Positions 1 to 64,000 of a DNA stretch of 64,000 nt are shown piece after piece. The DNA comes from a virus: IMG/VR virus record IMGVR_UViG_3300021365_000008, positions 1-64,000 of that record. One strand, written 5' to 3'. The notes under the pieces are model-generated. The model had not been told where the DNA came from. It saw only the letters and a program-made list of their open reading frames with translations, and did not search any database. The first letter of the stretch is position 1. The number at the start of each line of letters is the position of its first letter. The position numbers were made by a program, and so were the translations under genes.

Positions 1-1
1 A

Positions 2-2659
2 GATTTGCTTTTGGATGACTCAGTTGCTGGTGCAGCAGCAGCATACTTTACAGCAGAAAGCGGTAAAGGAGTAGAAGGCTATGTAGACTTTGACTTGAAT
101 ACTCCGAACCCAAGTCCTGAGCAAATTCAACAAGTTCTTAATGGCACATACGCTGTAGTAGCTTCTGGTGGCACAGTGTCTAAATCGATGGCGCAAGACC
201 CAGAGAGGATGGCTGCTAATTATAATCAGTACAGCTCAGCGATGCCTAAGATGCAAGAGTTTGCACAACAGGCTGTACCGTCAGTTTCAGCATCACAATC
301 TGCAGCGCTACCTCAGGAACAACAACCTGTGGGGGGAGAAGCTGTTGCGCAACCTGCTTTAGCGCCTACCGCAATGAATCCTTCTGGTGGTGATTTAAAT
401 TATCACAACGCTGCACAAGTAGGCGATGCACAAGTAGTACCAGGCACGAACATTTTGTACGCGCAAAACGAGCATGGTGACTATAATGTAATAATGCCGG
501 ATAATAATAGACGTGCTGCTTTCTCAATCGAAAGTGGCATGAAAGCCGGGGACGGTAGTATGGGTTTCTTTGGAGGCAAATATGTTATTCGCGCTGAAGA
601 TTTTGATGGTCCTGAAAGCATACAGGCTGCAATAAGAAGTAATCGCAGCATACCGTATGTAGAGCGTGTGGATGGTCAGATGACTGACGGGGATAAGTCG
701 AACTTTTTGGCGTTACCCATAACAGATCCTACATCGTTTAAGATGCAGCAGACAGAAGATGCTGCAGCTGTGGCAAATGCATATGGCATGAAGAGCGGCA
801 TGGAGATGGGTATGTCGGAGGTCATCGATTTGGTAGCAGAACAAAGAGGCATTCAACCTATAAAGAAGGATTCAAAGCGTATGATGGGCGATATGGGTAA
901 GTCATATACTTACACGGTCAATAACCCTCAAGATGAACAGCGTTATAATGCAGAGATGAATGCTATACGCGCGGAAGTTGCTAGTAATCCTGGATCATAT
1001 GTTTTTACTAAGGACGGCGAGCAGCACGTTGGTGTAGGCGGTTACAGTCCGTTTAGTGACTATGTTTCATACAAGCGACAAGATCCTGAGTTTCAAACTA
1101 GTTGGCAAAATCGCAGTCAAACTTGGGGACTGGGCGGTCAGTTTGCCATGCCTGGCGGTTATATAGCTAGTGCGCGACAAGCTGCTGTAATGCGCGGTTC
1201 AACAGCGCTAGGCACTGGTCTTGGAGATGATGCTATAAGGGCAATTGAAAGAGGAGATGATATCGCTCAAATAGCTGCGGCAGATGTCCCAAAAGCTCTA
1301 CCTAAAGGTACCCTAGCTTTACCTCCGGCAAGCCCTAAAGCCGGACCCGCTGTTAAGGGGGTAAAGGGTATGAAGTTTAAGCCTGGTACTGGAGCTGCAG
1401 GCGAACCGGTAACATATATACCTGCAAATAACGCCGCAGGTAAGGCAACACAGTTAGCTCCCAAAACTGCAGCAGGAGTAAATCCCGGACAACAAGCAGC
1501 TGCTAGTGTTTTAGATGATGCCGCAGCAGCAGGTGTTCCTGCCAAGGGTGTCGCAAAACCAGGAGATTTATTGCCTGTAGCTCAACGGGGTAATGTCAGC
1601 ATTATGCGTCCAACACAGGGCACTAATGCACTGACGTTGCAAGGACAGCAAGGGCAAAAGGGGTTACAGTTAGTTCCTAATCAAGGTCTAGCAGCTCAAC
1701 GTGCAGCGCTTGCAGATGACAGCATGACGTTCGGCCAGTACATGAAAAATGCTGGTAAGAATATGCTATCTGGTCAAAGCGGAATCAATATGGCTAATAT
1801 GACTGGAGCTGCCATGCAAGGCGCTATGGCATATGATCCACAGTATGACCCGCGTGTATTGCAGCAAGAGCAGGGTATGATACCTGAAATGGCACAAGAC
1901 GTAATAGATACACCTGAGCAGGGTACTGGCACTGGAGAAGGGAGCGATAAAGGTGCAGGACCAGATAAATCTATTGAACAGCCGGTAGCAGGTTCAGAAA
2001 CACCGCTATCAGATATAGAGGCCGGTGATGCAGATAAGTACAACATTAACATGCCAAATATGTCGCCGCTGATGGCAGTACCGGCATTAGCAAGTTTAGC
2101 AAGTGTAGGCATACAACGACGTGCATTAGATAATATGCAGGGACCACGACGCCCTATAACAAATGAAATACCCGCATTTGAATATCGGAGTAATGTAGGT
2201 CAGCAGTTACAAGACTTGACGGAATCTACACGAGCAGCAGGCACGGGTACGAATTTGCAAGGCTCACAACAGGCAGCTCTACGCACTCAGCTAGGAGCAC
2301 AGCAAGGAAAACAACAAGCACGTATACTTCAGCAGGATGCGTTGATGCGGCAAAATGCTAAGAATCAATATGATCGACTTGCGTTTGCTGCTCAGAGCAT
2401 GAACAATACCCTGCGTAACAAATATCTTGAAGACAGTACTAACTTTGATAACCAGAAAGAGATGTTGGAAGCACAGGTGCGCCAACAGCCTTTGAATGTG
2501 TTGTCTAGTACTGCACAAGACTACTTGAAGAATATTTATGCGCCATACCAGACCGCTGTACTGGAAGGCGTAGGGCGGCAGTTTGATACAACAGCACCAT
2601 TAGACCAAATGTACAATCAGGTCATTCAGCAAGAAATAAATGAACAACAAAACCCGTAA
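2..2659 (+). CDS. Large Ala/Gln/Gly-rich virion-associated protein, partial at 5' end
   Basis: The reading frame is open to the left edge of the window, so the true start lies outside; the TTG at position 5 is not a convincing start. The visible 885 residues are rich in Ala, Gln and Gly. The middle section (about residues 400-620) is low complexity, with many Pro/Ala/Gly stretches. The last 150 residues are Gln-rich and predicted helical, resembling a coiled coil. No enzyme motif was recognised. The stop overlaps the next start by one base (TAATG), and the next gene couples in turn to the giant polymerase-type gene. In crAss-like phages the genes beside the virion RNA polymerase encode capsid cargo proteins ejected with the DNA. 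That role is inferred here from position and composition only. Confidence 0.6.
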   Translation, partial: DLLLDDSVAGAAAAYFTAESGKGVEGYVDFDLNTPNPSPEQIQQVLNGTYAVVASGGTVSKSMAQDPERMAANYNQYSSAMPKMQEFAQQAVPSVSASQSAALPQEQQPVGGEAVAQPALAPTAMNPSGGDLNYHNAAQVGDAQVVPGTNILYAQNEHGDYNVIMPDNNRRAAFSIESGMKAGDGSMGFFGGKYVIRAEDFDGPESIQAAIRSNRSIPYVERVDGQMTDGDKSNFLALPITDPTSFKMQQTEDAAAVANAYGMKSGMEMGMSEVIDLVAEQRGIQPIKKDSKRMMGDMGKSYTYTVNNPQDEQRYNAEMNAIRAEVASNPGSYVFTKDGEQHVGVGGYSPFSDYVSYKRQDPEFQTSWQNRSQTWGLGGQFAMPGGYIASARQAAVMRGSTALGTGLGDDAIRAIERGDDIAQIAAADVPKALPKGTLALPPASPKAGPAVKGVKGMKFKPGTGAAGEPVTYIPANNAAGKATQLAPKTAAGVNPGQQAAASVLDDAAAAGVPAKGVAKPGDLLPVAQRGNVSIMRPTQGTNALTLQGQQGQKGLQLVPNQGLAAQRAALADDSMTFGQYMKNAGKNMLSGQSGINMANMTGAAMQGAMAYDPQYDPRVLQQEQGMIPEMAQDVIDTPEQGTGTGEGSDKGAGPDKSIEQPVAGSETPLSDIEAGDADKYNINMPNMSPLMAVPALASLASVGIQRRALDNMQGPRRPITNEIPAFEYRSNVGQQLQDLTESTRAAGTGTNLQGSQQAALRTQLGAQQGKQQARILQQDALMRQNAKNQYDRLAFAAQSMNNTLRNKYLEDSTNFDNQKEMLEAQVRQQPLNVLSSTAQDYLKNIYAPYQTAVLEGVGRQFDTTAPLDQMYNQVIQQEINEQQNP

Positions 2660-4167
2660 TGGCAATTAAACTACCACAACAGTTGAACTTTGTGGAGTAC
2701 AAACCATCTATGGTCGGTATTCCTACACAGGCTGTAGCGCGTCTGTATGATCGGTTGGATGCTCAGGCACTGCGTACTGAAGCATCAGCAAATAAGATGC
2801 AACAAGTGTTAGCACATCAAATGACTAATGCTGCTGACGGGGATAAAGCGTTCTTGCAAGACTTGTACAATAAAGTTGATAACGTATTTGAAACGGCAAA
2901 AAAAGAAAACAATTTGCCAGGGCATGCACGACAGGTGCGTAATTTAGTAGGGGATATCTTGAAAGACCCTACGTATGCTGCGGTTATGGATAATGGCAAG
3001 CGTAGTGTAGAGGCACAAAAGCGTTACGATCAGCTGGTGATGCAGTATGGTGCAGAAAACGTAGTCAATGCTGGTGATGACCGTGAGAACTTTAGTACGG
3101 TAGGACAGGATGGTCAAATGCGGCAGTTCCGTAGCAATCCGCAAAAGCGCCCTGACTATTTGCGGGGTATGGATCAAGTTTTCAAAGCCGGTGCAGATAT
3201 TGTACGAAGTGAAGCAGACTTGGAAAAGTATGTATATGATGACCCTGAAAGTGAAACGGGCTTTGGTGCATTGATGGCATATCGCAATACGCAAACAGGT
3301 CGTATACATGCTAATGATTTATCGCGTCAAATGTTTGAAGCACCGTTTGAGCGATTGCGTCAAGACCAACAAGTAGAGGTTATGGGACGGCTAAATGATG
3401 AGCTATATAATGCTGGATTACGTTATATCCGCACACAAAAGACAGGTACGACTGATGCAAGAGCTAAAGAGCTGCAGGGTAAAGGATTCCAAACTAGCGG
3501 TCAGGGAAGTTTGACTTTAACCGATGGCACTGATGCAGCTGATGGCGTAGTTATGGTGTACGATGACACGCTGAAAAATAGTCGGTTGGATACACAGCTT
3601 CGTAACTTATTTGCATACGACCGTACGATTCCATTTTATATCGCAAGTAATGAAGGTACATTAGAACGTAAGGCTGAGACTGGTATCGGTTCTGAGCAAA
3701 TAAAAGACGTGCGTCTAACTAGTGGTGTAGGACCTAATGGACTGCCATTGGCTATGGTAGAATATAATGTTGGTGGCAAAAACTCCAATACACAGCAAGG
3801 CTACGTAGAAATTCCACGTGAAGATTTGCCAAATATCATTTCTGAAATGCAAGGCGATGCGATGTATCAGTTACAAAACGAAACAAGCCGTGTTTCATTA
3901 GGTGGAATCGCTAAAGGTATTACTAATATTTATGAGCCTAACATAAATGATTGGATGAAGAAAAACGCAACGGACAAGCCGTATATTAGTCCCAACACTG
4001 GTATACGTGTAAACTACAAGGATGGCCAATACCACTTACTTGATAATGAGTCTGGTAAGCACATACTTGATAGACGTTCTCAGCAGCCAGTTATAATCAG
4101 TGCTGAGCGGTCTGGTGATTTACGAGAAATTATAGGATTATCAATCATTGGTATGCAAAATGTCTGA
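2659..4167 (+). CDS. Virion-associated (putative ejected cargo) protein, function unknown
   Basis: A 502-residue protein starting at the ATG inside the TAATG junction with the upstream gene. Its N-terminal third (residues 25-110) is helical and charged. The middle and C-terminal parts look mixed alpha/beta, with several short Gly-rich turns. No signal peptide, membrane segment or catalytic motif was seen. Its stop overlaps the start of the giant gene by eight bases (ATGTCTGA), so the three genes are probably translated as one coupled unit. I do not recognise the family. Its place between an Ala/Gln-rich protein and the polymerase-like giant suggests another internal virion protein, which is inference. 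Confidence 0.6.
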   Translation: MAIKLPQQLNFVEYKPSMVGIPTQAVARLYDRLDAQALRTEASANKMQQVLAHQMTNAADGDKAFLQDLYNKVDNVFETAKKENNLPGHARQVRNLVGDILKDPTYAAVMDNGKRSVEAQKRYDQLVMQYGAENVVNAGDDRENFSTVGQDGQMRQFRSNPQKRPDYLRGMDQVFKAGADIVRSEADLEKYVYDDPESETGFGALMAYRNTQTGRIHANDLSRQMFEAPFERLRQDQQVEVMGRLNDELYNAGLRYIRTQKTGTTDARAKELQGKGFQTSGQGSLTLTDGTDAADGVVMVYDDTLKNSRLDTQLRNLFAYDRTIPFYIASNEGTLERKAETGIGSEQIKDVRLTSGVGPNGLPLAMVEYNVGGKNSNTQQGYVEIPREDLPNIISEMQGDAMYQLQNETSRVSLGGIAKGITNIYEPNINDWMKKNATDKPYISPNTGIRVNYKDGQYHLLDNESGKHILDRRSQQPVIISAERSGDLREIIGLSIIGMQNV

Positions 4168-7100
4168 CGAAAATAACAACTTAGTTAATCTGGGAGATTT
4201 AGGGTCAGCTAGCCCAGATGATTTGCGAGAGGCTTTGCGAGGCCAACCGGACACTGTTAAAGGTGAACCAAAGGAGGATGTGCCGGCGGAAGATAACTCC
4301 CAGCGTTACTTAGATCTTGGGGCGTTTAATGACAATCTCGTCATGGATGGGGATGAGATGAAATTCATCAATCCTTACAGCCCTGACTTTAATTTCGATT
4401 TAGACCAGTTTGAAACTAAGCGTCGTCGTGTTAGCGAGGGCAGTATGCTTAGTGGCATACTAAATGGCGTTGAAGGCCTAGAAGAAAACTTCCAATATAC
4501 CGGTATTGACTCGGTAGTCAATAGAAGCCAGGAAGCTCAAGGTGTCGTCAACAAAATGAAGAATGGCTTCACACAGTTAATTACTGATACAAGCTTAAAT
4601 GTAGCGCAAGGTTTTACATCATTGTTGTATGGAGTACCGAGTGCTATTGTAAATGGTGATTTGACAAAACTGTACGATAACGCTGTGGCTAATTCGTTAG
4701 ATAAGGGTACAGAATTTTTGGATGAGTTTTATAAAATTAAACGCGGAGGGAATCAAAGCACTGGACAAAAAGCAGCGAATTTCATTTTTGATGACATTTT
4801 TGGAGCTGCCAGTTTTGTTATGGGAGCGATCGCTACTGAGCTAGCATTTACTGCTATTAGTACTGCGACATTTGGAGCCGCAGCACCAGCACAAGTAGCA
4901 GTTACTGGAGGTCTGGTTGCCCGAGGAACACGTCTAGCCAATAAAGCTTTGAATGGCGGAAAGTGGTTGATGAGCGGTGGCATGATTGACGACGCCTTGA
5001 AGGGTGCGTCACAGCTTAGTCAGATGGCTACTCGTCAAGCAGCTGGTCAAGCATTGCGTAATGCGGGTAAAGCGATTGCAACACCACAAGCATTGCACAC
5101 GAGTATGCGCGTAGGTCGACAGCTTATTACCGGTGCATCAATGGAGGCGGGTATGGAAGCTCGGCATATGCTTAACACAGCGGTAGAGGACCATAAGCAC
5201 CAATATGAAGAGTTATATGGCCAAGGCAGTTTCACCGAGCAGATGGGAGAAGACTTCCGTCAAGAAATTAGTGGATACGGAGACCAAGTATTTGGTTTGA
5301 ATATGGCGTTAGTCGGTGGCTCAAACATGTTGATGTTCCCTAAGTTGTTTGGCGTAGGGTTGGGTAAAGGTATGCGTAATACTAAATTACTCGATACTAG
5401 TACGTTATCAGCAAAGGCACAAAAACGATTAGCTAAGAATCTTGGTGTTGAAGTCGGAAATCTACCAAAGTTTGTAGATGCTGCTCAAGGCAATACGTTC
5501 GGTCGCATTGTAGGGCGAGGGGGCGAACTGGGTCGGATTACTGCAGCCAACACAAAAAATGCTCTCTACGAAGGTTTTGTAGAGGAAGGTGGACAAGGTG
5601 CTATTAGTCGTACTGCAGAGGACTACATATCTAAAAAGTATGATCCTCGTGGCTTGCAGAAGACTGCAAACTTTGCAGAAAGTTTTTTGGAAGGGTTGGC
5701 AGGCAGCTATGGTACCGGTGAAGGATTTAAGGAAATTGGTCTTGGTATGTTGCTTGCGTTTACGGGTGTTCCTATGTACGTCCGTAGTAAGAATGCCGAG
5801 GGCAAGGCTAGCTGGAATCTGCAGATGATGGGTGGATTTGCCGATCAACGCGCTCAATTGTTAGCACGTGACAAGCAAGTTCAAAGTATCATTAATCTGT
5901 CTGAGCGTAATGGTGATGTAAACGGTATCCTAAAGGCAGAGATTGAAAATATGAATCGCCAGAATGTTCTATCGCGAGAGCAAGAGATAGCTGCAGGTCA
6001 AGGCGACTTCAAACGTGCAAAGGATATTGAGTCTGACATGATATTCAGTCATGCTGCGTCAAAGATTTTGACTGGACGTTATGAACAATCGCTTGGGGAA
6101 GCGCGTCAGATACTGGATGAGATGTCTGAGGATGAATTCCGCGAACAGCTTGGACCGGAAGGCAAGAATATGACAGACGAAGAAGTGCGTCAGCATAAGA
6201 CAAAAGCCTACGATACATATAAGGGTCGTATGGAACGCGCACGATTGGCATATGAGCAAGCACGTGAAGTATACCGAGGTACTGATCCAGATGTGTATAC
6301 AGGTGTGGCTAATATGCTGTACAACGCTGAAGAGTTAGATGCTAGAGAAAAGCGTGTGGCGGAAAAGATGGCTGAGCAAATCGAAGGGTTTACTCCAGGT
6401 CAGGTGCTTGATGTAATGCGAGCACAAGCCGAATTAGGTTTATCGGATAAAGAGGTAGCTCTGTTAGCCGAGAAATCTCAACGCTTGCAGGAGTTAAACA
6501 ACGTCGACCTTCCGCGAATAGAACAAAATATTATTACGGCAGAAGCAGCAGCTGAAGCTAAAGCTGAACGTGCGCGTGAACAGGCGCAAATAGAAGAAGA
6601 GATTGCGCAAATAAAGAAAGCAAAAGAAACGCAGAATAATGTTGATCGCAATAAGTACACGTTTGACCCGGTTTTCTTAGAAGACTTGCGGCAGTTACAT
6701 GATGTAAAGTCTGCACAACAAGGCAGTACATACCGTGGGGAGGATATTCAGCGTATGTATGATGACTTAGTAAACATTGCCGCAGACCGTATGAAGGTCA
6801 TTGAAGCATACAATGACTTTATTAAGCCTGGAGGTGTACAACGTTTTGAAGACAGGATGCGCGGCTCTATTGAGCGTCTTGCACAATTGTCACCGGAAGA
6901 AAAGTTGGCACAAATGCAGGCGGAAGCTGATGAAGCAGACCGTAAAGCATTTGAAGAAGAAACAAATACAGCAGAAAAACCTGCTGGCGAACAACAAAGT
7001 ACAATTGTTGAAGAAGAGGATGATGACTTTGAAGATCCAGGTATAGACGCGCAAGATGATTATGGCGTTGTTAGCGAAGAAAGCTTGCAGGATGGTAGCA

Positions 7101-10100
7101 ATATGGGTTTCCCAGAAATGGAGACAGATGACTATCAAGCGATCAATGACCCAGCAGAAGAAAACGCAGATAATACTACTGCAGTAAAGCCTGCTGTACA
7201 GGAAGAAGCCCCAAACAGCACAGAGCAACCTCCTGTAGCGCCACCACCTGGACCACCGGCTACACCACCTACACGTGTAGTAGGAAATACTGCTCGGGGT
7301 TCTGCACCATTGAATTTGGTTAACCCTCGTAATGGCACACCAAACATGGTTGCTAAGGGTAAGGAAGGTATAGCAGCGGCGATATTCGAGAATAACATAA
7401 AGGAAGGCACTGAGCTACGAGTACGTTTACTTAATGGATCGACGGCAAACGGTTCATCGTATCAAATCGAAACGATGGATGGCGATGTAATTGCTCAGTA
7501 CTCTGGGCGCAAAAAAGGTGAGGTATTGCCACAGGGTATGTACGAGGCTTTGTTGTTGAATAACGGAGCAGTCACTATTACTGTTAGTGAAATACAGTAT
7601 AAGAATACTCGCGGTGGAGAGCGTGTGCGTTATACTACTCGTGAAGGTCAGCAAAAAGAAGAACTGACACGTGAGCAACGCATGCTGAAAAACGTTTTGC
7701 CGGATATGCAAAACGATATTGTTGGTTACGCTATAATGGGGGACGAGGCTCTTCTGAAAATTGGAGGACTTGAAGTACCACGAGGCAACTATCGATTGTC
7801 ACCGGACGCTCGATTCTCAGGTAATACTTATGTATTTACTAAAGATGCGCGTGATGGCGGAGTTGCGTATCACAATGTGCAGATGGAGACGTTTGGCGCT
7901 AAGCGGGCTAAACAAATCATGTACTTGATTGATGCTTGGCATGATTATGTATATAGCGGAGGTGTAGTTTCTCCTGGTAGCGAGGCAATGTGGAAGGAGT
8001 TTATAGATAAAGCAGAAATAAATCTAGAGGATGGTTGGGAAGTAAACACAAAAAAAATGGCTTCTCGCTTGCAAGCCATGATACCAAGTAATGGTAAAGA
8101 CAAGCAAAAGAAAGTGTTAGATCAGGCAGCAGCGAACGGGGTAGAAATGCAACCTTTGATTAGCATATTGCCAAATGCTGCTAAAGGTACCATAGAGATT
8201 TGGGTACAAGACCAGAAAATGGCACCGATTCAAAGTCACAAAGATTCAAATCCAAATAGTCAAGATTATGTGCAGGTGCAAAATATACTTGCTAATACAC
8301 GCATAAATGTTGATAAGGGTGGTGATGTAACTGTCTTACCAAATGGGGATGGTACGTTTGATGTATATGAGCCGGATGCGTTAATTCAAGAGTTTGGGGC
8401 ATTCGGTAATCGTATGCCTACGGTGATAAATGGCAAAGTGTATAATGCTAATCCAACGGACTTAGTGTACACATTCGAAGCACCGGTAGAAGTGCCAAGA
8501 GGGGAGCCTACTGTAGAGAATGAGCGCAGCAATGAACCGGTCAAGGGAGCAGACCCCATTGACTATGATGTGAGTCAGATTGATTTAGGCGATATATCGT
8601 TTTTACCAAATGAAGTAGACGAGACTGCTAAAGACCCAATGGATCGGGCAGGCAGCTACTATGAAATACCTGGTCTCACAGCGCGTGAAGTACGCGATGG
8701 TGTAAACTTTAGTGCTGGCATTATGAGTCGCGCTATGATGCAGCATATGCGTACTAAAGACCGTAAGAAAAATGTAACTGTACGGTATTTACGTGAGCGA
8801 TTAAAGCGCACCCTAGAAGCACAGCGCAACGCATTTCGCATGCAACCGCAAAGTGCTACGCGTGATGCTATAATTGCTGCACATGATTCTTGGTTAGACG
8901 AAACAGTATTCAATCGACTGGTTGATATGTCGTTAATCGAGATGATGCGGCAGACAAAAGATATTGTTGAGTTGCGTCGTGGCAACTTGCAAAACATATT
9001 TGATAGGTTGACTGACCCGCAATATGATGCAGCCCAAGCAGACGATGCTGATGCTGCAGAACGTGTGGAAAATCCATTAGCGGCATTTGACGATAACGCA
9101 GCATTTGGTGTAGACCCCAAGAGCACGTTACGTCTTGAAGCAAAACTCGTATTGCTGTCGTTAAAGCACAATCCAAAGTCAGGCTTGATTACACCAGAGA
9201 CGTTTGGTCTGGCGGGTCCACGGTTTATGAATCATGCAGACTTGATGGAGAAGCTCAATGCTGCTACAGTAGGAGTAACTCCAAGTTGGAATAAGGTAGA
9301 AGAAACGTTGCAACGTAAAGTGACAACGTATCCTGAGTTCCAAACTGTATTAGATGCTTTGAGTGATGAAGCTGCGTTAGCGGATTTACCGCAAGAGTTG
9401 CGAGATAATGAAAAGGTGCGTAATAATACACGCAACCTGCAAGACATGATTCGCAACCAGTTTACGACTTATGCTAGTAAGGTGCGCACAACTCGTGAGT
9501 CTTTGCGCATTCGCCGTCAGGTAGAGAACGAAGATCGTATTCTGCGAGAAGCCGATATTGAGATATACAACTCGAACCAGCGTAATATGCGGGAGCATAC
9601 TCGTAAGGATATGCGTTCTGTATTGGTTAGTAATGGGTTCTTTACCCTTTCCGGAGAAATAGTACCGGCAAAGTTCCAAGGGTTAGTGGACCAGATGGAC
9701 AAGATTGCGGAAGCTCCAAGCGCTAACCGTGTGCCAGCTTTAGCTATGTTGTTAAACATGGAGCTGGGTATAGATATTCCATTGGCTGCAATTAGCAGCA
9801 CGAACCAAACTGTAGATCGTAAAGGCAAGCCTGTATTTGCAGATATCGAGGAGGGTTTGGGCAATCCTGTAGCAAATCAAGGGGCGTACGGTAAACTGTA
9901 CCGCAGCTTGAAAGCTGTAGCTAAGCGCGAAATGGGCTTAGAAGACTTTATGTCTGATCGCTCTAAAGTAGGTGGTGCAGATGTAATAGACTTCTTTGTA
10001 TCACTGGCTGACTATCGAGAAAACTTTATTCAGAACAGCAGTAAGGACGGTGATGGCAAAATACTGTGGCAATACAGTGCGCCTAAGCTGTTGCATCAGA

Positions 10101-13100
10101 TGTTCGATGATGTAGTGTATGGTACTCGTGGCGACTTATTGCGGGGACGAGTAGAGCGGATGATTGACAAGTCTACTGTAGAGCAGGAAGACTATCGGCG
10201 TGACTTGCAAATCACGTACCTGAGTGGAATTAAGCAGGAGAACGAGGGGATGGAGCGAGACTTCCATGATATGGAAGACGGTGATTTGGCTTTGGCTAAA
10301 CTAGCGTTGTATGGCAATCGTGGTAAGACAAGTGTACGAGGAACCATGCAGTTGAGTGCATTCCTGATGCCTACGCTTGCTGATAAACATACTATGCCAA
10401 TAGTTAAGCTGCCGGCATTGCGATTTGGTGGCGACTTAAAGTTTGTAGCCAATGCTGCTGTACTTGAAAAGCAGCTTAAGGATATAACTGTAAGCGATGT
10501 GATTAATGACATCAACATTGCATACGGTAAGACGGTTCGTCCGGCAGTTCAAAAAGAAATTGACCGGATGAAGCGTCTGTATCGTGGCGACTACGAAGGC
10601 ATGACGGAAGCGCAACGTAATGGCTATGCGTTTGTTATGATGCCGGCACTCAATGGTCTTGCAACAGAACTGAAGAACCGCAAGATTACACCTGTAGAAT
10701 TTGAGAAGCGGGCACATAAAGAAGCAGCGAAGGTGTTTGAGCGGTCTGTAAGTCAGGACATGCAAAGCTTGTTAGAGGGAACGTCGAGTGTTGCATACAA
10801 TGCTATGGCGGACGGTACTCTAGGTGCAATTAAACTGTTTAATATCAACCGTAGTAAGTTCCAATTCTTACGCGATCACTTAGGTATAGCGAAAGGGGAG
10901 ACAGCATCCGCAGAGATGGTGAAGTTGGCATTCTTAGGATTTGTAGCTAAGTACGCTATGGATAGTATGGCTGTACGCACTGGCTTGGTGATGGATATGT
11001 TGGGTGACCCTGCAGTATTTATTAAAACAGATAAGGCAGGTAATGTGAAAGTCGCAAAGACTGCTACCAATATGGGTAAGCGTTTTGCGTCATTGATTGC
11101 CCCCGGTAATGCTATACCCTATGTAGAGTGGGCTATTGATGCAAATACTCGTGCGAACAACCATATGGTACGCACCCTTGTGATTCCTGCACGTACTGTA
11201 GATAAAGCATCGCATTACGATTACTTAAAGAAGCTGGGTCAGACGCCTGATCAGCTGGCGATGCAAGAAGGGTACGACAGTGCTGACGCTGCCGAGTACA
11301 CAACTGTACAGGAACATTTATCCATACTCTATGCGCAAGGTAAGATTAGCCGCAGCGAGATGATGGGTCTTATAAATAAGATTGAAGCCGGCAAAGACAT
11401 AGACCCCTCGGAGGTATTGGCTTACTTCCAACCTATGAAGCCAGTTACAACTGGTCGTGTAGGTGACCATACCTTGTACGTAAAGTCAGCATCATTCCCA
11501 TTGCTACCACAGTTTACACGTGGTACGGAGTTGGATAAGCTGCGGGTATTTATGGAGGACGAAAAGATTAACCGTGCAGCTTACGATAGTGCGGTTAAGC
11601 TTGGTAACAAGTGGGCTGAAGTAGACAGCGAAACCGCAACTGCAGATCAGCGTATGATCTCTGTTCACGAAGGAAATAAGGTTATAACACCCGAAGGATT
11701 AGAAGACCGTGTTATTGAGTACGACAGGAAGTTTATGCGTATTCAGCAAGAAGTACCAGTTAGTGGCTATAAAGAGAAAGTACACGGATCGCAGGTAGCA
11801 AAGTTGGTTTTGGTCAATTTGAATAACGCTGACTTTGCGTTGGATGGTGCGCCTATGAAAGGAAGCGCGTTGTATGAGGAGTACATCAATGCGCGTAAGA
11901 TAGAGCTGGAGGCGCGAAAGGAATTATTTGCGCAGAAGTACGGCATGCAAAATGTGCGTGGCCAGTACGTGCATACTGATGCAAGTCGTGCCAAGTTTGC
12001 TGAGCGTATGTTAGAGGAAGCTATTACACGTGGCTATGACGTTAACGAATTAGCATACTTGCATTACAACACAGAGCTTGGTGAATTTACTACGCCAATT
12101 GTTGCTAGTCCAAGCCAAGAGCGTCTTGAGAATCTGATAAAGGCAATTATATTCAAAGAAGTATATGAGCCTATGATACCAGGTTATTCTGGTCCTATTC
12201 GTCCAGAAGTAGGGTTAGGAGTTGTTGACAACGACTTGTTGAATCGCAACGACGTGGTATGGGTTGTCAAGAATGGAAAGCGTTTATTTAATGGTAAACT
12301 GCAAGTCGCCAAAGATGGCAACCCAGACCAGAGTTTATTGCCATGGAAATACAAAGTCAAGCTAAAGCAGTTCTTGACTGATGGCAACCTTGACCTAGAT
12401 AAGCTGGGAGATAAGTTCCCGGAAGAGCTGCTGCGTACGTTTGCATATCGTATTCCTGGTCAGCGTAAAAGTTCTTCGGCGGCATTTGAAATCGTTGGGT
12501 TCTTACCGGAATCTATGGGCGATACACTGATTGTACCAGAAGAGTTGGTTGGTCGTATCGGGCAAGACTATGATATCGATAAGATGTTTGGCTTGCTGTG
12601 GAGTATAGAGGATAAAGGGGGTAAGATTGAAATTATTAGGGACGTAAAAACCTCTCGAACTGCAGAAAAGACTAGTAGTGTAAGAGACCCAAAGCGTGTT
12701 GTAGCAGCAGCGCGTAATCGTATGTTAGACATCTACTATGCGTCTATGACTAGTCGTGATGAGGCTGTTCAGCAGGCTATACATGCACCAGTTACTGATG
12801 GGTATGGGGAACAGCTTGCAGACATTCTAGATCCTGTATCAGAGAATGTAGGAATGCCTATGAGTGATGCGTACAATGCGGGTAAAGCAAAAGCAGCTCG
12901 TAGTGCTAAGCGTACCATTGGTGTTATGGCAGTGCATAACGTGTTTCATTCGCAGTTGCAGCAGATGTTGTCACTTGTCAAGAAGGGAATACCTATTCAA
13001 GGAGGCGGGTACGTTGAGATACTTGATGAAAATGGAAAGCGTATACCACGTAGCGGTCTAGGGTCGGCTGAAATAACTGATAAGTCATTTGTAAATAAGT

Positions 13101-16100
13101 ACTTCCTAAACGGTAAAGAGTATACACCGCAGGCTGAAACAAAAGCAGACCAGTTCAGCCGGTTACTGAACCACGCGGTAGATAATGAAAATAACGGGTT
13201 GTTAGCACGATTGGGCATCAACCAAGATACTTGGGGTATCTGGACGGGGCTGACTCATATGGGTTACAATCAAGAAACGATTGCCCTGTTTGTTAAGCTA
13301 CCTGTAGTGCAAGAGTATGTAGAGCGTAAACAAAACTTTCGTCGTTTAGGAGTGTTTGGCTGGTTTGACGCGGCAAATATGGTTAGTGAGCTAGAAAAGA
13401 AACTTGCCGCAGACCAGTTTAGAGAAATCAAAACGAAAGACGGAAAAACATTAAAAGAGCTAAAGTCTGATATAGGTGTGCTGTCGAAAAAGAACATATT
13501 TGACATCATCAATAACGAGTCAACTTTAGAGAATAATCAAGCTGTATTCGATGTGCGTGTCGCAAGAGCGTTGATGAACATAGAAGCGTTTGACAAAGAA
13601 GCTAGAAAGCTGCAAAGGTTGTTGCGCTTGGACACGAATAGACCTAAAACCTTAATAGAACATGAGGTGAATTTGCTGAAAATGCAAGAGGTACTTCTTC
13701 GTAGGCCAAACGCAAATCGAATTATTGATGCGGATTACGTACTGGGAGATATAATGCAAAAGACTGTTGCAGGACAAGTATCGCAACAAGCGTTTGAAAC
13801 AAGTCATTTCTTTAAGCTAGATAAAACCGATAGGTTAAGCGGTGTATTGATGCAGTTGACAAATGCAATGACGAAGGCACAGCTGCCGGGTCAAACGGCT
13901 GAGCATGTTGCAACAGTGATGAAGGGTGCAAAGAGTCTAGCGTATGCAAATTTCTTGAAGCAGTGGACAGGAAGGTCTGCGTCTGAAATACGAGACGAAG
14001 CGCACGATGTAGGTACTGGTGGTATAGCACAGCGCTTGATTGAAATGCGTAAGACTAAACCAGAAATTGCACAAAATGCATTCGTAAAACAGCTCGTTGC
14101 AGTCAAGTCACCTGGCACATACCCACATATTGAGTTTACCGGTGATAGAGGTTTGGAGTTGAGTGCTGTTGAAATGCACCGTTCGTTCCTGTCGATGTTT
14201 AAGAGCAAAGATCCTGAGGTTCGGGCATTTGCAGAAGAGCTAGCGGTATACGGTGTTGCAACTAGCTTAGGCCGGTTGAAAGCACGAGGCTACATGAAAT
14301 ACATACCTGCGGAATATCTACAGTCTAAAGGATTAGCAGAGCATGTAAATCCAACTACAGTAGGTGAGTCACTAGGTCTGGCATCTGATATAGAGTATAA
14401 TTCCGAAACGGCTTTTATGCTGGATATTTTACAGCCGATTGAAGGCTTGCGACAAGTAGTACGTCACAATCCGGAAGTAGCACCTCGCTATGTTGAAAGT
14501 ACAGAGATATATCGCAATAATTTCAAGGTAATTGATGGGCAGCTCTTTATGAATGCAAATGCGCCAAGTATGATTGGTCATGTACGTATAGGTAATAAGC
14601 TGTACACAAGTGTTGATTTGAAGCAACTCGATGACGGTAGTACATATTATGTGTTGAAGCTGATGACACCACTTGGTGATCACTTAAGCGAAGAATACAC
14701 TACTGACCATGTGCCTTTTGTAAAGGCATCACCTCAGGTATATGCATCACAATCTGGAATTGATAGCTTTGGTTTCACAGCTCCAAATGATAACTATGAA
14801 CTAGTCGATGACGGCTCCGGGTATAGTGAAGCGTACTATGACGATAGCGCGGAGATGGGCGATTATAATGTTCCAGAACCAGGAGTAGAGGGTGAAAATG
14901 TAGTGCACGATGTAAATAATGAGGTAGTACGGAATAATGCACAACCTGTAGGGCCGCAAACGATGCTTAATCATTTGGAGCGCAATGTTCCAAAAAGCAA
15001 AAACGCTCCATTTATTATGGAGATGCTGCGGGTAGACCAGGAACTTAATCCTGATAACCCGATAAAAATCAAACTAATTGAGCCTAACTCTGATAGTTAC
15101 TATAACCGTAAAGACAATACGGTATATGTATCACCGGAGAATGCAGAAGATATGCGTGTGTTAACCCATGAGATTACACACGGTTTGACTGCTATGGGCT
15201 TGGCTATTGCTAGTGGCCGTATCAAGGCACCTAAAGGCGTGAATGCTGAGAAGGTAAAAGCTGCAGTAGCGGAGTTAGATACGTTACGACGGGTAGCAGA
15301 ACAGAGCTTGGAGAAAATGGGTTTGAAGGCGTCAGAGCTAGCGCAGTTCCGTCGCGGATACAATGTATTCCGACGTATGCAAGAAAGCCGTATGGACCCT
15401 GATCGAAAGTTTGCACCAATAGCGTATACCGATCTTAGTGCAGCAGAACGTGCTGACTATGATTTTATGTTCCGCAATCGGGATAAGTACTATGGCTTTA
15501 TCGATGTGAATGAATTCATTGCTGAGGCTATGACAAACAAAGAGTTTGCAGAGCGATTAGCAAAGATTGATGCGGTACCAACGGAGACACGTAAAGGGTT
15601 TATTGCTCGGTTCTTAGATAAGATTAGTCAAGTATTGAATGCGCTGGGTATACAGATAAGCAACGCAGAACAGACATTGTTAGCGGATGTATATGCGCAG
15701 AGCATGAACCTGATGGATTTGACTAATAAGAAAGCGTCAGAAGTAGCTGAGCGGATACAAGCGCAATCAGAGTATGACAGCGATATAGAAAGCATGTCGT
15801 TCTTACCGAACGTAGCACAAGCAGAAGGGTATCAGCTGGACTCGCGAGATATGCTGGTAACATACAAGAAGAAGCGTGTACGTCAGTTCCAAGAGTTGAT
15901 GAGTCGCTACAAGAACAATAAGATGTTCCGTAAGAGAGTAGCGCCAAGGTTGTTGCAAGAGGAAGAGGAGTTGCGAATGCTGACTGATGATAGTGTAGTC
16001 ATCGATGAGTCATACTTGTTAGCGATGGGTCAGCGCGAGTTGGACTTGGCGAAACGTGTGATACAATCTGTTGATGCGACAGACCCTGAGATTTCGGTCG

Positions 16101-18973
16101 CATTGAGTGCATTGCAGAATGTGTACAGTGTTATTGACTTCTATGGTCAGTATCGGTCTATATCGAAAGACCCTGACTTGAAGGACGCGGCAACATCTTT
16201 GTTGCGGGAGTCTGCACAGTTGCGCGAAGAGTATTTGGAGAAGGCTCGTGTGGTATTGCGTGAAGCTGCTAAGCGCGAGTTTGCAGGTAAGGGTGTAAAT
16301 GTTGATGCGAATACGTTTGAAGAGCTGGTAGAAAGCGGATTTGTTTCAAGTACCTTCCAAGATGCCTCTCGTCAAGGATTGACGGAGTTGTCTTTCTTAG
16401 ATAAGATTGTACGTGATTCAGCACAGAAGCAACGTGTCGAGTTCAATCGACGGGCGAAGGAATACTTGGATGCGAGTGCTAAGATGAAGAAGGGTGCTTA
16501 CTTCAAGAAGTACAGCTGGAATGGATTTGTAGAGCTAGATGCTCAGGGCAATCCTACATCACGCATTATTACTATGTTGAATGACCAGTTTGATATTGCT
16601 CGTGAGCGCAAGTTTAAAACGTCGAGCAAGCAAGAGTACTTAAAGTGGTTGAAGCAAACGTCACTGAAATTAAATATTGACTCTGTGTTTGTCGACAAAG
16701 ACGGCGTAGTGTCGCGTAAAAAGAATCCGGCGTATGAACGTCTGCTAGAAGAAAAGCTTGGCAAGTATGGCGCATCAGAAGCATTGCGTCAACAAGAGAC
16801 CCGCTATCAAGAATTTGTAGATCGTCGTGAAGCGGCTTACGATAACATCGAGCTGACTGTTCCACGGGCTGAACAAGAAGAAGCTAAGGCAGTATGGATG
16901 CAAGAAAACAAGTGGCGCAAGGATTTGCGATTCCCATTGAAGGAAGTTAATGGTAAGTCCAGCGAGTTCTATGATGCTCGCTTCGATGAGTTGATGGCGG
17001 ATAAAGATGCCAAGGCTTTCTACGAATTCTATCGCCAACAGATTATGGAGTTGGGCAGAATGTTGCCGGCACATAAGATGCGTAAGCAAGCACGTTTGTT
17101 GGAGAACGGCTTGTTTATACCTGCAATCAGTAAAACTTTGATGGAGGAAGTTATGGAAACGCAGGGGTATGGCGAAAAGGTGGGCAAGCTTACTGATTCA
17201 TTTAAAGCATCTCTGACTGTGGATGCAGAAGCTAACTTGAACAACTTAATAGATCCTACAACAGGACGTCCGCGTCAGGAGTTGCCAACGTATTTCTTAG
17301 GGCAGCTAGACCCCAAGACGCAGGAGTACGATATGGATAAGACGTTCTTAGGGTTTGCTATGATGGCGACTACATACGATAGTAAAAACCAAGTAGAGGA
17401 TAAGGTAAAGATGGTGCGCAGTGTATTGAGTGGCGCAACAATTATAAAAGACCCAAACAACAAGGTCAATAGCGCACTAGACCCTAAGCTGCGAGATGCT
17501 AAGGCGCGGGAAGATGTCATGCGTAGTGTAGATACCGTAGTAGATACGTTTTACGGTGTGCAGCAGCGGCGAGACATCACGGGTAATGCGCCGGAGTCTA
17601 TGTGGACGCGGGAGCAAAAAGCAAAGATTGAAGATCTGCGTGAACAGTTGCTGACGGCACAATCGAAGGAAGCTAAAGAGCGTATACGCAAAGAAATTGA
17701 AGAAGCTACCCCAAAGCTCAGTACAGTAAAAGCGGCACGTCAAGCTCAGCAGTTATCGCAAGCTATGGGTATGGCATGGAACCTACCGGCGGGTATCGTA
17801 AATATGGTGTTTGGTGGGCTGTCAGTCTTTAAGCATGCTGCTGGTCGTGCAGACTTTAATGAAAAGCATGCGCGAAAGGCAACCGGTATTATGCTGTCGT
17901 CATCATTAAACATGATGACTTTGAATACTGGCCTGACAAAAAATGAGGTAGCGGAGAAGATTCAGAATATGATGATTAATATGGATGTTCTGAAGGACTT
18001 TACGGAGATGCGATACGATGTGCGGAAGTTTGCTGCTCAAGCGGGGGAGTCGGGTGTAGCTCAGAAAGGCCGTGGCGTAAAGGACAAGCTGCGTATGTAT
18101 GAGATACAACGTAGCTCGGAATATTTTGTATACGGTCAGGGAACTATCGCTACTCTGTTAAGTATTGAAGTAGACGGTAAGAACTTGTGGGAGCATATGG
18201 ATGCAGATGGTGTCATTCAACTGGATGGCTATCGACCAGGAGAAGCTAAGCATCTTGAGTTGATGAATAAGATTGACCAGATAAATAAGCGTATCCATGG
18301 TAACTACGACCCTAATAGTCCAATTGCTATTAAGAAGACAACACTTGGTCCGTTGTTGATGCAGTTCCGTAGTTGGTTACCGGAAGCTATTGCTACGCGC
18401 TTTGAAAAGGAAAGCTATGATCCGTATCTAGATAGGACGGTAAAAGGGTCTTTCCGTACTATGTGGAATAAGAAGCATCTACGTGCAATGTTTCCGTTAC
18501 TGCTGCCAAGCTTTATTCGTACTAAAGGTATGGATACGTTACCGCCGGAAATCAGTGAATTAGATCAAGAAAATATTCGCAAGTTTAGTGCCGGTGTCCG
18601 TCAGTGGTTGCAGGTAATGGTATTCTTAAGTCTGTTACGGGCGATGAAGGATGATGAGGATAAGGAAGAAAACATCCGGTTTTATAATGCCGCGCTGAAC
18701 CTAGCTGGGCGTGTAGAAACAGACCTAGGTTTGTTTGGTGACCCTAGAAATATCTTTGAAATGACGCAAGGAGATATGCTTGCTGTGATCGGATTATTAG
18801 GACGTGTAGCAGATTTCTTTGACGCTATGAAAGATACTGCAATGGGCGAGGGAGAAATTACTACAGGCGTGTATGCTGGTAAGAATAAGATGTTGCATCA
18901 CGGTGGTAAGCTGATACCGCATGTTAACTCTGTACAGCGAATAGTAAACCAGATGGAGCGTGAGATGAATTAA
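4160..18973 (+). CDS. Giant virion polyvalent protein: DxDxD RNA-polymerase-like region plus zincin metallopeptidase domain
   Basis: At 4,937 residues it fills nearly a quarter of the window. The ATG at 4160 (MSDENNN) is preferred over the upstream TTG because it gives an eight-base overlap with the preceding stop. Visible regions, in order: hydrophobic helices at about 210-260; a charged coiled coil at 775-835; an acidic then Pro-rich linker at 930-1045; a long central region with FPLLPQFTRG near 2445 and GFLPESMGD just before the loop QDYDIDKM, whose aspartates are D2803, D2805 and D2807; a zincin motif HEITH at 3670-3674 with a downstream NEFIAEAMTN (E3785/E3789) that may give the third zinc ligand; then a long helical C-terminus with a hydrophobic stretch near 4810. 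The DxDxD loop in this context is typical of the two-barrel polymerases of crAss-like phages, which are packaged and transcribe early genes. The peptidase could mature the polypeptide or act on host proteins. Both functions are inferred from motifs. Confidence 0.65.
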   Translation: MSDENNNLVNLGDLGSASPDDLREALRGQPDTVKGEPKEDVPAEDNSQRYLDLGAFNDNLVMDGDEMKFINPYSPDFNFDLDQFETKRRRVSEGSMLSGILNGVEGLEENFQYTGIDSVVNRSQEAQGVVNKMKNGFTQLITDTSLNVAQGFTSLLYGVPSAIVNGDLTKLYDNAVANSLDKGTEFLDEFYKIKRGGNQSTGQKAANFIFDDIFGAASFVMGAIATELAFTAISTATFGAAAPAQVAVTGGLVARGTRLANKALNGGKWLMSGGMIDDALKGASQLSQMATRQAAGQALRNAGKAIATPQALHTSMRVGRQLITGASMEAGMEARHMLNTAVEDHKHQYEELYGQGSFTEQMGEDFRQEISGYGDQVFGLNMALVGGSNMLMFPKLFGVGLGKGMRNTKLLDTSTLSAKAQKRLAKNLGVEVGNLPKFVDAAQGNTFGRIVGRGGELGRITAANTKNALYEGFVEEGGQGAISRTAEDYISKKYDPRGLQKTANFAESFLEGLAGSYGTGEGFKEIGLGMLLAFTGVPMYVRSKNAEGKASWNLQMMGGFADQRAQLLARDKQVQSIINLSERNGDVNGILKAEIENMNRQNVLSREQEIAAGQGDFKRAKDIESDMIFSHAASKILTGRYEQSLGEARQILDEMSEDEFREQLGPEGKNMTDEEVRQHKTKAYDTYKGRMERARLAYEQAREVYRGTDPDVYTGVANMLYNAEELDAREKRVAEKMAEQIEGFTPGQVLDVMRAQAELGLSDKEVALLAEKSQRLQELNNVDLPRIEQNIITAEAAAEAKAERAREQAQIEEEIAQIKKAKETQNNVDRNKYTFDPVFLEDLRQLHDVKSAQQGSTYRGEDIQRMYDDLVNIAADRMKVIEAYNDFIKPGGVQRFEDRMRGSIERLAQLSPEEKLAQMQAEADEADRKAFEEETNTAEKPAGEQQSTIVEEEDDDFEDPGIDAQDDYGVVSEESLQDGSNMGFPEMETDDYQAINDPAEENADNTTAVKPAVQEEAPNSTEQPPVAPPPGPPATPPTRVVGNTARGSAPLNLVNPRNGTPNMVAKGKEGIAAAIFENNIKEGTELRVRLLNGSTANGSSYQIETMDGDVIAQYSGRKKGEVLPQGMYEALLLNNGAVTITVSEIQYKNTRGGERVRYTTREGQQKEELTREQRMLKNVLPDMQNDIVGYAIMGDEALLKIGGLEVPRGNYRLSPDARFSGNTYVFTKDARDGGVAYHNVQMETFGAKRAKQIMYLIDAWHDYVYSGGVVSPGSEAMWKEFIDKAEINLEDGWEVNTKKMASRLQAMIPSNGKDKQKKVLDQAAANGVEMQPLISILPNAAKGTIEIWVQDQKMAPIQSHKDSNPNSQDYVQVQNILANTRINVDKGGDVTVLPNGDGTFDVYEPDALIQEFGAFGNRMPTVINGKVYNANPTDLVYTFEAPVEVPRGEPTVENERSNEPVKGADPIDYDVSQIDLGDISFLPNEVDETAKDPMDRAGSYYEIPGLTAREVRDGVNFSAGIMSRAMMQHMRTKDRKKNVTVRYLRERLKRTLEAQRNAFRMQPQSATRDAIIAAHDSWLDETVFNRLVDMSLIEMMRQTKDIVELRRGNLQNIFDRLTDPQYDAAQADDADAAERVENPLAAFDDNAAFGVDPKSTLRLEAKLVLLSLKHNPKSGLITPETFGLAGPRFMNHADLMEKLNAATVGVTPSWNKVEETLQRKVTTYPEFQTVLDALSDEAALADLPQELRDNEKVRNNTRNLQDMIRNQFTTYASKVRTTRESLRIRRQVENEDRILREADIEIYNSNQRNMREHTRKDMRSVLVSNGFFTLSGEIVPAKFQGLVDQMDKIAEAPSANRVPALAMLLNMELGIDIPLAAISSTNQTVDRKGKPVFADIEEGLGNPVANQGAYGKLYRSLKAVAKREMGLEDFMSDRSKVGGADVIDFFVSLADYRENFIQNSSKDGDGKILWQYSAPKLLHQMFDDVVYGTRGDLLRGRVERMIDKSTVEQEDYRRDLQITYLSGIKQENEGMERDFHDMEDGDLALAKLALYGNRGKTSVRGTMQLSAFLMPTLADKHTMPIVKLPALRFGGDLKFVANAAVLEKQLKDITVSDVINDINIAYGKTVRPAVQKEIDRMKRLYRGDYEGMTEAQRNGYAFVMMPALNGLATELKNRKITPVEFEKRAHKEAAKVFERSVSQDMQSLLEGTSSVAYNAMADGTLGAIKLFNINRSKFQFLRDHLGIAKGETASAEMVKLAFLGFVAKYAMDSMAVRTGLVMDMLGDPAVFIKTDKAGNVKVAKTATNMGKRFASLIAPGNAIPYVEWAIDANTRANNHMVRTLVIPARTVDKASHYDYLKKLGQTPDQLAMQEGYDSADAAEYTTVQEHLSILYAQGKISRSEMMGLINKIEAGKDIDPSEVLAYFQPMKPVTTGRVGDHTLYVKSASFPLLPQFTRGTELDKLRVFMEDEKINRAAYDSAVKLGNKWAEVDSETATADQRMISVHEGNKVITPEGLEDRVIEYDRKFMRIQQEVPVSGYKEKVHGSQVAKLVLVNLNNADFALDGAPMKGSALYEEYINARKIELEARKELFAQKYGMQNVRGQYVHTDASRAKFAERMLEEAITRGYDVNELAYLHYNTELGEFTTPIVASPSQERLENLIKAIIFKEVYEPMIPGYSGPIRPEVGLGVVDNDLLNRNDVVWVVKNGKRLFNGKLQVAKDGNPDQSLLPWKYKVKLKQFLTDGNLDLDKLGDKFPEELLRTFAYRIPGQRKSSSAAFEIVGFLPESMGDTLIVPEELVGRIGQDYDIDKMFGLLWSIEDKGGKIEIIRDVKTSRTAEKTSSVRDPKRVVAAARNRMLDIYYASMTSRDEAVQQAIHAPVTDGYGEQLADILDPVSENVGMPMSDAYNAGKAKAARSAKRTIGVMAVHNVFHSQLQQMLSLVKKGIPIQGGGYVEILDENGKRIPRSGLGSAEITDKSFVNKYFLNGKEYTPQAETKADQFSRLLNHAVDNENNGLLARLGINQDTWGIWTGLTHMGYNQETIALFVKLPVVQEYVERKQNFRRLGVFGWFDAANMVSELEKKLAADQFREIKTKDGKTLKELKSDIGVLSKKNIFDIINNESTLENNQAVFDVRVARALMNIEAFDKEARKLQRLLRLDTNRPKTLIEHEVNLLKMQEVLLRRPNANRIIDADYVLGDIMQKTVAGQVSQQAFETSHFFKLDKTDRLSGVLMQLTNAMTKAQLPGQTAEHVATVMKGAKSLAYANFLKQWTGRSASEIRDEAHDVGTGGIAQRLIEMRKTKPEIAQNAFVKQLVAVKSPGTYPHIEFTGDRGLELSAVEMHRSFLSMFKSKDPEVRAFAEELAVYGVATSLGRLKARGYMKYIPAEYLQSKGLAEHVNPTTVGESLGLASDIEYNSETAFMLDILQPIEGLRQVVRHNPEVAPRYVESTEIYRNNFKVIDGQLFMNANAPSMIGHVRIGNKLYTSVDLKQLDDGSTYYVLKLMTPLGDHLSEEYTTDHVPFVKASPQVYASQSGIDSFGFTAPNDNYELVDDGSGYSEAYYDDSAEMGDYNVPEPGVEGENVVHDVNNEVVRNNAQPVGPQTMLNHLERNVPKSKNAPFIMEMLRVDQELNPDNPIKIKLIEPNSDSYYNRKDNTVYVSPENAEDMRVLTHEITHGLTAMGLAIASGRIKAPKGVNAEKVKAAVAELDTLRRVAEQSLEKMGLKASELAQFRRGYNVFRRMQESRMDPDRKFAPIAYTDLSAAERADYDFMFRNRDKYYGFIDVNEFIAEAMTNKEFAERLAKIDAVPTETRKGFIARFLDKISQVLNALGIQISNAEQTLLADVYAQSMNLMDLTNKKASEVAERIQAQSEYDSDIESMSFLPNVAQAEGYQLDSRDMLVTYKKKRVRQFQELMSRYKNNKMFRKRVAPRLLQEEEELRMLTDDSVVIDESYLLAMGQRELDLAKRVIQSVDATDPEISVALSALQNVYSVIDFYGQYRSISKDPDLKDAATSLLRESAQLREEYLEKARVVLREAAKREFAGKGVNVDANTFEELVESGFVSSTFQDASRQGLTELSFLDKIVRDSAQKQRVEFNRRAKEYLDASAKMKKGAYFKKYSWNGFVELDAQGNPTSRIITMLNDQFDIARERKFKTSSKQEYLKWLKQTSLKLNIDSVFVDKDGVVSRKKNPAYERLLEEKLGKYGASEALRQQETRYQEFVDRREAAYDNIELTVPRAEQEEAKAVWMQENKWRKDLRFPLKEVNGKSSEFYDARFDELMADKDAKAFYEFYRQQIMELGRMLPAHKMRKQARLLENGLFIPAISKTLMEEVMETQGYGEKVGKLTDSFKASLTVDAEANLNNLIDPTTGRPRQELPTYFLGQLDPKTQEYDMDKTFLGFAMMATTYDSKNQVEDKVKMVRSVLSGATIIKDPNNKVNSALDPKLRDAKAREDVMRSVDTVVDTFYGVQQRRDITGNAPESMWTREQKAKIEDLREQLLTAQSKEAKERIRKEIEEATPKLSTVKAARQAQQLSQAMGMAWNLPAGIVNMVFGGLSVFKHAAGRADFNEKHARKATGIMLSSSLNMMTLNTGLTKNEVAEKIQNMMINMDVLKDFTEMRYDVRKFAAQAGESGVAQKGRGVKDKLRMYEIQRSSEYFVYGQGTIATLLSIEVDGKNLWEHMDADGVIQLDGYRPGEAKHLELMNKIDQINKRIHGNYDPNSPIAIKKTTLGPLLMQFRSWLPEAIATRFEKESYDPYLDRTVKGSFRTMWNKKHLRAMFPLLLPSFIRTKGMDTLPPEISELDQENIRKFSAGVRQWLQVMVFLSLLRAMKDDEDKEENIRFYNAALNLAGRVETDLGLFGDPRNIFEMTQGDMLAVIGLLGRVADFFDAMKDTAMGEGEITTGVYAGKNKMLHHGGKLIPHVNSVQRIVNQMEREMN

Positions 18974-20157
18974 CGCTCAGCCATCAGCTTTAATACTTCT
19001 TGAATACGTTGCAGCAATGTGTTACCCGTCTCGTTACGGGTAGTGCGTAGTTGCTCTTCTCTGTAGAATGGGTCTAGCTCCGCCCCAAAACATATTGTGC
19101 CCCACTGACCTAGAAGTATTGAAAAGTCTATTACGTTAAAGTATCCATTATTGTTTAAATCTCCTGGAAGCCAGTATGGGTTTTCCCAGTTACTTAACAT
19201 CAATAGCATATCGTTCATTCCCACCACGTAGTCGCCGTCTATATCTCCTACGCATACATTGGCGTCATTATTGACTAGACCTGGACGGGTAATGGGGATC
19301 ATAGTATGCATACGTTCTATTTGCCCTTCAGTAAAGTTTGTTCTGCATGAATCCACGTAGTAGTCCATGTGGTTGTTAGGTGTATAGTTATACGCTCCAG
19401 GAGGGCATATAGGATTCTCACAACTCCAACTTACCTTGATGGGTGGTGTATCGCATACATAGTCACCCGTTTCTTCGCAAGGGCCAAGGTCTTCTCCGCA
19501 GTAGTCTACGTTTCTAAATACGTGATGCAAGCTAAGGTAGTGACCCACTTCATGGATAAGTGTTTTGTTTTCATCTCTATCGCCCCACAGGTGGTCTCCA
19601 ATACGTCCAAAGACATTAGCCCTAACCCACACTCCGTCGAATGGGGTAGGAGCTTGCGCTGTCCAAGCAAATCCCAAAATCCCAGCACAGAATTGCGGGA
19701 ATATATGCACGTTCATGTACAGGCTTCTATCCCATACAATATCCTCTAGGTAGTCTTCGGTTGTGCTCCACCCATAGTAGCTATAAGGTACGCAGGTGTT
19801 GTACAGCTCAAGGGTTGGCTCCATGCCTTCCACCTCATCTAGGTTATGGTATTCTATGGCAAGAAGGTCAAAAGTAAACATAGCTTCCTCGAACTCTTCG
19901 TTGAGGTGTTCGTGTGCATCCCATATGATCGCATCGCCCAACATGCTATACTCGTAGGGGAAGCTGTCTGTGTAGTGTACGTGTACTACGTAGTTTACGT
20001 TCTTCCAAGACGGAGGGTCTGGGTTATACCCCATCATCTTTATGGCTTGGGGTTCATTCCCAAATACTACGCAGCTGTCCTGTGCAGAAAGATTAAGGGT
20101 GAAGCAAAGAAGAGCTAGTATACTAACCCTACTTTTTATTTTTCTTATTAGCGACAT
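18970..20157 (-). CDS. Secreted M43 (pappalysin-type) metalloprotease with two dockerin-like repeats
   Basis: A 395-residue protein with a signal peptide (basic start, hydrophobic core at residues 11-24, cleavage near SAQ/DS). The zinc motif HEVGHYLSLHH (202-212) fits HExxHxxGxxH of family M43, except that Ser209 replaces the usual Gly. The Met-turn region NHMDYYVDSC (262-271) and paired cysteines around 220-271 also fit M43. Two calcium-loop repeats follow, GDIDGDYVVGMNDM (304-317) and GDLNNNGYFNVIDF (332-345), each ending in a Leu-rich helix, like type I dockerin or EF-hand units. A short charged C-terminus follows. It should act outside the cytoplasm on protein. It overlaps the upstream membrane-protein gene by 29 bases, so it belongs to that cassette. 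Its stop also overlaps the stop of the giant plus-strand gene. Confidence 0.85.
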   Translation of the reverse strand: MSLIRKIKSRVSILALLCFTLNLSAQDSCVVFGNEPQAIKMMGYNPDPPSWKNVNYVVHVHYTDSFPYEYSMLGDAIIWDAHEHLNEEFEEAMFTFDLLAIEYHNLDEVEGMEPTLELYNTCVPYSYYGWSTTEDYLEDIVWDRSLYMNVHIFPQFCAGILGFAWTAQAPTPFDGVWVRANVFGRIGDHLWGDRDENKTLIHEVGHYLSLHHVFRNVDYCGEDLGPCEETGDYVCDTPPIKVSWSCENPICPPGAYNYTPNNHMDYYVDSCRTNFTEGQIERMHTMIPITRPGLVNNDANVCVGDIDGDYVVGMNDMLLMLSNWENPYWLPGDLNNNGYFNVIDFSILLGQWGTICFGAELDPFYREEQLRTTRNETGNTLLQRIQEVLKLMAER

Positions 20158-20434
20158 GTATGAAGTGTAGGTAGTGAAAAATTGCAGCCCATATGAATGT
20201 TACCGCAAGCCCTACATTCAACATGACCTCTGTCCATGGCGGACATGAAAGGGTCAAGAAATTAAATAGTGATCCGGCTGAGATACCCGCCAGTCCAAAC
20301 TTTACCATAATGCGTTCCCAGTTAGGGAGTTTGTAAAGAAGACTGTTACGTCCAAAAGCAAACACCATAAAAGCAGTGATGCTTACACATATGCATAGAT
20401 TGCATATTGCATTAATCGTTGTCAGAGTCATCAT
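20129..20434 (-). CDS. Small membrane protein, three predicted membrane helices (possible holin partner)
   Basis: 101 residues beginning with two adjacent ATG codons. Three hydrophobic segments are visible: residues 7-28, 42-63 and 69-93. The C-terminus is short and strongly basic (ANKKNKK), suggesting it lies in the cytoplasm. It overlaps the upstream holin-like gene by 23 bases and the downstream protease gene by 29 bases, so the three are probably co-translated. Size, topology and position fit a holin, antiholin or similar lysis-associated protein. It does not carry a lipobox or the periplasmic coiled coil expected of a spanin. The family was not recognised. Confidence 0.6.
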   Translation of the reverse strand: MMTLTTINAICNLCICVSITAFMVFAFGRNSLLYKLPNWERIMVKFGLAGISAGSLFNFLTLSCPPWTEVMLNVGLAVTFIWAAIFHYLHFIHVANKKNKK

Positions 20435-20717
20435 AGTTGTCAGCGTCTGGGAATAACCTATTGCTGAACATCTCTACTCCTTTAAGTCCAAGGAATCCTA
20501 AAATGAACCCAATGGAAAGTTCGTACTTGCTATCAAAACCTGTGATATCAAGTACAACCGGAGTAATGTAATTGGCAGACGCGACGCCTGTAATTAAAGA
20601 GAAGAAGGTAGCTTTAAGATTGATAGCAGCTTTCTTGCCTAGCATAAGCAAGGAGCCAAACAATCCAGCTACACTGATACCTACGTTGATACCAATCTCA
20701 GCAAGCAGTTCTTTCAT
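20412..20717 (-). CDS. Holin-like membrane protein
   Basis: 101 residues with three hydrophobic segments (about 8-27, 36-57 and 67-84) and a very acidic C-terminal tail (PDADNYDDSDND). Small size, a short N-terminus, Gly-rich helices and a charged tail are typical of phage holins, which form membrane lesions that time lysis. It is the first membrane gene of a minus-strand cassette followed by a second small membrane protein and a secreted metalloprotease. No lysozyme, amidase or endopeptidase of peptidoglycan was identified next to it. The holin assignment rests on topology and context only. Confidence 0.6.
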   Translation of the reverse strand: MKELLAEIGINVGISVAGLFGSLLMLGKKAAINLKATFFSLITGVASANYITPVVLDITGFDSKYELSIGFILGFLGLKGVEMFSNRLFPDADNYDDSDND

Positions 20718-20729
20718 GAATAGAAGAGT

Positions 20730-20864
20730 TTACCGGCCCTGACCTCGGTACTTCTTCTTGTAGAGCTTAGAACTCTTGTTGGTAGAGCTTTTAGTTTTAG
20801 CGTGAATACCAGGTCGGGATACGCTTGCTCTCTCTAGTTTGACTAATTCTTTAATGCGGGCCAT
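20730..20864 (-). CDS. Very small basic protein (44 aa)
   Basis: An open frame from the ATG at 20864 to a TAA at 20730 encodes 44 residues, starting MARIKELVKLERASVSRPG and ending KLYKKKYRGQGR. About a third of the residues are Lys or Arg, and Ser/Thr-rich spacing separates the basic clusters. This composition suggests nucleic-acid binding or a structural basic peptide. I recall similar short SRPG...KKxYRGQGR proteins in marine and Bacteroidota phages, without known function. It lies 12 bases upstream of the holin-like gene and follows the two tRNA genes, so it may be the first gene of that cassette. Confidence 0.6.
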   Translation of the reverse strand: MARIKELVKLERASVSRPGIHAKTKSSTNKSSKLYKKKYRGQGR

Positions 20865-20867
20865 GGA

Positions 20868-20897
20868 CAAATATAACTAAATATAATTAGAATAGTG
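20868..20897 (-). promoter_or_regulatory. AT-rich leader before the basic-protein/holin cassette
   Basis: The 33 bases between the tRNA and the 44-aa gene are almost entirely A/T. On the minus strand they include TATATTTG at 20868-20875, which matches the Bacteroidota -7 consensus TAnnTTTG. The match is only three bases from the ATG and no convincing -33 TTG lies at the right distance, so this is a weak promoter candidate. Confidence 0.2.
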
Positions 20898-20971
20898 TGC
20901 GCCTGGTAGGACTTGAACCTACGACCAATGGATTATGAGTCCACTGCTCTAACCAACTGAGCTACAGGCGC
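20898..20971 (-). tRNA. tRNA with CAT anticodon (Met, possibly Ile2)
   Basis: On the minus strand this 74-base segment folds as a cloverleaf. The acceptor stem is GCGCCTG/CAGGCGC with discriminator A, the D arm is AGCTCAGTTGGTTAGAGC, the anticodon loop is CTCATAA, and the T arm is built on GGTTCAAGTCC. CCA is not encoded. A CAT anticodon can belong to elongator Met or to Ile2 (after lysidine modification). The variable-loop sequence TTGGTCG resembles that of Ile2, but identity cannot be settled by eye. It sits beside a Leu tRNA between the lysis-like cassette and the replication block. Confidence 0.95.
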
Positions 20972-21016
20972 ATAAGATTATGCCTTATACATCTTTCAAT
21001 GTAGTGCGTTTGTGAG

Positions 21017-21102
21017 TAGCCGGGGCGGGACTCGAACCCGCACGATCAGTTCTGATCAACAGATTTTAAGTCTGTCGTGTCTACCAATTCCACCACCCGG
21101 CC
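21017..21102 (-). tRNA. tRNA-Leu (TAA anticodon)
   Basis: On the minus strand this 86-base segment forms a class II tRNA with a long variable arm. The acceptor is GGCCGGG/CCCGGCT (with a terminal G-T pair) and discriminator A. The D region reads TGGTGGAATTGGTAGACAC, typical of Leu. The anticodon loop is CTTAAAA, giving TAA, and the T arm is GCGGG-TTCGAGT-CCCGC. CCA is not encoded. It would decode TTA and TTG, which are frequent in the surrounding genes. Confidence 0.95.
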
Positions 21103-21107
21103 TGCCA

Positions 21108-21815
21108 TTACCACTTAATAGGCTGACTTCCGTTGTCTATTAGAAATTTATTAGCCTGACTAAAGTGATTGCTTCCAAAGAATCCTGCTTTACCTCCGCT
21201 GTAACCTTCTGCTGCGGGGTGTGGAGCAGTTAGTACTTTGTGATAGGGTCTGCGAAAATAAGAAGCATATTCTTGTGCAGCTTTACCCCATAGCATAATA
21301 ACTAATGGCTTGTTACTATCCCGTTCAGCTAAGGCTTGTAAACTTGCAGCGATAAATTGTTCCCAGCCCCAACCATGGTGAGACTTAGCTGCGCCTTTAT
21401 CTACTGTTAGAATTGTATTGAGCAGCAATACACCTTGTTGTGCCCAAGGAAGTAGATTGCCTCCTTCAATACTGGTATCGCCATAGCTGCCTTTTACTTC
21501 TTTAAGAATGTTGCGTAGGCTAGGATTGATTGACGGGCTGTTGCCTACGTCAAATGCAAGACCTGTGGCTACCCCATTGTGATAAGGGTCTTGTCCAAGT
21601 ATAAGCACACGCGCATCGTCAATACCGGTTTCTTTGAATGCTCGAAAGATGTCTGTGCGATGTGGATATACAGTACCGTATGTGGCTGCTACCTGAATAC
21701 GGTACTTAAGGTCATTCATATAGCCGGAAGCAAACTCCTCAGCTAAGTGAGGAGTCCATTGCTTACCAACTATTTGTTCTATATCAGTCTTGATCGGTTG
21801 AGTCGATACGTTCAT
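21108..21815 (-). CDS. ung: Uracil-DNA glycosylase, family 1
   Basis: 235 residues, close to the usual family length. Motif 1 is GQDPYHNG (74-81), with the catalytic Asp in the water-activating loop. LLLNTILTV and SHHGWGWEQF follow, and the C-terminal leucine-loop region appears as APHPAAEGYSGGKAGFFG, then a Ser-Asn-His stretch. The enzyme removes uracil from DNA and so starts base-excision repair. In a phage it may purge deaminated bases or help in nucleotide control. The gene starts inside the end of the nuclease gene (32-base overlap) and is the last protein gene of the long minus-strand replication block. UDG is common in crAss-like phages, which supports the placement. Confidence 0.95.
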   Translation of the reverse strand: MNVSTQPIKTDIEQIVGKQWTPHLAEEFASGYMNDLKYRIQVAATYGTVYPHRTDIFRAFKETGIDDARVLILGQDPYHNGVATGLAFDVGNSPSINPSLRNILKEVKGSYGDTSIEGGNLLPWAQQGVLLLNTILTVDKGAAKSHHGWGWEQFIAASLQALAERDSNKPLVIMLWGKAAQEYASYFRRPYHKVLTAPHPAAEGYSGGKAGFFGSNHFSQANKFLIDNGSQPIKW

Positions 21816-22812
21816 ACTTTTCTAATACAAGGTTATTAATCATACCCAGCTGTGTTTCCATGCTGTTGCCCCAATTGTTTCGAGCAAGATGGAACGCACA
21901 TCGATGGAGCAACTCACTATATTGGGTTTCACCATCGTATATGTAGGTATCATCGAGCTTGAAAACATCTGCAGGATACTCTTTATTTGTTTGCACTGCG
22001 ACAATGTATATCTCGGAAATTTTGTACTCGGGATATACTTGATTCAAACACATAGAGTAAAAAGCAAGCTGCCTGTGATAATTGTACTTGAGCACTGTTT
22101 CTTCAAACTTGCCAAGAGGAGCACGGGTAGTCTTCAAATCAACTAGAGCAATTGATTTGTGCTTGTGGCTAATGAGCACTCGGTCTAACTTAGCTTTGAT
22201 TGGAAGAGTCACCGTTTGGTCTTCTATCTCATATGGCAAATCAAATGTGATTTCCATTTCTTCTTTAGACTCGTCGTAGGCATTGAATCCCAATTCACAA
22301 ATCAAAGACTTGGCAATTGGGTTCATCTTAATCGACTCGACACAGCCAGTCACGATATGATATGTAGCTGGGTCGACAATAAGTTTACCTGCGCTAGTAC
22401 ATAGACACTTCCAATATTCACCGCCGTCTTTGACAATGCGATTAATCTTAGTTTGAAGGCTATACTTTGGATAGAAGTCTGCGGGTATAACAGCTTGCCA
22501 CGTCTCTTCTGAGTACGTGTCAAGTTCTGTTACCGGAATTTCTTCTGCAGGAATCTCCGAATACAAGCGCTTGAATAAAACCTGAATGATATCCTGTGTC
22601 TTGGGACCAGGAGTGGCTTCAGAAATTATATCTAGCTTACCCGGTTCAAGCAGCTCTTCATGTATTAGAGTACCTATTTCAAAAGAGCTAGATGCTTTTT
22701 CTTCAAGGTTACCATCTAAAAACTTGCGGAAGTATCGTGGGCTGCCCCCAGATGCTGGGTCGATATAGTTGAGCGAGCTATTGCTTATCGCTTTTATGTC
22801 AAAGTAATCCAT
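21784..22812 (-). CDS. PD-(D/E)XK nuclease (Cas4/RecB-type exonuclease)
   Basis: 342 residues. An N-terminal helix precedes SSFEIGTLIHE (42-52), the conserved GTxxHE helix of RecB/Cas4-type nucleases. The active-site hairpin follows as KAKLDRVLI then ALVDLKTT, giving the D...DxK signature. YNYHRQLAFYSM supplies the Q-x3-Y helix that usually ends the fold. Such phage enzymes act as DNA exonucleases in recombination or end processing. No cysteine cluster for an iron-sulfur centre is apparent, unlike many Cas4 proteins. It is coupled to the upstream gene by a one-base overlap and overlaps the uracil glycosylase gene downstream. Confidence 0.85.
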   Translation of the reverse strand: MDYFDIKAISNSSLNYIDPASGGSPRYFRKFLDGNLEEKASSSFEIGTLIHEELLEPGKLDIISEATPGPKTQDIIQVLFKRLYSEIPAEEIPVTELDTYSEETWQAVIPADFYPKYSLQTKINRIVKDGGEYWKCLCTSAGKLIVDPATYHIVTGCVESIKMNPIAKSLICELGFNAYDESKEEMEITFDLPYEIEDQTVTLPIKAKLDRVLISHKHKSIALVDLKTTRAPLGKFEETVLKYNYHRQLAFYSMCLNQVYPEYKISEIYIVAVQTNKEYPADVFKLDDTYIYDGETQYSELLHRCAFHLARNNWGNSMETQLGMINNLVLEKYERIDSTDQD

Positions 22813-23873
22813 TAGAATAAACTCAGTTGGTTTTCGAATAGGTCAAGGTATTCATCTTTTTCCTCCTCAGTCCAATATTCTCCAGATACCATGTTGTACC
22901 AAAGCTTCTCTTGCTGATCCCAGATAAAGTCACCATTGTTGAATATAGACTTATCATGCGCCTCTACCTCGTCAAAGATAGTAGGAGTATATAAAGGACT
23001 ACGTGCAGGTTTACTATAATGCGCATAATCAGCGTAGAAGGTCATACCATTAGTTACTTCTACATCATTAAAGTATAGCTGAGCATCTACTACCACACCG
23101 TTATCTAGAGATATTTTGGTGTCCGTGCGTTGGTACCACTCCGGATGATTCTCTAGTCGGTCAAGCCGTTCTAGTGTAGCGTCATCAACTGCGTATACTT
23201 CTACTTGAATGTTGTGCCCATCCTCTCGATGGCCTGGTAATACAAATGGTACGCCCTCGCAAATCATAGCATACTGATCAATAGTTTGGCCGGAACCTAC
23301 TAGCTTACTAGATTCTAGCAAACGGTGATTGCCCCAGCCTTGACGCAATGTTCCATATACAGCAACGAGATGCTTGTTTTGTAGAACATTAGGCTTGCTA
23401 TAGAGTACACCATCTTGTTCATGCCACCGGCCTATACGATTTACATATAACTTGCCTTTCTTAGACATACGAGTATATACAAATCTGCTATCTGTTAGCG
23501 ACAGTATATCTTTCCATGATTGCCACGGAGTTTTGCGCAGGGTATCTGCAACGAAGCGGGTATCGCTTTTATCCTTGCTCCAAGTATGTGGTACTTGAAC
23601 AGTACCATTATGGAACAGCCAGTTATGTTCATTGATTTGTACTGGGTGTACATTGTCTAATGAAGTTTTGCCGACTGTAGTAAGGCGGGCATGGAAGACA
23701 TAAGGTCTTTCAGAAGTGAGCCAGTCTTGTGCTTCTGCTATGTTCATGGTTTTGAGTACTTCACCGCTATCAAGCATCTGAATACCAAAACCATCGGGGT
23801 TGTAAGAGAGAGCTTTTGCAGCAATCTTTTGATCAAGCTTCCCCTGTTCTTTCTTGACTATAATCACACACAT
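22812..23873 (-). CDS. Fusion of class II glutamine amidotransferase and gamma-glutamylcyclotransferase domains
   Basis: 353 residues with two enzyme domains. Residues 1-165 are an Ntn-type class II glutamine amidotransferase: Cys2 of MCVII is the predicted nucleophile, and NPDGFGI, FHARLTTVGKTSLDNVHPV and LFHNGTV match the family motifs. This domain would release ammonia from glutamine. Residues 166-285 are a GGCT/AIG2-like cyclotransferase, with AVYGTLRQGWGNHRLL and LDRLENHPEWYQR; this fold cleaves gamma-glutamyl amides with formation of 5-oxoproline. The last 60 residues are acidic and not assigned. The downstream end touches the PD-(D/E)XK gene, and the start overlaps the amidoligase gene by 41 bases. 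Together they look like a two-gene amide-chemistry unit. The substrate is unknown. Confidence 0.85.
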   Translation of the reverse strand: MCVIIVKKEQGKLDQKIAAKALSYNPDGFGIQMLDSGEVLKTMNIAEAQDWLTSERPYVFHARLTTVGKTSLDNVHPVQINEHNWLFHNGTVQVPHTWSKDKSDTRFVADTLRKTPWQSWKDILSLTDSRFVYTRMSKKGKLYVNRIGRWHEQDGVLYSKPNVLQNKHLVAVYGTLRQGWGNHRLLESSKLVGSGQTIDQYAMICEGVPFVLPGHREDGHNIQVEVYAVDDATLERLDRLENHPEWYQRTDTKISLDNGVVVDAQLYFNDVEVTNGMTFYADYAHYSKPARSPLYTPTIFDEVEAHDKSIFNNGDFIWDQQEKLWYNMVSGEYWTEEEKDEYLDLFENQLSLF

Positions 23874-24783
23874 CGAGAGTGAGTTGTTTAGAATTAATAT
23901 TTCTGTTAGGTTGAGGATGGACAGTTAGCCGGTGGCGGACCGTTGTAGGTATTAGCTTACCAACACGACTGAACTCTTGCCAAGCAATGGCTTCTTTCAT
24001 GTATGCTTTACGATAAGCCGCAGCTAACAGAACTTTTTCTCCGTACTTTTTCTTGTACAAGCTGTGGATATGACTGCCCAGAGCACTATTGATATTCAAT
24101 AAGTCACTGTAGATTGTATCCCACTTGAGTTCTTCGTAATACGGATTAGAAAACAGGATTCGTAACAATTCAATACGCCACTTAAGCTGTTTCAAGTTTT
24201 TAATACCGGAAAAGATTCGAATCTCCATGCGGTCATCCATAAGATTAATGGCATTGTAACGCTCATTATAATCTCCCTGCTTAAAGAACTTAGAGTAGCC
24301 ACGCATCTTTGCACGTTTAGGATACAAGGCATAGAGCAATGGAATGATTTGCTCTGCTTTCGCTTTATAGTAATCAGACGTTGCTCCTTTCTTTGATATT
24401 GTAACATGCCCTCCACATCTGTAGGTAGTATCAGAGTGAATAAGGAAGTTCAATATGGGATTAGAGAGATGCTCATAGTAGTTCATAGACATAAGGTCAT
24501 AGATAGGGCTGATAAGCTCAAATCCATATGAACCTAGTGAGCCGTCACGCTCAGCTCGAAACTTATGTGGTAGTAAATCCTCGCGGTGCCCTTGATATAC
24601 CTGCGCTATAGTTTGACCCTTACTGTCTTCTTTTTCTGCTTCGAAACCAAAGCGATACAAGGTGTCTATAGTACAATCCCAAAGAGCAGACATAGAGTGG
24701 TACCCGTAAAGGTCACCGTAGTCATATCGTCTGTCTTCGTATAGAGCATCGTATAGTTCGTTGCGTTGCTCTAAGGACGACAT
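23833..24783 (-). CDS. Amidoligase-family (glutamine-synthetase-fold) ligase
   Basis: 316 residues. Visible family motifs are FGFEAE (46-51), ERDGSLGSYGFELISP (79-94), CGGHVTISKKG (123-133) and INLMDDRMEIRIFSG (178-192). They follow the order of the predicted phosphate and metal-binding strands of amidoligase_2 proteins. Known from comparative genomics, these glutamine-synthetase-like enzymes are predicted to form amide bonds with ATP and often sit next to glutamine amidotransferases and AIG2-type cyclotransferases, as here. Product and substrate are unknown; candidates are a modified peptide, a cell-wall peptide or a small gamma-glutamyl compound. It overlaps the fusion gene (41 bases) and the small upstream gene (13 bases). 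Confidence 0.8.
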   Translation of the reverse strand: MSSLEQRNELYDALYEDRRYDYGDLYGYHSMSALWDCTIDTLYRFGFEAEKEDSKGQTIAQVYQGHREDLLPHKFRAERDGSLGSYGFELISPIYDLMSMNYYEHLSNPILNFLIHSDTTYRCGGHVTISKKGATSDYYKAKAEQIIPLLYALYPKRAKMRGYSKFFKQGDYNERYNAINLMDDRMEIRIFSGIKNLKQLKWRIELLRILFSNPYYEELKWDTIYSDLLNINSALGSHIHSLYKKKYGEKVLLAAAYRKAYMKEAIAWQEFSRVGKLIPTTVRHRLTVHPQPNRNINSKQLTLDVCDYSQERTGEA

Positions 24784-24977
24784 GGCGTGTGACGATTGTT
24801 GAAGTCCTCAATTTCACGTAGCATCACTTCAAATAATTCTTCAGTGCTGATTTCATGTTGACGCCATTTATCTGCGGCGTCTGTGAGTGTAGTCATATTC
24901 TTAATAGCGTACTCTCGGTCGCTGTCCATCATACCATTCGAGATTTCCTCGTGGTAGTACTCTTTTAATTTGCCCAT
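24771..24977 (-). CDS. Small acidic hypothetical protein (68 aa)
   Basis: A 68-residue helical protein, rich in Glu, Asp and Met, with a His-x-Pro end (NNRHTPCRP). No family was recognised. It starts two bases after the stop of the NinB-like gene and overlaps the amidoligase start by 13 bases, so it is translationally coupled to both. It could be an accessory subunit of the amidoligase unit or an unrelated regulator; the sequence does not decide. Confidence 0.5.
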   Translation of the reverse strand: MGKLKEYYHEEISNGMMDSDREYAIKNMTTLTDAADKWRQHEISTEELFEVMLREIEDFNNRHTPCRP

Positions 24978-24979
24978 GA

Positions 24980-25435
24980 TTATATGGAATAAAGGTGTGT
25001 AGGATCTGGTATATCCAGATCAAGGTTTTCTGCAGCCCACTGGCGGATATTGTCGATATAGGTCTTGAACTCTTTTGTCGACATATCTTTTGTAGACCGT
25101 TTAGTAGTCCCGAGAACACGTCCAGTTTCAGGATGGTACAGTTCAGTCTTAGTGAACTTCTCCTTTAAGAAATCGTGGATAAGGTCTCGGGTTAGATTAC
25201 CGGAAGTGCCAGAATTAAAATCATCGGCTTGCCAACCGGCGGATTCGAGTTCTTCTCGAATCATATACAAGAGTGTACCCCAGTAGTATCTATTCTGTGG
25301 GTTGCTCCTGATGCGTACGCTGCGGATTATAATCTCAACGTCGTGTCCTTCGAGCTTACGTAGCTCGTTTTGAAATTGCAGGTCTTCATGCGGTACTATT
25401 GTACCGGCTTCAACCTTTGCTGTAACATGAATCAT
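24980..25435 (-). CDS. NinB-like recombination protein (putative)
   Basis: 151 residues. A short beta-rich N-terminus leads to RSNPQNRYYWGTLLYMIREE (43-62), the QNRxYW signature found in lambda NinB/Orf-like recombination mediators. A helical part with HDFLKEKF and a C-terminal segment RSTKDMSTKEFKTYID ending in DIPDP follow. NinB-type proteins bind single-stranded DNA and help RecA-like or annealing recombination. The neighbours support this: its start overlaps the end of the RusA-like resolvase gene by four bases, and primase, SSB-like protein and RecA-like ATPase follow upstream. The assignment is by motif only, hence moderate confidence. Confidence 0.55.
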   Translation of the reverse strand: MIHVTAKVEAGTIVPHEDLQFQNELRKLEGHDVEIIIRSVRIRSNPQNRYYWGTLLYMIREELESAGWQADDFNSGTSGNLTRDLIHDFLKEKFTKTELYHPETGRVLGTTKRSTKDMSTKEFKTYIDNIRQWAAENLDLDIPDPTHLYSI

Positions 25436-26022
25436 ACATAGAAGTACGTGTGCTTCCTTGTGTCTGATGATATGGTAAATACAAGCTTGCGTTCTTCTGT
25501 AGTGGCTACAGGAAAGAATTCCATGCTTGCAGCTTTACTGACGTACTTGATGTTATCGTCAGGAATTATTTTCTCTTGTACGATAAGGTCTTGAAATACC
25601 TTGAGGTATATCCACTTGTTATCTAAGTCCCAGTCAGCTTTACCGGGCACATCATACATAGCACAACTAATTTGAATTGGAAACTTATTTTTAGAAATCT
25701 TCCGAAACTTCGACAGGTACGGACGGAAGCTATCCTTAATAGCATTGACAATCTTTACACGTATAACCGGTCGTGTAGAACCTGCATAAAAATCTTGACC
25801 ATTGATTTTCTTCATGCGAGGTGTCCCCACTGTTCGAGCATTGCGTATAATAGGTTGTCCGTCATTAGTACATAGACGTCCTTTCCTGTCGAAGCGGAAG
25901 GTAGGGTCTTGGTATTTCTTAGGTAGGCGATCTTTCTGAGTGTAGTAAGTAGGCCTACGACGATTGCTCATCTTTACATACTCAATGAACTCAGGTATGG
26001 TGATCGTTGCGATATGTGTCAT
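25432..26022 (-). CDS. RusA-like Holliday junction resolvase
   Basis: 196 residues. A basic N-terminal extension (about 70 residues) precedes a RusA fold. The catalytic and metal-binding signature DWDLDNKW (130-137) and the IIPDDN motif (152-157) carry the conserved acidic residues (D132, D134, D155, D156). The enzyme resolves four-way DNA junctions made during phage replication and recombination. It overlaps the primase start by 32 bases and the NinB-like gene by four. The N-terminal extension is longer than in typical RusA proteins and may be a DNA-binding arm. Confidence 0.85.
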   Translation of the reverse strand: MTHIATITIPEFIEYVKMSNRRRPTYYTQKDRLPKKYQDPTFRFDRKGRLCTNDGQPIIRNARTVGTPRMKKINGQDFYAGSTRPVIRVKIVNAIKDSFRPYLSKFRKISKNKFPIQISCAMYDVPGKADWDLDNKWIYLKVFQDLIVQEKIIPDDNIKYVSKAASMEFFPVATTEERKLVFTISSDTRKHTYFYV

Positions 26023-26986
26023 GCCATAAAGATATGACTTTGCTTACCTCAGTTTTACCATGCAGCTTTACTAAGTCGCTAATGTCCTTGGCTTGATAGT
26101 TTGGTGTACCAAATCTACCGTTAGTTAAGAAGAGTGGTTGGATACCATACTCCTTGCGCATGAAGTTAGCCATAGTCACACCCGCTCGGTCGAAGTCGTA
26201 TAGACTTACAACTTGTGGTGCGTTCTCAAGTAACTCATGTATCCATTCTTCATCGGGATACACGGTTTCTGATTGGGGAGCAAAAGCTGTAATACCAAAC
26301 TCATGCAGTACTAGTACATCTTTCATACTTTTAGTTATAACAACACCATTGCTTAGGTCACGTATACGTTGATAGCCTTGTACAATGGAGCAGTTACACA
26401 TGAACCTATTGGTCTTGCGTTTAGGAAAGTATATCTTGTACTGCTCGTCACCGAAATCATAAGCATAGGCAGGGTCACCTTTCTTGTAAGAATAAATTTG
26501 CTTGCCGTTGAGCCATACAGCAGTTACTGGTGGTACGTTGAAGTCAATAAGCGTTTGCTTTTGAATGCCAAACTGTGTCCAGAACTCTCTGTCTTCGTCA
26601 TTGAACTGACGACGTTTGATTTCGATAACGGTTTCTCTACGTCTGAAAGTAACGAGGTGCGGGTAGTCTACTCGTTCTACCCGCACCCCGTCAATCAACC
26701 CAAAATCATTCGCTATTATTTCTAGTGCTTCATAAAAGGAGCAGTTGTAGATATGCATTACTACTTTAAAGCATCCTCCACTAAAGAATCCAGCGAAATC
26801 TTTGAATATCAGCGAGCCTTCTTTCGTGTAGAAGAATCCACAAGTCGGGTTTTTATCCTGTCGTAGGGGAGATAGAAACCTAGTCTGAAGCTTTATGGGT
26901 ACACCTAGATAGTGCTCCATGATTTGCTCCTGACTGTATTGACTTAAGATATAGTCTGACGTAAGATCAGGCTTAAGCTGATACAT
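25991..26986 (-). CDS. DnaG-like TOPRIM DNA primase
   Basis: 331 residues. The first 100 residues resemble the primase zinc-binding domain (PLRQDKNPTCGFFY, then FKDFAGFFSGG), but most metal-binding cysteines are missing. TOPRIM motifs are TKSMKDVLVL (near 222; Lys replaces the usual EG start) and VSLYDFDRAG (near 268), the DxDxAG loop that binds metal. The family makes RNA primers for DNA synthesis. No helicase domain is attached; the DnaB-like helicase is encoded separately upstream. It joins the SSB-like gene by a one-base overlap. The degenerate zinc finger and altered motif 1 are noteworthy but common in phage primases. Confidence 0.8.
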   Translation of the reverse strand: MYQLKPDLTSDYILSQYSQEQIMEHYLGVPIKLQTRFLSPLRQDKNPTCGFFYTKEGSLIFKDFAGFFSGGCFKVVMHIYNCSFYEALEIIANDFGLIDGVRVERVDYPHLVTFRRRETVIEIKRRQFNDEDREFWTQFGIQKQTLIDFNVPPVTAVWLNGKQIYSYKKGDPAYAYDFGDEQYKIYFPKRKTNRFMCNCSIVQGYQRIRDLSNGVVITKSMKDVLVLHEFGITAFAPQSETVYPDEEWIHELLENAPQVVSLYDFDRAGVTMANFMRKEYGIQPLFLTNGRFGTPNYQAKDISDLVKLHGKTEVSKVISLWHDTYRNDHHT

Positions 26987-27612
26987 TACCAGGGCTGAGT
27001 ATCTTCAGCTGTAGTTGGTTGAGCTGTAGCTGTAGCAGACCACTCATTATCGGAGGTATCCGGTACAGTAGGCTCCATGTTATCCCACTTTGGGTCGATA
27101 CGCAACTGGTTCGGTTCATTCATAGGTTGAATGAATGGCTGGTATGCTCGCTTAGGGAAGGTAGTATACTGGCTGTTATGCTTGTATACTACCTTGAGAC
27201 GGCAAGGCACATCTACATAAGTCTGTCCAAGCATATCAATCACACCATTGCAGAACTCTTCGAAGTTCTTAGCGCGGAATACACACTTGTCCTTAGGAAT
27301 AAAGCATGACAGGATGTGCTTGATGCGTTCACCCTGTGCAGTAAACTGATCCTTGACATAGGATTCGGCTTCGGCAGTAGTATTCTTCCAACCTTTAGCT
27401 TTCTCTAGTAGCGAGTCAAAGTCAATTGGCCACTCCGTATGAGTAAAGGAATTGCTAGAGCCATCTGTAAAGATGAACTTCAGCACCTTGTTGCCTTCGC
27501 CATCCGCTTTCATGGTATCATACACTACATCTTTGAGCATTACATTTTCTGTGATGCCTGCGGGTATGCGTCCGCCTTCACCTGTACCGGTGGTTTCATC
27601 AAATCCGTACAT
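26986..27612 (-). CDS. Single-stranded-DNA-binding-like protein
   Basis: 208 residues. The central part reads as beta-rich (VPCRLKVVYKHNSQYTTFP), like an OB-fold. The last 40 residues are disordered, Thr/Asp/Glu-rich and end in DTQPW, comparable to the acidic tip by which SSBs recruit partners. It lies between the RecA-like ATPase and the primase and is coupled to both by one-base overlaps. Binding of single-stranded DNA during replication or recombination is inferred from context and composition. No direct SSB signature is conserved enough to be certain. Confidence 0.6.
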   Translation of the reverse strand: MYGFDETTGTGEGGRIPAGITENVMLKDVVYDTMKADGEGNKVLKFIFTDGSSNSFTHTEWPIDFDSLLEKAKGWKNTTAEAESYVKDQFTAQGERIKHILSCFIPKDKCVFRAKNFEEFCNGVIDMLGQTYVDVPCRLKVVYKHNSQYTTFPKRAYQPFIQPMNEPNQLRIDPKWDNMEPTVPDTSDNEWSATATAQPTTAEDTQPW

Positions 27613-28298
27613 TACTTGATAGTATCAGGGTATACTGCATCCCACTTCAATTCTATTAACTGACCTGCAAGGGTAGGGATACGACACCCTGCGTCAGTAT
27701 TGATTCCAGTTCGGAAGTCCACCATAAGCTTATCCTCTTCTCGAGTGATACGTCCTACGCCATCCATGATAGAACATAGATGTACCTTGAGCTTACCGGT
27801 TAGGTTAATCTTCTGCACTTCTACGCCTTCATCATCGTGCCCATCTTTCTGGTGTCCGATGATAATAATGTGTTTAGAAACACGTGCAAACTGCTCAACA
27901 ATCTTAATTACTTGAGTACGCGCTAAAGACCAGCCTTTACCGTGCGGTATATCACCAATGTGATTTACACTGTGTTGACGGCATACAGCCTCTGTCACCC
28001 ACGCTTCGATATGGTCAATGGTATCCAGTACTACAAAGTCATAGTCATTGCTATTCTCATGTAGATACTCAAGGCATTGCTTGAGCTTTGTCAAGCTGTC
28101 GACTACTACACTGGTTGCACCTTCACAATATGAAGTGCCACCAAGCAGTCGTTCTCCATTACTGCCTTTGACTTCGGTGTCGATAATCAAGTGCTTGGGT
28201 AACTGTGCTACAGCACTAGTTTTACCCACCTTAGGCTTGCCGTATAAGAACAAGCGTTGCGGCGATACAGCCGCAGTTATTTTTTGTGGTTCAATCAT
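27612..28298 (-). CDS. RecA-like/Sak4-type recombination ATPase
   Basis: 228 residues from the ATG at 28298, chosen over a TTG six codons upstream because it gives an eight-base overlap (ATGATTGA) with the preceding stop. Walker A is GKPKVGKTS (20-28). Walker B is DFVVLDTIDH (about 93-102). IIIIGHQK is the likely sensor strand. This is the compact ATPase type (AAA_24/Sak4) that phages use with an SSB as a single-strand annealing or strand-exchange protein. An SSB-like gene follows immediately, as expected for this pairing. It lacks the N- and C-terminal domains of full RecA. Confidence 0.8.
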   Translation of the reverse strand: MIEPQKITAAVSPQRLFLYGKPKVGKTSAVAQLPKHLIIDTEVKGSNGERLLGGTSYCEGATSVVVDSLTKLKQCLEYLHENSNDYDFVVLDTIDHIEAWVTEAVCRQHSVNHIGDIPHGKGWSLARTQVIKIVEQFARVSKHIIIIGHQKDGHDDEGVEVQKINLTGKLKVHLCSIMDGVGRITREEDKLMVDFRTGINTDAGCRIPTLAGQLIELKWDAVYPDTIK

Positions 28299-28572
28299 CA
28301 AATATTCCTTCTTCAATCTCCTGAATTAGAGACCCTAAAGTCCTTTGTGCTTTATCACGAAGATACGAAATCTTCTCTGTATCTTCTAACATAGTGTCCA
28401 TAGAGGAAGCTACGTAAGTGTTTGTCGCATAAGCTCTTACATACTCGTCACCAATGAAAGTAAAGGTGCGTCTGTGTCCTACAATTGTATAAGTAGTAAT
28501 TGCTCTAGAGTCGTGAGTTGCTTGATCCCGAGAAACAAAAATGCTTCCCGGCTCTACATCTTTAGAGACCAT
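28291..28572 (-). CDS. Hypothetical protein between helicase and RecA-like ATPase
   Basis: 93 residues from the ATG at 28572. An earlier ATG at 28629 would add 19 residues but would overlap the helicase gene by 68 bases, against 11 with the chosen start. The N-terminal half is beta-rich (GSIFVSRDQ, TTYTIVGHRRTFTFIG). The C-terminal half is helical and acidic, ending EEGIFDD. No motif was recognised. Its position in the replication block suggests a DNA-metabolism accessory role, which is inference. Confidence 0.5.
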   Translation of the reverse strand: MVSKDVEPGSIFVSRDQATHDSRAITTYTIVGHRRTFTFIGDEYVRAYATNTYVASSMDTMLEDTEKISYLRDKAQRTLGSLIQEIEEGIFDD

Positions 28573-29542
28573 AGGGGTTGTCTCGACGTGCTGGCGAATC
28601 TCCACCGTCCCAGTCTTCAAATGTTCCATGTCTTAAGTTGTTTTTAAGTAGCGTGATGCCTGCTTGACCATGCCGGTTCTTGAGGCAATGCAACGCTACG
28701 AGGTTTCTAGTTGTAAGGTTCTTTCTACCATATGTTTCTAGCCCTAATAATGCTGGCTGATGTATGACCATTACAACATCAGCAGCGTGGTAGAGCTGTT
28801 TACTACCATGGATATCTGTCTTCAATGGGTAGTGTAGGTTAGGTGCATCGGGGTCACGTCGCTTCTCGCCTTCTATCTTATCATTCAGCTGCGATAGTAA
28901 TACTACCATAGCTCCGAAGCGTTTGCGTAACTCAATGCACATCTTACCTAACCCAGCAAGACTGTCTATCTCGTTCTCTCCAGGCATAGGGTTGACAAGT
29001 AGAGTATGGTCAAGACAAACAACGTAATGACAGTCACCATGTTTCTCAATAAAGCTGCTAATAGCTCTCGCAATTTGTATGCGATTGCTCGGCTGCTCAA
29101 TAAAGAAAATAGATGGCTCATCTATTTGCCGTAGCTTATCCTCAATCATTACTCGCTCTACGTCATCCAGTGCTGTAGTAGCATGCAGCATGCGGTCAAG
29201 AGGCACTTCAGCAAGTGAAGACAGTCGACGTATCAGCTCCATCTCTGCAGACATCTCGAAAGAAAAGTGAAGAATCTTTACCGGTTTGTCAAACTTGTTG
29301 TATGCAGTAGAAGTGAAGTCTCGAATGAGATTGTTCAAGAACATACTCTTACCGTGACCGGAAGCCCCGGCCAGTACATACACCATTCCAAACTGCATAC
29401 CACCAAGCAACATAGTATTGACCTTATCCCAGCGTGTACGCATAACAGGGATCTTGCCATTCATGTAGTTGTGTATAGTCTGTTGTGTCGCTTCGACTAC
29501 ATCAGACATACTACGTGGTGCTAGTTCAGATGATTCGATCAT
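28562..29542 (-). CDS. DnaB-like replicative helicase (RecA-fold domain only)
   Basis: 326 residues. Walker A is GASGHGKS (59-66). The Walker B strand is CHYVVCLDHTLL (about 169-180). VVLLSQLN and a C-terminal RHG-x-FEDW strand match motifs H3 and H4 of DnaB. The usual DnaB N-terminal domain is absent; only a short 40-residue lead-in precedes the ATPase. The protein would unwind DNA at the phage fork together with the separate primase. It overlaps the upstream gene of unknown function by 17 bases. Its C-terminus (about 25 residues after FEDW) is short and probably disordered. Confidence 0.85.
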   Translation of the reverse strand: MIESSELAPRSMSDVVEATQQTIHNYMNGKIPVMRTRWDKVNTMLLGGMQFGMVYVLAGASGHGKSMFLNNLIRDFTSTAYNKFDKPVKILHFSFEMSAEMELIRRLSSLAEVPLDRMLHATTALDDVERVMIEDKLRQIDEPSIFFIEQPSNRIQIARAISSFIEKHGDCHYVVCLDHTLLVNPMPGENEIDSLAGLGKMCIELRKRFGAMVVLLSQLNDKIEGEKRRDPDAPNLHYPLKTDIHGSKQLYHAADVVMVIHQPALLGLETYGRKNLTTRNLVALHCLKNRHGQAGITLLKNNLRHGTFEDWDGGDSPARRDNPYGL

Positions 29543-30113
29543 GTGGTAAATCTTCTTTAGGCGCAGCTTCCATCAGTTCCCATATATCCACAAAGGAATA
29601 TGCTTGTAACCAACGGTCAATGCGCATGTGGATAAGCTTGTTGTCTCTTGCGAAGTGCAGGGCAGACATCACTTTCTTGTGGTCGTACTTACTACCAATG
29701 GATTTGTGATACCACCGTGTTAACTCTTCCTTGTTTACACCTTTAACAGGCATACGCTTGCCATCAATGTTGATGAACCCAGGATATGCGTTCCAGAATT
29801 CTTCACCATCAAGGTTAGATGCACTGTAGAAGAGTGATACAAACTCATCTGTGACCTCGTAGAAATCAGCATACTTAGTGTTAGTACCAGGATTGGTATC
29901 TACAATAAGTCCTTTGTTTTCTAACTCATCTAGTACAGTCTGAGGAAATACAGTACCTTCTTCTGCAATCTTGTACAGTAAATCTCTGCGCCGTTCATAG
30001 ATGATAAGGCAGAACAGGAGTTGAAGCGGGCTAATACCCAGCTTGATAAGTACATCGACAAACTTATCAAGTGGGTAGATCAACTCATCGTCCTGTTTTT
30101 GTCGGTACGCCAT
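29526..30113 (-). CDS. Hypothetical replication-block protein (possible helicase loader or initiator)
   Basis: 195 residues, mostly helical. The first 75 residues have helix-turn-helix-like spacing (VFPQTVLDELENKGLI, then a short beta pair), suggesting a winged-helix domain. The rest is charged and ends in an acidic segment. It overlaps the DnaB-like helicase start by 17 bases, the position often taken by phage replication organisers or helicase loaders. No loader motif or ATP-binding site is visible, so the role is inferred from position. Confidence 0.45.
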   Translation of the reverse strand: MAYRQKQDDELIYPLDKFVDVLIKLGISPLQLLFCLIIYERRRDLLYKIAEEGTVFPQTVLDELENKGLIVDTNPGTNTKYADFYEVTDEFVSLFYSASNLDGEEFWNAYPGFINIDGKRMPVKGVNKEELTRWYHKSIGSKYDHKKVMSALHFARDNKLIHMRIDRWLQAYSFVDIWELMEAAPKEDLPHDRII

Positions 30114-30375
30114 GGCTCATAACAATTTGCTGTTCGATGTTTCGTGCTTCATACAAGCTCTTCGTAACTGATTCTAAATCTGCTTCGAGATTGTAGTTAT
30201 CAGAAAGAGCTAATTGAAATTGCCATGGCTCATCACTCCATTTCCTTTTACCGGACTTAACTAGTAACAGGATTTCGGAGTAAAGAGTCGTTGCACTTTG
30301 CGAGTAACTCCTTAATGGAGTGGACCCATTGGATGTTAGCGGACTTAGATTGCCGCTTTTTAAGCCATTTTTCAT
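30085..30375 (-). CDS. Hypothetical protein overlapping the SF2 helicase end; start uncertain
   Basis: From the ATG at 30375 the frame gives 96 residues but overlaps the helicase gene by 119 bases. The first 30 residues are Ser/Asn-rich and look like an out-of-phase reading, whereas the part from about residue 31 (LYSEILLLVKSGKRKWSD onward) looks like a normal helical protein. A non-ATG start near the helicase stop, such as a CTG, is therefore possible. The end overlaps the next gene by 29 bases. Function unknown. Confidence 0.4.
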   Translation of the reverse strand: MKNGLKSGNLSPLTSNGSTPLRSYSQSATTLYSEILLLVKSGKRKWSDEPWQFQLALSDNYNLEADLESVTKSLYEARNIEQQIVMSHGVPTKTGR

Positions 30376-31495
30376 CTTGTGTATCCTTCAGATAAAGATT
30401 AATAATAACTCCAGTCTTTCCTTCCTGGAATCGAATTGCACGGCCTGTCCGTTGCAAGTCTTGTCTAGGTGTAGAAGTACCAGAGCAAACGATAGCCAGC
30501 TCAATACCTTTTACATCAAACCCTTCATCCAATGCACGTGCAGTATGTATGACACGTGTATCAGTTCGTTTATCAGCAAAAGAATCTAAGACATTTTGGC
30601 GAATGTACTTAGACATTTTTGAATGGTATACTGCGCCCCAAGGCTGCGTCTCTTTATTAATTAAGTTAGCGAACTTGACACTTTCGCTGAAGGTAATAGT
30701 CGGCACATCGAATACATCTATGAGTTTTTTCGCGGCCTCTTTTTTCGTAGCACTCTGATAAATAAGTTGCTTACGAGCATTCATAGCGCGGTTCCATGCA
30801 CGAGCAGAGTTTAGAACTTGCTGCTCTTCCCAACCTGCTAAGTTTCTTGTGAATACTGTGAGGTATTGGCGGTCTGTCATACACCGCATAGCACTATGAA
30901 AACGATTGTTGAAGATAGCGAAATGCTTGTAGTAAGCATCTGTTATCTCCTTGTACTTAGCCTCTTCCTCGTCTGACATACGTAGGCCGAGGTTAAATAC
31001 TTGAAACTGTGAGACATAGTTGTTCCGCACAGCTTCATGCAATCCAATAGTATCAATTACCGGAGCTGCTTTCTCAATGATATGGTACCTGTGGTCTTCC
31101 TTATTGAGAGTAGCAGTCAAGCCTAGGATATACCGGTAATCGGTACAGCCAAAGATACTACTGAATACATCACTCATGTAGTTGTGAATCTCGTCAAGTA
31201 TCAACAAGTCACACACATGTTCTGATTTCACTGCACTGTTGATCACCATAACTTGCGTATTAGTGATATGCAGTTTCTCTAGTTGTTGTTCCCACTGCTG
31301 TTTGAGGTTCTGAGTAGGTACAATAACAAGAGCTTTACCTGTTGGCAGACGGTTGTTTAAGTCTTGCAAAATAAGTAGAGCAACAAAGGTCTTACCGAAG
31401 CCGGTCACTGCTTCGAGAGTACCCTTGCGCCCTGCTTGTGTCCATTTTGCGATGACTTCGTTCTGCCGTTTTAGGCGACGTTGGTCAATCTTCAT
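30257..31495 (-). CDS. Superfamily 2 DEAD/DEAH-type helicase
   Basis: 412 residues with both RecA lobes. Motif I is AVTGFGKTF (29-37), motif II DEIH (101-104), motif III LTATL (about 125), and motif VI QRTGRAIRF (near 352). TARALDEGFD is the motif V region. The compact size and DEIH box resemble phage UvsW/RadD-like branch-specific helicases that drive fork regression, recombination or replication restart. It starts inside the end of the DUF6878-like gene (11 bases). No nuclease or zinc domain is attached. Confidence 0.9.
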   Translation of the reverse strand: MKIDQRRLKRQNEVIAKWTQAGRKGTLEAVTGFGKTFVALLILQDLNNRLPTGKALVIVPTQNLKQQWEQQLEKLHITNTQVMVINSAVKSEHVCDLLILDEIHNYMSDVFSSIFGCTDYRYILGLTATLNKEDHRYHIIEKAAPVIDTIGLHEAVRNNYVSQFQVFNLGLRMSDEEEAKYKEITDAYYKHFAIFNNRFHSAMRCMTDRQYLTVFTRNLAGWEEQQVLNSARAWNRAMNARKQLIYQSATKKEAAKKLIDVFDVPTITFSESVKFANLINKETQPWGAVYHSKMSKYIRQNVLDSFADKRTDTRVIHTARALDEGFDVKGIELAIVCSGTSTPRQDLQRTGRAIRFQEGKTGVIINLYLKDTQDEKWLKKRQSKSANIQWVHSIKELLAKCNDSLLRNPVTS

Positions 31496-31958
31496 GCGAT
31501 ACCGAGGTGTTTAGTTCTTCTGACTGAATCCAATCATACGAATCCCCCCAGGCTCTACCCAGTGGCATCTCTATGTAGATATGCGCGTATGAACCATCAT
31601 TAATTTCACATAAGCCCCACCGCTCATATATCCATTTGTCTAACTCATAATCGCTAGGCCGTTCGATATATGTAATATGGTGGTATGCTGATCGTCCAAT
31701 AACATTACGTGGGCTAGTATGCCAATACTTTTTAAGCTCGGGTTCAGCACCTTCATGATAGTAGCGAGGTGGCAAATAATCTTTTTCTTTGATATACTGT
31801 AAGCCTTCAGCAGTAAGCAGATTGATTTCTTCTATACCACCACTGTCTCCACAGCCTTGCCAATGAATATGAATACATGGAAAGTCACGTGGGGATGCGT
31901 AATGATTCTTGTATAAGTCCTCGAGTATCGGCATAAGCTTTCTTGGTACTTTTATCAT
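31485..31958 (-). CDS. DUF6878-like conserved protein
   Basis: 157 residues from the ATG at 31958; an ATG at 31934 would give a slightly shorter form. The signature HIHWQGCGDSGGIEEI (31-46) and a later INDGSYAHIYI match the GDSGxIE and W/C-x-NDG segments I know from the uncharacterised DUF6878 group. No catalytic residues can be named. It overlaps the DUF6915-like gene by 74 bases in another frame, or by 50 with the shorter start, and the SF2 helicase by 11. Function unknown; the two DUF genes may act together. Confidence 0.55.
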   Translation of the reverse strand: MIKVPRKLMPILEDLYKNHYASPRDFPCIHIHWQGCGDSGGIEEINLLTAEGLQYIKEKDYLPPRYYHEGAEPELKKYWHTSPRNVIGRSAYHHITYIERPSDYELDKWIYERWGLCEINDGSYAHIYIEMPLGRAWGDSYDWIQSEELNTSVSHED

Positions 31959-32295
31959 TGTCTTCTTTTTTAAGTTTGCGACCGGTCATCCAGAATTCTT
32001 TCTTCATACCCTTGAGCCAGTCTTGAACAGTAGGTACAAAACCTAAGTCTTCAATAATGTGTTGTTCAGCAATCGTCCGTACTGGTACGACGTGTCCATC
32101 AGAATTGATTATTGTTTTCCCGAATTTTTCTTCGCAAGCAAATACGCCAAAGCTATGATGGCGAAGAGCACGGTGACGATGGTCACTGAAAGCAATCTTA
32201 GAGCCATCAATCCACTCATGTATTTCCAGATAGTCATCGGGACTACCACGAAAGCGACGAGTAGAACTGCGAGCGTGATCATAAGCATGAGCCAT
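31885..32295 (-). CDS. DUF6915-like conserved protein
   Basis: 136 residues. The N-terminal 90 residues carry the strongly conserved pattern of this group: DDYLEIHEWIDGSKIAFSDH, RHRALRHHSFGVF, NSDGHVVPVRTIAEQH and EDLGFVPTVQDWL. Several His residues (HRHR and RHH) and acidic residues could bind a metal, but no activity is known. The C-terminal 40 residues are basic and charged and lie within the overlap with the next gene. The family occurs in phages and bacteria. It opens a short sub-block with the DUF6878-like protein and the SF2 helicase. Confidence 0.65.
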   Translation of the reverse strand: MAHAYDHARSSTRRFRGSPDDYLEIHEWIDGSKIAFSDHRHRALRHHSFGVFACEEKFGKTIINSDGHVVPVRTIAEQHIIEDLGFVPTVQDWLKGMKKEFWMTGRKLKKEDNDKSTKKAYADTRGLIQESLRIPT

Positions 32296-32322
32296 TATCT
32301 GTAAATTTTATAAAAACAGTAA

Positions 32323-32562
32323 TCATAAGTCAAAGATTATTTGTCTAGGAAAAATACCTTTTTCTCTAGCAGCAAGGAGTGCGCCGTTGAGACTGTGGCG
32401 TAAGCATACAGTATCCTCGGTGTCTAACGTCTCGAGCATAAAGTTTCCACGCCAACGATACATACGGTGAGTATGATTAAAAGGATTAGAGGACATCTCT
32501 TGAATTAACTCAGAAATGTCCTCTAATACCTTTTTATACTCCAGAAGAGTATCTATCTCCAT
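32323..32562 (-). CDS. Hypothetical protein (79 aa)
   Basis: 79 residues with an acidic helical N-terminus (LLEYKKVLEDISELIQEM) and a beta-rich middle. No family or motif was recognised. Its start shares one base with the stop of the DUF932-like gene, so it is coupled to it. A 27-base gap with no obvious hairpin separates it from the DUF6915-like gene. Confidence 0.55.
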   Translation of the reverse strand: MEIDTLLEYKKVLEDISELIQEMSSNPFNHTHRMYRWRGNFMLETLDTEDTVCLRHSLNGALLAAREKGIFPRQIIFDL

Positions 32563-33332
32563 CAGTTCAAGAAGAACTGATTGTGATCTACTAAGAACTG
32601 CGTCACATTCCTATGTGTATTTACATAGTCTGTTGCCGGCGCTCGTTTGATTGCCTCCGTGCAGTTGTTGTAGAACTTCCACAATGTATCGGGTTCAAGT
32701 TCACCAGATTCATTCTGGTCAAATGCCCACAGATCGCTAGTACGAATCTCCTTTTTGATATCGCCAAGCATACGAGACGTAATAATATCGTTGAAGTACA
32801 TACGGCCTGCCATTGATGCGACGGCACGTGGGTCTACCATGCGCTGTTCTGCTGCACGTTTGAAGTTCATAAGCTTCTTGAAGTTGCTTGCCATCTTCTC
32901 TACTTGTGTATCTACAGAAGCATGGATGTCGTCCCACACATTGCGGTAGTGGCGACGAGTAAAGGTGCCATCATCTCCAATAAACATACCGTTCCAACAA
33001 GCAAGTACTGTAGCGCCTGATGTAAAGGTCACCTTACGCTGTTTGTTGTAGCTATTAAGGAAAGCAAAAGTGCGATTTACTTCTGGTTCTTCAGGAGTAT
33101 TGATGTGCAGCTTGAACAAAGCTACTTGTCCTTTGAGTGCTGTCCTGCACTCCTCATCTACAATGGTAAGCCCGTGCTGACGGACACGTTCAGTGACTGT
33201 ATTGTATAGCTCTTCATTACTTACTGGCCCGTACGTTCTTGTGGCTTCCGGTATCGCTACTCCGAACGCGTACCTTTTTTGCTGTTGGTTTACAAGTCGC
33301 CTTCGATTCAATTGTTCTGTTACTTGGTTCAT
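32562..33332 (-). CDS. DUF932-like phage protein
   Basis: 256 residues. FAFLNSYNKQRKVTFTSGA, VLACWNGM and RRHYRNVW (about 89-134) follow the pattern of DUF932/phage-plasmid proteins: an N-S-Y/D segment, a C-x-NG loop and an RH segment. The C-terminal half is helical. Members are widespread in phages and plasmids and lie near replication genes, but their function is not established. The N-terminal 30 residues (basic, Gln-rich) overlap another frame by 116 bases; the part from FGVAIPEATRTYG onward looks genuinely conserved, so the ATG at 33332 is kept. Confidence 0.6.
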   Translation of the reverse strand: MNQVTEQLNRRRLVNQQQKRYAFGVAIPEATRTYGPVSNEELYNTVTERVRQHGLTIVDEECRTALKGQVALFKLHINTPEEPEVNRTFAFLNSYNKQRKVTFTSGATVLACWNGMFIGDDGTFTRRHYRNVWDDIHASVDTQVEKMASNFKKLMNFKRAAEQRMVDPRAVASMAGRMYFNDIITSRMLGDIKKEIRTSDLWAFDQNESGELEPDTLWKFYNNCTEAIKRAPATDYVNTHRNVTQFLVDHNQFFLN

Positions 33333-33534
33333 GTCTTAGAATTTTGATAATACTTATTATTAAACGGATTTCCGTCAACAACCGCGTGTGTTCTGTAGCG
33401 GTTAAACTAGAGGTAGATAAAGAGTATTCTACTAGCCGTTTTAGATAGTCAGACCAGTAGGTTACTCGTTCATGCATAGGAAGATGTTCGTACCTCTGAA
33501 ACGAACTATCCTCATAAACTTTCATTTGCTCCAT
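33217..33534 (-). CDS. Hypothetical protein downstream of DNA polymerase
   Basis: 105 residues. The first 68 are helical and charged (YWSDYLKRLVEYS and a long Leu/Ile-rich helix). The last 37 are basic and Ser/Thr-rich and coincide with the out-of-frame overlap with the DUF932-like gene. The start overlaps the polymerase stop by 13 bases. No family was recognised. The strongly basic tail could bind DNA or be a by-product of the overlap. Confidence 0.45.
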   Translation of the reverse strand: MEQMKVYEDSSFQRYEHLPMHERVTYWSDYLKRLVEYSLSTSSLTATEHTRLLTEIRLIISIIKILRHEPSNRTIESKATCKPTAKKVRVRSSDTGSHKNVRASK

Positions 33535-35402
33535 TTGTCAGTTATATCGACTTCTGCTTTGAGTAAGTCATTGCCCATAATATGTGTTGCTGCTTGTTCC
33601 ATTAGTTCTTTGAGTTTGGCTGCCCATTCTTCTGCAAAATCGCGAGGACAGGTAGTATCAATCTGATCGTGAACCGTCATGACTAGCTTAACCGGCAAGT
33701 TGTTCTCTTTGATATGGGTGTGACACAATACCAGGGCATGCTTAGTCATATCAGCGGCAGTACCCTGTATAGGTGTATTCTTACTGACACGTTCGATGCG
33801 ACCTTTTACGCCCATATCCATACCTCGAGGCAACCAGTCATCAAACCAGCGAGTACGTGACCATGGCTTGAATGTTTTGATGAAACCATTTTTAACACCA
33901 GACCGGGACATACCTTCCAAGAAGTCTTTAATCTTAGGAAAGGACTTGAAGTAGTTCTCAATAAGAGTGGAAGCTTCAGACATAGAAATCTCCATCGTCT
34001 CCGATAACTTCTTTGGTCCCATGCCATAGGCGAGTCCAAAGTTGATACTCTTAACTGCAGTACGCAGCTTTTTATGGTCGGGGCAGCTACACTTCTCGAA
34101 GCCTTGCTCGAAAGCACACGAATCTTCTGCGGCTTCTTTCCACCGTTCCCCGAACACAAGTGCTGCGCATACGCTGTGCAAATCGTGTCCATTACGGAGG
34201 GCATGATTGAAGACCGGGTCTTTAGATCCATGGGCTATGATACATAGCTCTTGAGAGGAGTAGTCAGCAGATACGAATACGTGGTCGGGGTCTGTGATGA
34301 AACAGTTCCGATACGCATTGTCTGCAGGTATCTGTTGCATGTTGGGTTCTTTGCAAGAGACGCGACCGGTACGTTTAATCTGAACGAAGCGCGGGTGAAT
34401 CTTACCATCTTCATATACATGAGCCATAAAGGACTCACCAAAGGAAGATACCTTTTTGGTCTGCTCACGATACTTACGCAAAAGCTTACCGATATTGTGT
34501 ACGGCAGCGATTTTGAGTGTGTCGCGTTCAGAAGTACCCATGATGCTATTGTCTATGCATTGGAAGACACGCAGCGTTTGCATAGGGGAGTCCCAGTTAA
34601 GGCGGGTACCCATGACTTCTGAGTCAGCTAAGAACATATCTAATTGGCTAGCAGGCATACGACATGAATCGAACGCGCTGTCAGTGTCGATGATAGTGTT
34701 CAAGGCGGATTCGGAGTGTTGTGACTGCACACGCAAGTCATCAACCATACCGAGCCATGATTCTCGGTCGAGGGTTAGGCCGTTGTATTCTATCTCGAGG
34801 AAAGCAATGCAAGCCTGACACTCAAGACGTGCTACGTGCATCAGGTCGTTCTTTTTGAGAGCGGAAATCTGTGCAAGCATAACGGGCTTGAGGTACTTGA
34901 CGTCATCTGCAGCATACTGTAGTTGACGAGCAGTGAGCTTACCGCCACGAGAGAATGTAGCGCGAACTGATTTATCTAGTCGGACTTGGCAGTACCGTTG
35001 TACTACGCTGTCAAGACCAGCACGTAGGTTGGTACCGTTAACTAGTACTTGTTCGCATAACATGGTATCGTATATCGATACGTCGATATCCAATCCATGG
35101 TGCATAAGAAACTTGAGGTCAAACTTGATGTTGTGACCGACTAGCATCTTACAGCTATTGATAACTTCGAACAGTGATGGTAGCCTTTCTTTATTGAATA
35201 AGAAAATGAACTGGTCGTTGGTATCGTGAGCTATCTGTATAGATAGGATACTGTCGCTTTGAAAGTTGAACCCTGTGGTTTCGATGTCGAGGAATAAGTA
35301 TACATGGTCCCTGAGAGCTGCAAGTGCAGCGTCCCAGGGCATGTATTCATATCCGTCAGTACATTCTGAGTTAGTAGGCTCAGTGGTGACGAGGTAAATC
35401 AT
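33522..35402 (-). CDS. polA-like: Family A DNA polymerase with 3'-5' exonuclease domain
   Basis: 626 residues. The exonuclease domain shows FLDIETTGFN (37-46; D39 and E41), VGHNIKFDLKFL (about 96-107) and YAADDVKYL, the Exo I, II and III acidic motifs. The polymerase domain shows motif A SADYSSQEL (near 376), motif B with KSINFGLAYGMGP and motif C TVHDQID (576-582). No 5'-3' exonuclease domain is present, as is usual for phage replicases. It is the main replicative polymerase candidate. The gene overlaps the ParB-like gene by 23 bases and is followed by replication accessory genes. Confidence 0.95.
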   Translation of the reverse strand: MIYLVTTEPTNSECTDGYEYMPWDAALAALRDHVYLFLDIETTGFNFQSDSILSIQIAHDTNDQFIFLFNKERLPSLFEVINSCKMLVGHNIKFDLKFLMHHGLDIDVSIYDTMLCEQVLVNGTNLRAGLDSVVQRYCQVRLDKSVRATFSRGGKLTARQLQYAADDVKYLKPVMLAQISALKKNDLMHVARLECQACIAFLEIEYNGLTLDRESWLGMVDDLRVQSQHSESALNTIIDTDSAFDSCRMPASQLDMFLADSEVMGTRLNWDSPMQTLRVFQCIDNSIMGTSERDTLKIAAVHNIGKLLRKYREQTKKVSSFGESFMAHVYEDGKIHPRFVQIKRTGRVSCKEPNMQQIPADNAYRNCFITDPDHVFVSADYSSQELCIIAHGSKDPVFNHALRNGHDLHSVCAALVFGERWKEAAEDSCAFEQGFEKCSCPDHKKLRTAVKSINFGLAYGMGPKKLSETMEISMSEASTLIENYFKSFPKIKDFLEGMSRSGVKNGFIKTFKPWSRTRWFDDWLPRGMDMGVKGRIERVSKNTPIQGTAADMTKHALVLCHTHIKENNLPVKLVMTVHDQIDTTCPRDFAEEWAAKLKELMEQAATHIMGNDLLKAEVDITDKWSK

Positions 35403-36114
35403 CTGTATTTAATCTTCCATTACGCAGACCGTGATTGTACCACCATGCGAAATGGTGTGCCCAGTTGCTAGAACCGGACTGCTGTCGTACGGTATGTAAG
35501 TTAGTATTGAGCTTATTAAACAATCTACGTGCATTGAAGTTAGGATCGCGCATCAGCCACATAACGGCAATGAGTACGGATTTCTGTGCGTACGCTTTGT
35601 TAAACGTAGTCAATGCAAGCAGTTCGTTGAGAATGAATTCTTTCTCTTGCGTCATCTCGTATAAGAAATCACCACGGGTAAGCATAGGTGTTGTAAGGTA
35701 TGCATCGCCTCCGTGTAGGAAGGGAGCAATTGCACTGGTGCTTAATGGTTTGTACGCAAGGCTGGTTTCTTTAAGCTGCTGGTAATTTGTATTACCGGTT
35801 GCTGCATAGTAGTCAATCCAGTCGGCGTTGCGCCATTGCAGTTGGTGTGCATTAATCTCAGCTATGTCAGAAATCTTAAGATTCTTCTTGATGTATGAGA
35901 TGCGAATGGATTCACCTGCGTCTATAAGAAGCTTGAGAGCTTCATATCTGTGTTGACCGTCGATGATAACGTTGTTGTGTGTTACAGTGATGGGAACTTT
36001 CTGCCCAATCTTTTTGATGGACTTAGCCAGCTTCTTTACGTGGCTAGTGTTTACACGGCGGTTCAGGTTATGGAACGAGAACTGCTGGAGGTTAGTTGTA
36101 GTCTTTACGCTCAT
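35380..36114 (-). CDS. ParB/sulfiredoxin-fold nuclease-like protein
   Basis: 244 residues. The N-terminal domain has the ParB core: NTSHVKKLAKSIKKIG, then PITVTHNNVIIDGQHRYEAL (41-60), where GQHR is the equivalent of the ParB GxxR nucleotide-contact box. A region like the ParB phage-type specificity segment (residues 90-130) follows. The rest is helical with no partner ATPase nearby, so chromosome-type segregation is unlikely; phage ParB-like proteins may act as nucleases or regulators. It overlaps the upstream gene by four bases (ATGA) and the polymerase by 23. Confidence 0.8.
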   Translation of the reverse strand: MSVKTTTNLQQFSFHNLNRRVNTSHVKKLAKSIKKIGQKVPITVTHNNVIIDGQHRYEALKLLIDAGESIRISYIKKNLKISDIAEINAHQLQWRNADWIDYYAATGNTNYQQLKETSLAYKPLSTSAIAPFLHGGDAYLTTPMLTRGDFLYEMTQEKEFILNELLALTTFNKAYAQKSVLIAVMWLMRDPNFNARRLFNKLNTNLHTVRQQSGSSNWAHHFAWWYNHGLRNGRLNTDDLPRHH

Positions 36115-36434
36115 TGTTCTGCTTTTAAATAAATCTGTTGCTCATCTTGTTGTAGCTGCAGCTTACCGAGGTCAGCCATAGCTTGTAGGTTAGGAAGGTC
36201 AGAAAGTTCCGCTTTCCTCTGACTAAGTTCAATGTGAATATCCTTAGTTACTCCGCTCAATACGTCACCAACTTCAAGCATCTTGTTCAGCTTGTGGTTG
36301 TGTTTTGCCTTACGCATTAGCATGTCGTAAAGTGCAGTCATTAAATCTACTGCATCCATTTGAGATATGAGTAGTTCTTTGCCATCTCTTGTACGGTAGA
36401 CGGCGGCTTTGGGTTCTGTAGGTACTGGAGTCAT
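36111..36434 (-). CDS. Hypothetical protein (107 aa) ahead of the ParB-like gene
   Basis: 107 residues. A beta-rich N-terminus (AAVYRTRDGKELLIS) is followed by charged helices ending in a Gln/Glu-rich tail. No family was recognised. It begins 16 bases after a strong minus-strand terminator hairpin, so its transcription may depend on read-through from the gene at 36481-36960 or on a promoter hidden in that short gap. Confidence 0.55.
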   Translation of the reverse strand: MTPVPTEPKAAVYRTRDGKELLISQMDAVDLMTALYDMLMRKAKHNHKLNKMLEVGDVLSGVTKDIHIELSQRKAELSDLPNLQAMADLGKLQLQQDEQQIYLKAEQ

Positions 36435-36449
36435 GCGAGGGGAAATAAA

Positions 36450-36473
36450 GGGAGGAGCTGTATTGCTCCTCCC
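36450..36473 (-). terminator. Intrinsic terminator after the gene at 36481-36960
   Basis: A perfect nine-base stem, GGGAGGAGC/GCTCCTCCC, with a six-base loop. On the minus strand it lies seven bases past the gene's stop and is followed by TTTATTTCC. It probably ends most transcripts of that gene and sets the read-through level into the replication block. Confidence 0.8.
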
Positions 36474-36480
36474 ATAAAGG

Positions 36481-36960
36481 TTAGTCTTGGAGTACTACAC
36501 CACGTGCAGTGGCGTATGCTTCGGAGGTAGTGGGTACTACTACCGCGTCAGCAAGCAAGGTGCGACCGCTTCGTTCAAATGCTTGCTTCACAGCGAGTTC
36601 GAACTCTGCAGAATTTGGATTACCTTGCACAAAGCATGTAGCCGAGGTACGTGTTTCGCCGTCGATGGTGTAAGGCAAGACTTCACGACGTACGATATCG
36701 CCCTCGATTACCATACCGGTTTGCGATTGCCAGATGTAATCCGACACAGCAGACGCATCGTCAGCGTCATAGAGATAAGGCACCTCGTAGCCGATGGTGC
36801 GCACAGTTTTTGCAGGAGCGAGAACTGGGTGGATCTCACCGGTTGCAGGATTAGTCCAAGTGGTAGAGCCTTGGGACTTAGACAGGGTGACGCGCTTGTA
36901 GTTGCGTCCGTTCTTGTCGACACACGTCTCGGTGGCGACTACTTCACAGAAATTACTCAT
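36481..36960 (-). CDS. Hypothetical protein with its own terminator (possibly abundant early protein)
   Basis: 159 residues, beta-rich in the first two thirds, with a helix (FELAVKQAFERSGRTLL) near residue 125. The pattern could be an OB-like or jelly-type fold, but no family was recognised. No membrane segment or signal is present. It is the first gene left of the divergent region at 36961-37013 and is closed by a strong terminator, so it forms a transcription unit of its own. That is typical of a protein needed in higher amounts than the replication enzymes downstream; this is inference. Confidence 0.6.
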   Translation of the reverse strand: MSNFCEVVATETCVDKNGRNYKRVTLSKSQGSTTWTNPATGEIHPVLAPAKTVRTIGYEVPYLYDADDASAVSDYIWQSQTGMVIEGDIVRREVLPYTIDGETRTSATCFVQGNPNSAEFELAVKQAFERSGRTLLADAVVVPTTSEAYATARGVVLQD

Positions 36961-37013
36961 GTTGAGTGTACTTAAAGGTTAAACAAAAAATTTGATTTAT
37001 ATCGATTTCTAAT
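36961..37013. promoter_or_regulatory. Divergent intergenic region with AGGTTAAA element
   Basis: 53 AT-rich bases separate the minus-strand gene at 36960 from the plus-strand basic-protein gene at 37014. AAGGTTAAA at 36975-36983 reads TTTAACCTT on the minus strand, 15 bases from the ATG. It matches the leader element before other small minus-strand genes. A run of A residues and ATTTGATTTATAT lie on the plus-strand side. Promoters in both directions are likely but not defined. Confidence 0.45.
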
Positions 37014-37322
37014 ATGGCACGTAATCGTTTAGCTGGTAAAGGCCGCTCGTATAAAAAGAGGGGCATGACTGCGAGAAGTATCGCAAAGAAAAAGAAGTAC
37101 GATGCTGAATATCAGAAGAAGCGATCCGCTGTTAAGAAACGCGTCCAGGCTAACAGAGCTAACCGACGCGCTGGTACTTATGGTAATGGTGACGGTAAGG
37201 ACGCCAGCCATAAGAAGAACGGCAAGATTGTAATGGAGAAAGCCTCCAAGAATCGTGCACGTAACGGCATGAAGAAAGGTCGTAAGCCTTCTCGTAAGCG
37301 CCGTAGTACAAAAAAGAAATAA
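37014..37322 (+). CDS. Very basic hypothetical protein (102 aa)
   Basis: 102 residues, nearly half Lys or Arg, starting MARNRLAGKGRSYKKRG and ending RKRRSTKKK. The middle has NRANRRAGTYGNGDGKDASH and NRARNGMKKG, a pattern I recall from uncharacterised basic proteins of marine phages. No globular domain is obvious; it may coat or condense nucleic acid or be a virion component. It is the only plus-strand gene between 18973 and 41293 and is divergent from the gene at 36960. The 44-aa protein at 20730-20864 has a similar composition but is not clearly related. Confidence 0.75.
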   Translation: MARNRLAGKGRSYKKRGMTARSIAKKKKYDAEYQKKRSAVKKRVQANRANRRAGTYGNGDGKDASHKKNGKIVMEKASKNRARNGMKKGRKPSRKRRSTKKK

Positions 37323-37492
37323 CCTACCGGGCGTTCAGACATCCCCTGCCTGCAAGCAATAGGAGCGTACTAAGCCTTTCAAACGGTTATTCCTCTGATG
37401 TAAATGTCTTACAAGTGTCGGTGACTTGCTGCTATGTAACAGTCCGGAGACAAGACAATGCTGATGGATAGTTGTAATGGGGAAAAGGAAAA

Positions 37493-37516
37493 GGGCCAGC
37501 TTTTACACTGGCCCTC
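37493..37516 (-). terminator. Intrinsic terminator, minus strand
   Basis: An eight-base stem, AGGGCCAG/CTGGCCCT, with an eight-base loop. On the minus strand it is followed by TTTTCCTTTTCCC, a U-rich tract. It lies about 200 bases past the stop of the gene at 37714-37956, so it would end the small-gene transcript or a transcript from within this gene-free region. Confidence 0.65.
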
Positions 37517-37668
37517 TAACCTAATTAACATCTGATGATGTACTGCAACATTGCTGACAGGCTGTTGCGGGCCTGGAACTGTAAACCACTACTATTGGAT
37601 ATGTACAAGTCGATACCCACATGTCTACTTGGTGCTATGTTTAACCCTTAATACTAACACTGGTGCTA

Positions 37669-37689
37669 ATATACAAAAGGTTTGTATAT
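37669..37689. repeat. Inverted repeat ATATACAAA-AGG-TTTGTATAT
   Basis: A perfect nine-base inverted repeat with a three-base spacer in the gene-free region, just beyond the 3' end of the gene at 37714. It could be an operator for a dimeric regulator or a short RNA hairpin. No U tract follows on either strand, so it is not a typical terminator. Confidence 0.5.
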
Positions 37690-37713
37690 ATCCAAGAAGC
37701 ATATGGATAAATG

Positions 37714-37956
37714 CTATGCGATTGATACGCAAACATCATATGCGACGTTTTTCTTGAATACCTCAACCGGCTCCGTCACAGTAAAGCGCTTCTCATCGTA
37801 GTTATGAGACTTGAGGTATTGTTTAGCCTCATTCTGAGCAGACCATGGTGTATGGCTGTAGAATGGGGTACGTGTGCGTCGTTCTTTGTTGATGACGACG
37901 ACTTTCCATGTATTATCTGATGCCCACTTTCCCGACGTCTTTGCATTTGCTCCCAT
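37714..37956 (-). CDS. Hypothetical protein (80 aa)
   Basis: 80 residues from the ATG at 37956, which overlaps the upstream stop as ATGA; an in-frame GTG just before it is less likely. The protein is basic and has a beta-strand/helix pattern (WKVVVINKERRTRTPFY, then AQNEAKQYLKSHNY). No family was recognised. It is the last of a chain of three overlapping small genes (38568 down to 37714). Confidence 0.5.
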   Translation of the reverse strand: MGANAKTSGKWASDNTWKVVVINKERRTRTPFYSHTPWSAQNEAKQYLKSHNYDEKRFTVTEPVEVFKKNVAYDVCVSIA

Positions 37957-38216
37957 CACTTATCGTTTTGTTGTTCATACTTGCGGTCGGCTTCTTCCAG
38001 ATAGCCTTCCTTTTCATTTGTAATATACAAATCGGAGTCTTCAAATGCTACGGACACTCCACCCAGATGCTGCAATTTGCTCTGGATGAAGTGTACGGTA
38101 TCGGATTCTAATGTATCCTGATCACAGCATTCGTGGTCGTCATATGTAACACATACAGTTAGGTACACCTCGCCGGAAAACTGAGGGTCAGTGGAGTCGT
38201 CGTGTGGATTACTCAT
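37956..38216 (-). CDS. Hypothetical acidic protein (86 aa)
   Basis: The ATG at 38216 (MSNPHDDSTDP) is chosen because it overlaps the previous stop by eight bases; the longer frame upstream lies inside the neighbour and looks like a shadow. The protein is acidic with a beta-rich centre (GEVYLTVCVTYDDHECCDQD), two Cys pairs and a helical tail EADRKYEQQNDK. Function unknown. Confidence 0.5.
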   Translation of the reverse strand: MSNPHDDSTDPQFSGEVYLTVCVTYDDHECCDQDTLESDTVHFIQSKLQHLGGVSVAFEDSDLYITNEKEGYLEEADRKYEQQNDK

Positions 38217-38568
38217 CGCGGTATGCATTGCCGAGTACAGCGTGGTAGTACTCCTGTTCGGTTTGACTGCGTTGCTTGTAGCAGATGTAAGCGCATATGG
38301 AAAGTGCAGCGATGACAGTGTTAAGCAATACACATACGGATACGAATAGGTAAGACTCACGATTGAGCAGAACACCGAGGCAGATATCTGCCATGATAAT
38401 GAGTATTAGTAAGCCGTAAACAAACCGCTCCTGTACTTCCTGTTTAGAGAGAGTAGCGGAAAGGTTGGTGATGTAAGTACGGAAGTTCTCTACTTCCTGT
38501 TCAGTCATAAGGTTAATGCGGTTAGGCAATTGTGTTATGTCGATGATGTCAATTGGGATGGTTCTCAT
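38209..38568 (-). CDS. Membrane protein with two predicted helices
   Basis: 119 residues. A helical charged N-terminus (1-47) is followed by two hydrophobic segments, about 49-68 and 72-97, separated by LNRESYL, and a cytoplasmic-type charged tail. The hairpin topology resembles small phage inner-membrane proteins, some of which act in superinfection exclusion or host membrane takeover. No family was recognised. Its start overlaps the end of the gene at 38565-38822 by four bases. Confidence 0.55.
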   Translation of the reverse strand: MRTIPIDIIDITQLPNRINLMTEQEVENFRTYITNLSATLSKQEVQERFVYGLLILIIMADICLGVLLNRESYLFVSVCVLLNTVIAALSICAYICYKQRSQTEQEYYHAVLGNAYRDE

Positions 38569-38822
38569 AATGTGGTAGATTTAAAGTCAAAGGATTTACC
38601 GCCGGTCTCAAAGTCGGGGTCGCAGAGATCGGGGCCAAAAGCTTGCTTGAGCCGGTCACTACCTATACCACCCTTTAGTAGGGAAGCGTTAGTAAAGATG
38701 TCAAGCATGTGAGAGAAGTGACCATGCTCGCCTTTGATTAAAGCGGTTCGCATGAGGTTGAGTTTATGTGCTGGATGCATTGAGAGTAACCAATTGTCAA
38801 TGCCGGTACTGATATGTTCCAT
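38565..38822 (-). CDS. Hypothetical protein (85 aa)
   Basis: 85 residues, helical in the first 50 (His/Leu-rich: HISTGIDNWLLSMHPAHKL), then a Gly-rich turn and a short acidic part ending FDFKSTTL. No family was recognised. A hairpin terminator lies just upstream at 38838-38865, so this gene starts a new small transcription unit with the membrane protein gene and its followers. Confidence 0.5.
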   Translation of the reverse strand: MEHISTGIDNWLLSMHPAHKLNLMRTALIKGEHGHFSHMLDIFTNASLLKGGIGSDRLKQAFGPDLCDPDFETGGKSFDFKSTTL

Positions 38823-38837
38823 GGCAAATGAAATTAA

Positions 38838-38865
38838 AAAGGGCTACCGGAAATGATAGCCCTTT
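38838..38865. terminator. Bidirectional hairpin terminator
   Basis: A nine-base stem, AAAGGGCTA/TAGCCCTTT, with a ten-base loop. On the minus strand it sits just past the stop of the 41-aa lipoprotein gene and is followed by a T-rich tract (TTTTTAATTTC including the stem end). T-rich sequence also follows on the plus strand. Confidence 0.65.
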
Positions 38866-38871
38866 AATTAT

Positions 38872-38997
38872 TTAGTGATAAGCAGGACAGGTAGAGCCGT
38901 GCTTGTGGTATGCTTGCGTACTGTAAGAAGATGCGCAAGAGGTCATGAATACTGCAAGAGCGAGTATTGCAAAGTAATAGATGGAATACTTTTTCAT
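38872..38997 (-). CDS. Tiny lipoprotein (41 aa)
   Basis: Starts MKKYSIYYFAILALAVFMTS and then Cys21, so it has a lysine n-region, a hydrophobic core and a lipobox-like end (FMTSC). The mature part of only 20 residues is rich in Ser, Tyr and His and ends GSTCPAYH. It should be lipid-anchored at the envelope surface. Short phage lipoproteins of this kind can block adsorption of further phages, but function here is unknown. An identical 11-base leader element occurs before this gene and before the next lipoprotein gene. Confidence 0.7.
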   Translation of the reverse strand: MKKYSIYYFAILALAVFMTSCASSYSTQAYHKHGSTCPAYH

Positions 38998-39007
38998 CAG
39001 ATGAAGG

Positions 39008-39018
39008 TGTTTAGGTTA
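39008..39018 (-). promoter_or_regulatory. Leader element TGTTTAGGTTA (minus: TAACCTAAACA)
   Basis: Eleven bases located 11 bases upstream of the ATG of the 41-aa lipoprotein gene and repeated exactly before the gene at 39025-39270. The core TAACCT recurs before other small minus-strand genes. It could be part of an early phage promoter or a translation signal. Confidence 0.45.
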
Positions 39019-39024
39019 AAAAGG

Positions 39025-39270
39025 TTACCACTGCGCGTCTGCACAGAATGTATCGAAAAAGGACAAGTCGGGTGTCTCCTCTAAGTAGAAGGTATCACGT
39101 ACACCAGAACAATCGTTGACTGCTGCTACCCAGTTAAGAGTACAAGAGTAGTAGTAACCACGGACAGATCCGCAGTTACATGAGTCATCAATTGTATTAG
39201 GCACGATTACTTCTTTGGTACAAGAAGAAAGAGAAGCAGTTACGACTGCAAGTATGAATAGATATTTCAT
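39025..39270 (-). CDS. Small Cys-rich lipoprotein (81 aa)
   Basis: Starts MKYLFILAVVTASLSSC with a lipobox (SLSSC, Cys17), predicting signal-peptidase-II cleavage and lipid anchoring. The mature part has several cysteines (CNCG, SC, DC, FC) and aromatic residues, so it is probably disulfide-bonded outside the cytoplasm. No family was recognised. It may alter the host surface after infection, for example in superinfection exclusion; that is inference from type and context. Confidence 0.75.
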   Translation of the reverse strand: MKYLFILAVVTASLSSCTKEVIVPNTIDDSCNCGSVRGYYYSCTLNWVAAVNDCSGVRDTFYLEETPDLSFFDTFCADAQW

Positions 39271-39279
39271 TGTACAAGA

Positions 39280-39290
39280 TGTTTAGGTTA
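39280..39290 (-). promoter_or_regulatory. Leader element TGTTTAGGTTA, second copy
   Basis: Identical to the copy at 39008-39018 and ten bases upstream of the ATG of the 81-aa lipoprotein gene. Two exact copies at almost the same spacing are unlikely to be chance in short spacers. Confidence 0.45.
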
Positions 39291-39680
39291 TTGTTCAAGA
39301 ACAGGACAAACGCCGGACTCAGTTTGCTCACAGCAGTCTTCGTCGTACGCATTGTAGCAGATGCATTGAGATGCAGGTTCGGTACAAGCTGGTTCGCTAC
39401 TATTAGATGACAGCTTACACAGCTGTTCATACTCTTTGATGAGCATACGAGTTAGATTCTTGCGGTTGATGTAATCATCCATGTCTCCGCATTCCATGGT
39501 AGACTGCATAGACTCAAGAATCATGATGAGCTTGGCTTCTTTGCCAATGAGTGATTGTCTCTTTGTAGTAGACTTGGTTGTGTCTACATCGTAGTCAACT
39601 TCTTTTATGTAGTCGTTGATTGCTATTATTTCGGATTGTACGTCACTGATGAGTGACTGGGTGTAGTGTAAGTTCCACAT
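39288..39680 (-). CDS. Hypothetical protein with Cys-rich tail (130 aa)
   Basis: 130 residues. Residues 1-90 are helical and charged, with a probable coiled coil (SDVQSEIIAINDYIKEVDYD, then LIGKEAKLIMILESM). The last 40 residues hold eight cysteines in pairs (CICY, DCCEQ, GVCPV). There is no signal peptide, so the cysteines may bind metal. A leader TATATGAGGTAAAA (39691-39704) resembles the lipoprotein leaders at the same distance. Function unknown. Confidence 0.5.
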   Translation of the reverse strand: MWNLHYTQSLISDVQSEIIAINDYIKEVDYDVDTTKSTTKRQSLIGKEAKLIMILESMQSTMECGDMDDYINRKNLTRMLIKEYEQLCKLSSNSSEPACTEPASQCICYNAYDEDCCEQTESGVCPVLEQ

Positions 39681-39869
39681 GTCAATTAGGTATATGAGGT
39701 AAAAAGAAAGAGCAGTTTATATCTCATGCTCAGGAGAATGCCTTAGCCTATTTGACTAATGACATCTTGGATACAATGGATGCCTCCATCATAGCCGTCT
39801 GCGTAGTATGTAAGTTCGTTCATACTGTTGAGGTTGTAAGGCAGAATTATGTAGCCTGCCTATTTGCTA
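39681..39869 (-). other. Spacer with a possible 26-codon frame
   Basis: 189 bases with no clear gene. One minus-strand frame, 39823-39743, encodes 26 residues (MNELTYYADGYDGGIHCIQD and on). TGTTGAGGTTG at 39826-39836 resembles the leader element but is only three bases from that ATG, so either the frame is not real or the element is a promoter rather than a translation signal. Confidence 0.25.
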
Positions 39870-40340
39870 CTAGTCGATTGGTACTTCTATGCTTTCGCCA
39901 AGAAGCGGTTCGCACTTAACGGTAGACAGGTGTCTGCCTTCAGCGCTGTATACATGGCGGATGAAAAATCCATCAGCATCCGGATCATCATCTACCACAT
40001 AAACCTTCTCACTAGGCTTAGGAGGATTAGTATAGTGAGACAATAGAGGAGGAGGCATAATAGAATAGATGTAGTCAGACTCAGGGTCATCTATGTCACT
40101 CCATAAGCCTTCAGCTTCCAGTAAGGAATTAGATTCATCACGTACTTGCTTCTCTAGTGAATCAATCCACGTATGAAGCTCAGTCAATGTCTTGCCAGTA
40201 AGCTCAACAGATTGCTTGCTTAGGTAGTGTGCTACATCCTGTGCAAACTTCAGTTGTGTAGTAAGAAGGTTAAGCATGCCTTCATTAGGACGCATAAGTT
40301 CTTTGTCAGATATATGCGTGGGTTGAGGTAGGTTGTTCAT
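39870..40340 (-). CDS. Hypothetical protein (156 aa)
   Basis: Two adjacent ATG codons; the second (40340) gives 156 residues and sets the AACC leader about 14 bases away. The N-terminal 90 residues are helical (LNLLTTQLKFAQDVAHYL and a Glu-rich helix). The C-terminal part is beta-rich, with Pro-rich linkers (PPPLLSHYTNPPKPSE) and an acidic loop VDDDPDADG. No family was recognised. Confidence 0.5.
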   Translation of the reverse strand: MNNLPQPTHISDKELMRPNEGMLNLLTTQLKFAQDVAHYLSKQSVELTGKTLTELHTWIDSLEKQVRDESNSLLEAEGLWSDIDDPESDYIYSIMPPPLLSHYTNPPKPSEKVYVVDDDPDADGFFIRHVYSAEGRHLSTVKCEPLLGESIEVPID

Positions 40341-40530
40341 CATGTTAATATGTTGGTTATGGTGGAAAAGGTTATAGTCTGTTATGCAGGTAATATTCGC
40401 AGATGAAATACAGGCTGATTTATTGCGTGAGATGCCTGGTGCACGTAATCGTATGCACGTGGCCGATTCTTAGTCAGAGTGGGGACACAAAGGGCAGTGG
40501 CAGTGATGATAGTGATTTAAGAAAAGGGCA
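40341..40530. other. Spacer without a supported gene
   Basis: A plus-strand frame of 29 codons (40384-40473) is open, but nothing supports it. On the minus strand ATAACCAACAT (40350-40360) resembles the leader element of the gene at 40340. No hairpin was seen. Confidence 0.3.
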
Positions 40531-40707
40531 CTAGGCCCCTTCTGCTTCTTGCAATAGCGTGTCAGTAACTTCGAGGTATTCGACTAGTGTCATACCTGTC
40601 AGCTCTGTGCAGTATTGCGAGAGTTTCACGTAAACCGCTTTGTGTTGCTTGACTAAGTTGTCAATGCGTACGCGGTCAAGTTGCTGGATGATATCTGCTT
40701 GTGCCAT
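40531..40707 (-). CDS. Small helical hypothetical protein (58 aa)
   Basis: An open frame from the ATG at 40707 to a TAG at 40531 encodes 58 residues, beginning MAQADIIQQLDRVRIDNLVK and ending LLQEAEGA. It reads as two amphipathic helices with evenly spread Leu/Val and charged residues, like a small dimer or adaptor. It resembles the segment LSKQSVELTGKTLTEL of the 156-aa neighbour (here LSQYCTELTGMTLVEY), which hints at a shared domain or a duplication. Function unknown. Confidence 0.55.
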   Translation of the reverse strand: MAQADIIQQLDRVRIDNLVKQHKAVYVKLSQYCTELTGMTLVEYLEVTDTLLQEAEGA

Positions 40708-40749
40708 ATGTGTGGGATTGAGTTTCGTGTTGGAACCTACTTAGTATAA

Positions 40750-40771
40750 AGGGGCGACCGAAGCCGCCCCC
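40750..40771 (-). terminator. Intrinsic terminator with TTCG tetraloop
   Basis: On the minus strand the stem GGGGCGGC/GTCGCCCC (one G-T pair) closes a TTCG loop and is followed by TTTATACTAA. It starts six bases after the stop of the gene at 40777-41118 and should end that transcript. Confidence 0.8.
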
Positions 40772-40776
40772 TTACA

Positions 40777-41118
40777 TCAACGCCGGGTAGGTACGATGCC
40801 GTACAAGGGCTTAGGAGCCTCTTCAGGGTTCGAAGGCTTGGTCATCTTAGGTGAGCCATCCGCCTCGTACATCTGCTGAAGCTCGTGACCCTCCAGAGTC
40901 ACCGCATGTTGGGTGCAGAACTGGTTGTATTCCATAGCACCACTAGCCCGGACATCCACCCAGAAGGTGTAGTCTTTGGGCAGGTCCGTAAGAAAGGCTT
41001 GCTGCGGAGGATAGACCGCAACAAGCTTGGAGCCGTTAGTAGTGTAGGCGTCGATAGCCTGGAACACCAGCGTGCCTTTTTCGCCACGCTGCATCGGGAA
41101 GAGAACTAGTTTGTTCAT
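40777..41118 (-). CDS. Hypothetical protein (113 aa), single-gene unit
   Basis: 113 residues: beta-rich core (LVLFPMQRGEKGTLVFQAID, then KLVAVYPPQQAFL), a helical middle and a disordered Pro-rich end (PSNPEEAPKPLYGIVPTRR). Codon use is more GC-rich than its neighbours, for example many GCC, CTC and AAG codons. It is the first minus-strand gene left of the divergent region and is closed by a strong TTCG-loop terminator, so it is transcribed alone and perhaps strongly. Family unknown. Confidence 0.55.
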   Translation of the reverse strand: MNKLVLFPMQRGEKGTLVFQAIDAYTTNGSKLVAVYPPQQAFLTDLPKDYTFWVDVRASGAMEYNQFCTQHAVTLEGHELQQMYEADGSPKMTKPSNPEEAPKPLYGIVPTRR

Positions 41119-41293
41119 GATGTTAAGTAGGTTTACGTGTTGCAGCAGGCATTATTGCCAACTGCTCGCAGCTGATTTCTCGTTGTAGTGGGGGTATGTC
41201 GGACCGGTGTCGAAGTGGGGGAGGTTAAAAAGGGGTGGTCAACGAATGCATACCGATGGGGGGTATATAAAATTTTATGGGTTAAATTTGTAA
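41119..41293. promoter_or_regulatory. Divergent control region between accessory and morphogenesis blocks
   Basis: 175 bases between divergent genes. It holds four plus-strand G runs (41190-41194, 41217-41221, 41232-41235, 41258-41263), with AGTGGGGG repeated at 41188 and 41215, followed by an AT-rich stretch. TAGGTTTA at 41128-41135 may be the minus-strand leader element. TAAATTTG at 41283-41290 matches the Bacteroidota -7 box but has no matching -33 box. Late promoters, a packaging site or an origin are possible; none is proven. Confidence 0.45.
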
Positions 41294-41431
41294 GTGACTA
41301 GTACTGAGAGATATTCTTTAAAGTCTGACGAGCGTTATTTGCATGTACGATATCATTTACCGGTTGGAGATGTTGTTGTTATCTATACGCTGTCAGGTGT
41401 GTTTTTAACTTCAGAAATATTAAAGCGATGA
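41294..41431 (+). CDS. Small hypothetical protein (45 aa, GTG start)
   Basis: A frame from GTG at 41294 (the codon before it is TAA) to a TGA at 41429-41431, which overlaps the next ATG as ATGA. It encodes 45 residues, starting MTSTERYSLKSDERYLHV when read with Met at GTG, then a beta-rich stretch (VGDVVVIYTLSGVFL). The coupling to the next gene supports it. The GTG start and short length keep confidence moderate. Confidence 0.45.
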   Translation: MTSTERYSLKSDERYLHVRYHLPVGDVVVIYTLSGVFLTSEILKR

Positions 41432-41703
41432 GTAAGTATTACAGTGATCCTTCTGTGCGCAAGCGTATAGATAGTTTGTTAGAGATTAACGCACGTATTC
41501 AGTCTAACTTAGGGACTAGGGGTGCGTATGATGTTGGTTCTACTTCTATAGCTGACCAGATGTGGATTCAGTTTCTTGTAGAGATTCGGCAGTTAGATGC
41601 GGAGTTTTATAGTATTGTAGCTACTTCGGTGGAGAAAGAGATGGTGAGTAAGAAAATCTATAATAAGTATCGTTTCCGTCAGGAACGTAGTGCTCATGTA
41701 TAA
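41428..41703 (+). CDS. Hypothetical protein (91 aa)
   Basis: 91 residues, largely helical and charged (RKRIDSLLEINARIQSNLG, then DQMWIQFLVEIRQLDAEFY), with a basic C-terminus. No family was recognised. It opens the morphogenesis block and is followed, after 30 bases, by the Acb2/Tad1-like gene. Confidence 0.55.
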   Translation: MSKYYSDPSVRKRIDSLLEINARIQSNLGTRGAYDVGSTSIADQMWIQFLVEIRQLDAEFYSIVATSVEKEMVSKKIYNKYRFRQERSAHV

Positions 41704-41718
41704 TTTTCTTATATTTCG

Positions 41719-41733
41719 GGTAAATATTTTACC
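41719..41733 (+). repeat. Inverted repeat GGTAAA-TAT-TTTACC at a start codon
   Basis: A six-base perfect inverted repeat with a three-base loop that ends at the base before the ATG of the gene at 41734. As RNA it could form a hairpin at the start codon; as DNA it could be an operator. Confidence 0.4.
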
Positions 41734-42042
41734 ATGGAAATTGTCAAGCCAGGGATAGAGTATCGGTTGCACAGCTTTAAGTCGGAGACAGAATACCAGA
41801 CAGTTCGTTTTACGGAGAAGACGCCTGCTGGATTTAATCCTGGTACTACGAATGAGGAGGTGGTGTCGATGCTTATCGACCGATTATATGCACTACAGAC
41901 GAAGAACTTTTCTGTAGAGAATCAATGTTGCATCATTATGCTGAAGAACGTTCGAACGCTGTTCAAGAAGCGGTTGAATCGTAAGATAGATAGAGTAAAC
42001 AAATACCAAGAGCAGAATGCAGTTGGAGATCAAAACAAGTGA
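41734..42042 (+). CDS. Acb2/Tad1-like hairpin-domain protein (putative cyclic-nucleotide sponge)
   Basis: 102 residues. The run TVRFTEKTP, then PGTTNEEVVSMLIDRLYALQ, KNFSVEN and a helix ending in RLNRKIDRV follows the pattern of small phage proteins in the Acb2/Tad1 hairpin group. Some of those bind cyclic oligonucleotide signals and so block CBASS or Thoeris defence. The group's usual RxxRGVEGxH end is poorly kept here, so ligand binding is uncertain. Many homologues with unknown roles also exist. The gene lies at the head of the morphogenesis block and overlaps the next gene by 26 bases. Confidence 0.5.
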   Translation: MEIVKPGIEYRLHSFKSETEYQTVRFTEKTPAGFNPGTTNEEVVSMLIDRLYALQTKNFSVENQCCIIMLKNVRTLFKKRLNRKIDRVNKYQEQNAVGDQNK

Positions 42043-42364
42043 AAAAAGTTTTCATCGCCATTATTTAGAATTATTGAATGGTATCTTGAAGCTGACTCCA
42101 AGGGAGCTGGATACGTTGTTGCAGTTTCTGCAGCACGACCCAGAAGTAGCTTGTAGTATGAAGGCGCGTAAGGTTGTAGCAGACGCTATGAACTTTAAAA
42201 ATGTATCAGTGCTGAATAACTACGTCAAGAGCCTAAAGGATAAGAAAGTAATTTACAAAGACAAAGCAGGGGTCTACCGGTACAATGATATTGTCAAACC
42301 TAGCGCTAGTCTTGAGCAACTTACCTTCAAATTCATCGTCGAAGAAACCGCTTTTCAAACTTGA
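42017..42364 (+). CDS. Winged-helix-like DNA-binding protein (putative)
   Basis: 115 residues. LTPRELDTLLQFLQ (29-42), KARKVVADAMN (53-63) and SVLNNYVKSLKDKKVIYKD (68-86) have the spacing of a winged-helix domain with recognition helix and wing. No enzymatic motif is present. It may regulate late genes or act in packaging, since HU/IHF-like and terminase genes follow. It overlaps the next frame by 80 bases. Confidence 0.5.
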   Translation: MQLEIKTSEKSFHRHYLELLNGILKLTPRELDTLLQFLQHDPEVACSMKARKVVADAMNFKNVSVLNNYVKSLKDKKVIYKDKAGVYRYNDIVKPSASLEQLTFKFIVEETAFQT

Positions 42365-42506
42365 ATACGAGATTGAATCGCTTGACGTGCTGTTTGCTTT
42401 CGAGTATCGCATGGCAGTCGAGCTTGAAGATCAAGACGTAGAGTATGAAACCGAGATTAGTATTGACACAGCTACGTACCACATCACATATTTTGTATAT
42501 GCCTAG
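42285..42506 (+). CDS. Hypothetical acidic protein (73 aa)
   Basis: 73 residues with the ATG at 42285 inside the previous gene. The first 24 residues are Ser/Leu-rich and coincide with the 80-base overlap; the part from LFKLEYEIESLDVLFAFEYR onward is acidic and beta-rich and looks more like a true protein, so a later start is possible. Its stop overlaps the HU/IHF-like start by eight bases (ATGCCTAG). Function unknown. Confidence 0.45.
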   Translation: MILSNLALVLSNLPSNSSSKKPLFKLEYEIESLDVLFAFEYRMAVELEDQDVEYETEISIDTATYHITYFVYA

Positions 42507-42732
42507 AGTCAACAAACTTAAGCAGGAGATTATTAAAGAGATTCTTGAAGAGGACGGGGGTAGCTATGACGAGGTGAACGCAGTTGTAGAAAGCCAGTTT
42601 GCTTTTTTAAAACGAGAGATGGAGCACGGCGCTTTTAGTACTATACGCCTACCCTATTTTGGGAAGTTCTATGTGAAACCGGGACGATTATCACGTTTGA
42701 ACCATGCGGTTATTTCGAGAGGAGAACTTTAA
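42499..42732 (+). CDS. HU/IHF-like DNA-binding protein
   Basis: 77 residues from the ATG at 42499, which overlaps the previous stop by eight bases; the longer frame upstream is a shadow of the neighbour. NKLKQEIIKEILEEDGG and a second helix (VNAVVESQFAFLKREME) are followed by IRLPYFGKFYVKPGRL, matching the beta-strand entry of the HU/IHF fold (the I/V-R-L-P-x-F-G-K-F signature). IHF-like proteins next to terminase and portal are a hallmark of crAss-like phages. The DNA-binding arm is short, so it may be structural rather than a classical bending protein. Confidence 0.7.
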   Translation: MPRVNKLKQEIIKEILEEDGGSYDEVNAVVESQFAFLKREMEHGAFSTIRLPYFGKFYVKPGRLSRLNHAVISRGEL

Positions 42733-43267
42733 GGTGGTTGTCAATACCGAGCTAAAGCTCATACCAGAGTTTAAGAGCCTGATTACGCGTGACCGTACCG
42801 CAGACAAGAAGACAGCTGTTAAGGAATTTAGCTACATCTATTTCATCTACGACCACCGTAGTCCTTACTATATATATCCGGAAGAGGAGCGCATGTTACG
42901 CGTAGCTACGGACACCGGACTAGGACAAGATTATAAGCCTGATGGCAAAGTTGAAGCTGCTGTATCAAAATACCTTGAGCTATCTAAGACTCCGACTATT
43001 AAGTCTCTTGCATCTATACGCGAGGGTCTGCTTACTAGCAGTCGGCTTATTGATTCTTTGCGTGAGCGTATTGATGCTGCTCTTACTGATCCTGATTTGG
43101 AAGACCTTGACCCTATTGTTCGCTCCGTCACGCGTATGCTTGAGATTTCTGAAAAGCTCCCAAAGGCGATTGAAAACATTACGACTTTAGAAGAGAAAGT
43201 CAAGAAAGAAGAGTCTAATGACACGCGCATCAAGGGTGGTGGTAAAAAAGGAATGTTTGAAGACTGA
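42704..43267 (+). CDS. Conserved protein before terminase (candidate small terminase subunit)
   Basis: 187 residues. The N-terminal 90 residues are mixed alpha/beta with FSYIYFIYDHRSPYYIYPEE. The rest is a long helical segment with coiled-coil spacing (about 95-165), ending in a basic tail (KGGGKKGMFED). It shares its last base with the start of the large terminase gene. That position and the coiled-coil part suit a small terminase subunit or a terminase-associated protein. No DNA-binding helix-turn-helix is evident. Confidence 0.55.
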   Translation: MRLFREENFKVVVNTELKLIPEFKSLITRDRTADKKTAVKEFSYIYFIYDHRSPYYIYPEEERMLRVATDTGLGQDYKPDGKVEAAVSKYLELSKTPTIKSLASIREGLLTSSRLIDSLRERIDAALTDPDLEDLDPIVRSVTRMLEISEKLPKAIENITTLEEKVKKEESNDTRIKGGGKKGMFED

Positions 43268-45279
43268 TGCTAGTTAATACTCAAGAGTTTAGTCGTGCGG
43301 GTAAGCACTTTTTAGAGCACGGCTTTTACTGTGGCGACCCTGTAGGGAGTGCCGCATACTACGAGTATTGGAGCGAAGAACTACGCCGCTGCCGTGACGG
43401 ATACAGCGTGGGCGCTGTAACTATTACCGGTCATCACTACTTCTACCTCAACTACGTACAGATAAAGCTGACTGACAAGACGAACCGTAAGATTGTCAGT
43501 TTCCCTTATTTCTGGGATGGCGACTATGAATACTTCTGGTTGCAACATATTGCCCGTAATGGCATCGAACCAGCAGAGTACAAGCGGCTGCAATTGAGCA
43601 CGTTCGTACCGGAAAGTCATATGAATGGTGGGCGTCATTTGATTGTAGGTAAAGCACGGCGTAAAGGATTTTCGTACAAGAATGCTGCTTTAGTGACGAA
43701 CACCTTCAATACTGAAAAGAACAGTTATACGCTTCTTTGCGCGTTTGACAAGAAGTACTTATACCCTAAAGGTATAATGGCGATGGTAACTGACAACATG
43801 AACTTTATCAATGAGCATACCGGTTGGGCAAAACGCCGGCAGGTTGTAGACAAGCAGAACCACCGTCGCGCTAGTTACCTAGAGTATATGTCAGGTCAGC
43901 AGGTAGAGAAGGGGTACAAGTCAGAAGTCGAAGCCATTACATTTAAAGATAACCCAGACGCTGCTCGTGGTAAAGATGCCTCTATAGTCATATTTGAAGA
44001 GTGTGGCGCCTTCGACAATCTTAAGGCGTCGTATCTAGCAACCAAGCCTACAGTTGAAGATGGAGGCATCACAACTGGGCAAATGATTTTGTTTGGAACG
44101 GGGGGTGATATGGCCGGTGGGACGATAGACTTTGAGTCTATGTTTTACAACCCAGAAGCTTATAACTTGTTGCCTATCAGTAACATATGGGACGAGGGCG
44201 CCGATCATACTACCTGCGGTTACTTCTTTCCGTCCTACAAAAACAAAGTAGGGCACATGGACAAGGATGGCAACAGCGATGTAACGGGGGCACGACAGTC
44301 AGAAGGAGCTACCCGCGAGCAAATTAAACGCGATGCTAAGGATGCTGGTGTGTTGGATAAACACATCACTGAATACCCATTTACACCTAAAGAAGCATTT
44401 TTACAACATACGAGTAATGTGTTTCCTACGGCACAGCTGATGGAGTGGCGCAATGAATTGGTGCGTAGCGGTATTTACAAGTCGTTGGCTGTAGCCGGCC
44501 ATTTAGTAGAGACTAAAACCGGCGTCGTTAAACTACAGCCAGATGACCGGTTACGGCCAGTAGTGAAATTTCCGGTGCAACGGGGCGACGATACCAAAGG
44601 ATGTGTAGTTGTGTATCAAAGCCCTTATAAAGAAAACGGAGAAGTTCCTCAGGATTTGTATATTATTGCACACGACCCTTATGCGCAAGACGGATTTGGG
44701 AAATCTTTAGGTGCCGCATATGTAATAAAACGGGTAAATCCTTATAGTAAACCTGACGATATGGTAGTAGCTAGTTATGTTGGTCGACCAGAAACGCAGG
44801 ATGAATACAACAATAATTTATTTTTGTTGTCAAAGTACTACAATGCAAAGATCGGATTTGAAAACGACCGAGGTGAGGTTATTCCTTTTGCAAAACGGTA
44901 TAAGCTTATGAATTATCTCATGCCAGAGGTTGAGATATTTGATAAGTCAGATAATGTGCGCATCAGAAAACTAGGCCGTAACTACGGTATGAGTATGGGT
45001 AGCAAAGAGCGCAAAGGACAAGCAGAAATATACTTAAGAGATTGGCTTAAAACCAAACGAACAACAACCGAAGAGGGAGAAACAAAACTCAATCTTCACT
45101 ACATATATGATATAGCTCTTATTGACGAGCTTGTCAAGTATAACCGGCGGGGTAACTTTGACCGGGTATCAGCAATGTTAGTAGGCATGTTCCATTTGAA
45201 GGACTTGCATACAAAAGAAGTACAGATTGTAGAGCAAGCATCAAGTGATTCTTTTTTTGATCGAGCCTTCTTCGCATAA
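43267..45279 (+). CDS. terL: Terminase large subunit (DNA-packaging ATPase-nuclease)
   Basis: 670 residues. The Walker-A-like loop is VGKARRKGFSYKNA (about 126-139). Walker B is SIVIFEECGAF (about 239-249), with the catalytic Glu after the hydrophobic strand. The nuclease domain shows IIAHDPYAQDG (near 465), GFENDRGEV (near 530) and YDIALIDELVKYN (near 612), giving the RNase-H-type acidic triad. The enzyme pumps DNA into the prohead and cuts the concatemer. The gene lies directly before portal and capsid genes. Confidence 0.9.
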   Translation: MLVNTQEFSRAGKHFLEHGFYCGDPVGSAAYYEYWSEELRRCRDGYSVGAVTITGHHYFYLNYVQIKLTDKTNRKIVSFPYFWDGDYEYFWLQHIARNGIEPAEYKRLQLSTFVPESHMNGGRHLIVGKARRKGFSYKNAALVTNTFNTEKNSYTLLCAFDKKYLYPKGIMAMVTDNMNFINEHTGWAKRRQVVDKQNHRRASYLEYMSGQQVEKGYKSEVEAITFKDNPDAARGKDASIVIFEECGAFDNLKASYLATKPTVEDGGITTGQMILFGTGGDMAGGTIDFESMFYNPEAYNLLPISNIWDEGADHTTCGYFFPSYKNKVGHMDKDGNSDVTGARQSEGATREQIKRDAKDAGVLDKHITEYPFTPKEAFLQHTSNVFPTAQLMEWRNELVRSGIYKSLAVAGHLVETKTGVVKLQPDDRLRPVVKFPVQRGDDTKGCVVVYQSPYKENGEVPQDLYIIAHDPYAQDGFGKSLGAAYVIKRVNPYSKPDDMVVASYVGRPETQDEYNNNLFLLSKYYNAKIGFENDRGEVIPFAKRYKLMNYLMPEVEIFDKSDNVRIRKLGRNYGMSMGSKERKGQAEIYLRDWLKTKRTTTEEGETKLNLHYIYDIALIDELVKYNRRGNFDRVSAMLVGMFHLKDLHTKEVQIVEQASSDSFFDRAFFA

Positions 45280-45290
45280 AACGACTTCGT

Positions 45291-47489
45291 ATGTTCCAAA
45301 TACCTAAACAAAAAATACCCCGGTCACGTAAGACCCAAGAGTGGACAAAAGAATGCATACGTGCATTTATCAACCGTTCTTCATTCAGTACTAGCACGAA
45401 GCATACGTTACAGACGTATTACGAAGCGTACAATGGTAACATTCGTGAGGCAGATTACAATTATGTAACTAATCCCTATAACTCGGAGGCTTGGGCAAAG
45501 AAGAACTTTCCTGCACGTCTGCGCAACTACAACATCATAAAACCTATAGTGGATTTGTTGCTGGGCGAGAAAGCAAAGCGTCCACTAGCGTATCAAGTAG
45601 TTGTCCGTAATGCGGATATACAGTCACGGTTCGATAAGTATCGTCAAGAGAAATACCGTGAGTATCTAGAACAGGTATTTGTAAACGAAGCTAATGAACA
45701 AGGGTTAGATACCGGTCAGCCATCTGAAGAGATGCCGGTAGCTGATGAGTTTATGGAACAGGTACTTAATAGCTATCGCGATTCACGAGCAATTATAGGA
45801 CAAGAGGTACTGAACTATTTATTTGACTGGCTGCACTTGGAGGACAAGATGCAAAAGCTATTCTTTGATTGGCTTGTAGCTGGGGAGTGCTACACCTACA
45901 AAGATGTAAGCATGAACGATGTTGACTTTGATGTCGTATCGCCGTTGGATATTGACTACGAGAAGGGACCGGATGTAGAATACATTGAGGACGCTGACTG
46001 GGTAGTACGCCGTCAAATTATGAGCGTCAACCAAGTAGTCGACCGTTTCTACGATGTGCTGTCACCAAAAGACATTGACCAGCTAGAAATGCCTACAGAT
46101 AAAGCACGTGATGGTTATGGTGGGGTGCAGAGTATGTTCATTAACAAGGCTGAAGACGACGAGTCGGATCGTATGGTTGAAGTCATGCACGTCTGCTGGA
46201 AGTCGTTTAGCCGTGTAGGTATTTTGAAGTATGTAGATGACTTAGGTCAGGAACAGGAAATGGTTGTTGATGAGACCTACAAAAAAGACGAAGACGAGGA
46301 AATAAAATACTACTGGGTAAACGAGGTGTGGGAAGGATATCAGATTGATAACAGCATTTTTGTGTCTGCGCAACCTCATAATGTCCAGCGCAATGAGATG
46401 AACAATATCTCAGTATGCAAGCTGCCTTACAATGGCCGTGTGTATAGCAACAGGCATTCTGATAATATCAGCGTGGTTAGCATGGGCTTGGCTTATCAGG
46501 TGTTATACAATGTATTTCATTACCGGTTAGAGCTGTCTATTGCCAAGAACAAAGACAAGATTATGCTTATGGAAATGAATACCATTCCTAAGCGCCACGG
46601 TTGGGACGAAGAGAAGTTTATGTACTACGCAGATGCTATGGGCTTTGCGTTCATTGACTCTACTGCAGAGGGACGTAGCGGCGAACGCGTGACCTTTAAT
46701 CAGTTCCAAGTACTGGATATGTCGCTTGGTCAGTATATCGCTAGTCAGTTCCAATTGTTGCAGGCAATTAAGGCTGAGTGGGAAGAAATGATTGGTGTAA
46801 GTCGCCAGCGTAAGGGTCAAGTAAAAACTTCTGACGGTGTGGGCGTAACAGAACGCGCAATTTTCCAGTCGTCAGTAATTAGCGAAGAGCTATTCCGCAA
46901 GTTTGAAACTTTTATGGAGCGCGAATACAACGGATTAATTGATGTTAGTAAGGTTGCATGGCGTGAAGGCAAGAAAATGACATATGTAACGTCTGATTTG
47001 CGCACAGCATTGATTAATATCGACCCATTGGAGTACCAAGAAGCGGAATATGGTGTATTTGTGAAGAACAATAGCCGTGAGCAAGACAAGCTAAGTCAGA
47101 TGAAACAATTAACTATGGCATTTGCCCAGAATGGTCAGCAGCCAGGTACGATTGCAGAAATTCTTGACAGCAACAACTTCAGTAAAATCAAGAAATTGCT
47201 GGCAGACGTAGATGTCAAGCAAAAAGAAATGGAACAAGCTCAGCAACAAGCTCAGCAACAAGCAATACAAGCACAATCTCAAGCACAGGCGCAAATGAAG
47301 CAACAAGAGCAAGCATTTGACGCAGATCAAAACGAACGCGACCGTGTATTGAAGCTTGAACTTAAGAAGATGGACTTAGCTGGAAAGATATCATCTGATG
47401 CGGATGGCAATGGCCGAAAAGACGAGATTGACAAGGCACGACTAGAAATTGAGCGTGAAAAAGTGAATGTCCAGAAGCAAAAAAGTTGA
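45291..47489 (+). CDS. Portal protein
   Basis: 732 residues. A basic N-terminus leads into a body with acidic and aromatic segments. KIMLMEMNTIPKRHGWDEEK and the region to about residue 520 have portal-type spacing. The C-terminal 80 residues are a long coiled coil rich in Gln, Ala and Lys (QQAQQQAIQAQSQAQAQ), which fits a barrel extension like that of P22-type portals. A portal forms the dodecameric channel for DNA entry and exit and docks the terminase. Its place right after the large terminase is the main support, with size and C-terminus. Confidence 0.85.
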   Translation: MFQIPKQKIPRSRKTQEWTKECIRAFINRSSFSTSTKHTLQTYYEAYNGNIREADYNYVTNPYNSEAWAKKNFPARLRNYNIIKPIVDLLLGEKAKRPLAYQVVVRNADIQSRFDKYRQEKYREYLEQVFVNEANEQGLDTGQPSEEMPVADEFMEQVLNSYRDSRAIIGQEVLNYLFDWLHLEDKMQKLFFDWLVAGECYTYKDVSMNDVDFDVVSPLDIDYEKGPDVEYIEDADWVVRRQIMSVNQVVDRFYDVLSPKDIDQLEMPTDKARDGYGGVQSMFINKAEDDESDRMVEVMHVCWKSFSRVGILKYVDDLGQEQEMVVDETYKKDEDEEIKYYWVNEVWEGYQIDNSIFVSAQPHNVQRNEMNNISVCKLPYNGRVYSNRHSDNISVVSMGLAYQVLYNVFHYRLELSIAKNKDKIMLMEMNTIPKRHGWDEEKFMYYADAMGFAFIDSTAEGRSGERVTFNQFQVLDMSLGQYIASQFQLLQAIKAEWEEMIGVSRQRKGQVKTSDGVGVTERAIFQSSVISEELFRKFETFMEREYNGLIDVSKVAWREGKKMTYVTSDLRTALINIDPLEYQEAEYGVFVKNNSREQDKLSQMKQLTMAFAQNGQQPGTIAEILDSNNFSKIKKLLADVDVKQKEMEQAQQQAQQQAIQAQSQAQAQMKQQEQAFDADQNERDRVLKLELKKMDLAGKISSDADGNGRKDEIDKARLEIEREKVNVQKQKS

Positions 47490-47559
47490 TATTAATAAAG
47501 AAATTAAACTTTAACGTAAAAACGTCATATAATTCGGTATATCAAATACTTTTGTAATA
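47490..47559 (+). other. AT-rich spacer before scaffold-like gene
   Basis: 70 bases, strongly AT-rich. TACTTTTG at 47547-47554 fits the Bacteroidota -7 box but lies only five bases from the ATG. A weak ACGT-AAAA-ACGT hairpin (47515-47526) is present. A promoter for the capsid genes could be here but is not defined. Confidence 0.3.
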
Positions 47560-48648
47560 ATGGGAGAAGAAAAATCACTCGATTTAAGTCAGGTTAGTGT
47601 AGCTAATTTGCTTAATGATGAGGCTCCGTCAAACATCCCGGAGCCTGAGACAGAAACAGTAGAAGAAGCTGTAGCTGAACCACAAGTTGAAGAACCTGTA
47701 CAAGAAGACACAACGGTTGAAGAACCTGTTGCAGAAGCAGGTACAGAGGTAGATGAAGTGGATACAGAACCGGTTTCTGAGGAAACGTCTGAACAAACTG
47801 GGGATGACACAAGTGTAATTGATGTACTTCGCTCTAAGTTTGGCTATGAGGTAGAGGGCGATTTTGAGGAAGACTATGACGGTGTTGTAGCATTTACTCA
47901 AACAGTCGCTAACGAAATAGCTAAAGAGCAGTTGGATTCAGTTTTCGGACAGTATCCAGATGTTGAGCAGTATTTGCAGTACCGATATAACGGAGGCGAC
48001 CCTAAAAAGTATTTCCAGGCTACAGCACCTCAGGTAGACTATGGTTCTATTGATATTGATGCTGAAGATGTAGGAACGCAACGTGCAGTAGTGCAAGAGT
48101 TTCTACGTCGTAATGGATATACTGACGATGAGGCCAAGGAGACAGTACAAGAGTATGTAGATGCGGGTATCCTAGAACGGCATGCTACGCGCAGTTTAGG
48201 TAAGCTCAAAACGATGCAAGAGCGAGAAGCGGCTACTATTATGGAGCAGCAACAGAAAGAAGCGCAAGCGCGTCAACATCAGGTACAGGAACAGTGGACA
48301 AACATTAAGTCTACCATTGATACCGGTCGAGTTCGAGATTTTGAAATTCCTGCAGCAGACCGCAAGAAGTTTTTTGGTTGGATGAGTGAGGCAGTTGATA
48401 ACCAAGGAAACACGCAACGACTGATTGATCGTCAGTCTATGAATATTGAAACACAGGTTGCTATGGAGTACTTGTTGTGGAAGAATTTCGACCTCAATAA
48501 GCTTGTAGCAAACTCAGCAAATACAGCTAAGGCTCAAAACCTTAAGCAAAAGCTACAACGAAATAATACAGCAGCAAAGCGCATGAAGGGAGGACAGACC
48601 TCTTATAAAGCGCCGAAGAAGTTACCATCATTGAAAGATTTACTATAA
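47560..48648 (+). CDS. Putative scaffolding or head-associated protein
   Basis: 362 residues. Residues 1-90 are extremely acidic, repeated Glu/Val/Pro/Thr-rich (EPETETVEEAVAEPQ) and disordered. A central folded part follows, then a helical Gln/Arg-rich segment (EREAATIMEQQQKEAQARQH) and a basic C-terminus (RMKGGQTSYKAPKKLPSL). An acidic start with a basic, capsid-binding end is typical of phage scaffolds. The position between portal and major capsid genes supports this. No protease is encoded here, so how a scaffold would leave the head is unclear. Confidence 0.7.
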   Translation: MGEEKSLDLSQVSVANLLNDEAPSNIPEPETETVEEAVAEPQVEEPVQEDTTVEEPVAEAGTEVDEVDTEPVSEETSEQTGDDTSVIDVLRSKFGYEVEGDFEEDYDGVVAFTQTVANEIAKEQLDSVFGQYPDVEQYLQYRYNGGDPKKYFQATAPQVDYGSIDIDAEDVGTQRAVVQEFLRRNGYTDDEAKETVQEYVDAGILERHATRSLGKLKTMQEREAATIMEQQQKEAQARQHQVQEQWTNIKSTIDTGRVRDFEIPAADRKKFFGWMSEAVDNQGNTQRLIDRQSMNIETQVAMEYLLWKNFDLNKLVANSANTAKAQNLKQKLQRNNTAAKRMKGGQTSYKAPKKLPSLKDLL

Positions 48649-48660
48649 CCCTTAATAATT
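48649..48660 (+). promoter_or_regulatory. CCCTTAATAATT element before the major capsid gene
   Basis: CCCTTAATAATT starts 21 bases upstream of the capsid ATG, directly after the previous stop. Close matches stand at the same distance before the genes at 52911 and 60677. It is a candidate late promoter part or translation enhancer. Confidence 0.45.
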
Positions 48661-48669
48661 TTCTTTATC

Positions 48670-50097
48670 ATGTCTGCTGACAACATTAAAAAGCTTCGTT
48701 TATACGAAGACACTTTTAACAGCGCATCGATGACTGATGAGAATAGCTTAGCTGCTGCTCTCCTCACTCAACCAGATGTGTTGTCCCCTGTAATCACTCA
48801 TTTGTCTGGCCAAGAAGACAAGCGTTTCCCGCTTTCTTTCTTGACAGAAGGTATGGGTGCAACTAAATACATCAATGACGTTGAGTACGATTACCCAGTT
48901 ATGGGTCGTCTGAACAAGGCTGTTGAGTGTACTGCTCAATCTGGTACTGGTGGTAACCACACTCGTATTAAGTTGACTTTTCCAGAGCGTTGGTTTGTAC
49001 GCCAATACATCTTGGAGGCTCCTGACGGAACTCAGGTTCGTGTTATGGATGACCCACAAGCAGTTGCTGGTGGTTATGAGTACAGCGTTCAGTTGGTTGC
49101 TGCTGACGGTACGGGTGTAGGCTCTACTGATTTCGTAAACAAGATGTTTGTTCAGTTGTACGCTCCGGCTGCAATGAGCGGATCTCGCGGTAACGAAAGC
49201 CACTGGGTTGCACCTTCTAAGATGCGTAACCAAATCAGCTTGATTCGTAAGTCTTACGCATACGAGGGTAACATGCCTGACCGTATTGTGAACTTCGAAT
49301 TCAATGTTGGTGGTCGTTCAACTAACTTGTGGTACGACTTTGAGGAGTATCAGCATATGTTGCGTTGGAAGGAAGAGACTGAATACGCATTGTGGTACTC
49401 TCAGTACAACCGTGACGCTAACGGTCTTATTCACTTGAAGGACGATAACGGTAAGCCAATTACTTTGGGTTCTGGTGTCCTCGAGCAGATTCCTAACGTT
49501 GACACTTACTCTTCTTTGACTGCATCTAAGATTAAGTCTGTTGTTCGTGACGCTTTGTATGGCGCTACTGATGCTCAGCAGATGAACATCGTGTTGTTTA
49601 CCGGTATCGGTGGTATGGAAGAGTTCGACAACGCGATGAAGTCTGAGATTTCTAACGGTACGTACATCAAGAATACTGACCCGAATTCGTTCATTTCTGG
49701 TAGCGGTCGAAACCTCCAACTCGGTGGCTTCTTTACTTCTTACCAGCACATTGACGGTCACGTAATCACGGTACGTCACTTGCCTCTGTTTGATCACGGA
49801 GCACGTGCGTTGAACGCAGATCGTCATCCAGTAACTGGTTTGCCAATGGAATCATACCGCATGGTTTTCCTCGATATGAGCACATACGATGGTGAGCAAA
49901 ACGTTCAGTACATCTCCCGTAAGGGTCGTGAGTTAGTCCGTTGGGCTGTTGCAGGTGCATCTGTACCTCCAGGATTCGGCGGTAACGCTCTCCGCGCTAC
50001 TGACGTTGACGGTTCTGCAGTACACTTCATGAAGGAGTGTGGTGTTGCTATCCGTCGCGCTACAAACTGTCTACACTTGGAATGCACCAAGTCGTAA
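48670..50097 (+). CDS. Major capsid protein
   Basis: 475 residues, the size of crAss-type HK97-fold capsid proteins. It lies directly after the scaffold-like gene and is followed at once by a strong terminator. Codon choice is markedly different from its neighbours: GAC, AAC, TAC, AAG, CGT and GGT dominate, as in highly expressed genes. The N-terminus (about 30 residues, helical) and the E-loop-like region with VRQYILEAPDGTQVRV (about 115-130) fit the fold. Assignment rests on position, length, codon bias and pattern; no catalytic motif exists for this family. Confidence 0.85.
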   Translation: MSADNIKKLRLYEDTFNSASMTDENSLAAALLTQPDVLSPVITHLSGQEDKRFPLSFLTEGMGATKYINDVEYDYPVMGRLNKAVECTAQSGTGGNHTRIKLTFPERWFVRQYILEAPDGTQVRVMDDPQAVAGGYEYSVQLVAADGTGVGSTDFVNKMFVQLYAPAAMSGSRGNESHWVAPSKMRNQISLIRKSYAYEGNMPDRIVNFEFNVGGRSTNLWYDFEEYQHMLRWKEETEYALWYSQYNRDANGLIHLKDDNGKPITLGSGVLEQIPNVDTYSSLTASKIKSVVRDALYGATDAQQMNIVLFTGIGGMEEFDNAMKSEISNGTYIKNTDPNSFISGSGRNLQLGGFFTSYQHIDGHVITVRHLPLFDHGARALNADRHPVTGLPMESYRMVFLDMSTYDGEQNVQYISRKGRELVRWAVAGASVPPGFGGNALRATDVDGSAVHFMKECGVAIRRATNCLHLECTKS

Positions 50098-50116
50098 GAT
50101 AGGTTTTGGTTAAGCT

Positions 50117-50144
50117 AAGGGGGAGGCAGAAAAACCTCCCCCTT
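50117..50144 (+). terminator. Strong terminator after the capsid gene
   Basis: A ten-base stem, AAGGGGGAGG/CCTCCCCCTT, with an eight-base A-rich loop, followed by TTCTTCT. It lies 19 bases past the capsid stop and should end most capsid transcripts, lowering expression of the genes after it. Confidence 0.85.
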
Positions 50145-50178
50145 TTCTTCTAATAGAAATTCACTAGATAAAATAGAT

Positions 50179-50988
50179 ATGTCATCACATTTAATCACCG
50201 TTAATCGTCGGCCAAACTACACTAATCTGCCCGACGAAATCTACGCCGAGTCCAAGCGTAAAATTGGATCTGTTTTTACAGCTTCTGGCGATATTGTAAA
50301 AGGCTTGAACTTTGCAGAACAGAAGCAGTATTTACCTGAAATTATTGGCATTAGTCCGACAGATGCTGAATTTGGCCGTGCTTGCAAAGAGTACTACTTG
50401 AACTTAACAGTTGAAGTACCGATGGCCGGTTTAGATTTAGAAGTTGGTCTGGACGACGGAGGTCATCCGTTAAGCGTTATTGATTACGTCAAGTACAAGT
50501 TCTTATTGGCTCATCCATATGTAGCTAAAGAAGAAGACGAACTTGATGGCAATAAGCGTTTGAAATATTATATTTCGGATGGACGCAAAGAGTTGATGCA
50601 GGCTTCTGCAGATCTTGTCCTACGAAAGAAAGCGTACAAAGAGTACATCAAGCTTAGCGATAACGAAGACCGTATGGATATGGTTCTTCATGTTTATGGA
50701 TACAATCCTGCTAAGCTTGCAAAGGATGAAAAAGACTTGCAGTTAGAAGAGTTGCAAGAAGATAATCCTGAGTACTTTATCGATATTTGTACCGATAAGA
50801 ATTTAGAGATGACTGCATTAATTAATCAGTCGCTATCTCTTGAGGCCTTGCGTCGAGTTGGCAATAGTATTTTAGATGGAGACATTGTCCTAGGTGACTC
50901 GATGGAAGAAGCCGTCATCTTCCTGAAAGACAAGAAAAATTCTAATGTACTGACGGCGTTAAAAGCCAAGCTAAAGGCTTTCGCATGA
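50179..50988 (+). CDS. Conserved virion-block protein after the capsid gene
   Basis: 269 residues, mixed alpha/beta, with long helices in the C-terminal half (LVLRKKAYKEYIKLSDNEDR and beyond) and an acidic stretch (KDEKDLQLEELQEDNPEYF). No enzyme motif was seen. It starts after the capsid terminator, so it needs read-through or its own promoter. In crAss-like phages the gene after the capsid gene is a conserved protein of similar size, which fits. It may serve in head completion. Confidence 0.55.
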   Translation: MSSHLITVNRRPNYTNLPDEIYAESKRKIGSVFTASGDIVKGLNFAEQKQYLPEIIGISPTDAEFGRACKEYYLNLTVEVPMAGLDLEVGLDDGGHPLSVIDYVKYKFLLAHPYVAKEEDELDGNKRLKYYISDGRKELMQASADLVLRKKAYKEYIKLSDNEDRMDMVLHVYGYNPAKLAKDEKDLQLEELQEDNPEYFIDICTDKNLEMTALINQSLSLEALRRVGNSILDGDIVLGDSMEEAVIFLKDKKNSNVLTALKAKLKAFA

Positions 50989-50989
50989 T

Positions 50990-51682
50990 ATGACCGTTCA
51001 AGAGATGCACTATGCAGTAGACCAGGGGTTACAAAAAGTAGCTTCCTCGGTTTATGATTATTTCCTTCCTGAAGAAGTTGACTTTTGGTTAAACCGCGCT
51101 CAGGAACGATTTATAAAACAGCGTCTCGGTAAAGTAAGTGATCCCAAGCGTCTAGGCTTTAGTGAAACCACTAAACGCCTGGACGACTTGCGGCTCATTA
51201 TTACTTCAGATTATGAAGACAGTGTGGTAGCATCTACTGCACCGGAATTCATCAATTTTGACCTGCCCATTGACTATATGTTTTTAGTTAATGCGCGGGT
51301 CAAGATGTATGTAGACCACTGCGGTAATCCAGTGACGTCTGACTCTCCGTCTACAACACGTGATGTACGTATCGTAGAGCAGGATAAAGTATACGCTATG
51401 CAGCAGAATCCATTTGGAAAAACTAAACCGGATTACCCTTTGGCAATCATTTTTGATGATGAGGTTCGGGTGTATCAGGATAGCGAAAAGTTTATATTAG
51501 AAACATTATACTTAGATTACCTTAGGCAGCCAGTGCAAATCACCTTATCTTCGAGCATTGACTGCGAGTTAGCAGAACACACGCACCACGAGATTATTGA
51601 CATCGCGGTGAAGAGCATCATCGAGGCAATAGAGTCACCTCGATATCAAACCACTTCTATTGAACAACAACAATCTGAATAA
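50990..51682 (+). CDS. Putative head-tail connector/ring protein
   Basis: 230 residues, starting one base after the previous stop. The N-terminal part has the pattern VDQGLQKVASSVYDYFLPEE, then VDFWLNRAQERFIKQR, which I recall from crAss-like portal-adaptor or ring proteins. The middle is beta-rich and the end helical and acidic. It is probably one of the rings between portal and tail. Based on motif recall and position. Confidence 0.6.
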   Translation: MTVQEMHYAVDQGLQKVASSVYDYFLPEEVDFWLNRAQERFIKQRLGKVSDPKRLGFSETTKRLDDLRLIITSDYEDSVVASTAPEFINFDLPIDYMFLVNARVKMYVDHCGNPVTSDSPSTTRDVRIVEQDKVYAMQQNPFGKTKPDYPLAIIFDDEVRVYQDSEKFILETLYLDYLRQPVQITLSSSIDCELAEHTHHEIIDIAVKSIIEAIESPRYQTTSIEQQQSE

Positions 51683-51684
51683 AG

Positions 51685-52890
51685 ATGCATAATCTTATTA
51701 CAACTATCGTGGTAGAAGCCCAAGATGGCTCCACTACTCAAGCAAACATTACAGCAACTACTGTGGCAGATTCTGCATCAAGCGGGAAATTGATGGTGCA
51801 GCGGGATGGTGCTTTTGCAGCAGGTAATCTTACAAACACTACTGCAGACCAACTAATTAAGCTTAGTGGTGCTACTACGATGAGCAATGGAAGTGTATCT
51901 GTTATGGGATCTAGCGAGTTTAAGCTTGCAGATATTGCTGCCGCTCACTACCAAGCGGGCAATGCAGGTACTGCAGGTTCTTATTCTTTGGACTACGCTA
52001 GTGCAGTTGCTGTAGGAGGGCAATTGTTTTTGCGACTGGAGCGCCGTGATGGTATTGGCACAAACGACAGCGAAACCTTTAGCGGAGAAACGTTGACGCA
52101 ATTAAAGGCTGAGTTTGATGCACGTGTAGCCGCAGATTTATCTGAGTTCAGTAATGTTAGCCTTACTATTGTCAGTGATGTTTTGCAATTAAGTGTTGCA
52201 GCTCAGGATAATAACTCTGATGTCTTGGTGAGCGCAAACGATGATGTGACTATTACGCTGGGCAGTGCTATTGACAAGCGAGGATCTTTGACTCAAGCAC
52301 AAGCTTTAGAGAAGTCTGGCTTTATTACACAAGGCGCATACAACCAGTATGGTTTTCCAATTGTGGTTCCGGAGACGTCTACTGCAGCTAATCAAGATTA
52401 TGGTATCTATACTATTGAGCTGCGTAAAACAGTTGGCCGTCGCATTGTATTTGAAACCATCAAGATTTTGATTGCAGATGACGAAGCAAACGGTCAAAAG
52501 ACTGTAAATGCTATTCAAAACCTTCTCGGTCTTAATGTTGCTGATGTAACTGCACCAACTGCTGTAACGAGCACTGCATTTGCATCTGATTCAGCTGGTA
52601 CTGCTGCAAGCGAATTTAGCATTGCTGCTGCTGCTGACATCTTCGTTAAAGTAGCAGGAGCAGAAATAGGAGCTACTATCGCTATTACTATCGTGTCTAG
52701 TGGTAGTGAAGTAGATGTTACTGAATCCTTTACTGTTGCAACCGCAACAGAAACCTTCCAAATCGCTGCAGCTACTTCTGATTTGTATACAGAGAGTGTT
52801 ACACTTACCGCTAAAGCTGTTTTGACAGATCCTGCTGGTAATGTAAGTGCTGCTGCAACAACTGAAGGAACTGCTACAATCGCCGCATAA
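51685..52890 (+). CDS. Virion surface protein with C-terminal Ig-like domain
   Basis: 401 residues, rich in Ala, Thr, Ser and Gly. Residues 1-285 resemble the gene at 52911: both have a GQLFLRL/GSAFIKL strand and end with a KTVG segment (YTIELRKTVGRRIVFE here). From about residue 290, an Ig-like domain begins with APTAVTSTAFASDSAG and continues with Thr/Val-rich strands to the end. It probably decorates the head or forms part of the tail, with the Ig part facing outward. Neighbouring paralogue and composition are the evidence. Confidence 0.6.
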   Translation: MHNLITTIVVEAQDGSTTQANITATTVADSASSGKLMVQRDGAFAAGNLTNTTADQLIKLSGATTMSNGSVSVMGSSEFKLADIAAAHYQAGNAGTAGSYSLDYASAVAVGGQLFLRLERRDGIGTNDSETFSGETLTQLKAEFDARVAADLSEFSNVSLTIVSDVLQLSVAAQDNNSDVLVSANDDVTITLGSAIDKRGSLTQAQALEKSGFITQGAYNQYGFPIVVPETSTAANQDYGIYTIELRKTVGRRIVFETIKILIADDEANGQKTVNAIQNLLGLNVADVTAPTAVTSTAFASDSAGTAASEFSIAAAADIFVKVAGAEIGATIAITIVSSGSEVDVTESFTVATATETFQIAAATSDLYTESVTLTAKAVLTDPAGNVSAAATTEGTATIAA

Positions 52891-52891
52891 T

Positions 52892-52903
52892 CCCTTAATA
52901 CTT
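52892..52903 (+). promoter_or_regulatory. CCCTTAATACTT element before the gene at 52911
   Basis: CCCTTAATACTT begins 19 bases before the ATG, one base after the upstream stop. It shares ten bases with the element before the major capsid gene. Confidence 0.4.
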
Positions 52904-52910
52904 AAATAAA

Positions 52911-53708
52911 ATGTCTTATACGAAAACCGTATTAGTGTCTAATGACGCTGCCGCCACTTCCACCACCGCTGGTTCAGGCTTGTTGTTGCTTGCTGTAGAT
53001 GATACCATGACCGCTAGTTCTTCTTGGGCTGCTGCTGTAGATACAAAGTCTTACCAGTTCTTTACTGGAGAAGGCTCTTCTATTCGCTTCCAAGGTGCAG
53101 ATATCAAGAAAGCTGCGAACAAAGCATATGCCGCTGGTACCTCTCAAGTATTGCAGGTAACTCCTGTAATTCAATCTGATGGTTCTGCGTTTATCAAGTT
53201 GATTGATGTTACAGATGGCCGTGAAAAGTTTGCGATTGCTACTTTTGAAGCAGTTGGCGCAGCAAATAATGCTGCTGCTGTAGATCAGTTGGTACTTGCA
53301 ATTAATGCTTCAACCCGAGACGTTTTTGCAGATGTTGAGGCTGCTGAAAATGGCTCTGACGCCACTATTATTGACATCACTATTCCTGTCGGTAAAATCT
53401 TCCGTGGTGCTTCAAATGATGCTTCATCTGCAGTGACTCAAAGCACAGCGCCTGTGTTGCCATTTGGTACGCCTGCTGAAGTAGACGCTGCTGTTCAAGC
53501 TGCATTGCCTATTCAAGGTGTAACCAACATCGCTGGTCCTAACGTAGTAAAGCCTGCAGCTGTAACTCCTGGTAAGACATACCAGGCTTTCTCTATTATG
53601 TTGGAGAAGACTGTAGGTATGCGTCAAGATGTACACGAGATTTTGATTTACATCCCTAGTGCGAATACTACGTTAAATGCGGACTTTGATACTCTCTTAG
53701 CATTGTAA
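52911..53708 (+). CDS. Virion protein paralogous to the preceding gene
   Basis: 265 residues, Ala/Thr-rich, without the Ig-like extension. The segment FSIMLEKTVGMRQDVHEILI near the C-terminus matches YTIELRKTVGRRIVFETIKI of the upstream protein, and the central strands align as well. The pair looks like a tandem duplication of a structural protein. Codon use approaches that of the capsid gene, and the CCCTTAATA element precedes the start, so it may be abundant. Confidence 0.6.
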   Translation: MSYTKTVLVSNDAAATSTTAGSGLLLLAVDDTMTASSSWAAAVDTKSYQFFTGEGSSIRFQGADIKKAANKAYAAGTSQVLQVTPVIQSDGSAFIKLIDVTDGREKFAIATFEAVGAANNAAAVDQLVLAINASTRDVFADVEAAENGSDATIIDITIPVGKIFRGASNDASSAVTQSTAPVLPFGTPAEVDAAVQAALPIQGVTNIAGPNVVKPAAVTPGKTYQAFSIMLEKTVGMRQDVHEILIYIPSANTTLNADFDTLLAL

Positions 53709-53721
53709 TACAGATTGAATA

Positions 53722-54279
53722 ATGGCTACAGGATACTGGCGCATACAAACTGTTGATGGTAATTTCTATTTAACGGATCATTTACCAAACTCAACAGCAC
53801 GTACTAACCTTACCGTTAGTATTGAGTGTGTTGGTGCGTATAATGAGGAAGCTCTCCTAACGGATGCAGCTGACGCAGGTACGCTTGGTAGCTATTCTTT
53901 GACTAACCCTTGGTCCTACCCACTGATTGTTGAACCGGCGGATGTAACAGCTGAAACCGGTTTAACTTTCAGGGATGGGGTATACAAACTAGAAGTAGAT
54001 TTCGATATCTCTTCTACTAACTACGCTTTTGCCGAGCATTTCTTACACATACCGGTAATTGACGCGTGTATATCAAAAAAGCTTGCAGACTATATTGCAA
54101 GTAGCTGTACGAAGTGTAAGGAAAAGAAACAGCTTGTCATTCTGCAAGAACTTGTGGTTTTGCGACAGGGTGCTCAGTTAGACATTAACGAAGGTCGCTA
54201 TACTGAAGCAGCCAATAAGGTGACCTCTATGTCTAACATTTGTACAGGAACTGGGTGTTCTTGTATTTGCGGCTGCTAA
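53722..54279 (+). CDS. Virion-block protein with Cys-rich C-terminus
   Basis: 185 residues. The N-terminal 115 residues are beta-rich with a short EVDFDISSTNYAFAEHF segment. CISKKLADYIASSCTKCKEK (about 114-133) gives a cysteine group near two helices. The protein ends ICTGTGCSCICGC, with five cysteines in 12 residues. Metal or disulfide links are possible. I recall similar Cys-rich ends in Bacteroidota phage proteins without known role. It starts 14 bases after the previous stop. Confidence 0.5.
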   Translation: MATGYWRIQTVDGNFYLTDHLPNSTARTNLTVSIECVGAYNEEALLTDAADAGTLGSYSLTNPWSYPLIVEPADVTAETGLTFRDGVYKLEVDFDISSTNYAFAEHFLHIPVIDACISKKLADYIASSCTKCKEKKQLVILQELVVLRQGAQLDINEGRYTEAANKVTSMSNICTGTGCSCICGC

Positions 54280-54281
54280 TT

Positions 54282-55961
54282 ATGATTGTAAACTCTTCGA
54301 ACTACGAGACTACTGCAGATTTTCTTTCCGCGTTAATTGACACGCTTAGTGAGGACTCTGAAGTTTATTTGAACCGCATTAAGTATGACTTAGAGCGGAC
54401 GTGTTTACGAGCGGATTACTTTGCAAATATTTTGCAGTATCAGCTAAACTCTTCTTTTCTTGATAGCTTTCCGTTCCCTGGGTTCGAAAACTATGTTTAT
54501 CCAGACCCGTACTTTACAATTACTTATGTCAACGGGTTTGCTACTCAAGCGGATGCGGGTGCTCCAACTACATATTCCCCAGGTGTAACGGTAATAGCTA
54601 TTGATATTATTCCTTTGAATTCTAATATTGTTATTTCTGGGCAAGAAATAACGCTCTATTTTGGGGATCAGGAATACACTGTTACCGCTGATGGTAACAA
54701 TACCGCGTCATTTAGTTTTACTGTGCCAGCCTCAGTAACTGGCAATATTACAGTTACGTCCGCGTTGACGAACACAGCGTCAAATAGTGTGGCCTTCGGG
54801 TACCATGCATTGACGATTGATACAACTACGTATACATTGCAGCCAGATTCAACATATGGCATTACGTTATATGAGTCTAATGACGGTTCGCAATTTGGAA
54901 TAGGAGATGCTGATAAAAACGGCATAGTTTCGCAATTTGACTTACTAAATGGGTTGACTATTTATGCGACGTCATTCAGAAATAAATTTACCAATTTTGC
55001 CACTGTTACATTAGGTAATACATACTACTACCAAGGTGTAAATGGTAGTATCCCGTTTACCGTTACACCAACTGGCACCGCATATACTTTTGGGACTAAC
55101 AGCGAAGGGTCTGCGAAAACCTTAGATAAGGTAGAGTGGCGATTTGTGGTTCACGACAGTGATGGCACTCCAAACATAGCATCTAATTCTAGTGGGTTAC
55201 AGACATATGCTCCTACAGCACAAGACTTAAATGCAGATGGTTCTTTTTCGGGAACCCTGCCTATATCTGCGGATTTCAATAATCCAATATTAATTATTGC
55301 GTCTATTGATAATGCCTTTAATACAGCTAGTATCGGGCGACATAGTGCAATCGGTACAACTGCTTCAATAACGAATAATGCCTCCTTTAATGAAGGAGAA
55401 AATATCACTATAACATTTGCTGATGATTCTAGTAATGATGTAGTTGCTACCGGTAGCTTCATTCAGATTGATTCTTATGCAACCAGCGACCTTGAGCTAG
55501 GTGGGGATGCTGTGCAAACAGACAGTGCACTTGTAGGCGAAAATAATGCTGTAGAAAAGATTATTTCACTGCCAGATGGGTATGACAAAGACGTGTATTT
55601 CAAAACGTCTTACCTCAGCTTTACGCCAAAAAATGCAGTGTTTATTTCATTTGAAAATGACACAGGTACAGTAGACTATGATACTTTGGGTGTGACCGCT
55701 GCATATCAAATTAATAGCGCAAACGATCAGTACTATACCGCAGATGATGATACGATTACATTGAATCTCACATTCCCAAATACAGTTACTCTTTCCGACT
55801 ATACAATAAACATTTATGCTGCAGAGGTAAGTGCTCCCAGCAATGTATTCGTAGTAACTAGTAGTACAACTCCAGTAAATTCTTACGATATTACACCTGT
55901 AAGTGGTTCTCTTACGGGTACAGATTCTATAAGATTCCGAATATTTATTTACGAAGCATAA
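54282..55961 (+). CDS. Tail or adhesin-type structural protein with one dockerin-like loop
   Basis: 559 residues from the ATG at 54282, two bases after the previous stop; the longer frame overlaps that gene. The N-terminus (about 60 residues) is helical. The rest is Thr/Ser/Asn-rich and beta-rich, with repeated Ig-like strands. GIGDADKNGIVSQFDLLNGL (about 205-224) is a calcium-loop unit like those of dockerins, and of the same type as in the protease at 18970. Probably exposed on the virion and involved in adsorption; inferred from composition. Confidence 0.6.
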   Translation: MIVNSSNYETTADFLSALIDTLSEDSEVYLNRIKYDLERTCLRADYFANILQYQLNSSFLDSFPFPGFENYVYPDPYFTITYVNGFATQADAGAPTTYSPGVTVIAIDIIPLNSNIVISGQEITLYFGDQEYTVTADGNNTASFSFTVPASVTGNITVTSALTNTASNSVAFGYHALTIDTTTYTLQPDSTYGITLYESNDGSQFGIGDADKNGIVSQFDLLNGLTIYATSFRNKFTNFATVTLGNTYYYQGVNGSIPFTVTPTGTAYTFGTNSEGSAKTLDKVEWRFVVHDSDGTPNIASNSSGLQTYAPTAQDLNADGSFSGTLPISADFNNPILIIASIDNAFNTASIGRHSAIGTTASITNNASFNEGENITITFADDSSNDVVATGSFIQIDSYATSDLELGGDAVQTDSALVGENNAVEKIISLPDGYDKDVYFKTSYLSFTPKNAVFISFENDTGTVDYDTLGVTAAYQINSANDQYYTADDDTITLNLTFPNTVTLSDYTINIYAAEVSAPSNVFVVTSSTTPVNSYDITPVSGSLTGTDSIRFRIFIYEA

Positions 55962-55967
55962 TGTAAA

Positions 55968-57200
55968 ATGGATAACTCAATACAGGAACTCGTACGTCAA
56001 TATGTAAAATCATGTGGCGATATGAGTGACCGGGCGTTAGCGTCTTTGATACTAGAAGATAATGACGAAATTGAGTATTCCCATCGTACAATTAGGCGAC
56101 ATATAGCTAAGTGTAGAACGCAAAAGAAAGAAGAAGTACGTGATAGCAATGCAAACACTGCAGTGTATACGTACAAAGGTCAAAAAGAGATTCATACATT
56201 ATCTGATGCTCTAGAATACTTCAAAGTTGATGTAGAGCAGTGGGAAGTAGATCGCTATTCTTGTAACAGCTGGGAAGCTCAAACAAAGACCGGTACAGTT
56301 ACTTTGTACCAAGTAAAGCTGCAACTTAAACGACGGCAGCAATCTGTCGATGTACGCGATGTTCTTGAGGAGCTACGTGAGACATTAGATGGATTTACCA
56401 TCAATAGGAAAGCTGGAAGTAATACTGCTGTATTAGCTTTGTCCGATTTTCATATTGGCGCAAAGGTTCAGGCAATGGGGAACACCCCTGCGTTTGACGT
56501 CAAAACCGTTGTACGCCGATTACAGGAAGTCGCTAGCTGTATTAACCAAGAGAACTATGATGAGGTATATGTTTGTTTATTGGGTGATTTCATTGAAAGC
56601 TTTACTGGAATCAACCATCAGACGACTTGGCAGGAACTCGAATACGGTGCCCACGGTACTAATGTTGTTATCCTGGCTTACACTATTATTCGTCGTTTTC
56701 TCACTTCATTAGATAATGTGTGTGGGGTTTACATTGTCAGTGGCAACCACGACCGCGTCAGTCAAAAGATTGAAGGAGACCCCTACGGGTCTGTAGCAGG
56801 GTTACTAGCATTTATGCTGCGAGAAAACACACCGTTGGATGTTAGGCATAATGCAGTACTTTTGGGAGTAGAGATTGACAGCATATACTATGTCTTAACG
56901 CACAACCATCAGGGTATAGCTAAAGGTGACATAGGCAAAGTTTTCTGGGAGCATGGGCGTCAAGGCGTGTATAACGTAATGCTTGGCGGACATTGGCATG
57001 CAAGGAAAGGAAAGCGCGTTTACCGAACTATTGAAGAAAAGCAAGTAGATCAAGCAAACTATCGACAGCTGTCTGTAGCTCCTTTATTTACTGGCAACTT
57101 TTATAGTGAAAGCAACGGCTGGAATAGTTCAGCTGGTTATACCGTAATTATCAATAACGGACAGGGGAAACCCAATGTCTTTGAATATGTGCTATCATAA
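55968..57200 (+). CDS. Calcineurin-like metallophosphoesterase with N-terminal helix-turn-helix
   Basis: 410 residues. Residues 1-60 look like a helix-turn-helix domain (RALASLILEDN, then SHRTIRRHIAKCRTQ). The phosphoesterase core carries all five metal motifs: LSDFHIG (156-162), LLGDFIES (about 204), SGNHDR (about 258), THNHQG (about 310) and GGHWHAR (about 340). Such enzymes cleave phosphodiester or phosphomonoester bonds; with a DNA-binding-type domain, a nuclease role on DNA is likely. Its place among tail genes is unusual. It is joined to the following gene by a one-base overlap. Confidence 0.85.
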   Translation: MDNSIQELVRQYVKSCGDMSDRALASLILEDNDEIEYSHRTIRRHIAKCRTQKKEEVRDSNANTAVYTYKGQKEIHTLSDALEYFKVDVEQWEVDRYSCNSWEAQTKTGTVTLYQVKLQLKRRQQSVDVRDVLEELRETLDGFTINRKAGSNTAVLALSDFHIGAKVQAMGNTPAFDVKTVVRRLQEVASCINQENYDEVYVCLLGDFIESFTGINHQTTWQELEYGAHGTNVVILAYTIIRRFLTSLDNVCGVYIVSGNHDRVSQKIEGDPYGSVAGLLAFMLRENTPLDVRHNAVLLGVEIDSIYYVLTHNHQGIAKGDIGKVFWEHGRQGVYNVMLGGHWHARKGKRVYRTIEEKQVDQANYRQLSVAPLFTGNFYSESNGWNSSAGYTVIINNGQGKPNVFEYVLS

Positions 57201-57583
57201 TGGCTGCAGGCAAGTACAATTTTATTATTGAGCAAGGTTCACAGCATGAAGTGAGCTTTCGTTACAAGCTCGCTAATGGTAACTACCAATCCTTAACTGG
57301 TTACCGGGTAAGAATGTCTGTAAAAGATCACATTACAGATACGACTTATGTTTATCGGGCAACTAGCGACTCTACCGCAGATAGCGGCTATGCACAAGAC
57401 TTTACTATACCTACGCAAACCGGAAGTGATGAGGGCGTATTTACGCTAACTATTGCAGATAGCACAACAACCAATTTTACGTTCAACCAGGGTGTGTATG
57501 ATTTAGAGCTTGTAGACTCTGGGGATAATGTAGAACGGCTACTAGAGGGTAAGTTTAAAATCAAACCGCAAGTGTCCGAGTAA
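57200..57583 (+). CDS. Small beta-sandwich virion protein (baseplate/Ig-like type)
   Basis: 127 residues. NFIIEQGSQHEVSFRYK, then LTGYRVRMSVKDH and VYDLELVDSGDNVERLLEGK follow the beta-sandwich pattern common to phage baseplate and tail proteins of the BppU N-terminal type. It starts on the last base of the phosphoesterase gene and ends on the first base of the next gene. It probably links fibres to the tail. Confidence 0.65.
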   Translation: MAAGKYNFIIEQGSQHEVSFRYKLANGNYQSLTGYRVRMSVKDHITDTTYVYRATSDSTADSGYAQDFTIPTQTGSDEGVFTLTIADSTTTNFTFNQGVYDLELVDSGDNVERLLEGKFKIKPQVSE

Positions 57584-58596
57584 TGCCTGCTCAAGTAATT
57601 ATAACTGAACCGGCGCGTAATGTAGTAGAGATTCACTCTACTACAAATTCTGTTACTGTTACTGAAAAAAAGAATACAGTAACGGTAAATGCTCTTACGC
57701 GAGCAGTAGGTAATGCTACTATTAGTGGAGCTATTGATGTTACGAACACCATTGGAGATGCGTTATCCGGAGGAACATATAGTGCGGGCACGACTCTTGA
57801 AACTATTGTACGAGACTTAATTAGTCCTTTCTTTGAGCCTACGTTTGCGGCGATTAGCTGGTCTGCTACAGGTGCTGCACAATCAGATGGAGAGTCGCTC
57901 TTGATTGAGTGCGGGTTACAGCCAACAATATCTTCAATCAATATTACCTGGTCTAATCCTGAAAATGTTGATCCGGCTACCGATGTCACGGTTACCGATT
58001 TGACAGTTCAACCTAATCAAACATTCACCTTTGATATTGATGAGCTGTCGGCTAACGATATGCCGTATAACGCGCAGTTAAACTATACACCCTCGGGATT
58101 AATTGTGCCAGCAACGCGCAGTTTCGTTATTACAGCGGCATACTTAGGAAATGATGGTAACAGCGCTGCGATTTCTTTTACAAAGAATGTGTACGCTTAT
58201 TACCGTCATCGTATGTATGTAATATCGTCTCCGGCATCTACTATTTCAGGAATGTCTTCACTGTTAAATAGTGCAGTAAGTACTCCATTGAGTACCCTGT
58301 CTTTGGCTCCATCTGGCACCAATAGTATTACTGTAAACTGCGATACAGGCACTGCAAATACCTCTAACTATACTTGGATTTTAATTCCAAGTGCTGCAAC
58401 TTTGTCTGAGGTGACGGCTGAGGTCGGTGGGGTCGGTGTAGCGGATTACACAGAAAGCTTTATTGAAAGCAACAACGGAGGTAACTACTATAGTTACATA
58501 GTAGGTACAGCAAGCCCTACTTACAAAGTTTATCGAAGCAATCAAACCGGGGCGTTTGATTCAGACGTTGCATTAAAACTTACAATTACCCACTGA
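57583..58596 (+). CDS. Putative tail or fibre protein
   Basis: 337 residues, rich in Thr, Ser, Asn and Val. The start has a repeated VxVxxxTNSVTVTEKKNTVTV strand pattern, followed by Ig-like beta segments, and no enzymatic motif. It overlaps the previous gene by one base and is followed after one base by the next fibre gene. The tail assignment comes from composition and neighbours. Confidence 0.55.
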   Translation: MPAQVIITEPARNVVEIHSTTNSVTVTEKKNTVTVNALTRAVGNATISGAIDVTNTIGDALSGGTYSAGTTLETIVRDLISPFFEPTFAAISWSATGAAQSDGESLLIECGLQPTISSINITWSNPENVDPATDVTVTDLTVQPNQTFTFDIDELSANDMPYNAQLNYTPSGLIVPATRSFVITAAYLGNDGNSAAISFTKNVYAYYRHRMYVISSPASTISGMSSLLNSAVSTPLSTLSLAPSGTNSITVNCDTGTANTSNYTWILIPSAATLSEVTAEVGGVGVADYTESFIESNNGGNYYSYIVGTASPTYKVYRSNQTGAFDSDVALKLTITH

Positions 58597-58597
58597 T

Positions 58598-60646
58598 ATG
58601 GCGATTAAATTTGGCGATACTCTGGAGAACCAGAACACGGACTATCCAATTGTTGACGGTACTGCAAATGACGTTAAAGGAGTTATTTATGTATCTACAT
58701 GGTCACAACAGCAATTACAGAATGTGCCTATTAATAAGCGAGCAGAAGGTACCATTGCTGTGGCTAAGGATACTGGAGCATTGTATGTGTATACCAGTTC
58801 TACGCTCACCAACGGCACGAATCAATGGGATGATCACGATGGAACGTCTTGGCAAGAACAAGCTGGTGGAGGTAGCGGATTGTTAGGCGCACCGTCTGAT
58901 TCCAGTTGGACTGCGGACAGCCCTGCGGTCACGTTGAGTGACACTACTACAATAGCTGATGCTATCGATTTATTAAATGAGACTCTTGGGGCACTAGTAC
59001 CTACTGCGCCTAAAACTCTTGCAACTCAGATTCAAGGGGCAGGGAATGATTTTGCAGTCGGAAATTTTTTCGATTTTGGCACGCAGCTACAAAATAAAAC
59101 AACGTCGAATGCAGACGCAAACGGCATAAGTGGCGCCCCTTCTGCAGGCACTACAGTTGATTATATTACGAGTTCAACTATTTCGACATTTTCGGTTGAT
59201 ATAGACCCTACAAATGATTGTAGTGTTGAAGCAGCTAAACTTGTTTTGTTAGGTCAGGGATCAGATATAACTGTTGATTTGGCTGCTGTTGATAGTACAG
59301 CTACAACAAGTTCATTAACACTGTCGAAAACTACAGGCGGGTTTCCAACATCAGGGGACTCTGCGAATTTCTACACAGGCATCAGTTCTTTTGCATATGC
59401 TTTTTCAGGTACGTTAGACACGGGATATCACAAACTAACTTTTAGTGATGCTAGTGTATCTCAGTCTGTTACAAAAGAATTTTGGTATCAACCTGATGCT
59501 GCTAATATTCTTGCAACTAATACATTGGTTAATACGAGTACTCTCAATGAAGACACTAATTTTGCTTATTACTACAGTAGCGGTCTAAAATACTTAGGTA
59601 ATACAAACTTTAGTATGCCAATTACTGCAACAGTAAACAACATTGTTCCTTCAGGTGTAAGCTTATATGGAGCGGTAGCAGATAGTCCTACAAATTACAA
59701 TTTTGCAGTAGGTGAAGCGAGCGCTCCTTTTGCAGCCGGACCAACACTGCAGTATGATGATCATCCAGATGTTACATCTAATACGAGTGTTTCTGCAGGT
59801 TTGGCAGCATATAGTATGTCTGAAAATGTTTCAATGGGTTCTTATACTGGTCTTTATGTAGTGGGTTCTACCGCGAAGCCTAAGTATGATTTTAAGTCTA
59901 TGTATGGTAACGCTGACAATGTCTCGTTTTCAGGAACTGGAAAAGTATTACTTATATGGGCAAGTAGAACTCAAAGTGATTCAAATCTGTATGTTCTTGA
60001 GGACGACATTTACTCCGGTATTAATGGTAATGGTGAACGTGTGGGAGAAACAAGTAGCGAATCGTACACGGATAATCCAGATGGTGCAGTAGGTACTTGG
60101 GGAGCGTGGAGCAATCAATACGGTAATGGTACTTCAGGTCTATCATTAGATGCTCAAGATGCGATTGTTTTGTACACTGGGCTGAATCACAGTACATCTG
60201 ATTTCAGTGCTGTGCAAATTCCATCTCAAGTAGGTGGCACAAATTTGACTTCTCGTAATAGTAGTACTGCTCAGTATTGTACTTGGAAAATTCCGTTGAA
60301 TACAAGTAATCCTGCGCAAAAAATAAAAATCAAGGTAAAGGGCACGTTTACTGGATTTTGGGTTAAGCAATACGATACGTCTGCAGGTAACGCAAGTTTA
60401 GAAAGTGCCAATTCTGCAACTGACGGTTGGCTGGACTGTATGGCTCAAGCATCTCAAACTGATGCTAATGGGGTACAAGTAGACGGGTGTGGTGATGGCG
60501 ATTCCTTTGATGGGAACCACAGCACGTTAAAAACGCTGACCATTACTGCGGGAACAGGTGCTTGGGGTAATGGCAGTCATCTTTATGTGCGCATCAAACA
60601 AGCAGCTTCCGAGCAAATCCAACAGCTTGGATTCTTTACAAACTAA
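58598..60646 (+). CDS. Putative fibre/adhesin protein (682 aa)
   Basis: 682 residues. The N-terminal 90 residues contain a repeat-like segment ending in a Gly-rich linker (EQAGGGSGLLGAPS), as in proteins joined to a virion base. The long remainder is Ser/Thr/Asn/Gly-rich and beta-rich. The C-terminal 130 residues include SSTAQYCTWKIPLN and a DxDGWLDCMAQ segment, possibly a carbohydrate-binding beta-sandwich. Receptor binding is likely but not shown. Confidence 0.6.
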   Translation: MAIKFGDTLENQNTDYPIVDGTANDVKGVIYVSTWSQQQLQNVPINKRAEGTIAVAKDTGALYVYTSSTLTNGTNQWDDHDGTSWQEQAGGGSGLLGAPSDSSWTADSPAVTLSDTTTIADAIDLLNETLGALVPTAPKTLATQIQGAGNDFAVGNFFDFGTQLQNKTTSNADANGISGAPSAGTTVDYITSSTISTFSVDIDPTNDCSVEAAKLVLLGQGSDITVDLAAVDSTATTSSLTLSKTTGGFPTSGDSANFYTGISSFAYAFSGTLDTGYHKLTFSDASVSQSVTKEFWYQPDAANILATNTLVNTSTLNEDTNFAYYYSSGLKYLGNTNFSMPITATVNNIVPSGVSLYGAVADSPTNYNFAVGEASAPFAAGPTLQYDDHPDVTSNTSVSAGLAAYSMSENVSMGSYTGLYVVGSTAKPKYDFKSMYGNADNVSFSGTGKVLLIWASRTQSDSNLYVLEDDIYSGINGNGERVGETSSESYTDNPDGAVGTWGAWSNQYGNGTSGLSLDAQDAIVLYTGLNHSTSDFSAVQIPSQVGGTNLTSRNSSTAQYCTWKIPLNTSNPAQKIKIKVKGTFTGFWVKQYDTSAGNASLESANSATDGWLDCMAQASQTDANGVQVDGCGDGDSFDGNHSTLKTLTITAGTGAWGNGSHLYVRIKQAASEQIQQLGFFTN

Positions 60647-60656
60647 TTTATGAATT

Positions 60657-60669
60657 CCCATTAATACTC
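60657..60669 (+). promoter_or_regulatory. CCCATTAATACTC element before the gene at 60677
   Basis: CCCATTAATACTC begins 20 bases before the ATG. It matches the elements before the capsid and 52911 genes with one inserted A. Confidence 0.35.
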
Positions 60670-60676
60670 TTACGCT

Positions 60677-62674
60677 ATGTCATTTTCAATTGAGGAAAAA
60701 GTAGACTTACTGTTAAAGAAAGTCGCCTTTGGGAAAACTAAGACTGATACTTCCGAAAACCGCGATGGATTTGGGGAATCTATTGCGTCACCTTTATTAC
60801 TTCGAGGCGATAAGGTATGGAAGGATGCAGGCAGTATTCCAGCTACACCGCCATCTACGACAACCTCAATTGTTGGTGTATATACTGGTTCTGCCGTTGT
60901 GGAATGTGAGGCTGCTTCTACTAGTACAGATACTAATATTAGTCAGTTCAAGCGAGCATGGCAATGTGTAGATGGTAGTAGCAATCCTTTAACTGACTGG
61001 ATACCTTCTGAGTTTAGTGGTTTGTATACCGTAGAGCTTTATGTAGGCCCTAGCGGTTGGAATGGTGAGGACGCTACTGCAACATCTATTGGAGGCACTA
61101 ATGGAAGTGGTACAGGTGCTAGTGTTTTCCGCGTTAATCCTGGAGTTGCTTCTGCTACTTGGTTTTTTGATTATCAGGCCGGTATTCTGTACTGGGCAAA
61201 TGAAGACGAAACTGGGACTTTAGGAGGGTCGGAAGCATTAACCAGTAGCATTGCAGGTACTGATGTAGTATACATTAAGGGGTACCGCTATGTTGGCGGG
61301 TTTGGTGTAGGTAGCGCATTAGCCGCTGCTACCGATTCGGTTTTAGGCGGACTGAAGTTGTTCGATGCTACTACGCAGACTACAGCGGCTGAAAGCGTTT
61401 CAACTACCTCAAACCGGACATATGGTATTCAGTTCAATGGTAATGGACAAGCGGTTGTAAACGTTCCATGGGTAGACACGAATACTACTGATCACGATGC
61501 GGTTTCATCTACCGAGAGTAATGCCGTAAGCTTTGTTAGCTTCAATTCTGGCACTCAAGCTTTTACTTTTGACCAGGTTGACTTAGAGACTGATGTAACA
61601 GGCACGTTGCCGGTAGCTAACGGCGGTACTGGATTAACGGCTATCACTAGTCTTTTAAATTCTAACACGTCAGCAAATGATGTAGGTTTAGATCAAGTGG
61701 AGAATGCGGCTGCTAGTGGTTTATATGTTGCTCTAGCCGGAGGTTCTACAATTGCAGGAGCTACGCCCTTGATATTTGAAGGTGCAACAGATAATGTGTA
61801 TGAAACATCACTGGCGGTTACTGATCCTACTGCAGATCGCACAATTACATTGCCTAATGCTACAGGCACGGTAGCTTTACTAGAAAATGACCTTGGTGAT
61901 TTTGCAACTACCACATCTTCAGCACTTGCGAGTGTTATCAGTGATGGAACCGGTACCGGGTCTTTGGTGTTCTCTCTAAGTCCGTCATTTACAGGTACGG
62001 TGACTGCTGCGGATGTTTCTATTACTGGCTCTCTCACAGTGCAAGGAGACTTTGTATCTACAACGTCTACTGTTGTACAATTTGAAGACACTTACCTCGA
62101 CTTAAATGTGTCTGGAACAGGAAACAATGATTATACCACTAACTCAGGATTACACTTTGGGCGGAGTACTGGTGCAGCAGATACTTTAGATGGGTATGCA
62201 GCTTTTCACTATGATGGCACTAATGACGTGTTCAAGTTTACACGCTATACGGATAGCACAACCGGTGCAATTGCTTCTGCTGATAACGTCAAGTCATTGA
62301 AGTTTACGAAATCTGATACTGTAAGCCCGACTAGTCAGGGTAACGGTGATAACTCTTCTACTGATACAGAATATGCAAACGAAAGCTCTACACGTTCTTT
62401 AGGAGCGGTTGCAAAATGCCGTATTACAATATCTACTTGGGCAACAGACGGTGGCTCCTCTGAAAACTATGCTCCTGAAATTGGAGCATTAAATGGCTAT
62501 GTTGTACAGCACAATTTAAATACACAAAGTGTTTATGTAGTCGCCATTAAAGACCCGCTCAATACACCAATACCGGTATACTGCAAATATGAAATCATAG
62601 ATGGTGATTCTATTCGAGTAACTGTAGGACAAACTACAGAGAATGAGGTATACGACATTATTGTCATAGGCTAA
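60677..62674 (+). CDS. Putative tail fibre protein (665 aa)
   Basis: 665 residues. The middle has GTLPVANGGTGLT (about 311-323), a motif widespread in phage tail fibres, followed by TDPTADRTITLPNATGTVAL and SLVFSLSPSFTGTVTA, typical of repeating fibre shafts. The C-terminus (HNLNTQSVYVVAIKDPLNTP onward) is a compact beta domain. The N-terminus (about 40 residues) is helical and charged, perhaps the attachment end. Confidence 0.75.
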   Translation: MSFSIEEKVDLLLKKVAFGKTKTDTSENRDGFGESIASPLLLRGDKVWKDAGSIPATPPSTTTSIVGVYTGSAVVECEAASTSTDTNISQFKRAWQCVDGSSNPLTDWIPSEFSGLYTVELYVGPSGWNGEDATATSIGGTNGSGTGASVFRVNPGVASATWFFDYQAGILYWANEDETGTLGGSEALTSSIAGTDVVYIKGYRYVGGFGVGSALAAATDSVLGGLKLFDATTQTTAAESVSTTSNRTYGIQFNGNGQAVVNVPWVDTNTTDHDAVSSTESNAVSFVSFNSGTQAFTFDQVDLETDVTGTLPVANGGTGLTAITSLLNSNTSANDVGLDQVENAAASGLYVALAGGSTIAGATPLIFEGATDNVYETSLAVTDPTADRTITLPNATGTVALLENDLGDFATTTSSALASVISDGTGTGSLVFSLSPSFTGTVTAADVSITGSLTVQGDFVSTTSTVVQFEDTYLDLNVSGTGNNDYTTNSGLHFGRSTGAADTLDGYAAFHYDGTNDVFKFTRYTDSTTGAIASADNVKSLKFTKSDTVSPTSQGNGDNSSTDTEYANESSTRSLGAVAKCRITISTWATDGGSSENYAPEIGALNGYVVQHNLNTQSVYVVAIKDPLNTPIPVYCKYEIIDGDSIRVTVGQTTENEVYDIIVIG

Positions 62675-62691
62675 TTGCCTATATTTGAGTC

Positions 62692-62705
62692 ATTAAAATT
62701 TTAAT
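62692..62705 (+). repeat. Palindrome ATTAAAATTTTAAT before a start codon
   Basis: A perfect 14-base palindrome three bases before the ATG at 62709. It could be an operator or just AT-rich spacer. Confidence 0.3.
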
Positions 62706-62708
62706 CTT

Positions 62709-63092
62709 ATGACTTTAAAAGAATGCCTAGAGGTCTATCAGGCCTTTCAGAAATTGAGCGCAATGAACTTGCCTCTGAAAAGCAGTTGGATGATTGCACA
62801 GAATATTTCTAAGCTAGAACCGATAATTGACTTATTTCAAAAGTCACGTAGCAAATTCATTGACTCCTTACGGGAAAAGGCTAGCGTAGATGATCAAGGT
62901 AATCCATTAGTATCAGATGAACTATCAGCTGAATTCACAGCACAAATAGAGATTCTGTTAAACGAGGATCAAAAGGTCCGCTTAAAGAAGGTAACGCTTA
63001 TTGATGACGGACAATTGTCTATTGAGCCAGGTATTCTTCTGGCTGCTATGGACTACCTTATCGTAAAAGACAATGGCGATAAAGCTAGCTGA
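62709..63092 (+). CDS. Hypothetical helical protein (127 aa), possible fibre accessory
   Basis: 127 residues, helical and charged (YQAFQKLSAMNLPLKSSWMI, then FQKSRSKFIDSLREKAS), with a short beta end. No family was recognised. It lies between two fibre-type genes and overlaps the next by 20 bases, as chaperones or adaptors of fibre assembly often do; that is only an inference. Confidence 0.5.
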   Translation: MTLKECLEVYQAFQKLSAMNLPLKSSWMIAQNISKLEPIIDLFQKSRSKFIDSLREKASVDDQGNPLVSDELSAEFTAQIEILLNEDQKVRLKKVTLIDDGQLSIEPGILLAAMDYLIVKDNGDKAS

Positions 63093-64000
63093 TGTACTCA
63101 ACAATGTAAATTCCGCATATCCGGTTATAAATGCTCATGAGCAAACAATCGTGGGCTTTTATAACGGGGCATCTTCTAGTGCTGCTACGTCATTACAACT
63201 TTATTGGTCGGGGGCTGAAAAACTCTTGTTGTCTTCTGATGGCACAACGCAAGGAACTCTTTTTGCAACTTCTTTGCCGTACGCTACATCTACCTCTAAT
63301 GGAGCAATAGCTTCGGATTTTGCTAATAAGCTTCTCACCGACAAAGGAGGAATTGTAACGGCCACAGATGACAAGTTAGATGGAGGTAATGGCGCTGTAG
63401 GGGCATATCTTGCACAGGTAGTAGGTGCAGGAACAGCTTCGGATACAGGCCGAGCATCTATGAGCCGGTGGACTGAATTAATTCAGGACTTTGATATGTA
63501 CGAGTCTATTGACTCTGCCGGCATTACAGATATTATTGATACAGCTAATGAGCATTTTTATCTAGCTGGGTTTGATACTGCGAATAATAAAACTCGCAAG
63601 CTTTCTTGGGAAGATACAATTGGCGCCATTAATGGAGCATTAGTGCAAGAGTTGGTAAACTCTGGCATGATTACCAGTGCACAGGGAGGAGATAGTGGTT
63701 CAGGAACAATAGGCGATATTAACGGTGATGGGGAAGTTACCTCTGCAGATTTATTGCTGCTGCTGGGAGGGTTTGGAAATGAGGGAGCGGGTTCTTTTAC
63801 TACAGCTCGAACCATTATGTCGGGAAGCGAAACATCTGCAACTGTTGCAGTAACATCTACTGGTAGTACCTCTTCTGGTACTAATGGGACGTTTGTGCTA
63901 TCAGACCTGACCACTTTTAATTACCCAGGTATATTAAGCTTGGCCGGAAATATTTACGGATTTGGCACAGAGTCCTATTCTGTTAATGCGGCTAACGTAT
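63073..64000 (+). CDS. Fibre/adhesin-type protein with dockerin-like loop, partial at 3' end
   Basis: The ATG at 63073 overlaps the previous stop by 20 bases; the frame is open to the right edge (309 codons visible). The N-terminal part is Ser/Thr/Gly/Ala-rich (YNGASSSAATSLQLYWSGAE, then GNGAVGAYLAQVVGAG). GDINGDGEVTSADLLLLLGG (about 215-234) is a near-perfect dockerin-type calcium loop plus helix. The rest continues as a Ser/Thr-rich shaft (GSETSATVAVTSTGSTSSG). A virion surface protein is likely. Confidence 0.7.
   Translation, partial: MAIKLADVLNNVNSAYPVINAHEQTIVGFYNGASSSAATSLQLYWSGAEKLLLSSDGTTQGTLFATSLPYATSTSNGAIASDFANKLLTDKGGIVTATDDKLDGGNGAVGAYLAQVVGAGTASDTGRASMSRWTELIQDFDMYESIDSAGITDIIDTANEHFYLAGFDTANNKTRKLSWEDTIGAINGALVQELVNSGMITSAQGGDSGSGTIGDINGDGEVTSADLLLLLGGFGNEGAGSFTTARTIMSGSETSATVAVTSTGSTSSGTNGTFVLSDLTTFNYPGILSLAGNIYGFGTESYSVNAANV

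Follow-up and report, generated by a model that had tools for sequence, protein, structure and literature searches.

The stretch of DNA analysed here (the window, 64,000 nucleotides) is part of a virus record of 79,874 bases. On its minus strand it carries two overlapping genes. The upstream one (23833..24783) encodes a protein of 316 aa which, on its conserved motifs and predicted structure, is supported as a divergent amidoligase with the COOH-NH2 ligase fold of glutamine synthetase (GS)-like enzymes. The downstream one (22812..23873) encodes a protein of 353 aa starting with Met-Cys, in which a class-II glutamine amidotransferase domain (GAT-II, an Ntn glutaminase; residues 1-160, 23394..23873, minus strand) is fused to a gamma-glutamylamine cyclotransferase domain (GGACT/AIG2; residues 168-275, 23049..23372, minus strand). 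The reading frames of the amidoligase and of the GAT-GGCT fusion overlap, as the first-pass annotation had recorded. They share 41 nt (23833..23873, minus strand), and the same overlap is present in the close relatives holding both genes. Translational coupling of the two genes through this overlap is likely.

The description of the surroundings as a phage replication block also held. Around the pair lie genes for primase, RusA, Orf/NinB, a Sak4-like annealing ATPase, a DnaB-like helicase and DNA polymerase, making up a replication/recombination block, and downstream of the pair are a RecE-like/PD-(D/E)XK exonuclease and a uracil-DNA glycosylase. The glycosylase gene (21108-21815, minus strand; Pfam UDG, 5e-15) adjoins the pair across the clade, a conserved arrangement, and its best PHROG, phrog_12143, is of unknown function. 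A 68-aa ORF (24771-24977, minus strand) overlaps the start of the amidoligase; it is 36-50% conserved in relatives and its family matches were unconvincing. The window also contains a single ORF of 4,941 aa (4148-18973, plus strand), an unusual size in a phage record of some 80 kb, and a gene (18970-20157, minus strand) for a protein of 395 aa, in which an HExxH stretch resembling metalloproteases (LIHEVGHYLSLHH) and repeats resembling dockerins (DIDGDYVVGMNDMLLML) are present. The latter protein had no PHROG match, and a homologue was found in one relative (L007).

The GAT-GGCT fusion and the amidoligase

Analysis of the fusion protein revealed a match to PF06094 (GGACT) over residues 170-270, with E=3.5e-21 and 76.4 bits against a cut-off of 22.8, and a match to GATase_6 over residues 51-93, with E=8e-4, which is under the curated cut-off. 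In an alignment of 48 sequences the glutaminase residues C2, H61-x-R63, N89-G90 and D104 were invariant, and so were the cyclotransferase residues YGTL173-176 and E241. The AF2 model (pLDDT 89) matched human GGACT as well as the glutaminase domain of GlmS in Foldseek, where 1xff, 3ooj and 1ct9 represented the GlmS/AsnB-like glutaminase fold. The sequence profile of the fusion matched 3mdn, amidophosphoribosyltransferases and GFAT, and its cyclotransferase domain matched human and mouse GGACT by sequence as well as by structure. The human enzyme shares with the domain in the window its fold, YGTL and the context of the catalytic Glu, but stands alone, whereas the window domain is fused to a glutaminase. 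Thus, the Cys2-type GATase-II and the fused GGCT/AIG2 domain named at first pass were both confirmed; the fusion is real and, judging from its conserved residues and model, looks catalytically intact. In a number of relatives (L033-L044, L048-L072 and similar) the C-terminus of the GAT-GGCT protein is a zinc-ribbon-like CxxC...CxxC tail, which replaces the QLSLF tail of the window protein.

When the amidoligase was searched as a single sequence, it had no match in Pfam and stayed below threshold in NCBIfam and PHROG (PHROG amidoligase, E=0.28); sequence searches gave no match among catalogued phages and nothing useful in the PDB. The cut-off of PF12224 (22 bits) was likewise missed, the window protein having no match and its close homologues at most 13.5 bits. 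Viral contigs yielded homologues with 18 to 66% identity, and 16 residues were invariant in 43 sequences, including E48, E50, E78, D80, S82, CGGH126, R157, Y176, E187, R189 and R203. The diverged homologues share the motif series GxExE / ERDGS / CGGH / RY / ExR. The order of the motifs ExE ... D/S-G ... H ... R-Y ... ExR in this clade is also that seen in PF12224-positive amidoligases from phage C75C1 and its relatives. Comparison of the window clade with the PF12224-positive clade by hhalign gave a probability of 27% (E=7e-4), which is suggestive at most, and structure prediction was therefore used.

The AF2 model of the amidoligase had a pLDDT of 86, falling below 50 for residues 297-316. 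Glutamine synthetases were its best Foldseek matches in the PDB, with YbdK, PafA and Dop lower, and many annotated phage amidoligases were among the matches in BFVD. The TM-scores to glutamine synthetase were low, the top matches reaching 0.33-0.38 when normalised by query length, so a superfamily is claimed here for this protein and no substrate. At that level, the call of an amidoligase is borne out by the motifs of the diverged homologues together with AF2 and Foldseek, despite the lack of a Pfam match from the single sequence, and the product is supported as a divergent amidoligase with a predicted GS-type ligase fold. Of the profile searches proposed at first pass, that for GGACT succeeded, that for PF12224 failed and that for GATase_6 gave a match under its cut-off, while likeness to both amidoligases and GATase-II was found. 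One BFVD relative of the amidoligase is annotated as 'LIM domain containing protein'. The amidoligases at five other loci (L045, L047, L073, L075 and L083) carry long acidic Cys-rich N-terminal repeats of the WCEDxGEYYYDE type, which are perhaps metal-binding.

Linkage of the two genes and relation to known cassettes

Profile searches of viral contigs gave 174 relatives for the fusion (80/174 kept) and 189 for the amidoligase (80/189 kept). The amidoligase and GAT-II occurred together in 91 of the 100 distinct viral groups, the remaining 9 being cut by a contig end. The neighbourhood survey proposed at first pass thus found the pair linked in relatives. Such pairing is far beyond chance, and the overlapping amidoligase and GAT-GGCT genes are inherited as a unit. 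GAT was fused to GGCT in 65 of the 91 groups and unfused in 26, so the pair of ligase and glutaminase is the constant core; at loci with an unfused GAT, a separate GGCT gene was sometimes present some 5 to 6 kb off. At the surveyed fusion loci the amidoligase lay upstream on the same strand. Across lineages the spacing between amidoligase and GAT ranged from overlap to about 5 kb, and the neighbouring genes differed too.

As a control, 80 bacterial loci from the same search (mostly GGCT-retrieved) were checked; a window-type amidoligase was present in 0/80 and a PF12224-type profile matched in 1/80. In the species genome set, fusion matches running from the start through both domains occurred in only three loci, all of them MAGs, two of which were Bacteroidota (Cytophagales and Flavobacteriales). 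At six of the viral loci (L109, L117, L123, L146, L147 and L150) one GAT-II gene lies between two divergent amidoligases, an arrangement that suggests two acceptor specificities served by a shared glutaminase, and another locus (L121) has two amidoligases and two GAT-II genes.

In several phage groups, amidoligase cassettes are on record as a module with a putative role in peptidoglycan modification or superinfection (PMC5498523, PMC3890496, PMC10580990, PMC11945000). They are widespread, and the label of peptidoglycan modifiers has been attached to them since 2009; the literature found contains no enzyme experiment or other biochemistry for any phage member of these enzymes. The cassettes of LUZ24-like phages, CW02, RIO-1/PSA-HP1 and the phiEco32 type resemble the window in having an amidoligase, a GAT-II (GATase_6) and a GGCT/AIG2 in an early block adjoining primase/helicase, although no GATase is annotated in the stretch of CW02 examined. 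These cassettes are also placed, like the window pair, just upstream of primase/helicase and combine the same chemistries. The window form differs from them in that its GAT is fused to GGCT and its amidoligase strongly diverged, and in that neither a COOH-NH2 ligase (PF14395) nor a RimK-type ATP-grasp could be detected.

PF14395 gave 0 matches in the window record and 30 related viral records, while it was positive in PaP4 and CW02. PF08443 gave 0/31 in the same set (the window record and 30 relatives), but this model also missed PaP4's own ATP-grasp copy, and cassette-specific HMMs were therefore added. These HMMs, built for the COOH-NH2 ligase and the ATP-grasp from the cassettes of PaP4, CW02 and ctwe8250, matched 5/5 known cassettes (these three, ZRK32 and PJNS034) and detected neither ligase in 154 window-type viral loci, in the window or in the rest of its record. 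Since the extra ligases are absent, the window form is a distinct reduced variant, and the first-pass description of an undescribed chemical system was too strong. The cassette type is already known; the stable two-gene form is the new part.

Counterparts exist in two GenBank phages of other lineages, C75C1 (OQ984151) and Podoviridae sp. ctfjg026 (MW202828), where the same kind of GAT-GGCT fusion (39.5% identity) lies downstream of an amidoligase gene. The amidoligase of C75C1 is a bona fide PF12224 protein (3.5e-30), unlike that of the window, whereas in ctfjg026 the gene adjoining the fusion encodes a homologue of the window protein that has a long N-terminal extension; the GAT-GGCT proteins of both phages are without the QLSLF tail found in the window. 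OM43 phages carry PF12224 and PF13522 genes annotated as auxiliary metabolic genes (AMGs), which, unlike the window form, show no fusion. Poriferisphaera phage ZRK32 has amidoligase, GATase and GGCT like the window, but unfused, and carries in addition the ATP-grasp and COOH-NH2 ligase homologues that the window form lacks.

Proposed chemistry, target and the candidate clamp-binding tail

We propose that the two proteins constitute a glutamine-dependent amide-forming system, probably active early in infection. Going by the invariant catalytic residues and the fold, Met1 would be removed and Cys2 of the GAT-II domain would hydrolyse glutamine to give ammonia. The partner amidoligase, from its glutamine-synthetase fold and motifs, would then act as an ATP-dependent carboxylate-amine ligase, activating a carboxylate and joining this ammonia or an amine to it, which forms an amide. 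The fused GGACT domain would release 5-oxoproline by cyclising gamma-glutamyl groups off amines, either to trim the substrate or to remove side products. Such a logic would parallel that of MurT-GatD or asparagine synthetase B, in which, as in GlmS, a glutaminase feeds ammonia to an acceptor site; GlmS and AsnB also share the GAT-II fold with the window fusion. MurT-GatD, however, combines a class-I GATase with a Mur ligase, GlmS works without ATP, and we know of no GGACT domain in MurT-GatD, GlmS or asparagine synthetase B. It counts against the proposed mechanism that relatives of Ntn-fold GAT-II are also able to act as plain amide hydrolases. The folds, catalytic residues and linkage together favour the compact amide-forming phage system suggested at first pass, and we consider amide-forming chemistry of the pair to be probable.

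As for the substrate, the leading guess, taken by analogy from the larger phage cassettes, would be a carboxylate on the stem peptide of host peptidoglycan, or on its precursor, whose modification would act against superinfection. This reading is weakened because the cassettes from which it was developed contain additional ligases that the window form lacks, and no gene within the window specifically supports a peptidoglycan target, which we put forward tentatively. The pair may instead serve small-molecule auxiliary metabolism by making or recycling a soluble compound of gamma-glutamyl or amide type; a role of this sort has been put forward for nitrogen metabolism genes in ZRK32. Known GGACT relatives do act on gamma-glutamyl-amines, and the published AMG proposal covers an amidoligase, a GATase, a glutathione-synthase-like gene and a GGCT. 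The ZRK32 work, in the part available, describes whole-phage addition rather than enzymes, however, and no further biosynthetic gene is commonly linked to the pair; we regard a metabolic role of this kind as possible, though rather unlikely.

The tails of the two proteins bear on a third reading. The GAT-GGCT protein ends in QLSLF (22815..22829, minus strand), a candidate beta-sliding-clamp-binding motif, and Q[LI]x[LM]F was present in 14 of 15 diverged tails of the clade, one relative having a longer tail with QLDLF kept. Around the motif, the neighbouring residues and the length of the tail vary, and codons change synonymously. The shuffled-tail probability of the pattern was 0.0019, and neighbouring phage proteins totalling 211,719 aa contained it 0 times, as compared to about 5 in shuffles. 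Strict clamp-motif regexes run on the phage's own sequence matched only GAT-GGCT and the amidoligase. The low-confidence C-tail of the latter contains QLTLDV (23869..23886, minus strand), a weaker clamp-motif-like peptide in which QLxL is kept in 16/16 members of the window clade, the following D-V being constrained by the gene overlap. C-terminal QLxLF is a published consensus for binding to the bacterial beta clamp (PMC4549789).

QLSLF, perhaps together with the QLTL of the amidoligase, could thus tether the pair to the beta sliding clamp, there to amidate, tag or untag a replisome protein, the clamp or new DNA. No phage-encoded clamp domain (PF02768) was found in the window record, so the host clamp would serve. 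The location of the genes within a replication block is consistent with such docking. On the other hand, the motif is five residues long and its binding putative, and the tails are of one ancestry and hence do not represent independent events. In other clades the same enzymes bear a zinc-ribbon-like tail or no tail at all, and the C-terminal residues may instead contact the partner enzyme or pack against the protein itself. We consider docking on the clamp unlikely, and the full proposal, an amide-ligase cassette docked on the host sliding clamp via QLSLF and modifying a replisome component or DNA, doubtful indeed. To our knowledge, amide-ligase chemistry docked on the clamp is not known in any replication-takeover system.

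Decoration of a modified thymidine by the amidoligase would also suit the position of the pair in the replication block, and the addition of amino acids and amines to bases by phages is known. However, a thymidylate-synthase-family gene was absent from the record and 30 relatives, and no base-modification gene was present among the scanned window proteins; the DNA-linked groups offered as a target at first pass thus found no support, and base hypermodification appears very improbable. Neutral co-inheritance of functionally unrelated enzymes lying side by side would fit the synteny common to all close relatives, but it is hardly credible, since the pair persists across lineages despite different spacing and neighbours.

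The two-gene form described here is the smallest consistent version of the cassette and, being the smallest, it is the easiest to reconstitute, which would make the question of its substrate testable. Should the clamp motif prove genuine, the assumption of a cell-wall target would have to be revised for the window clade.
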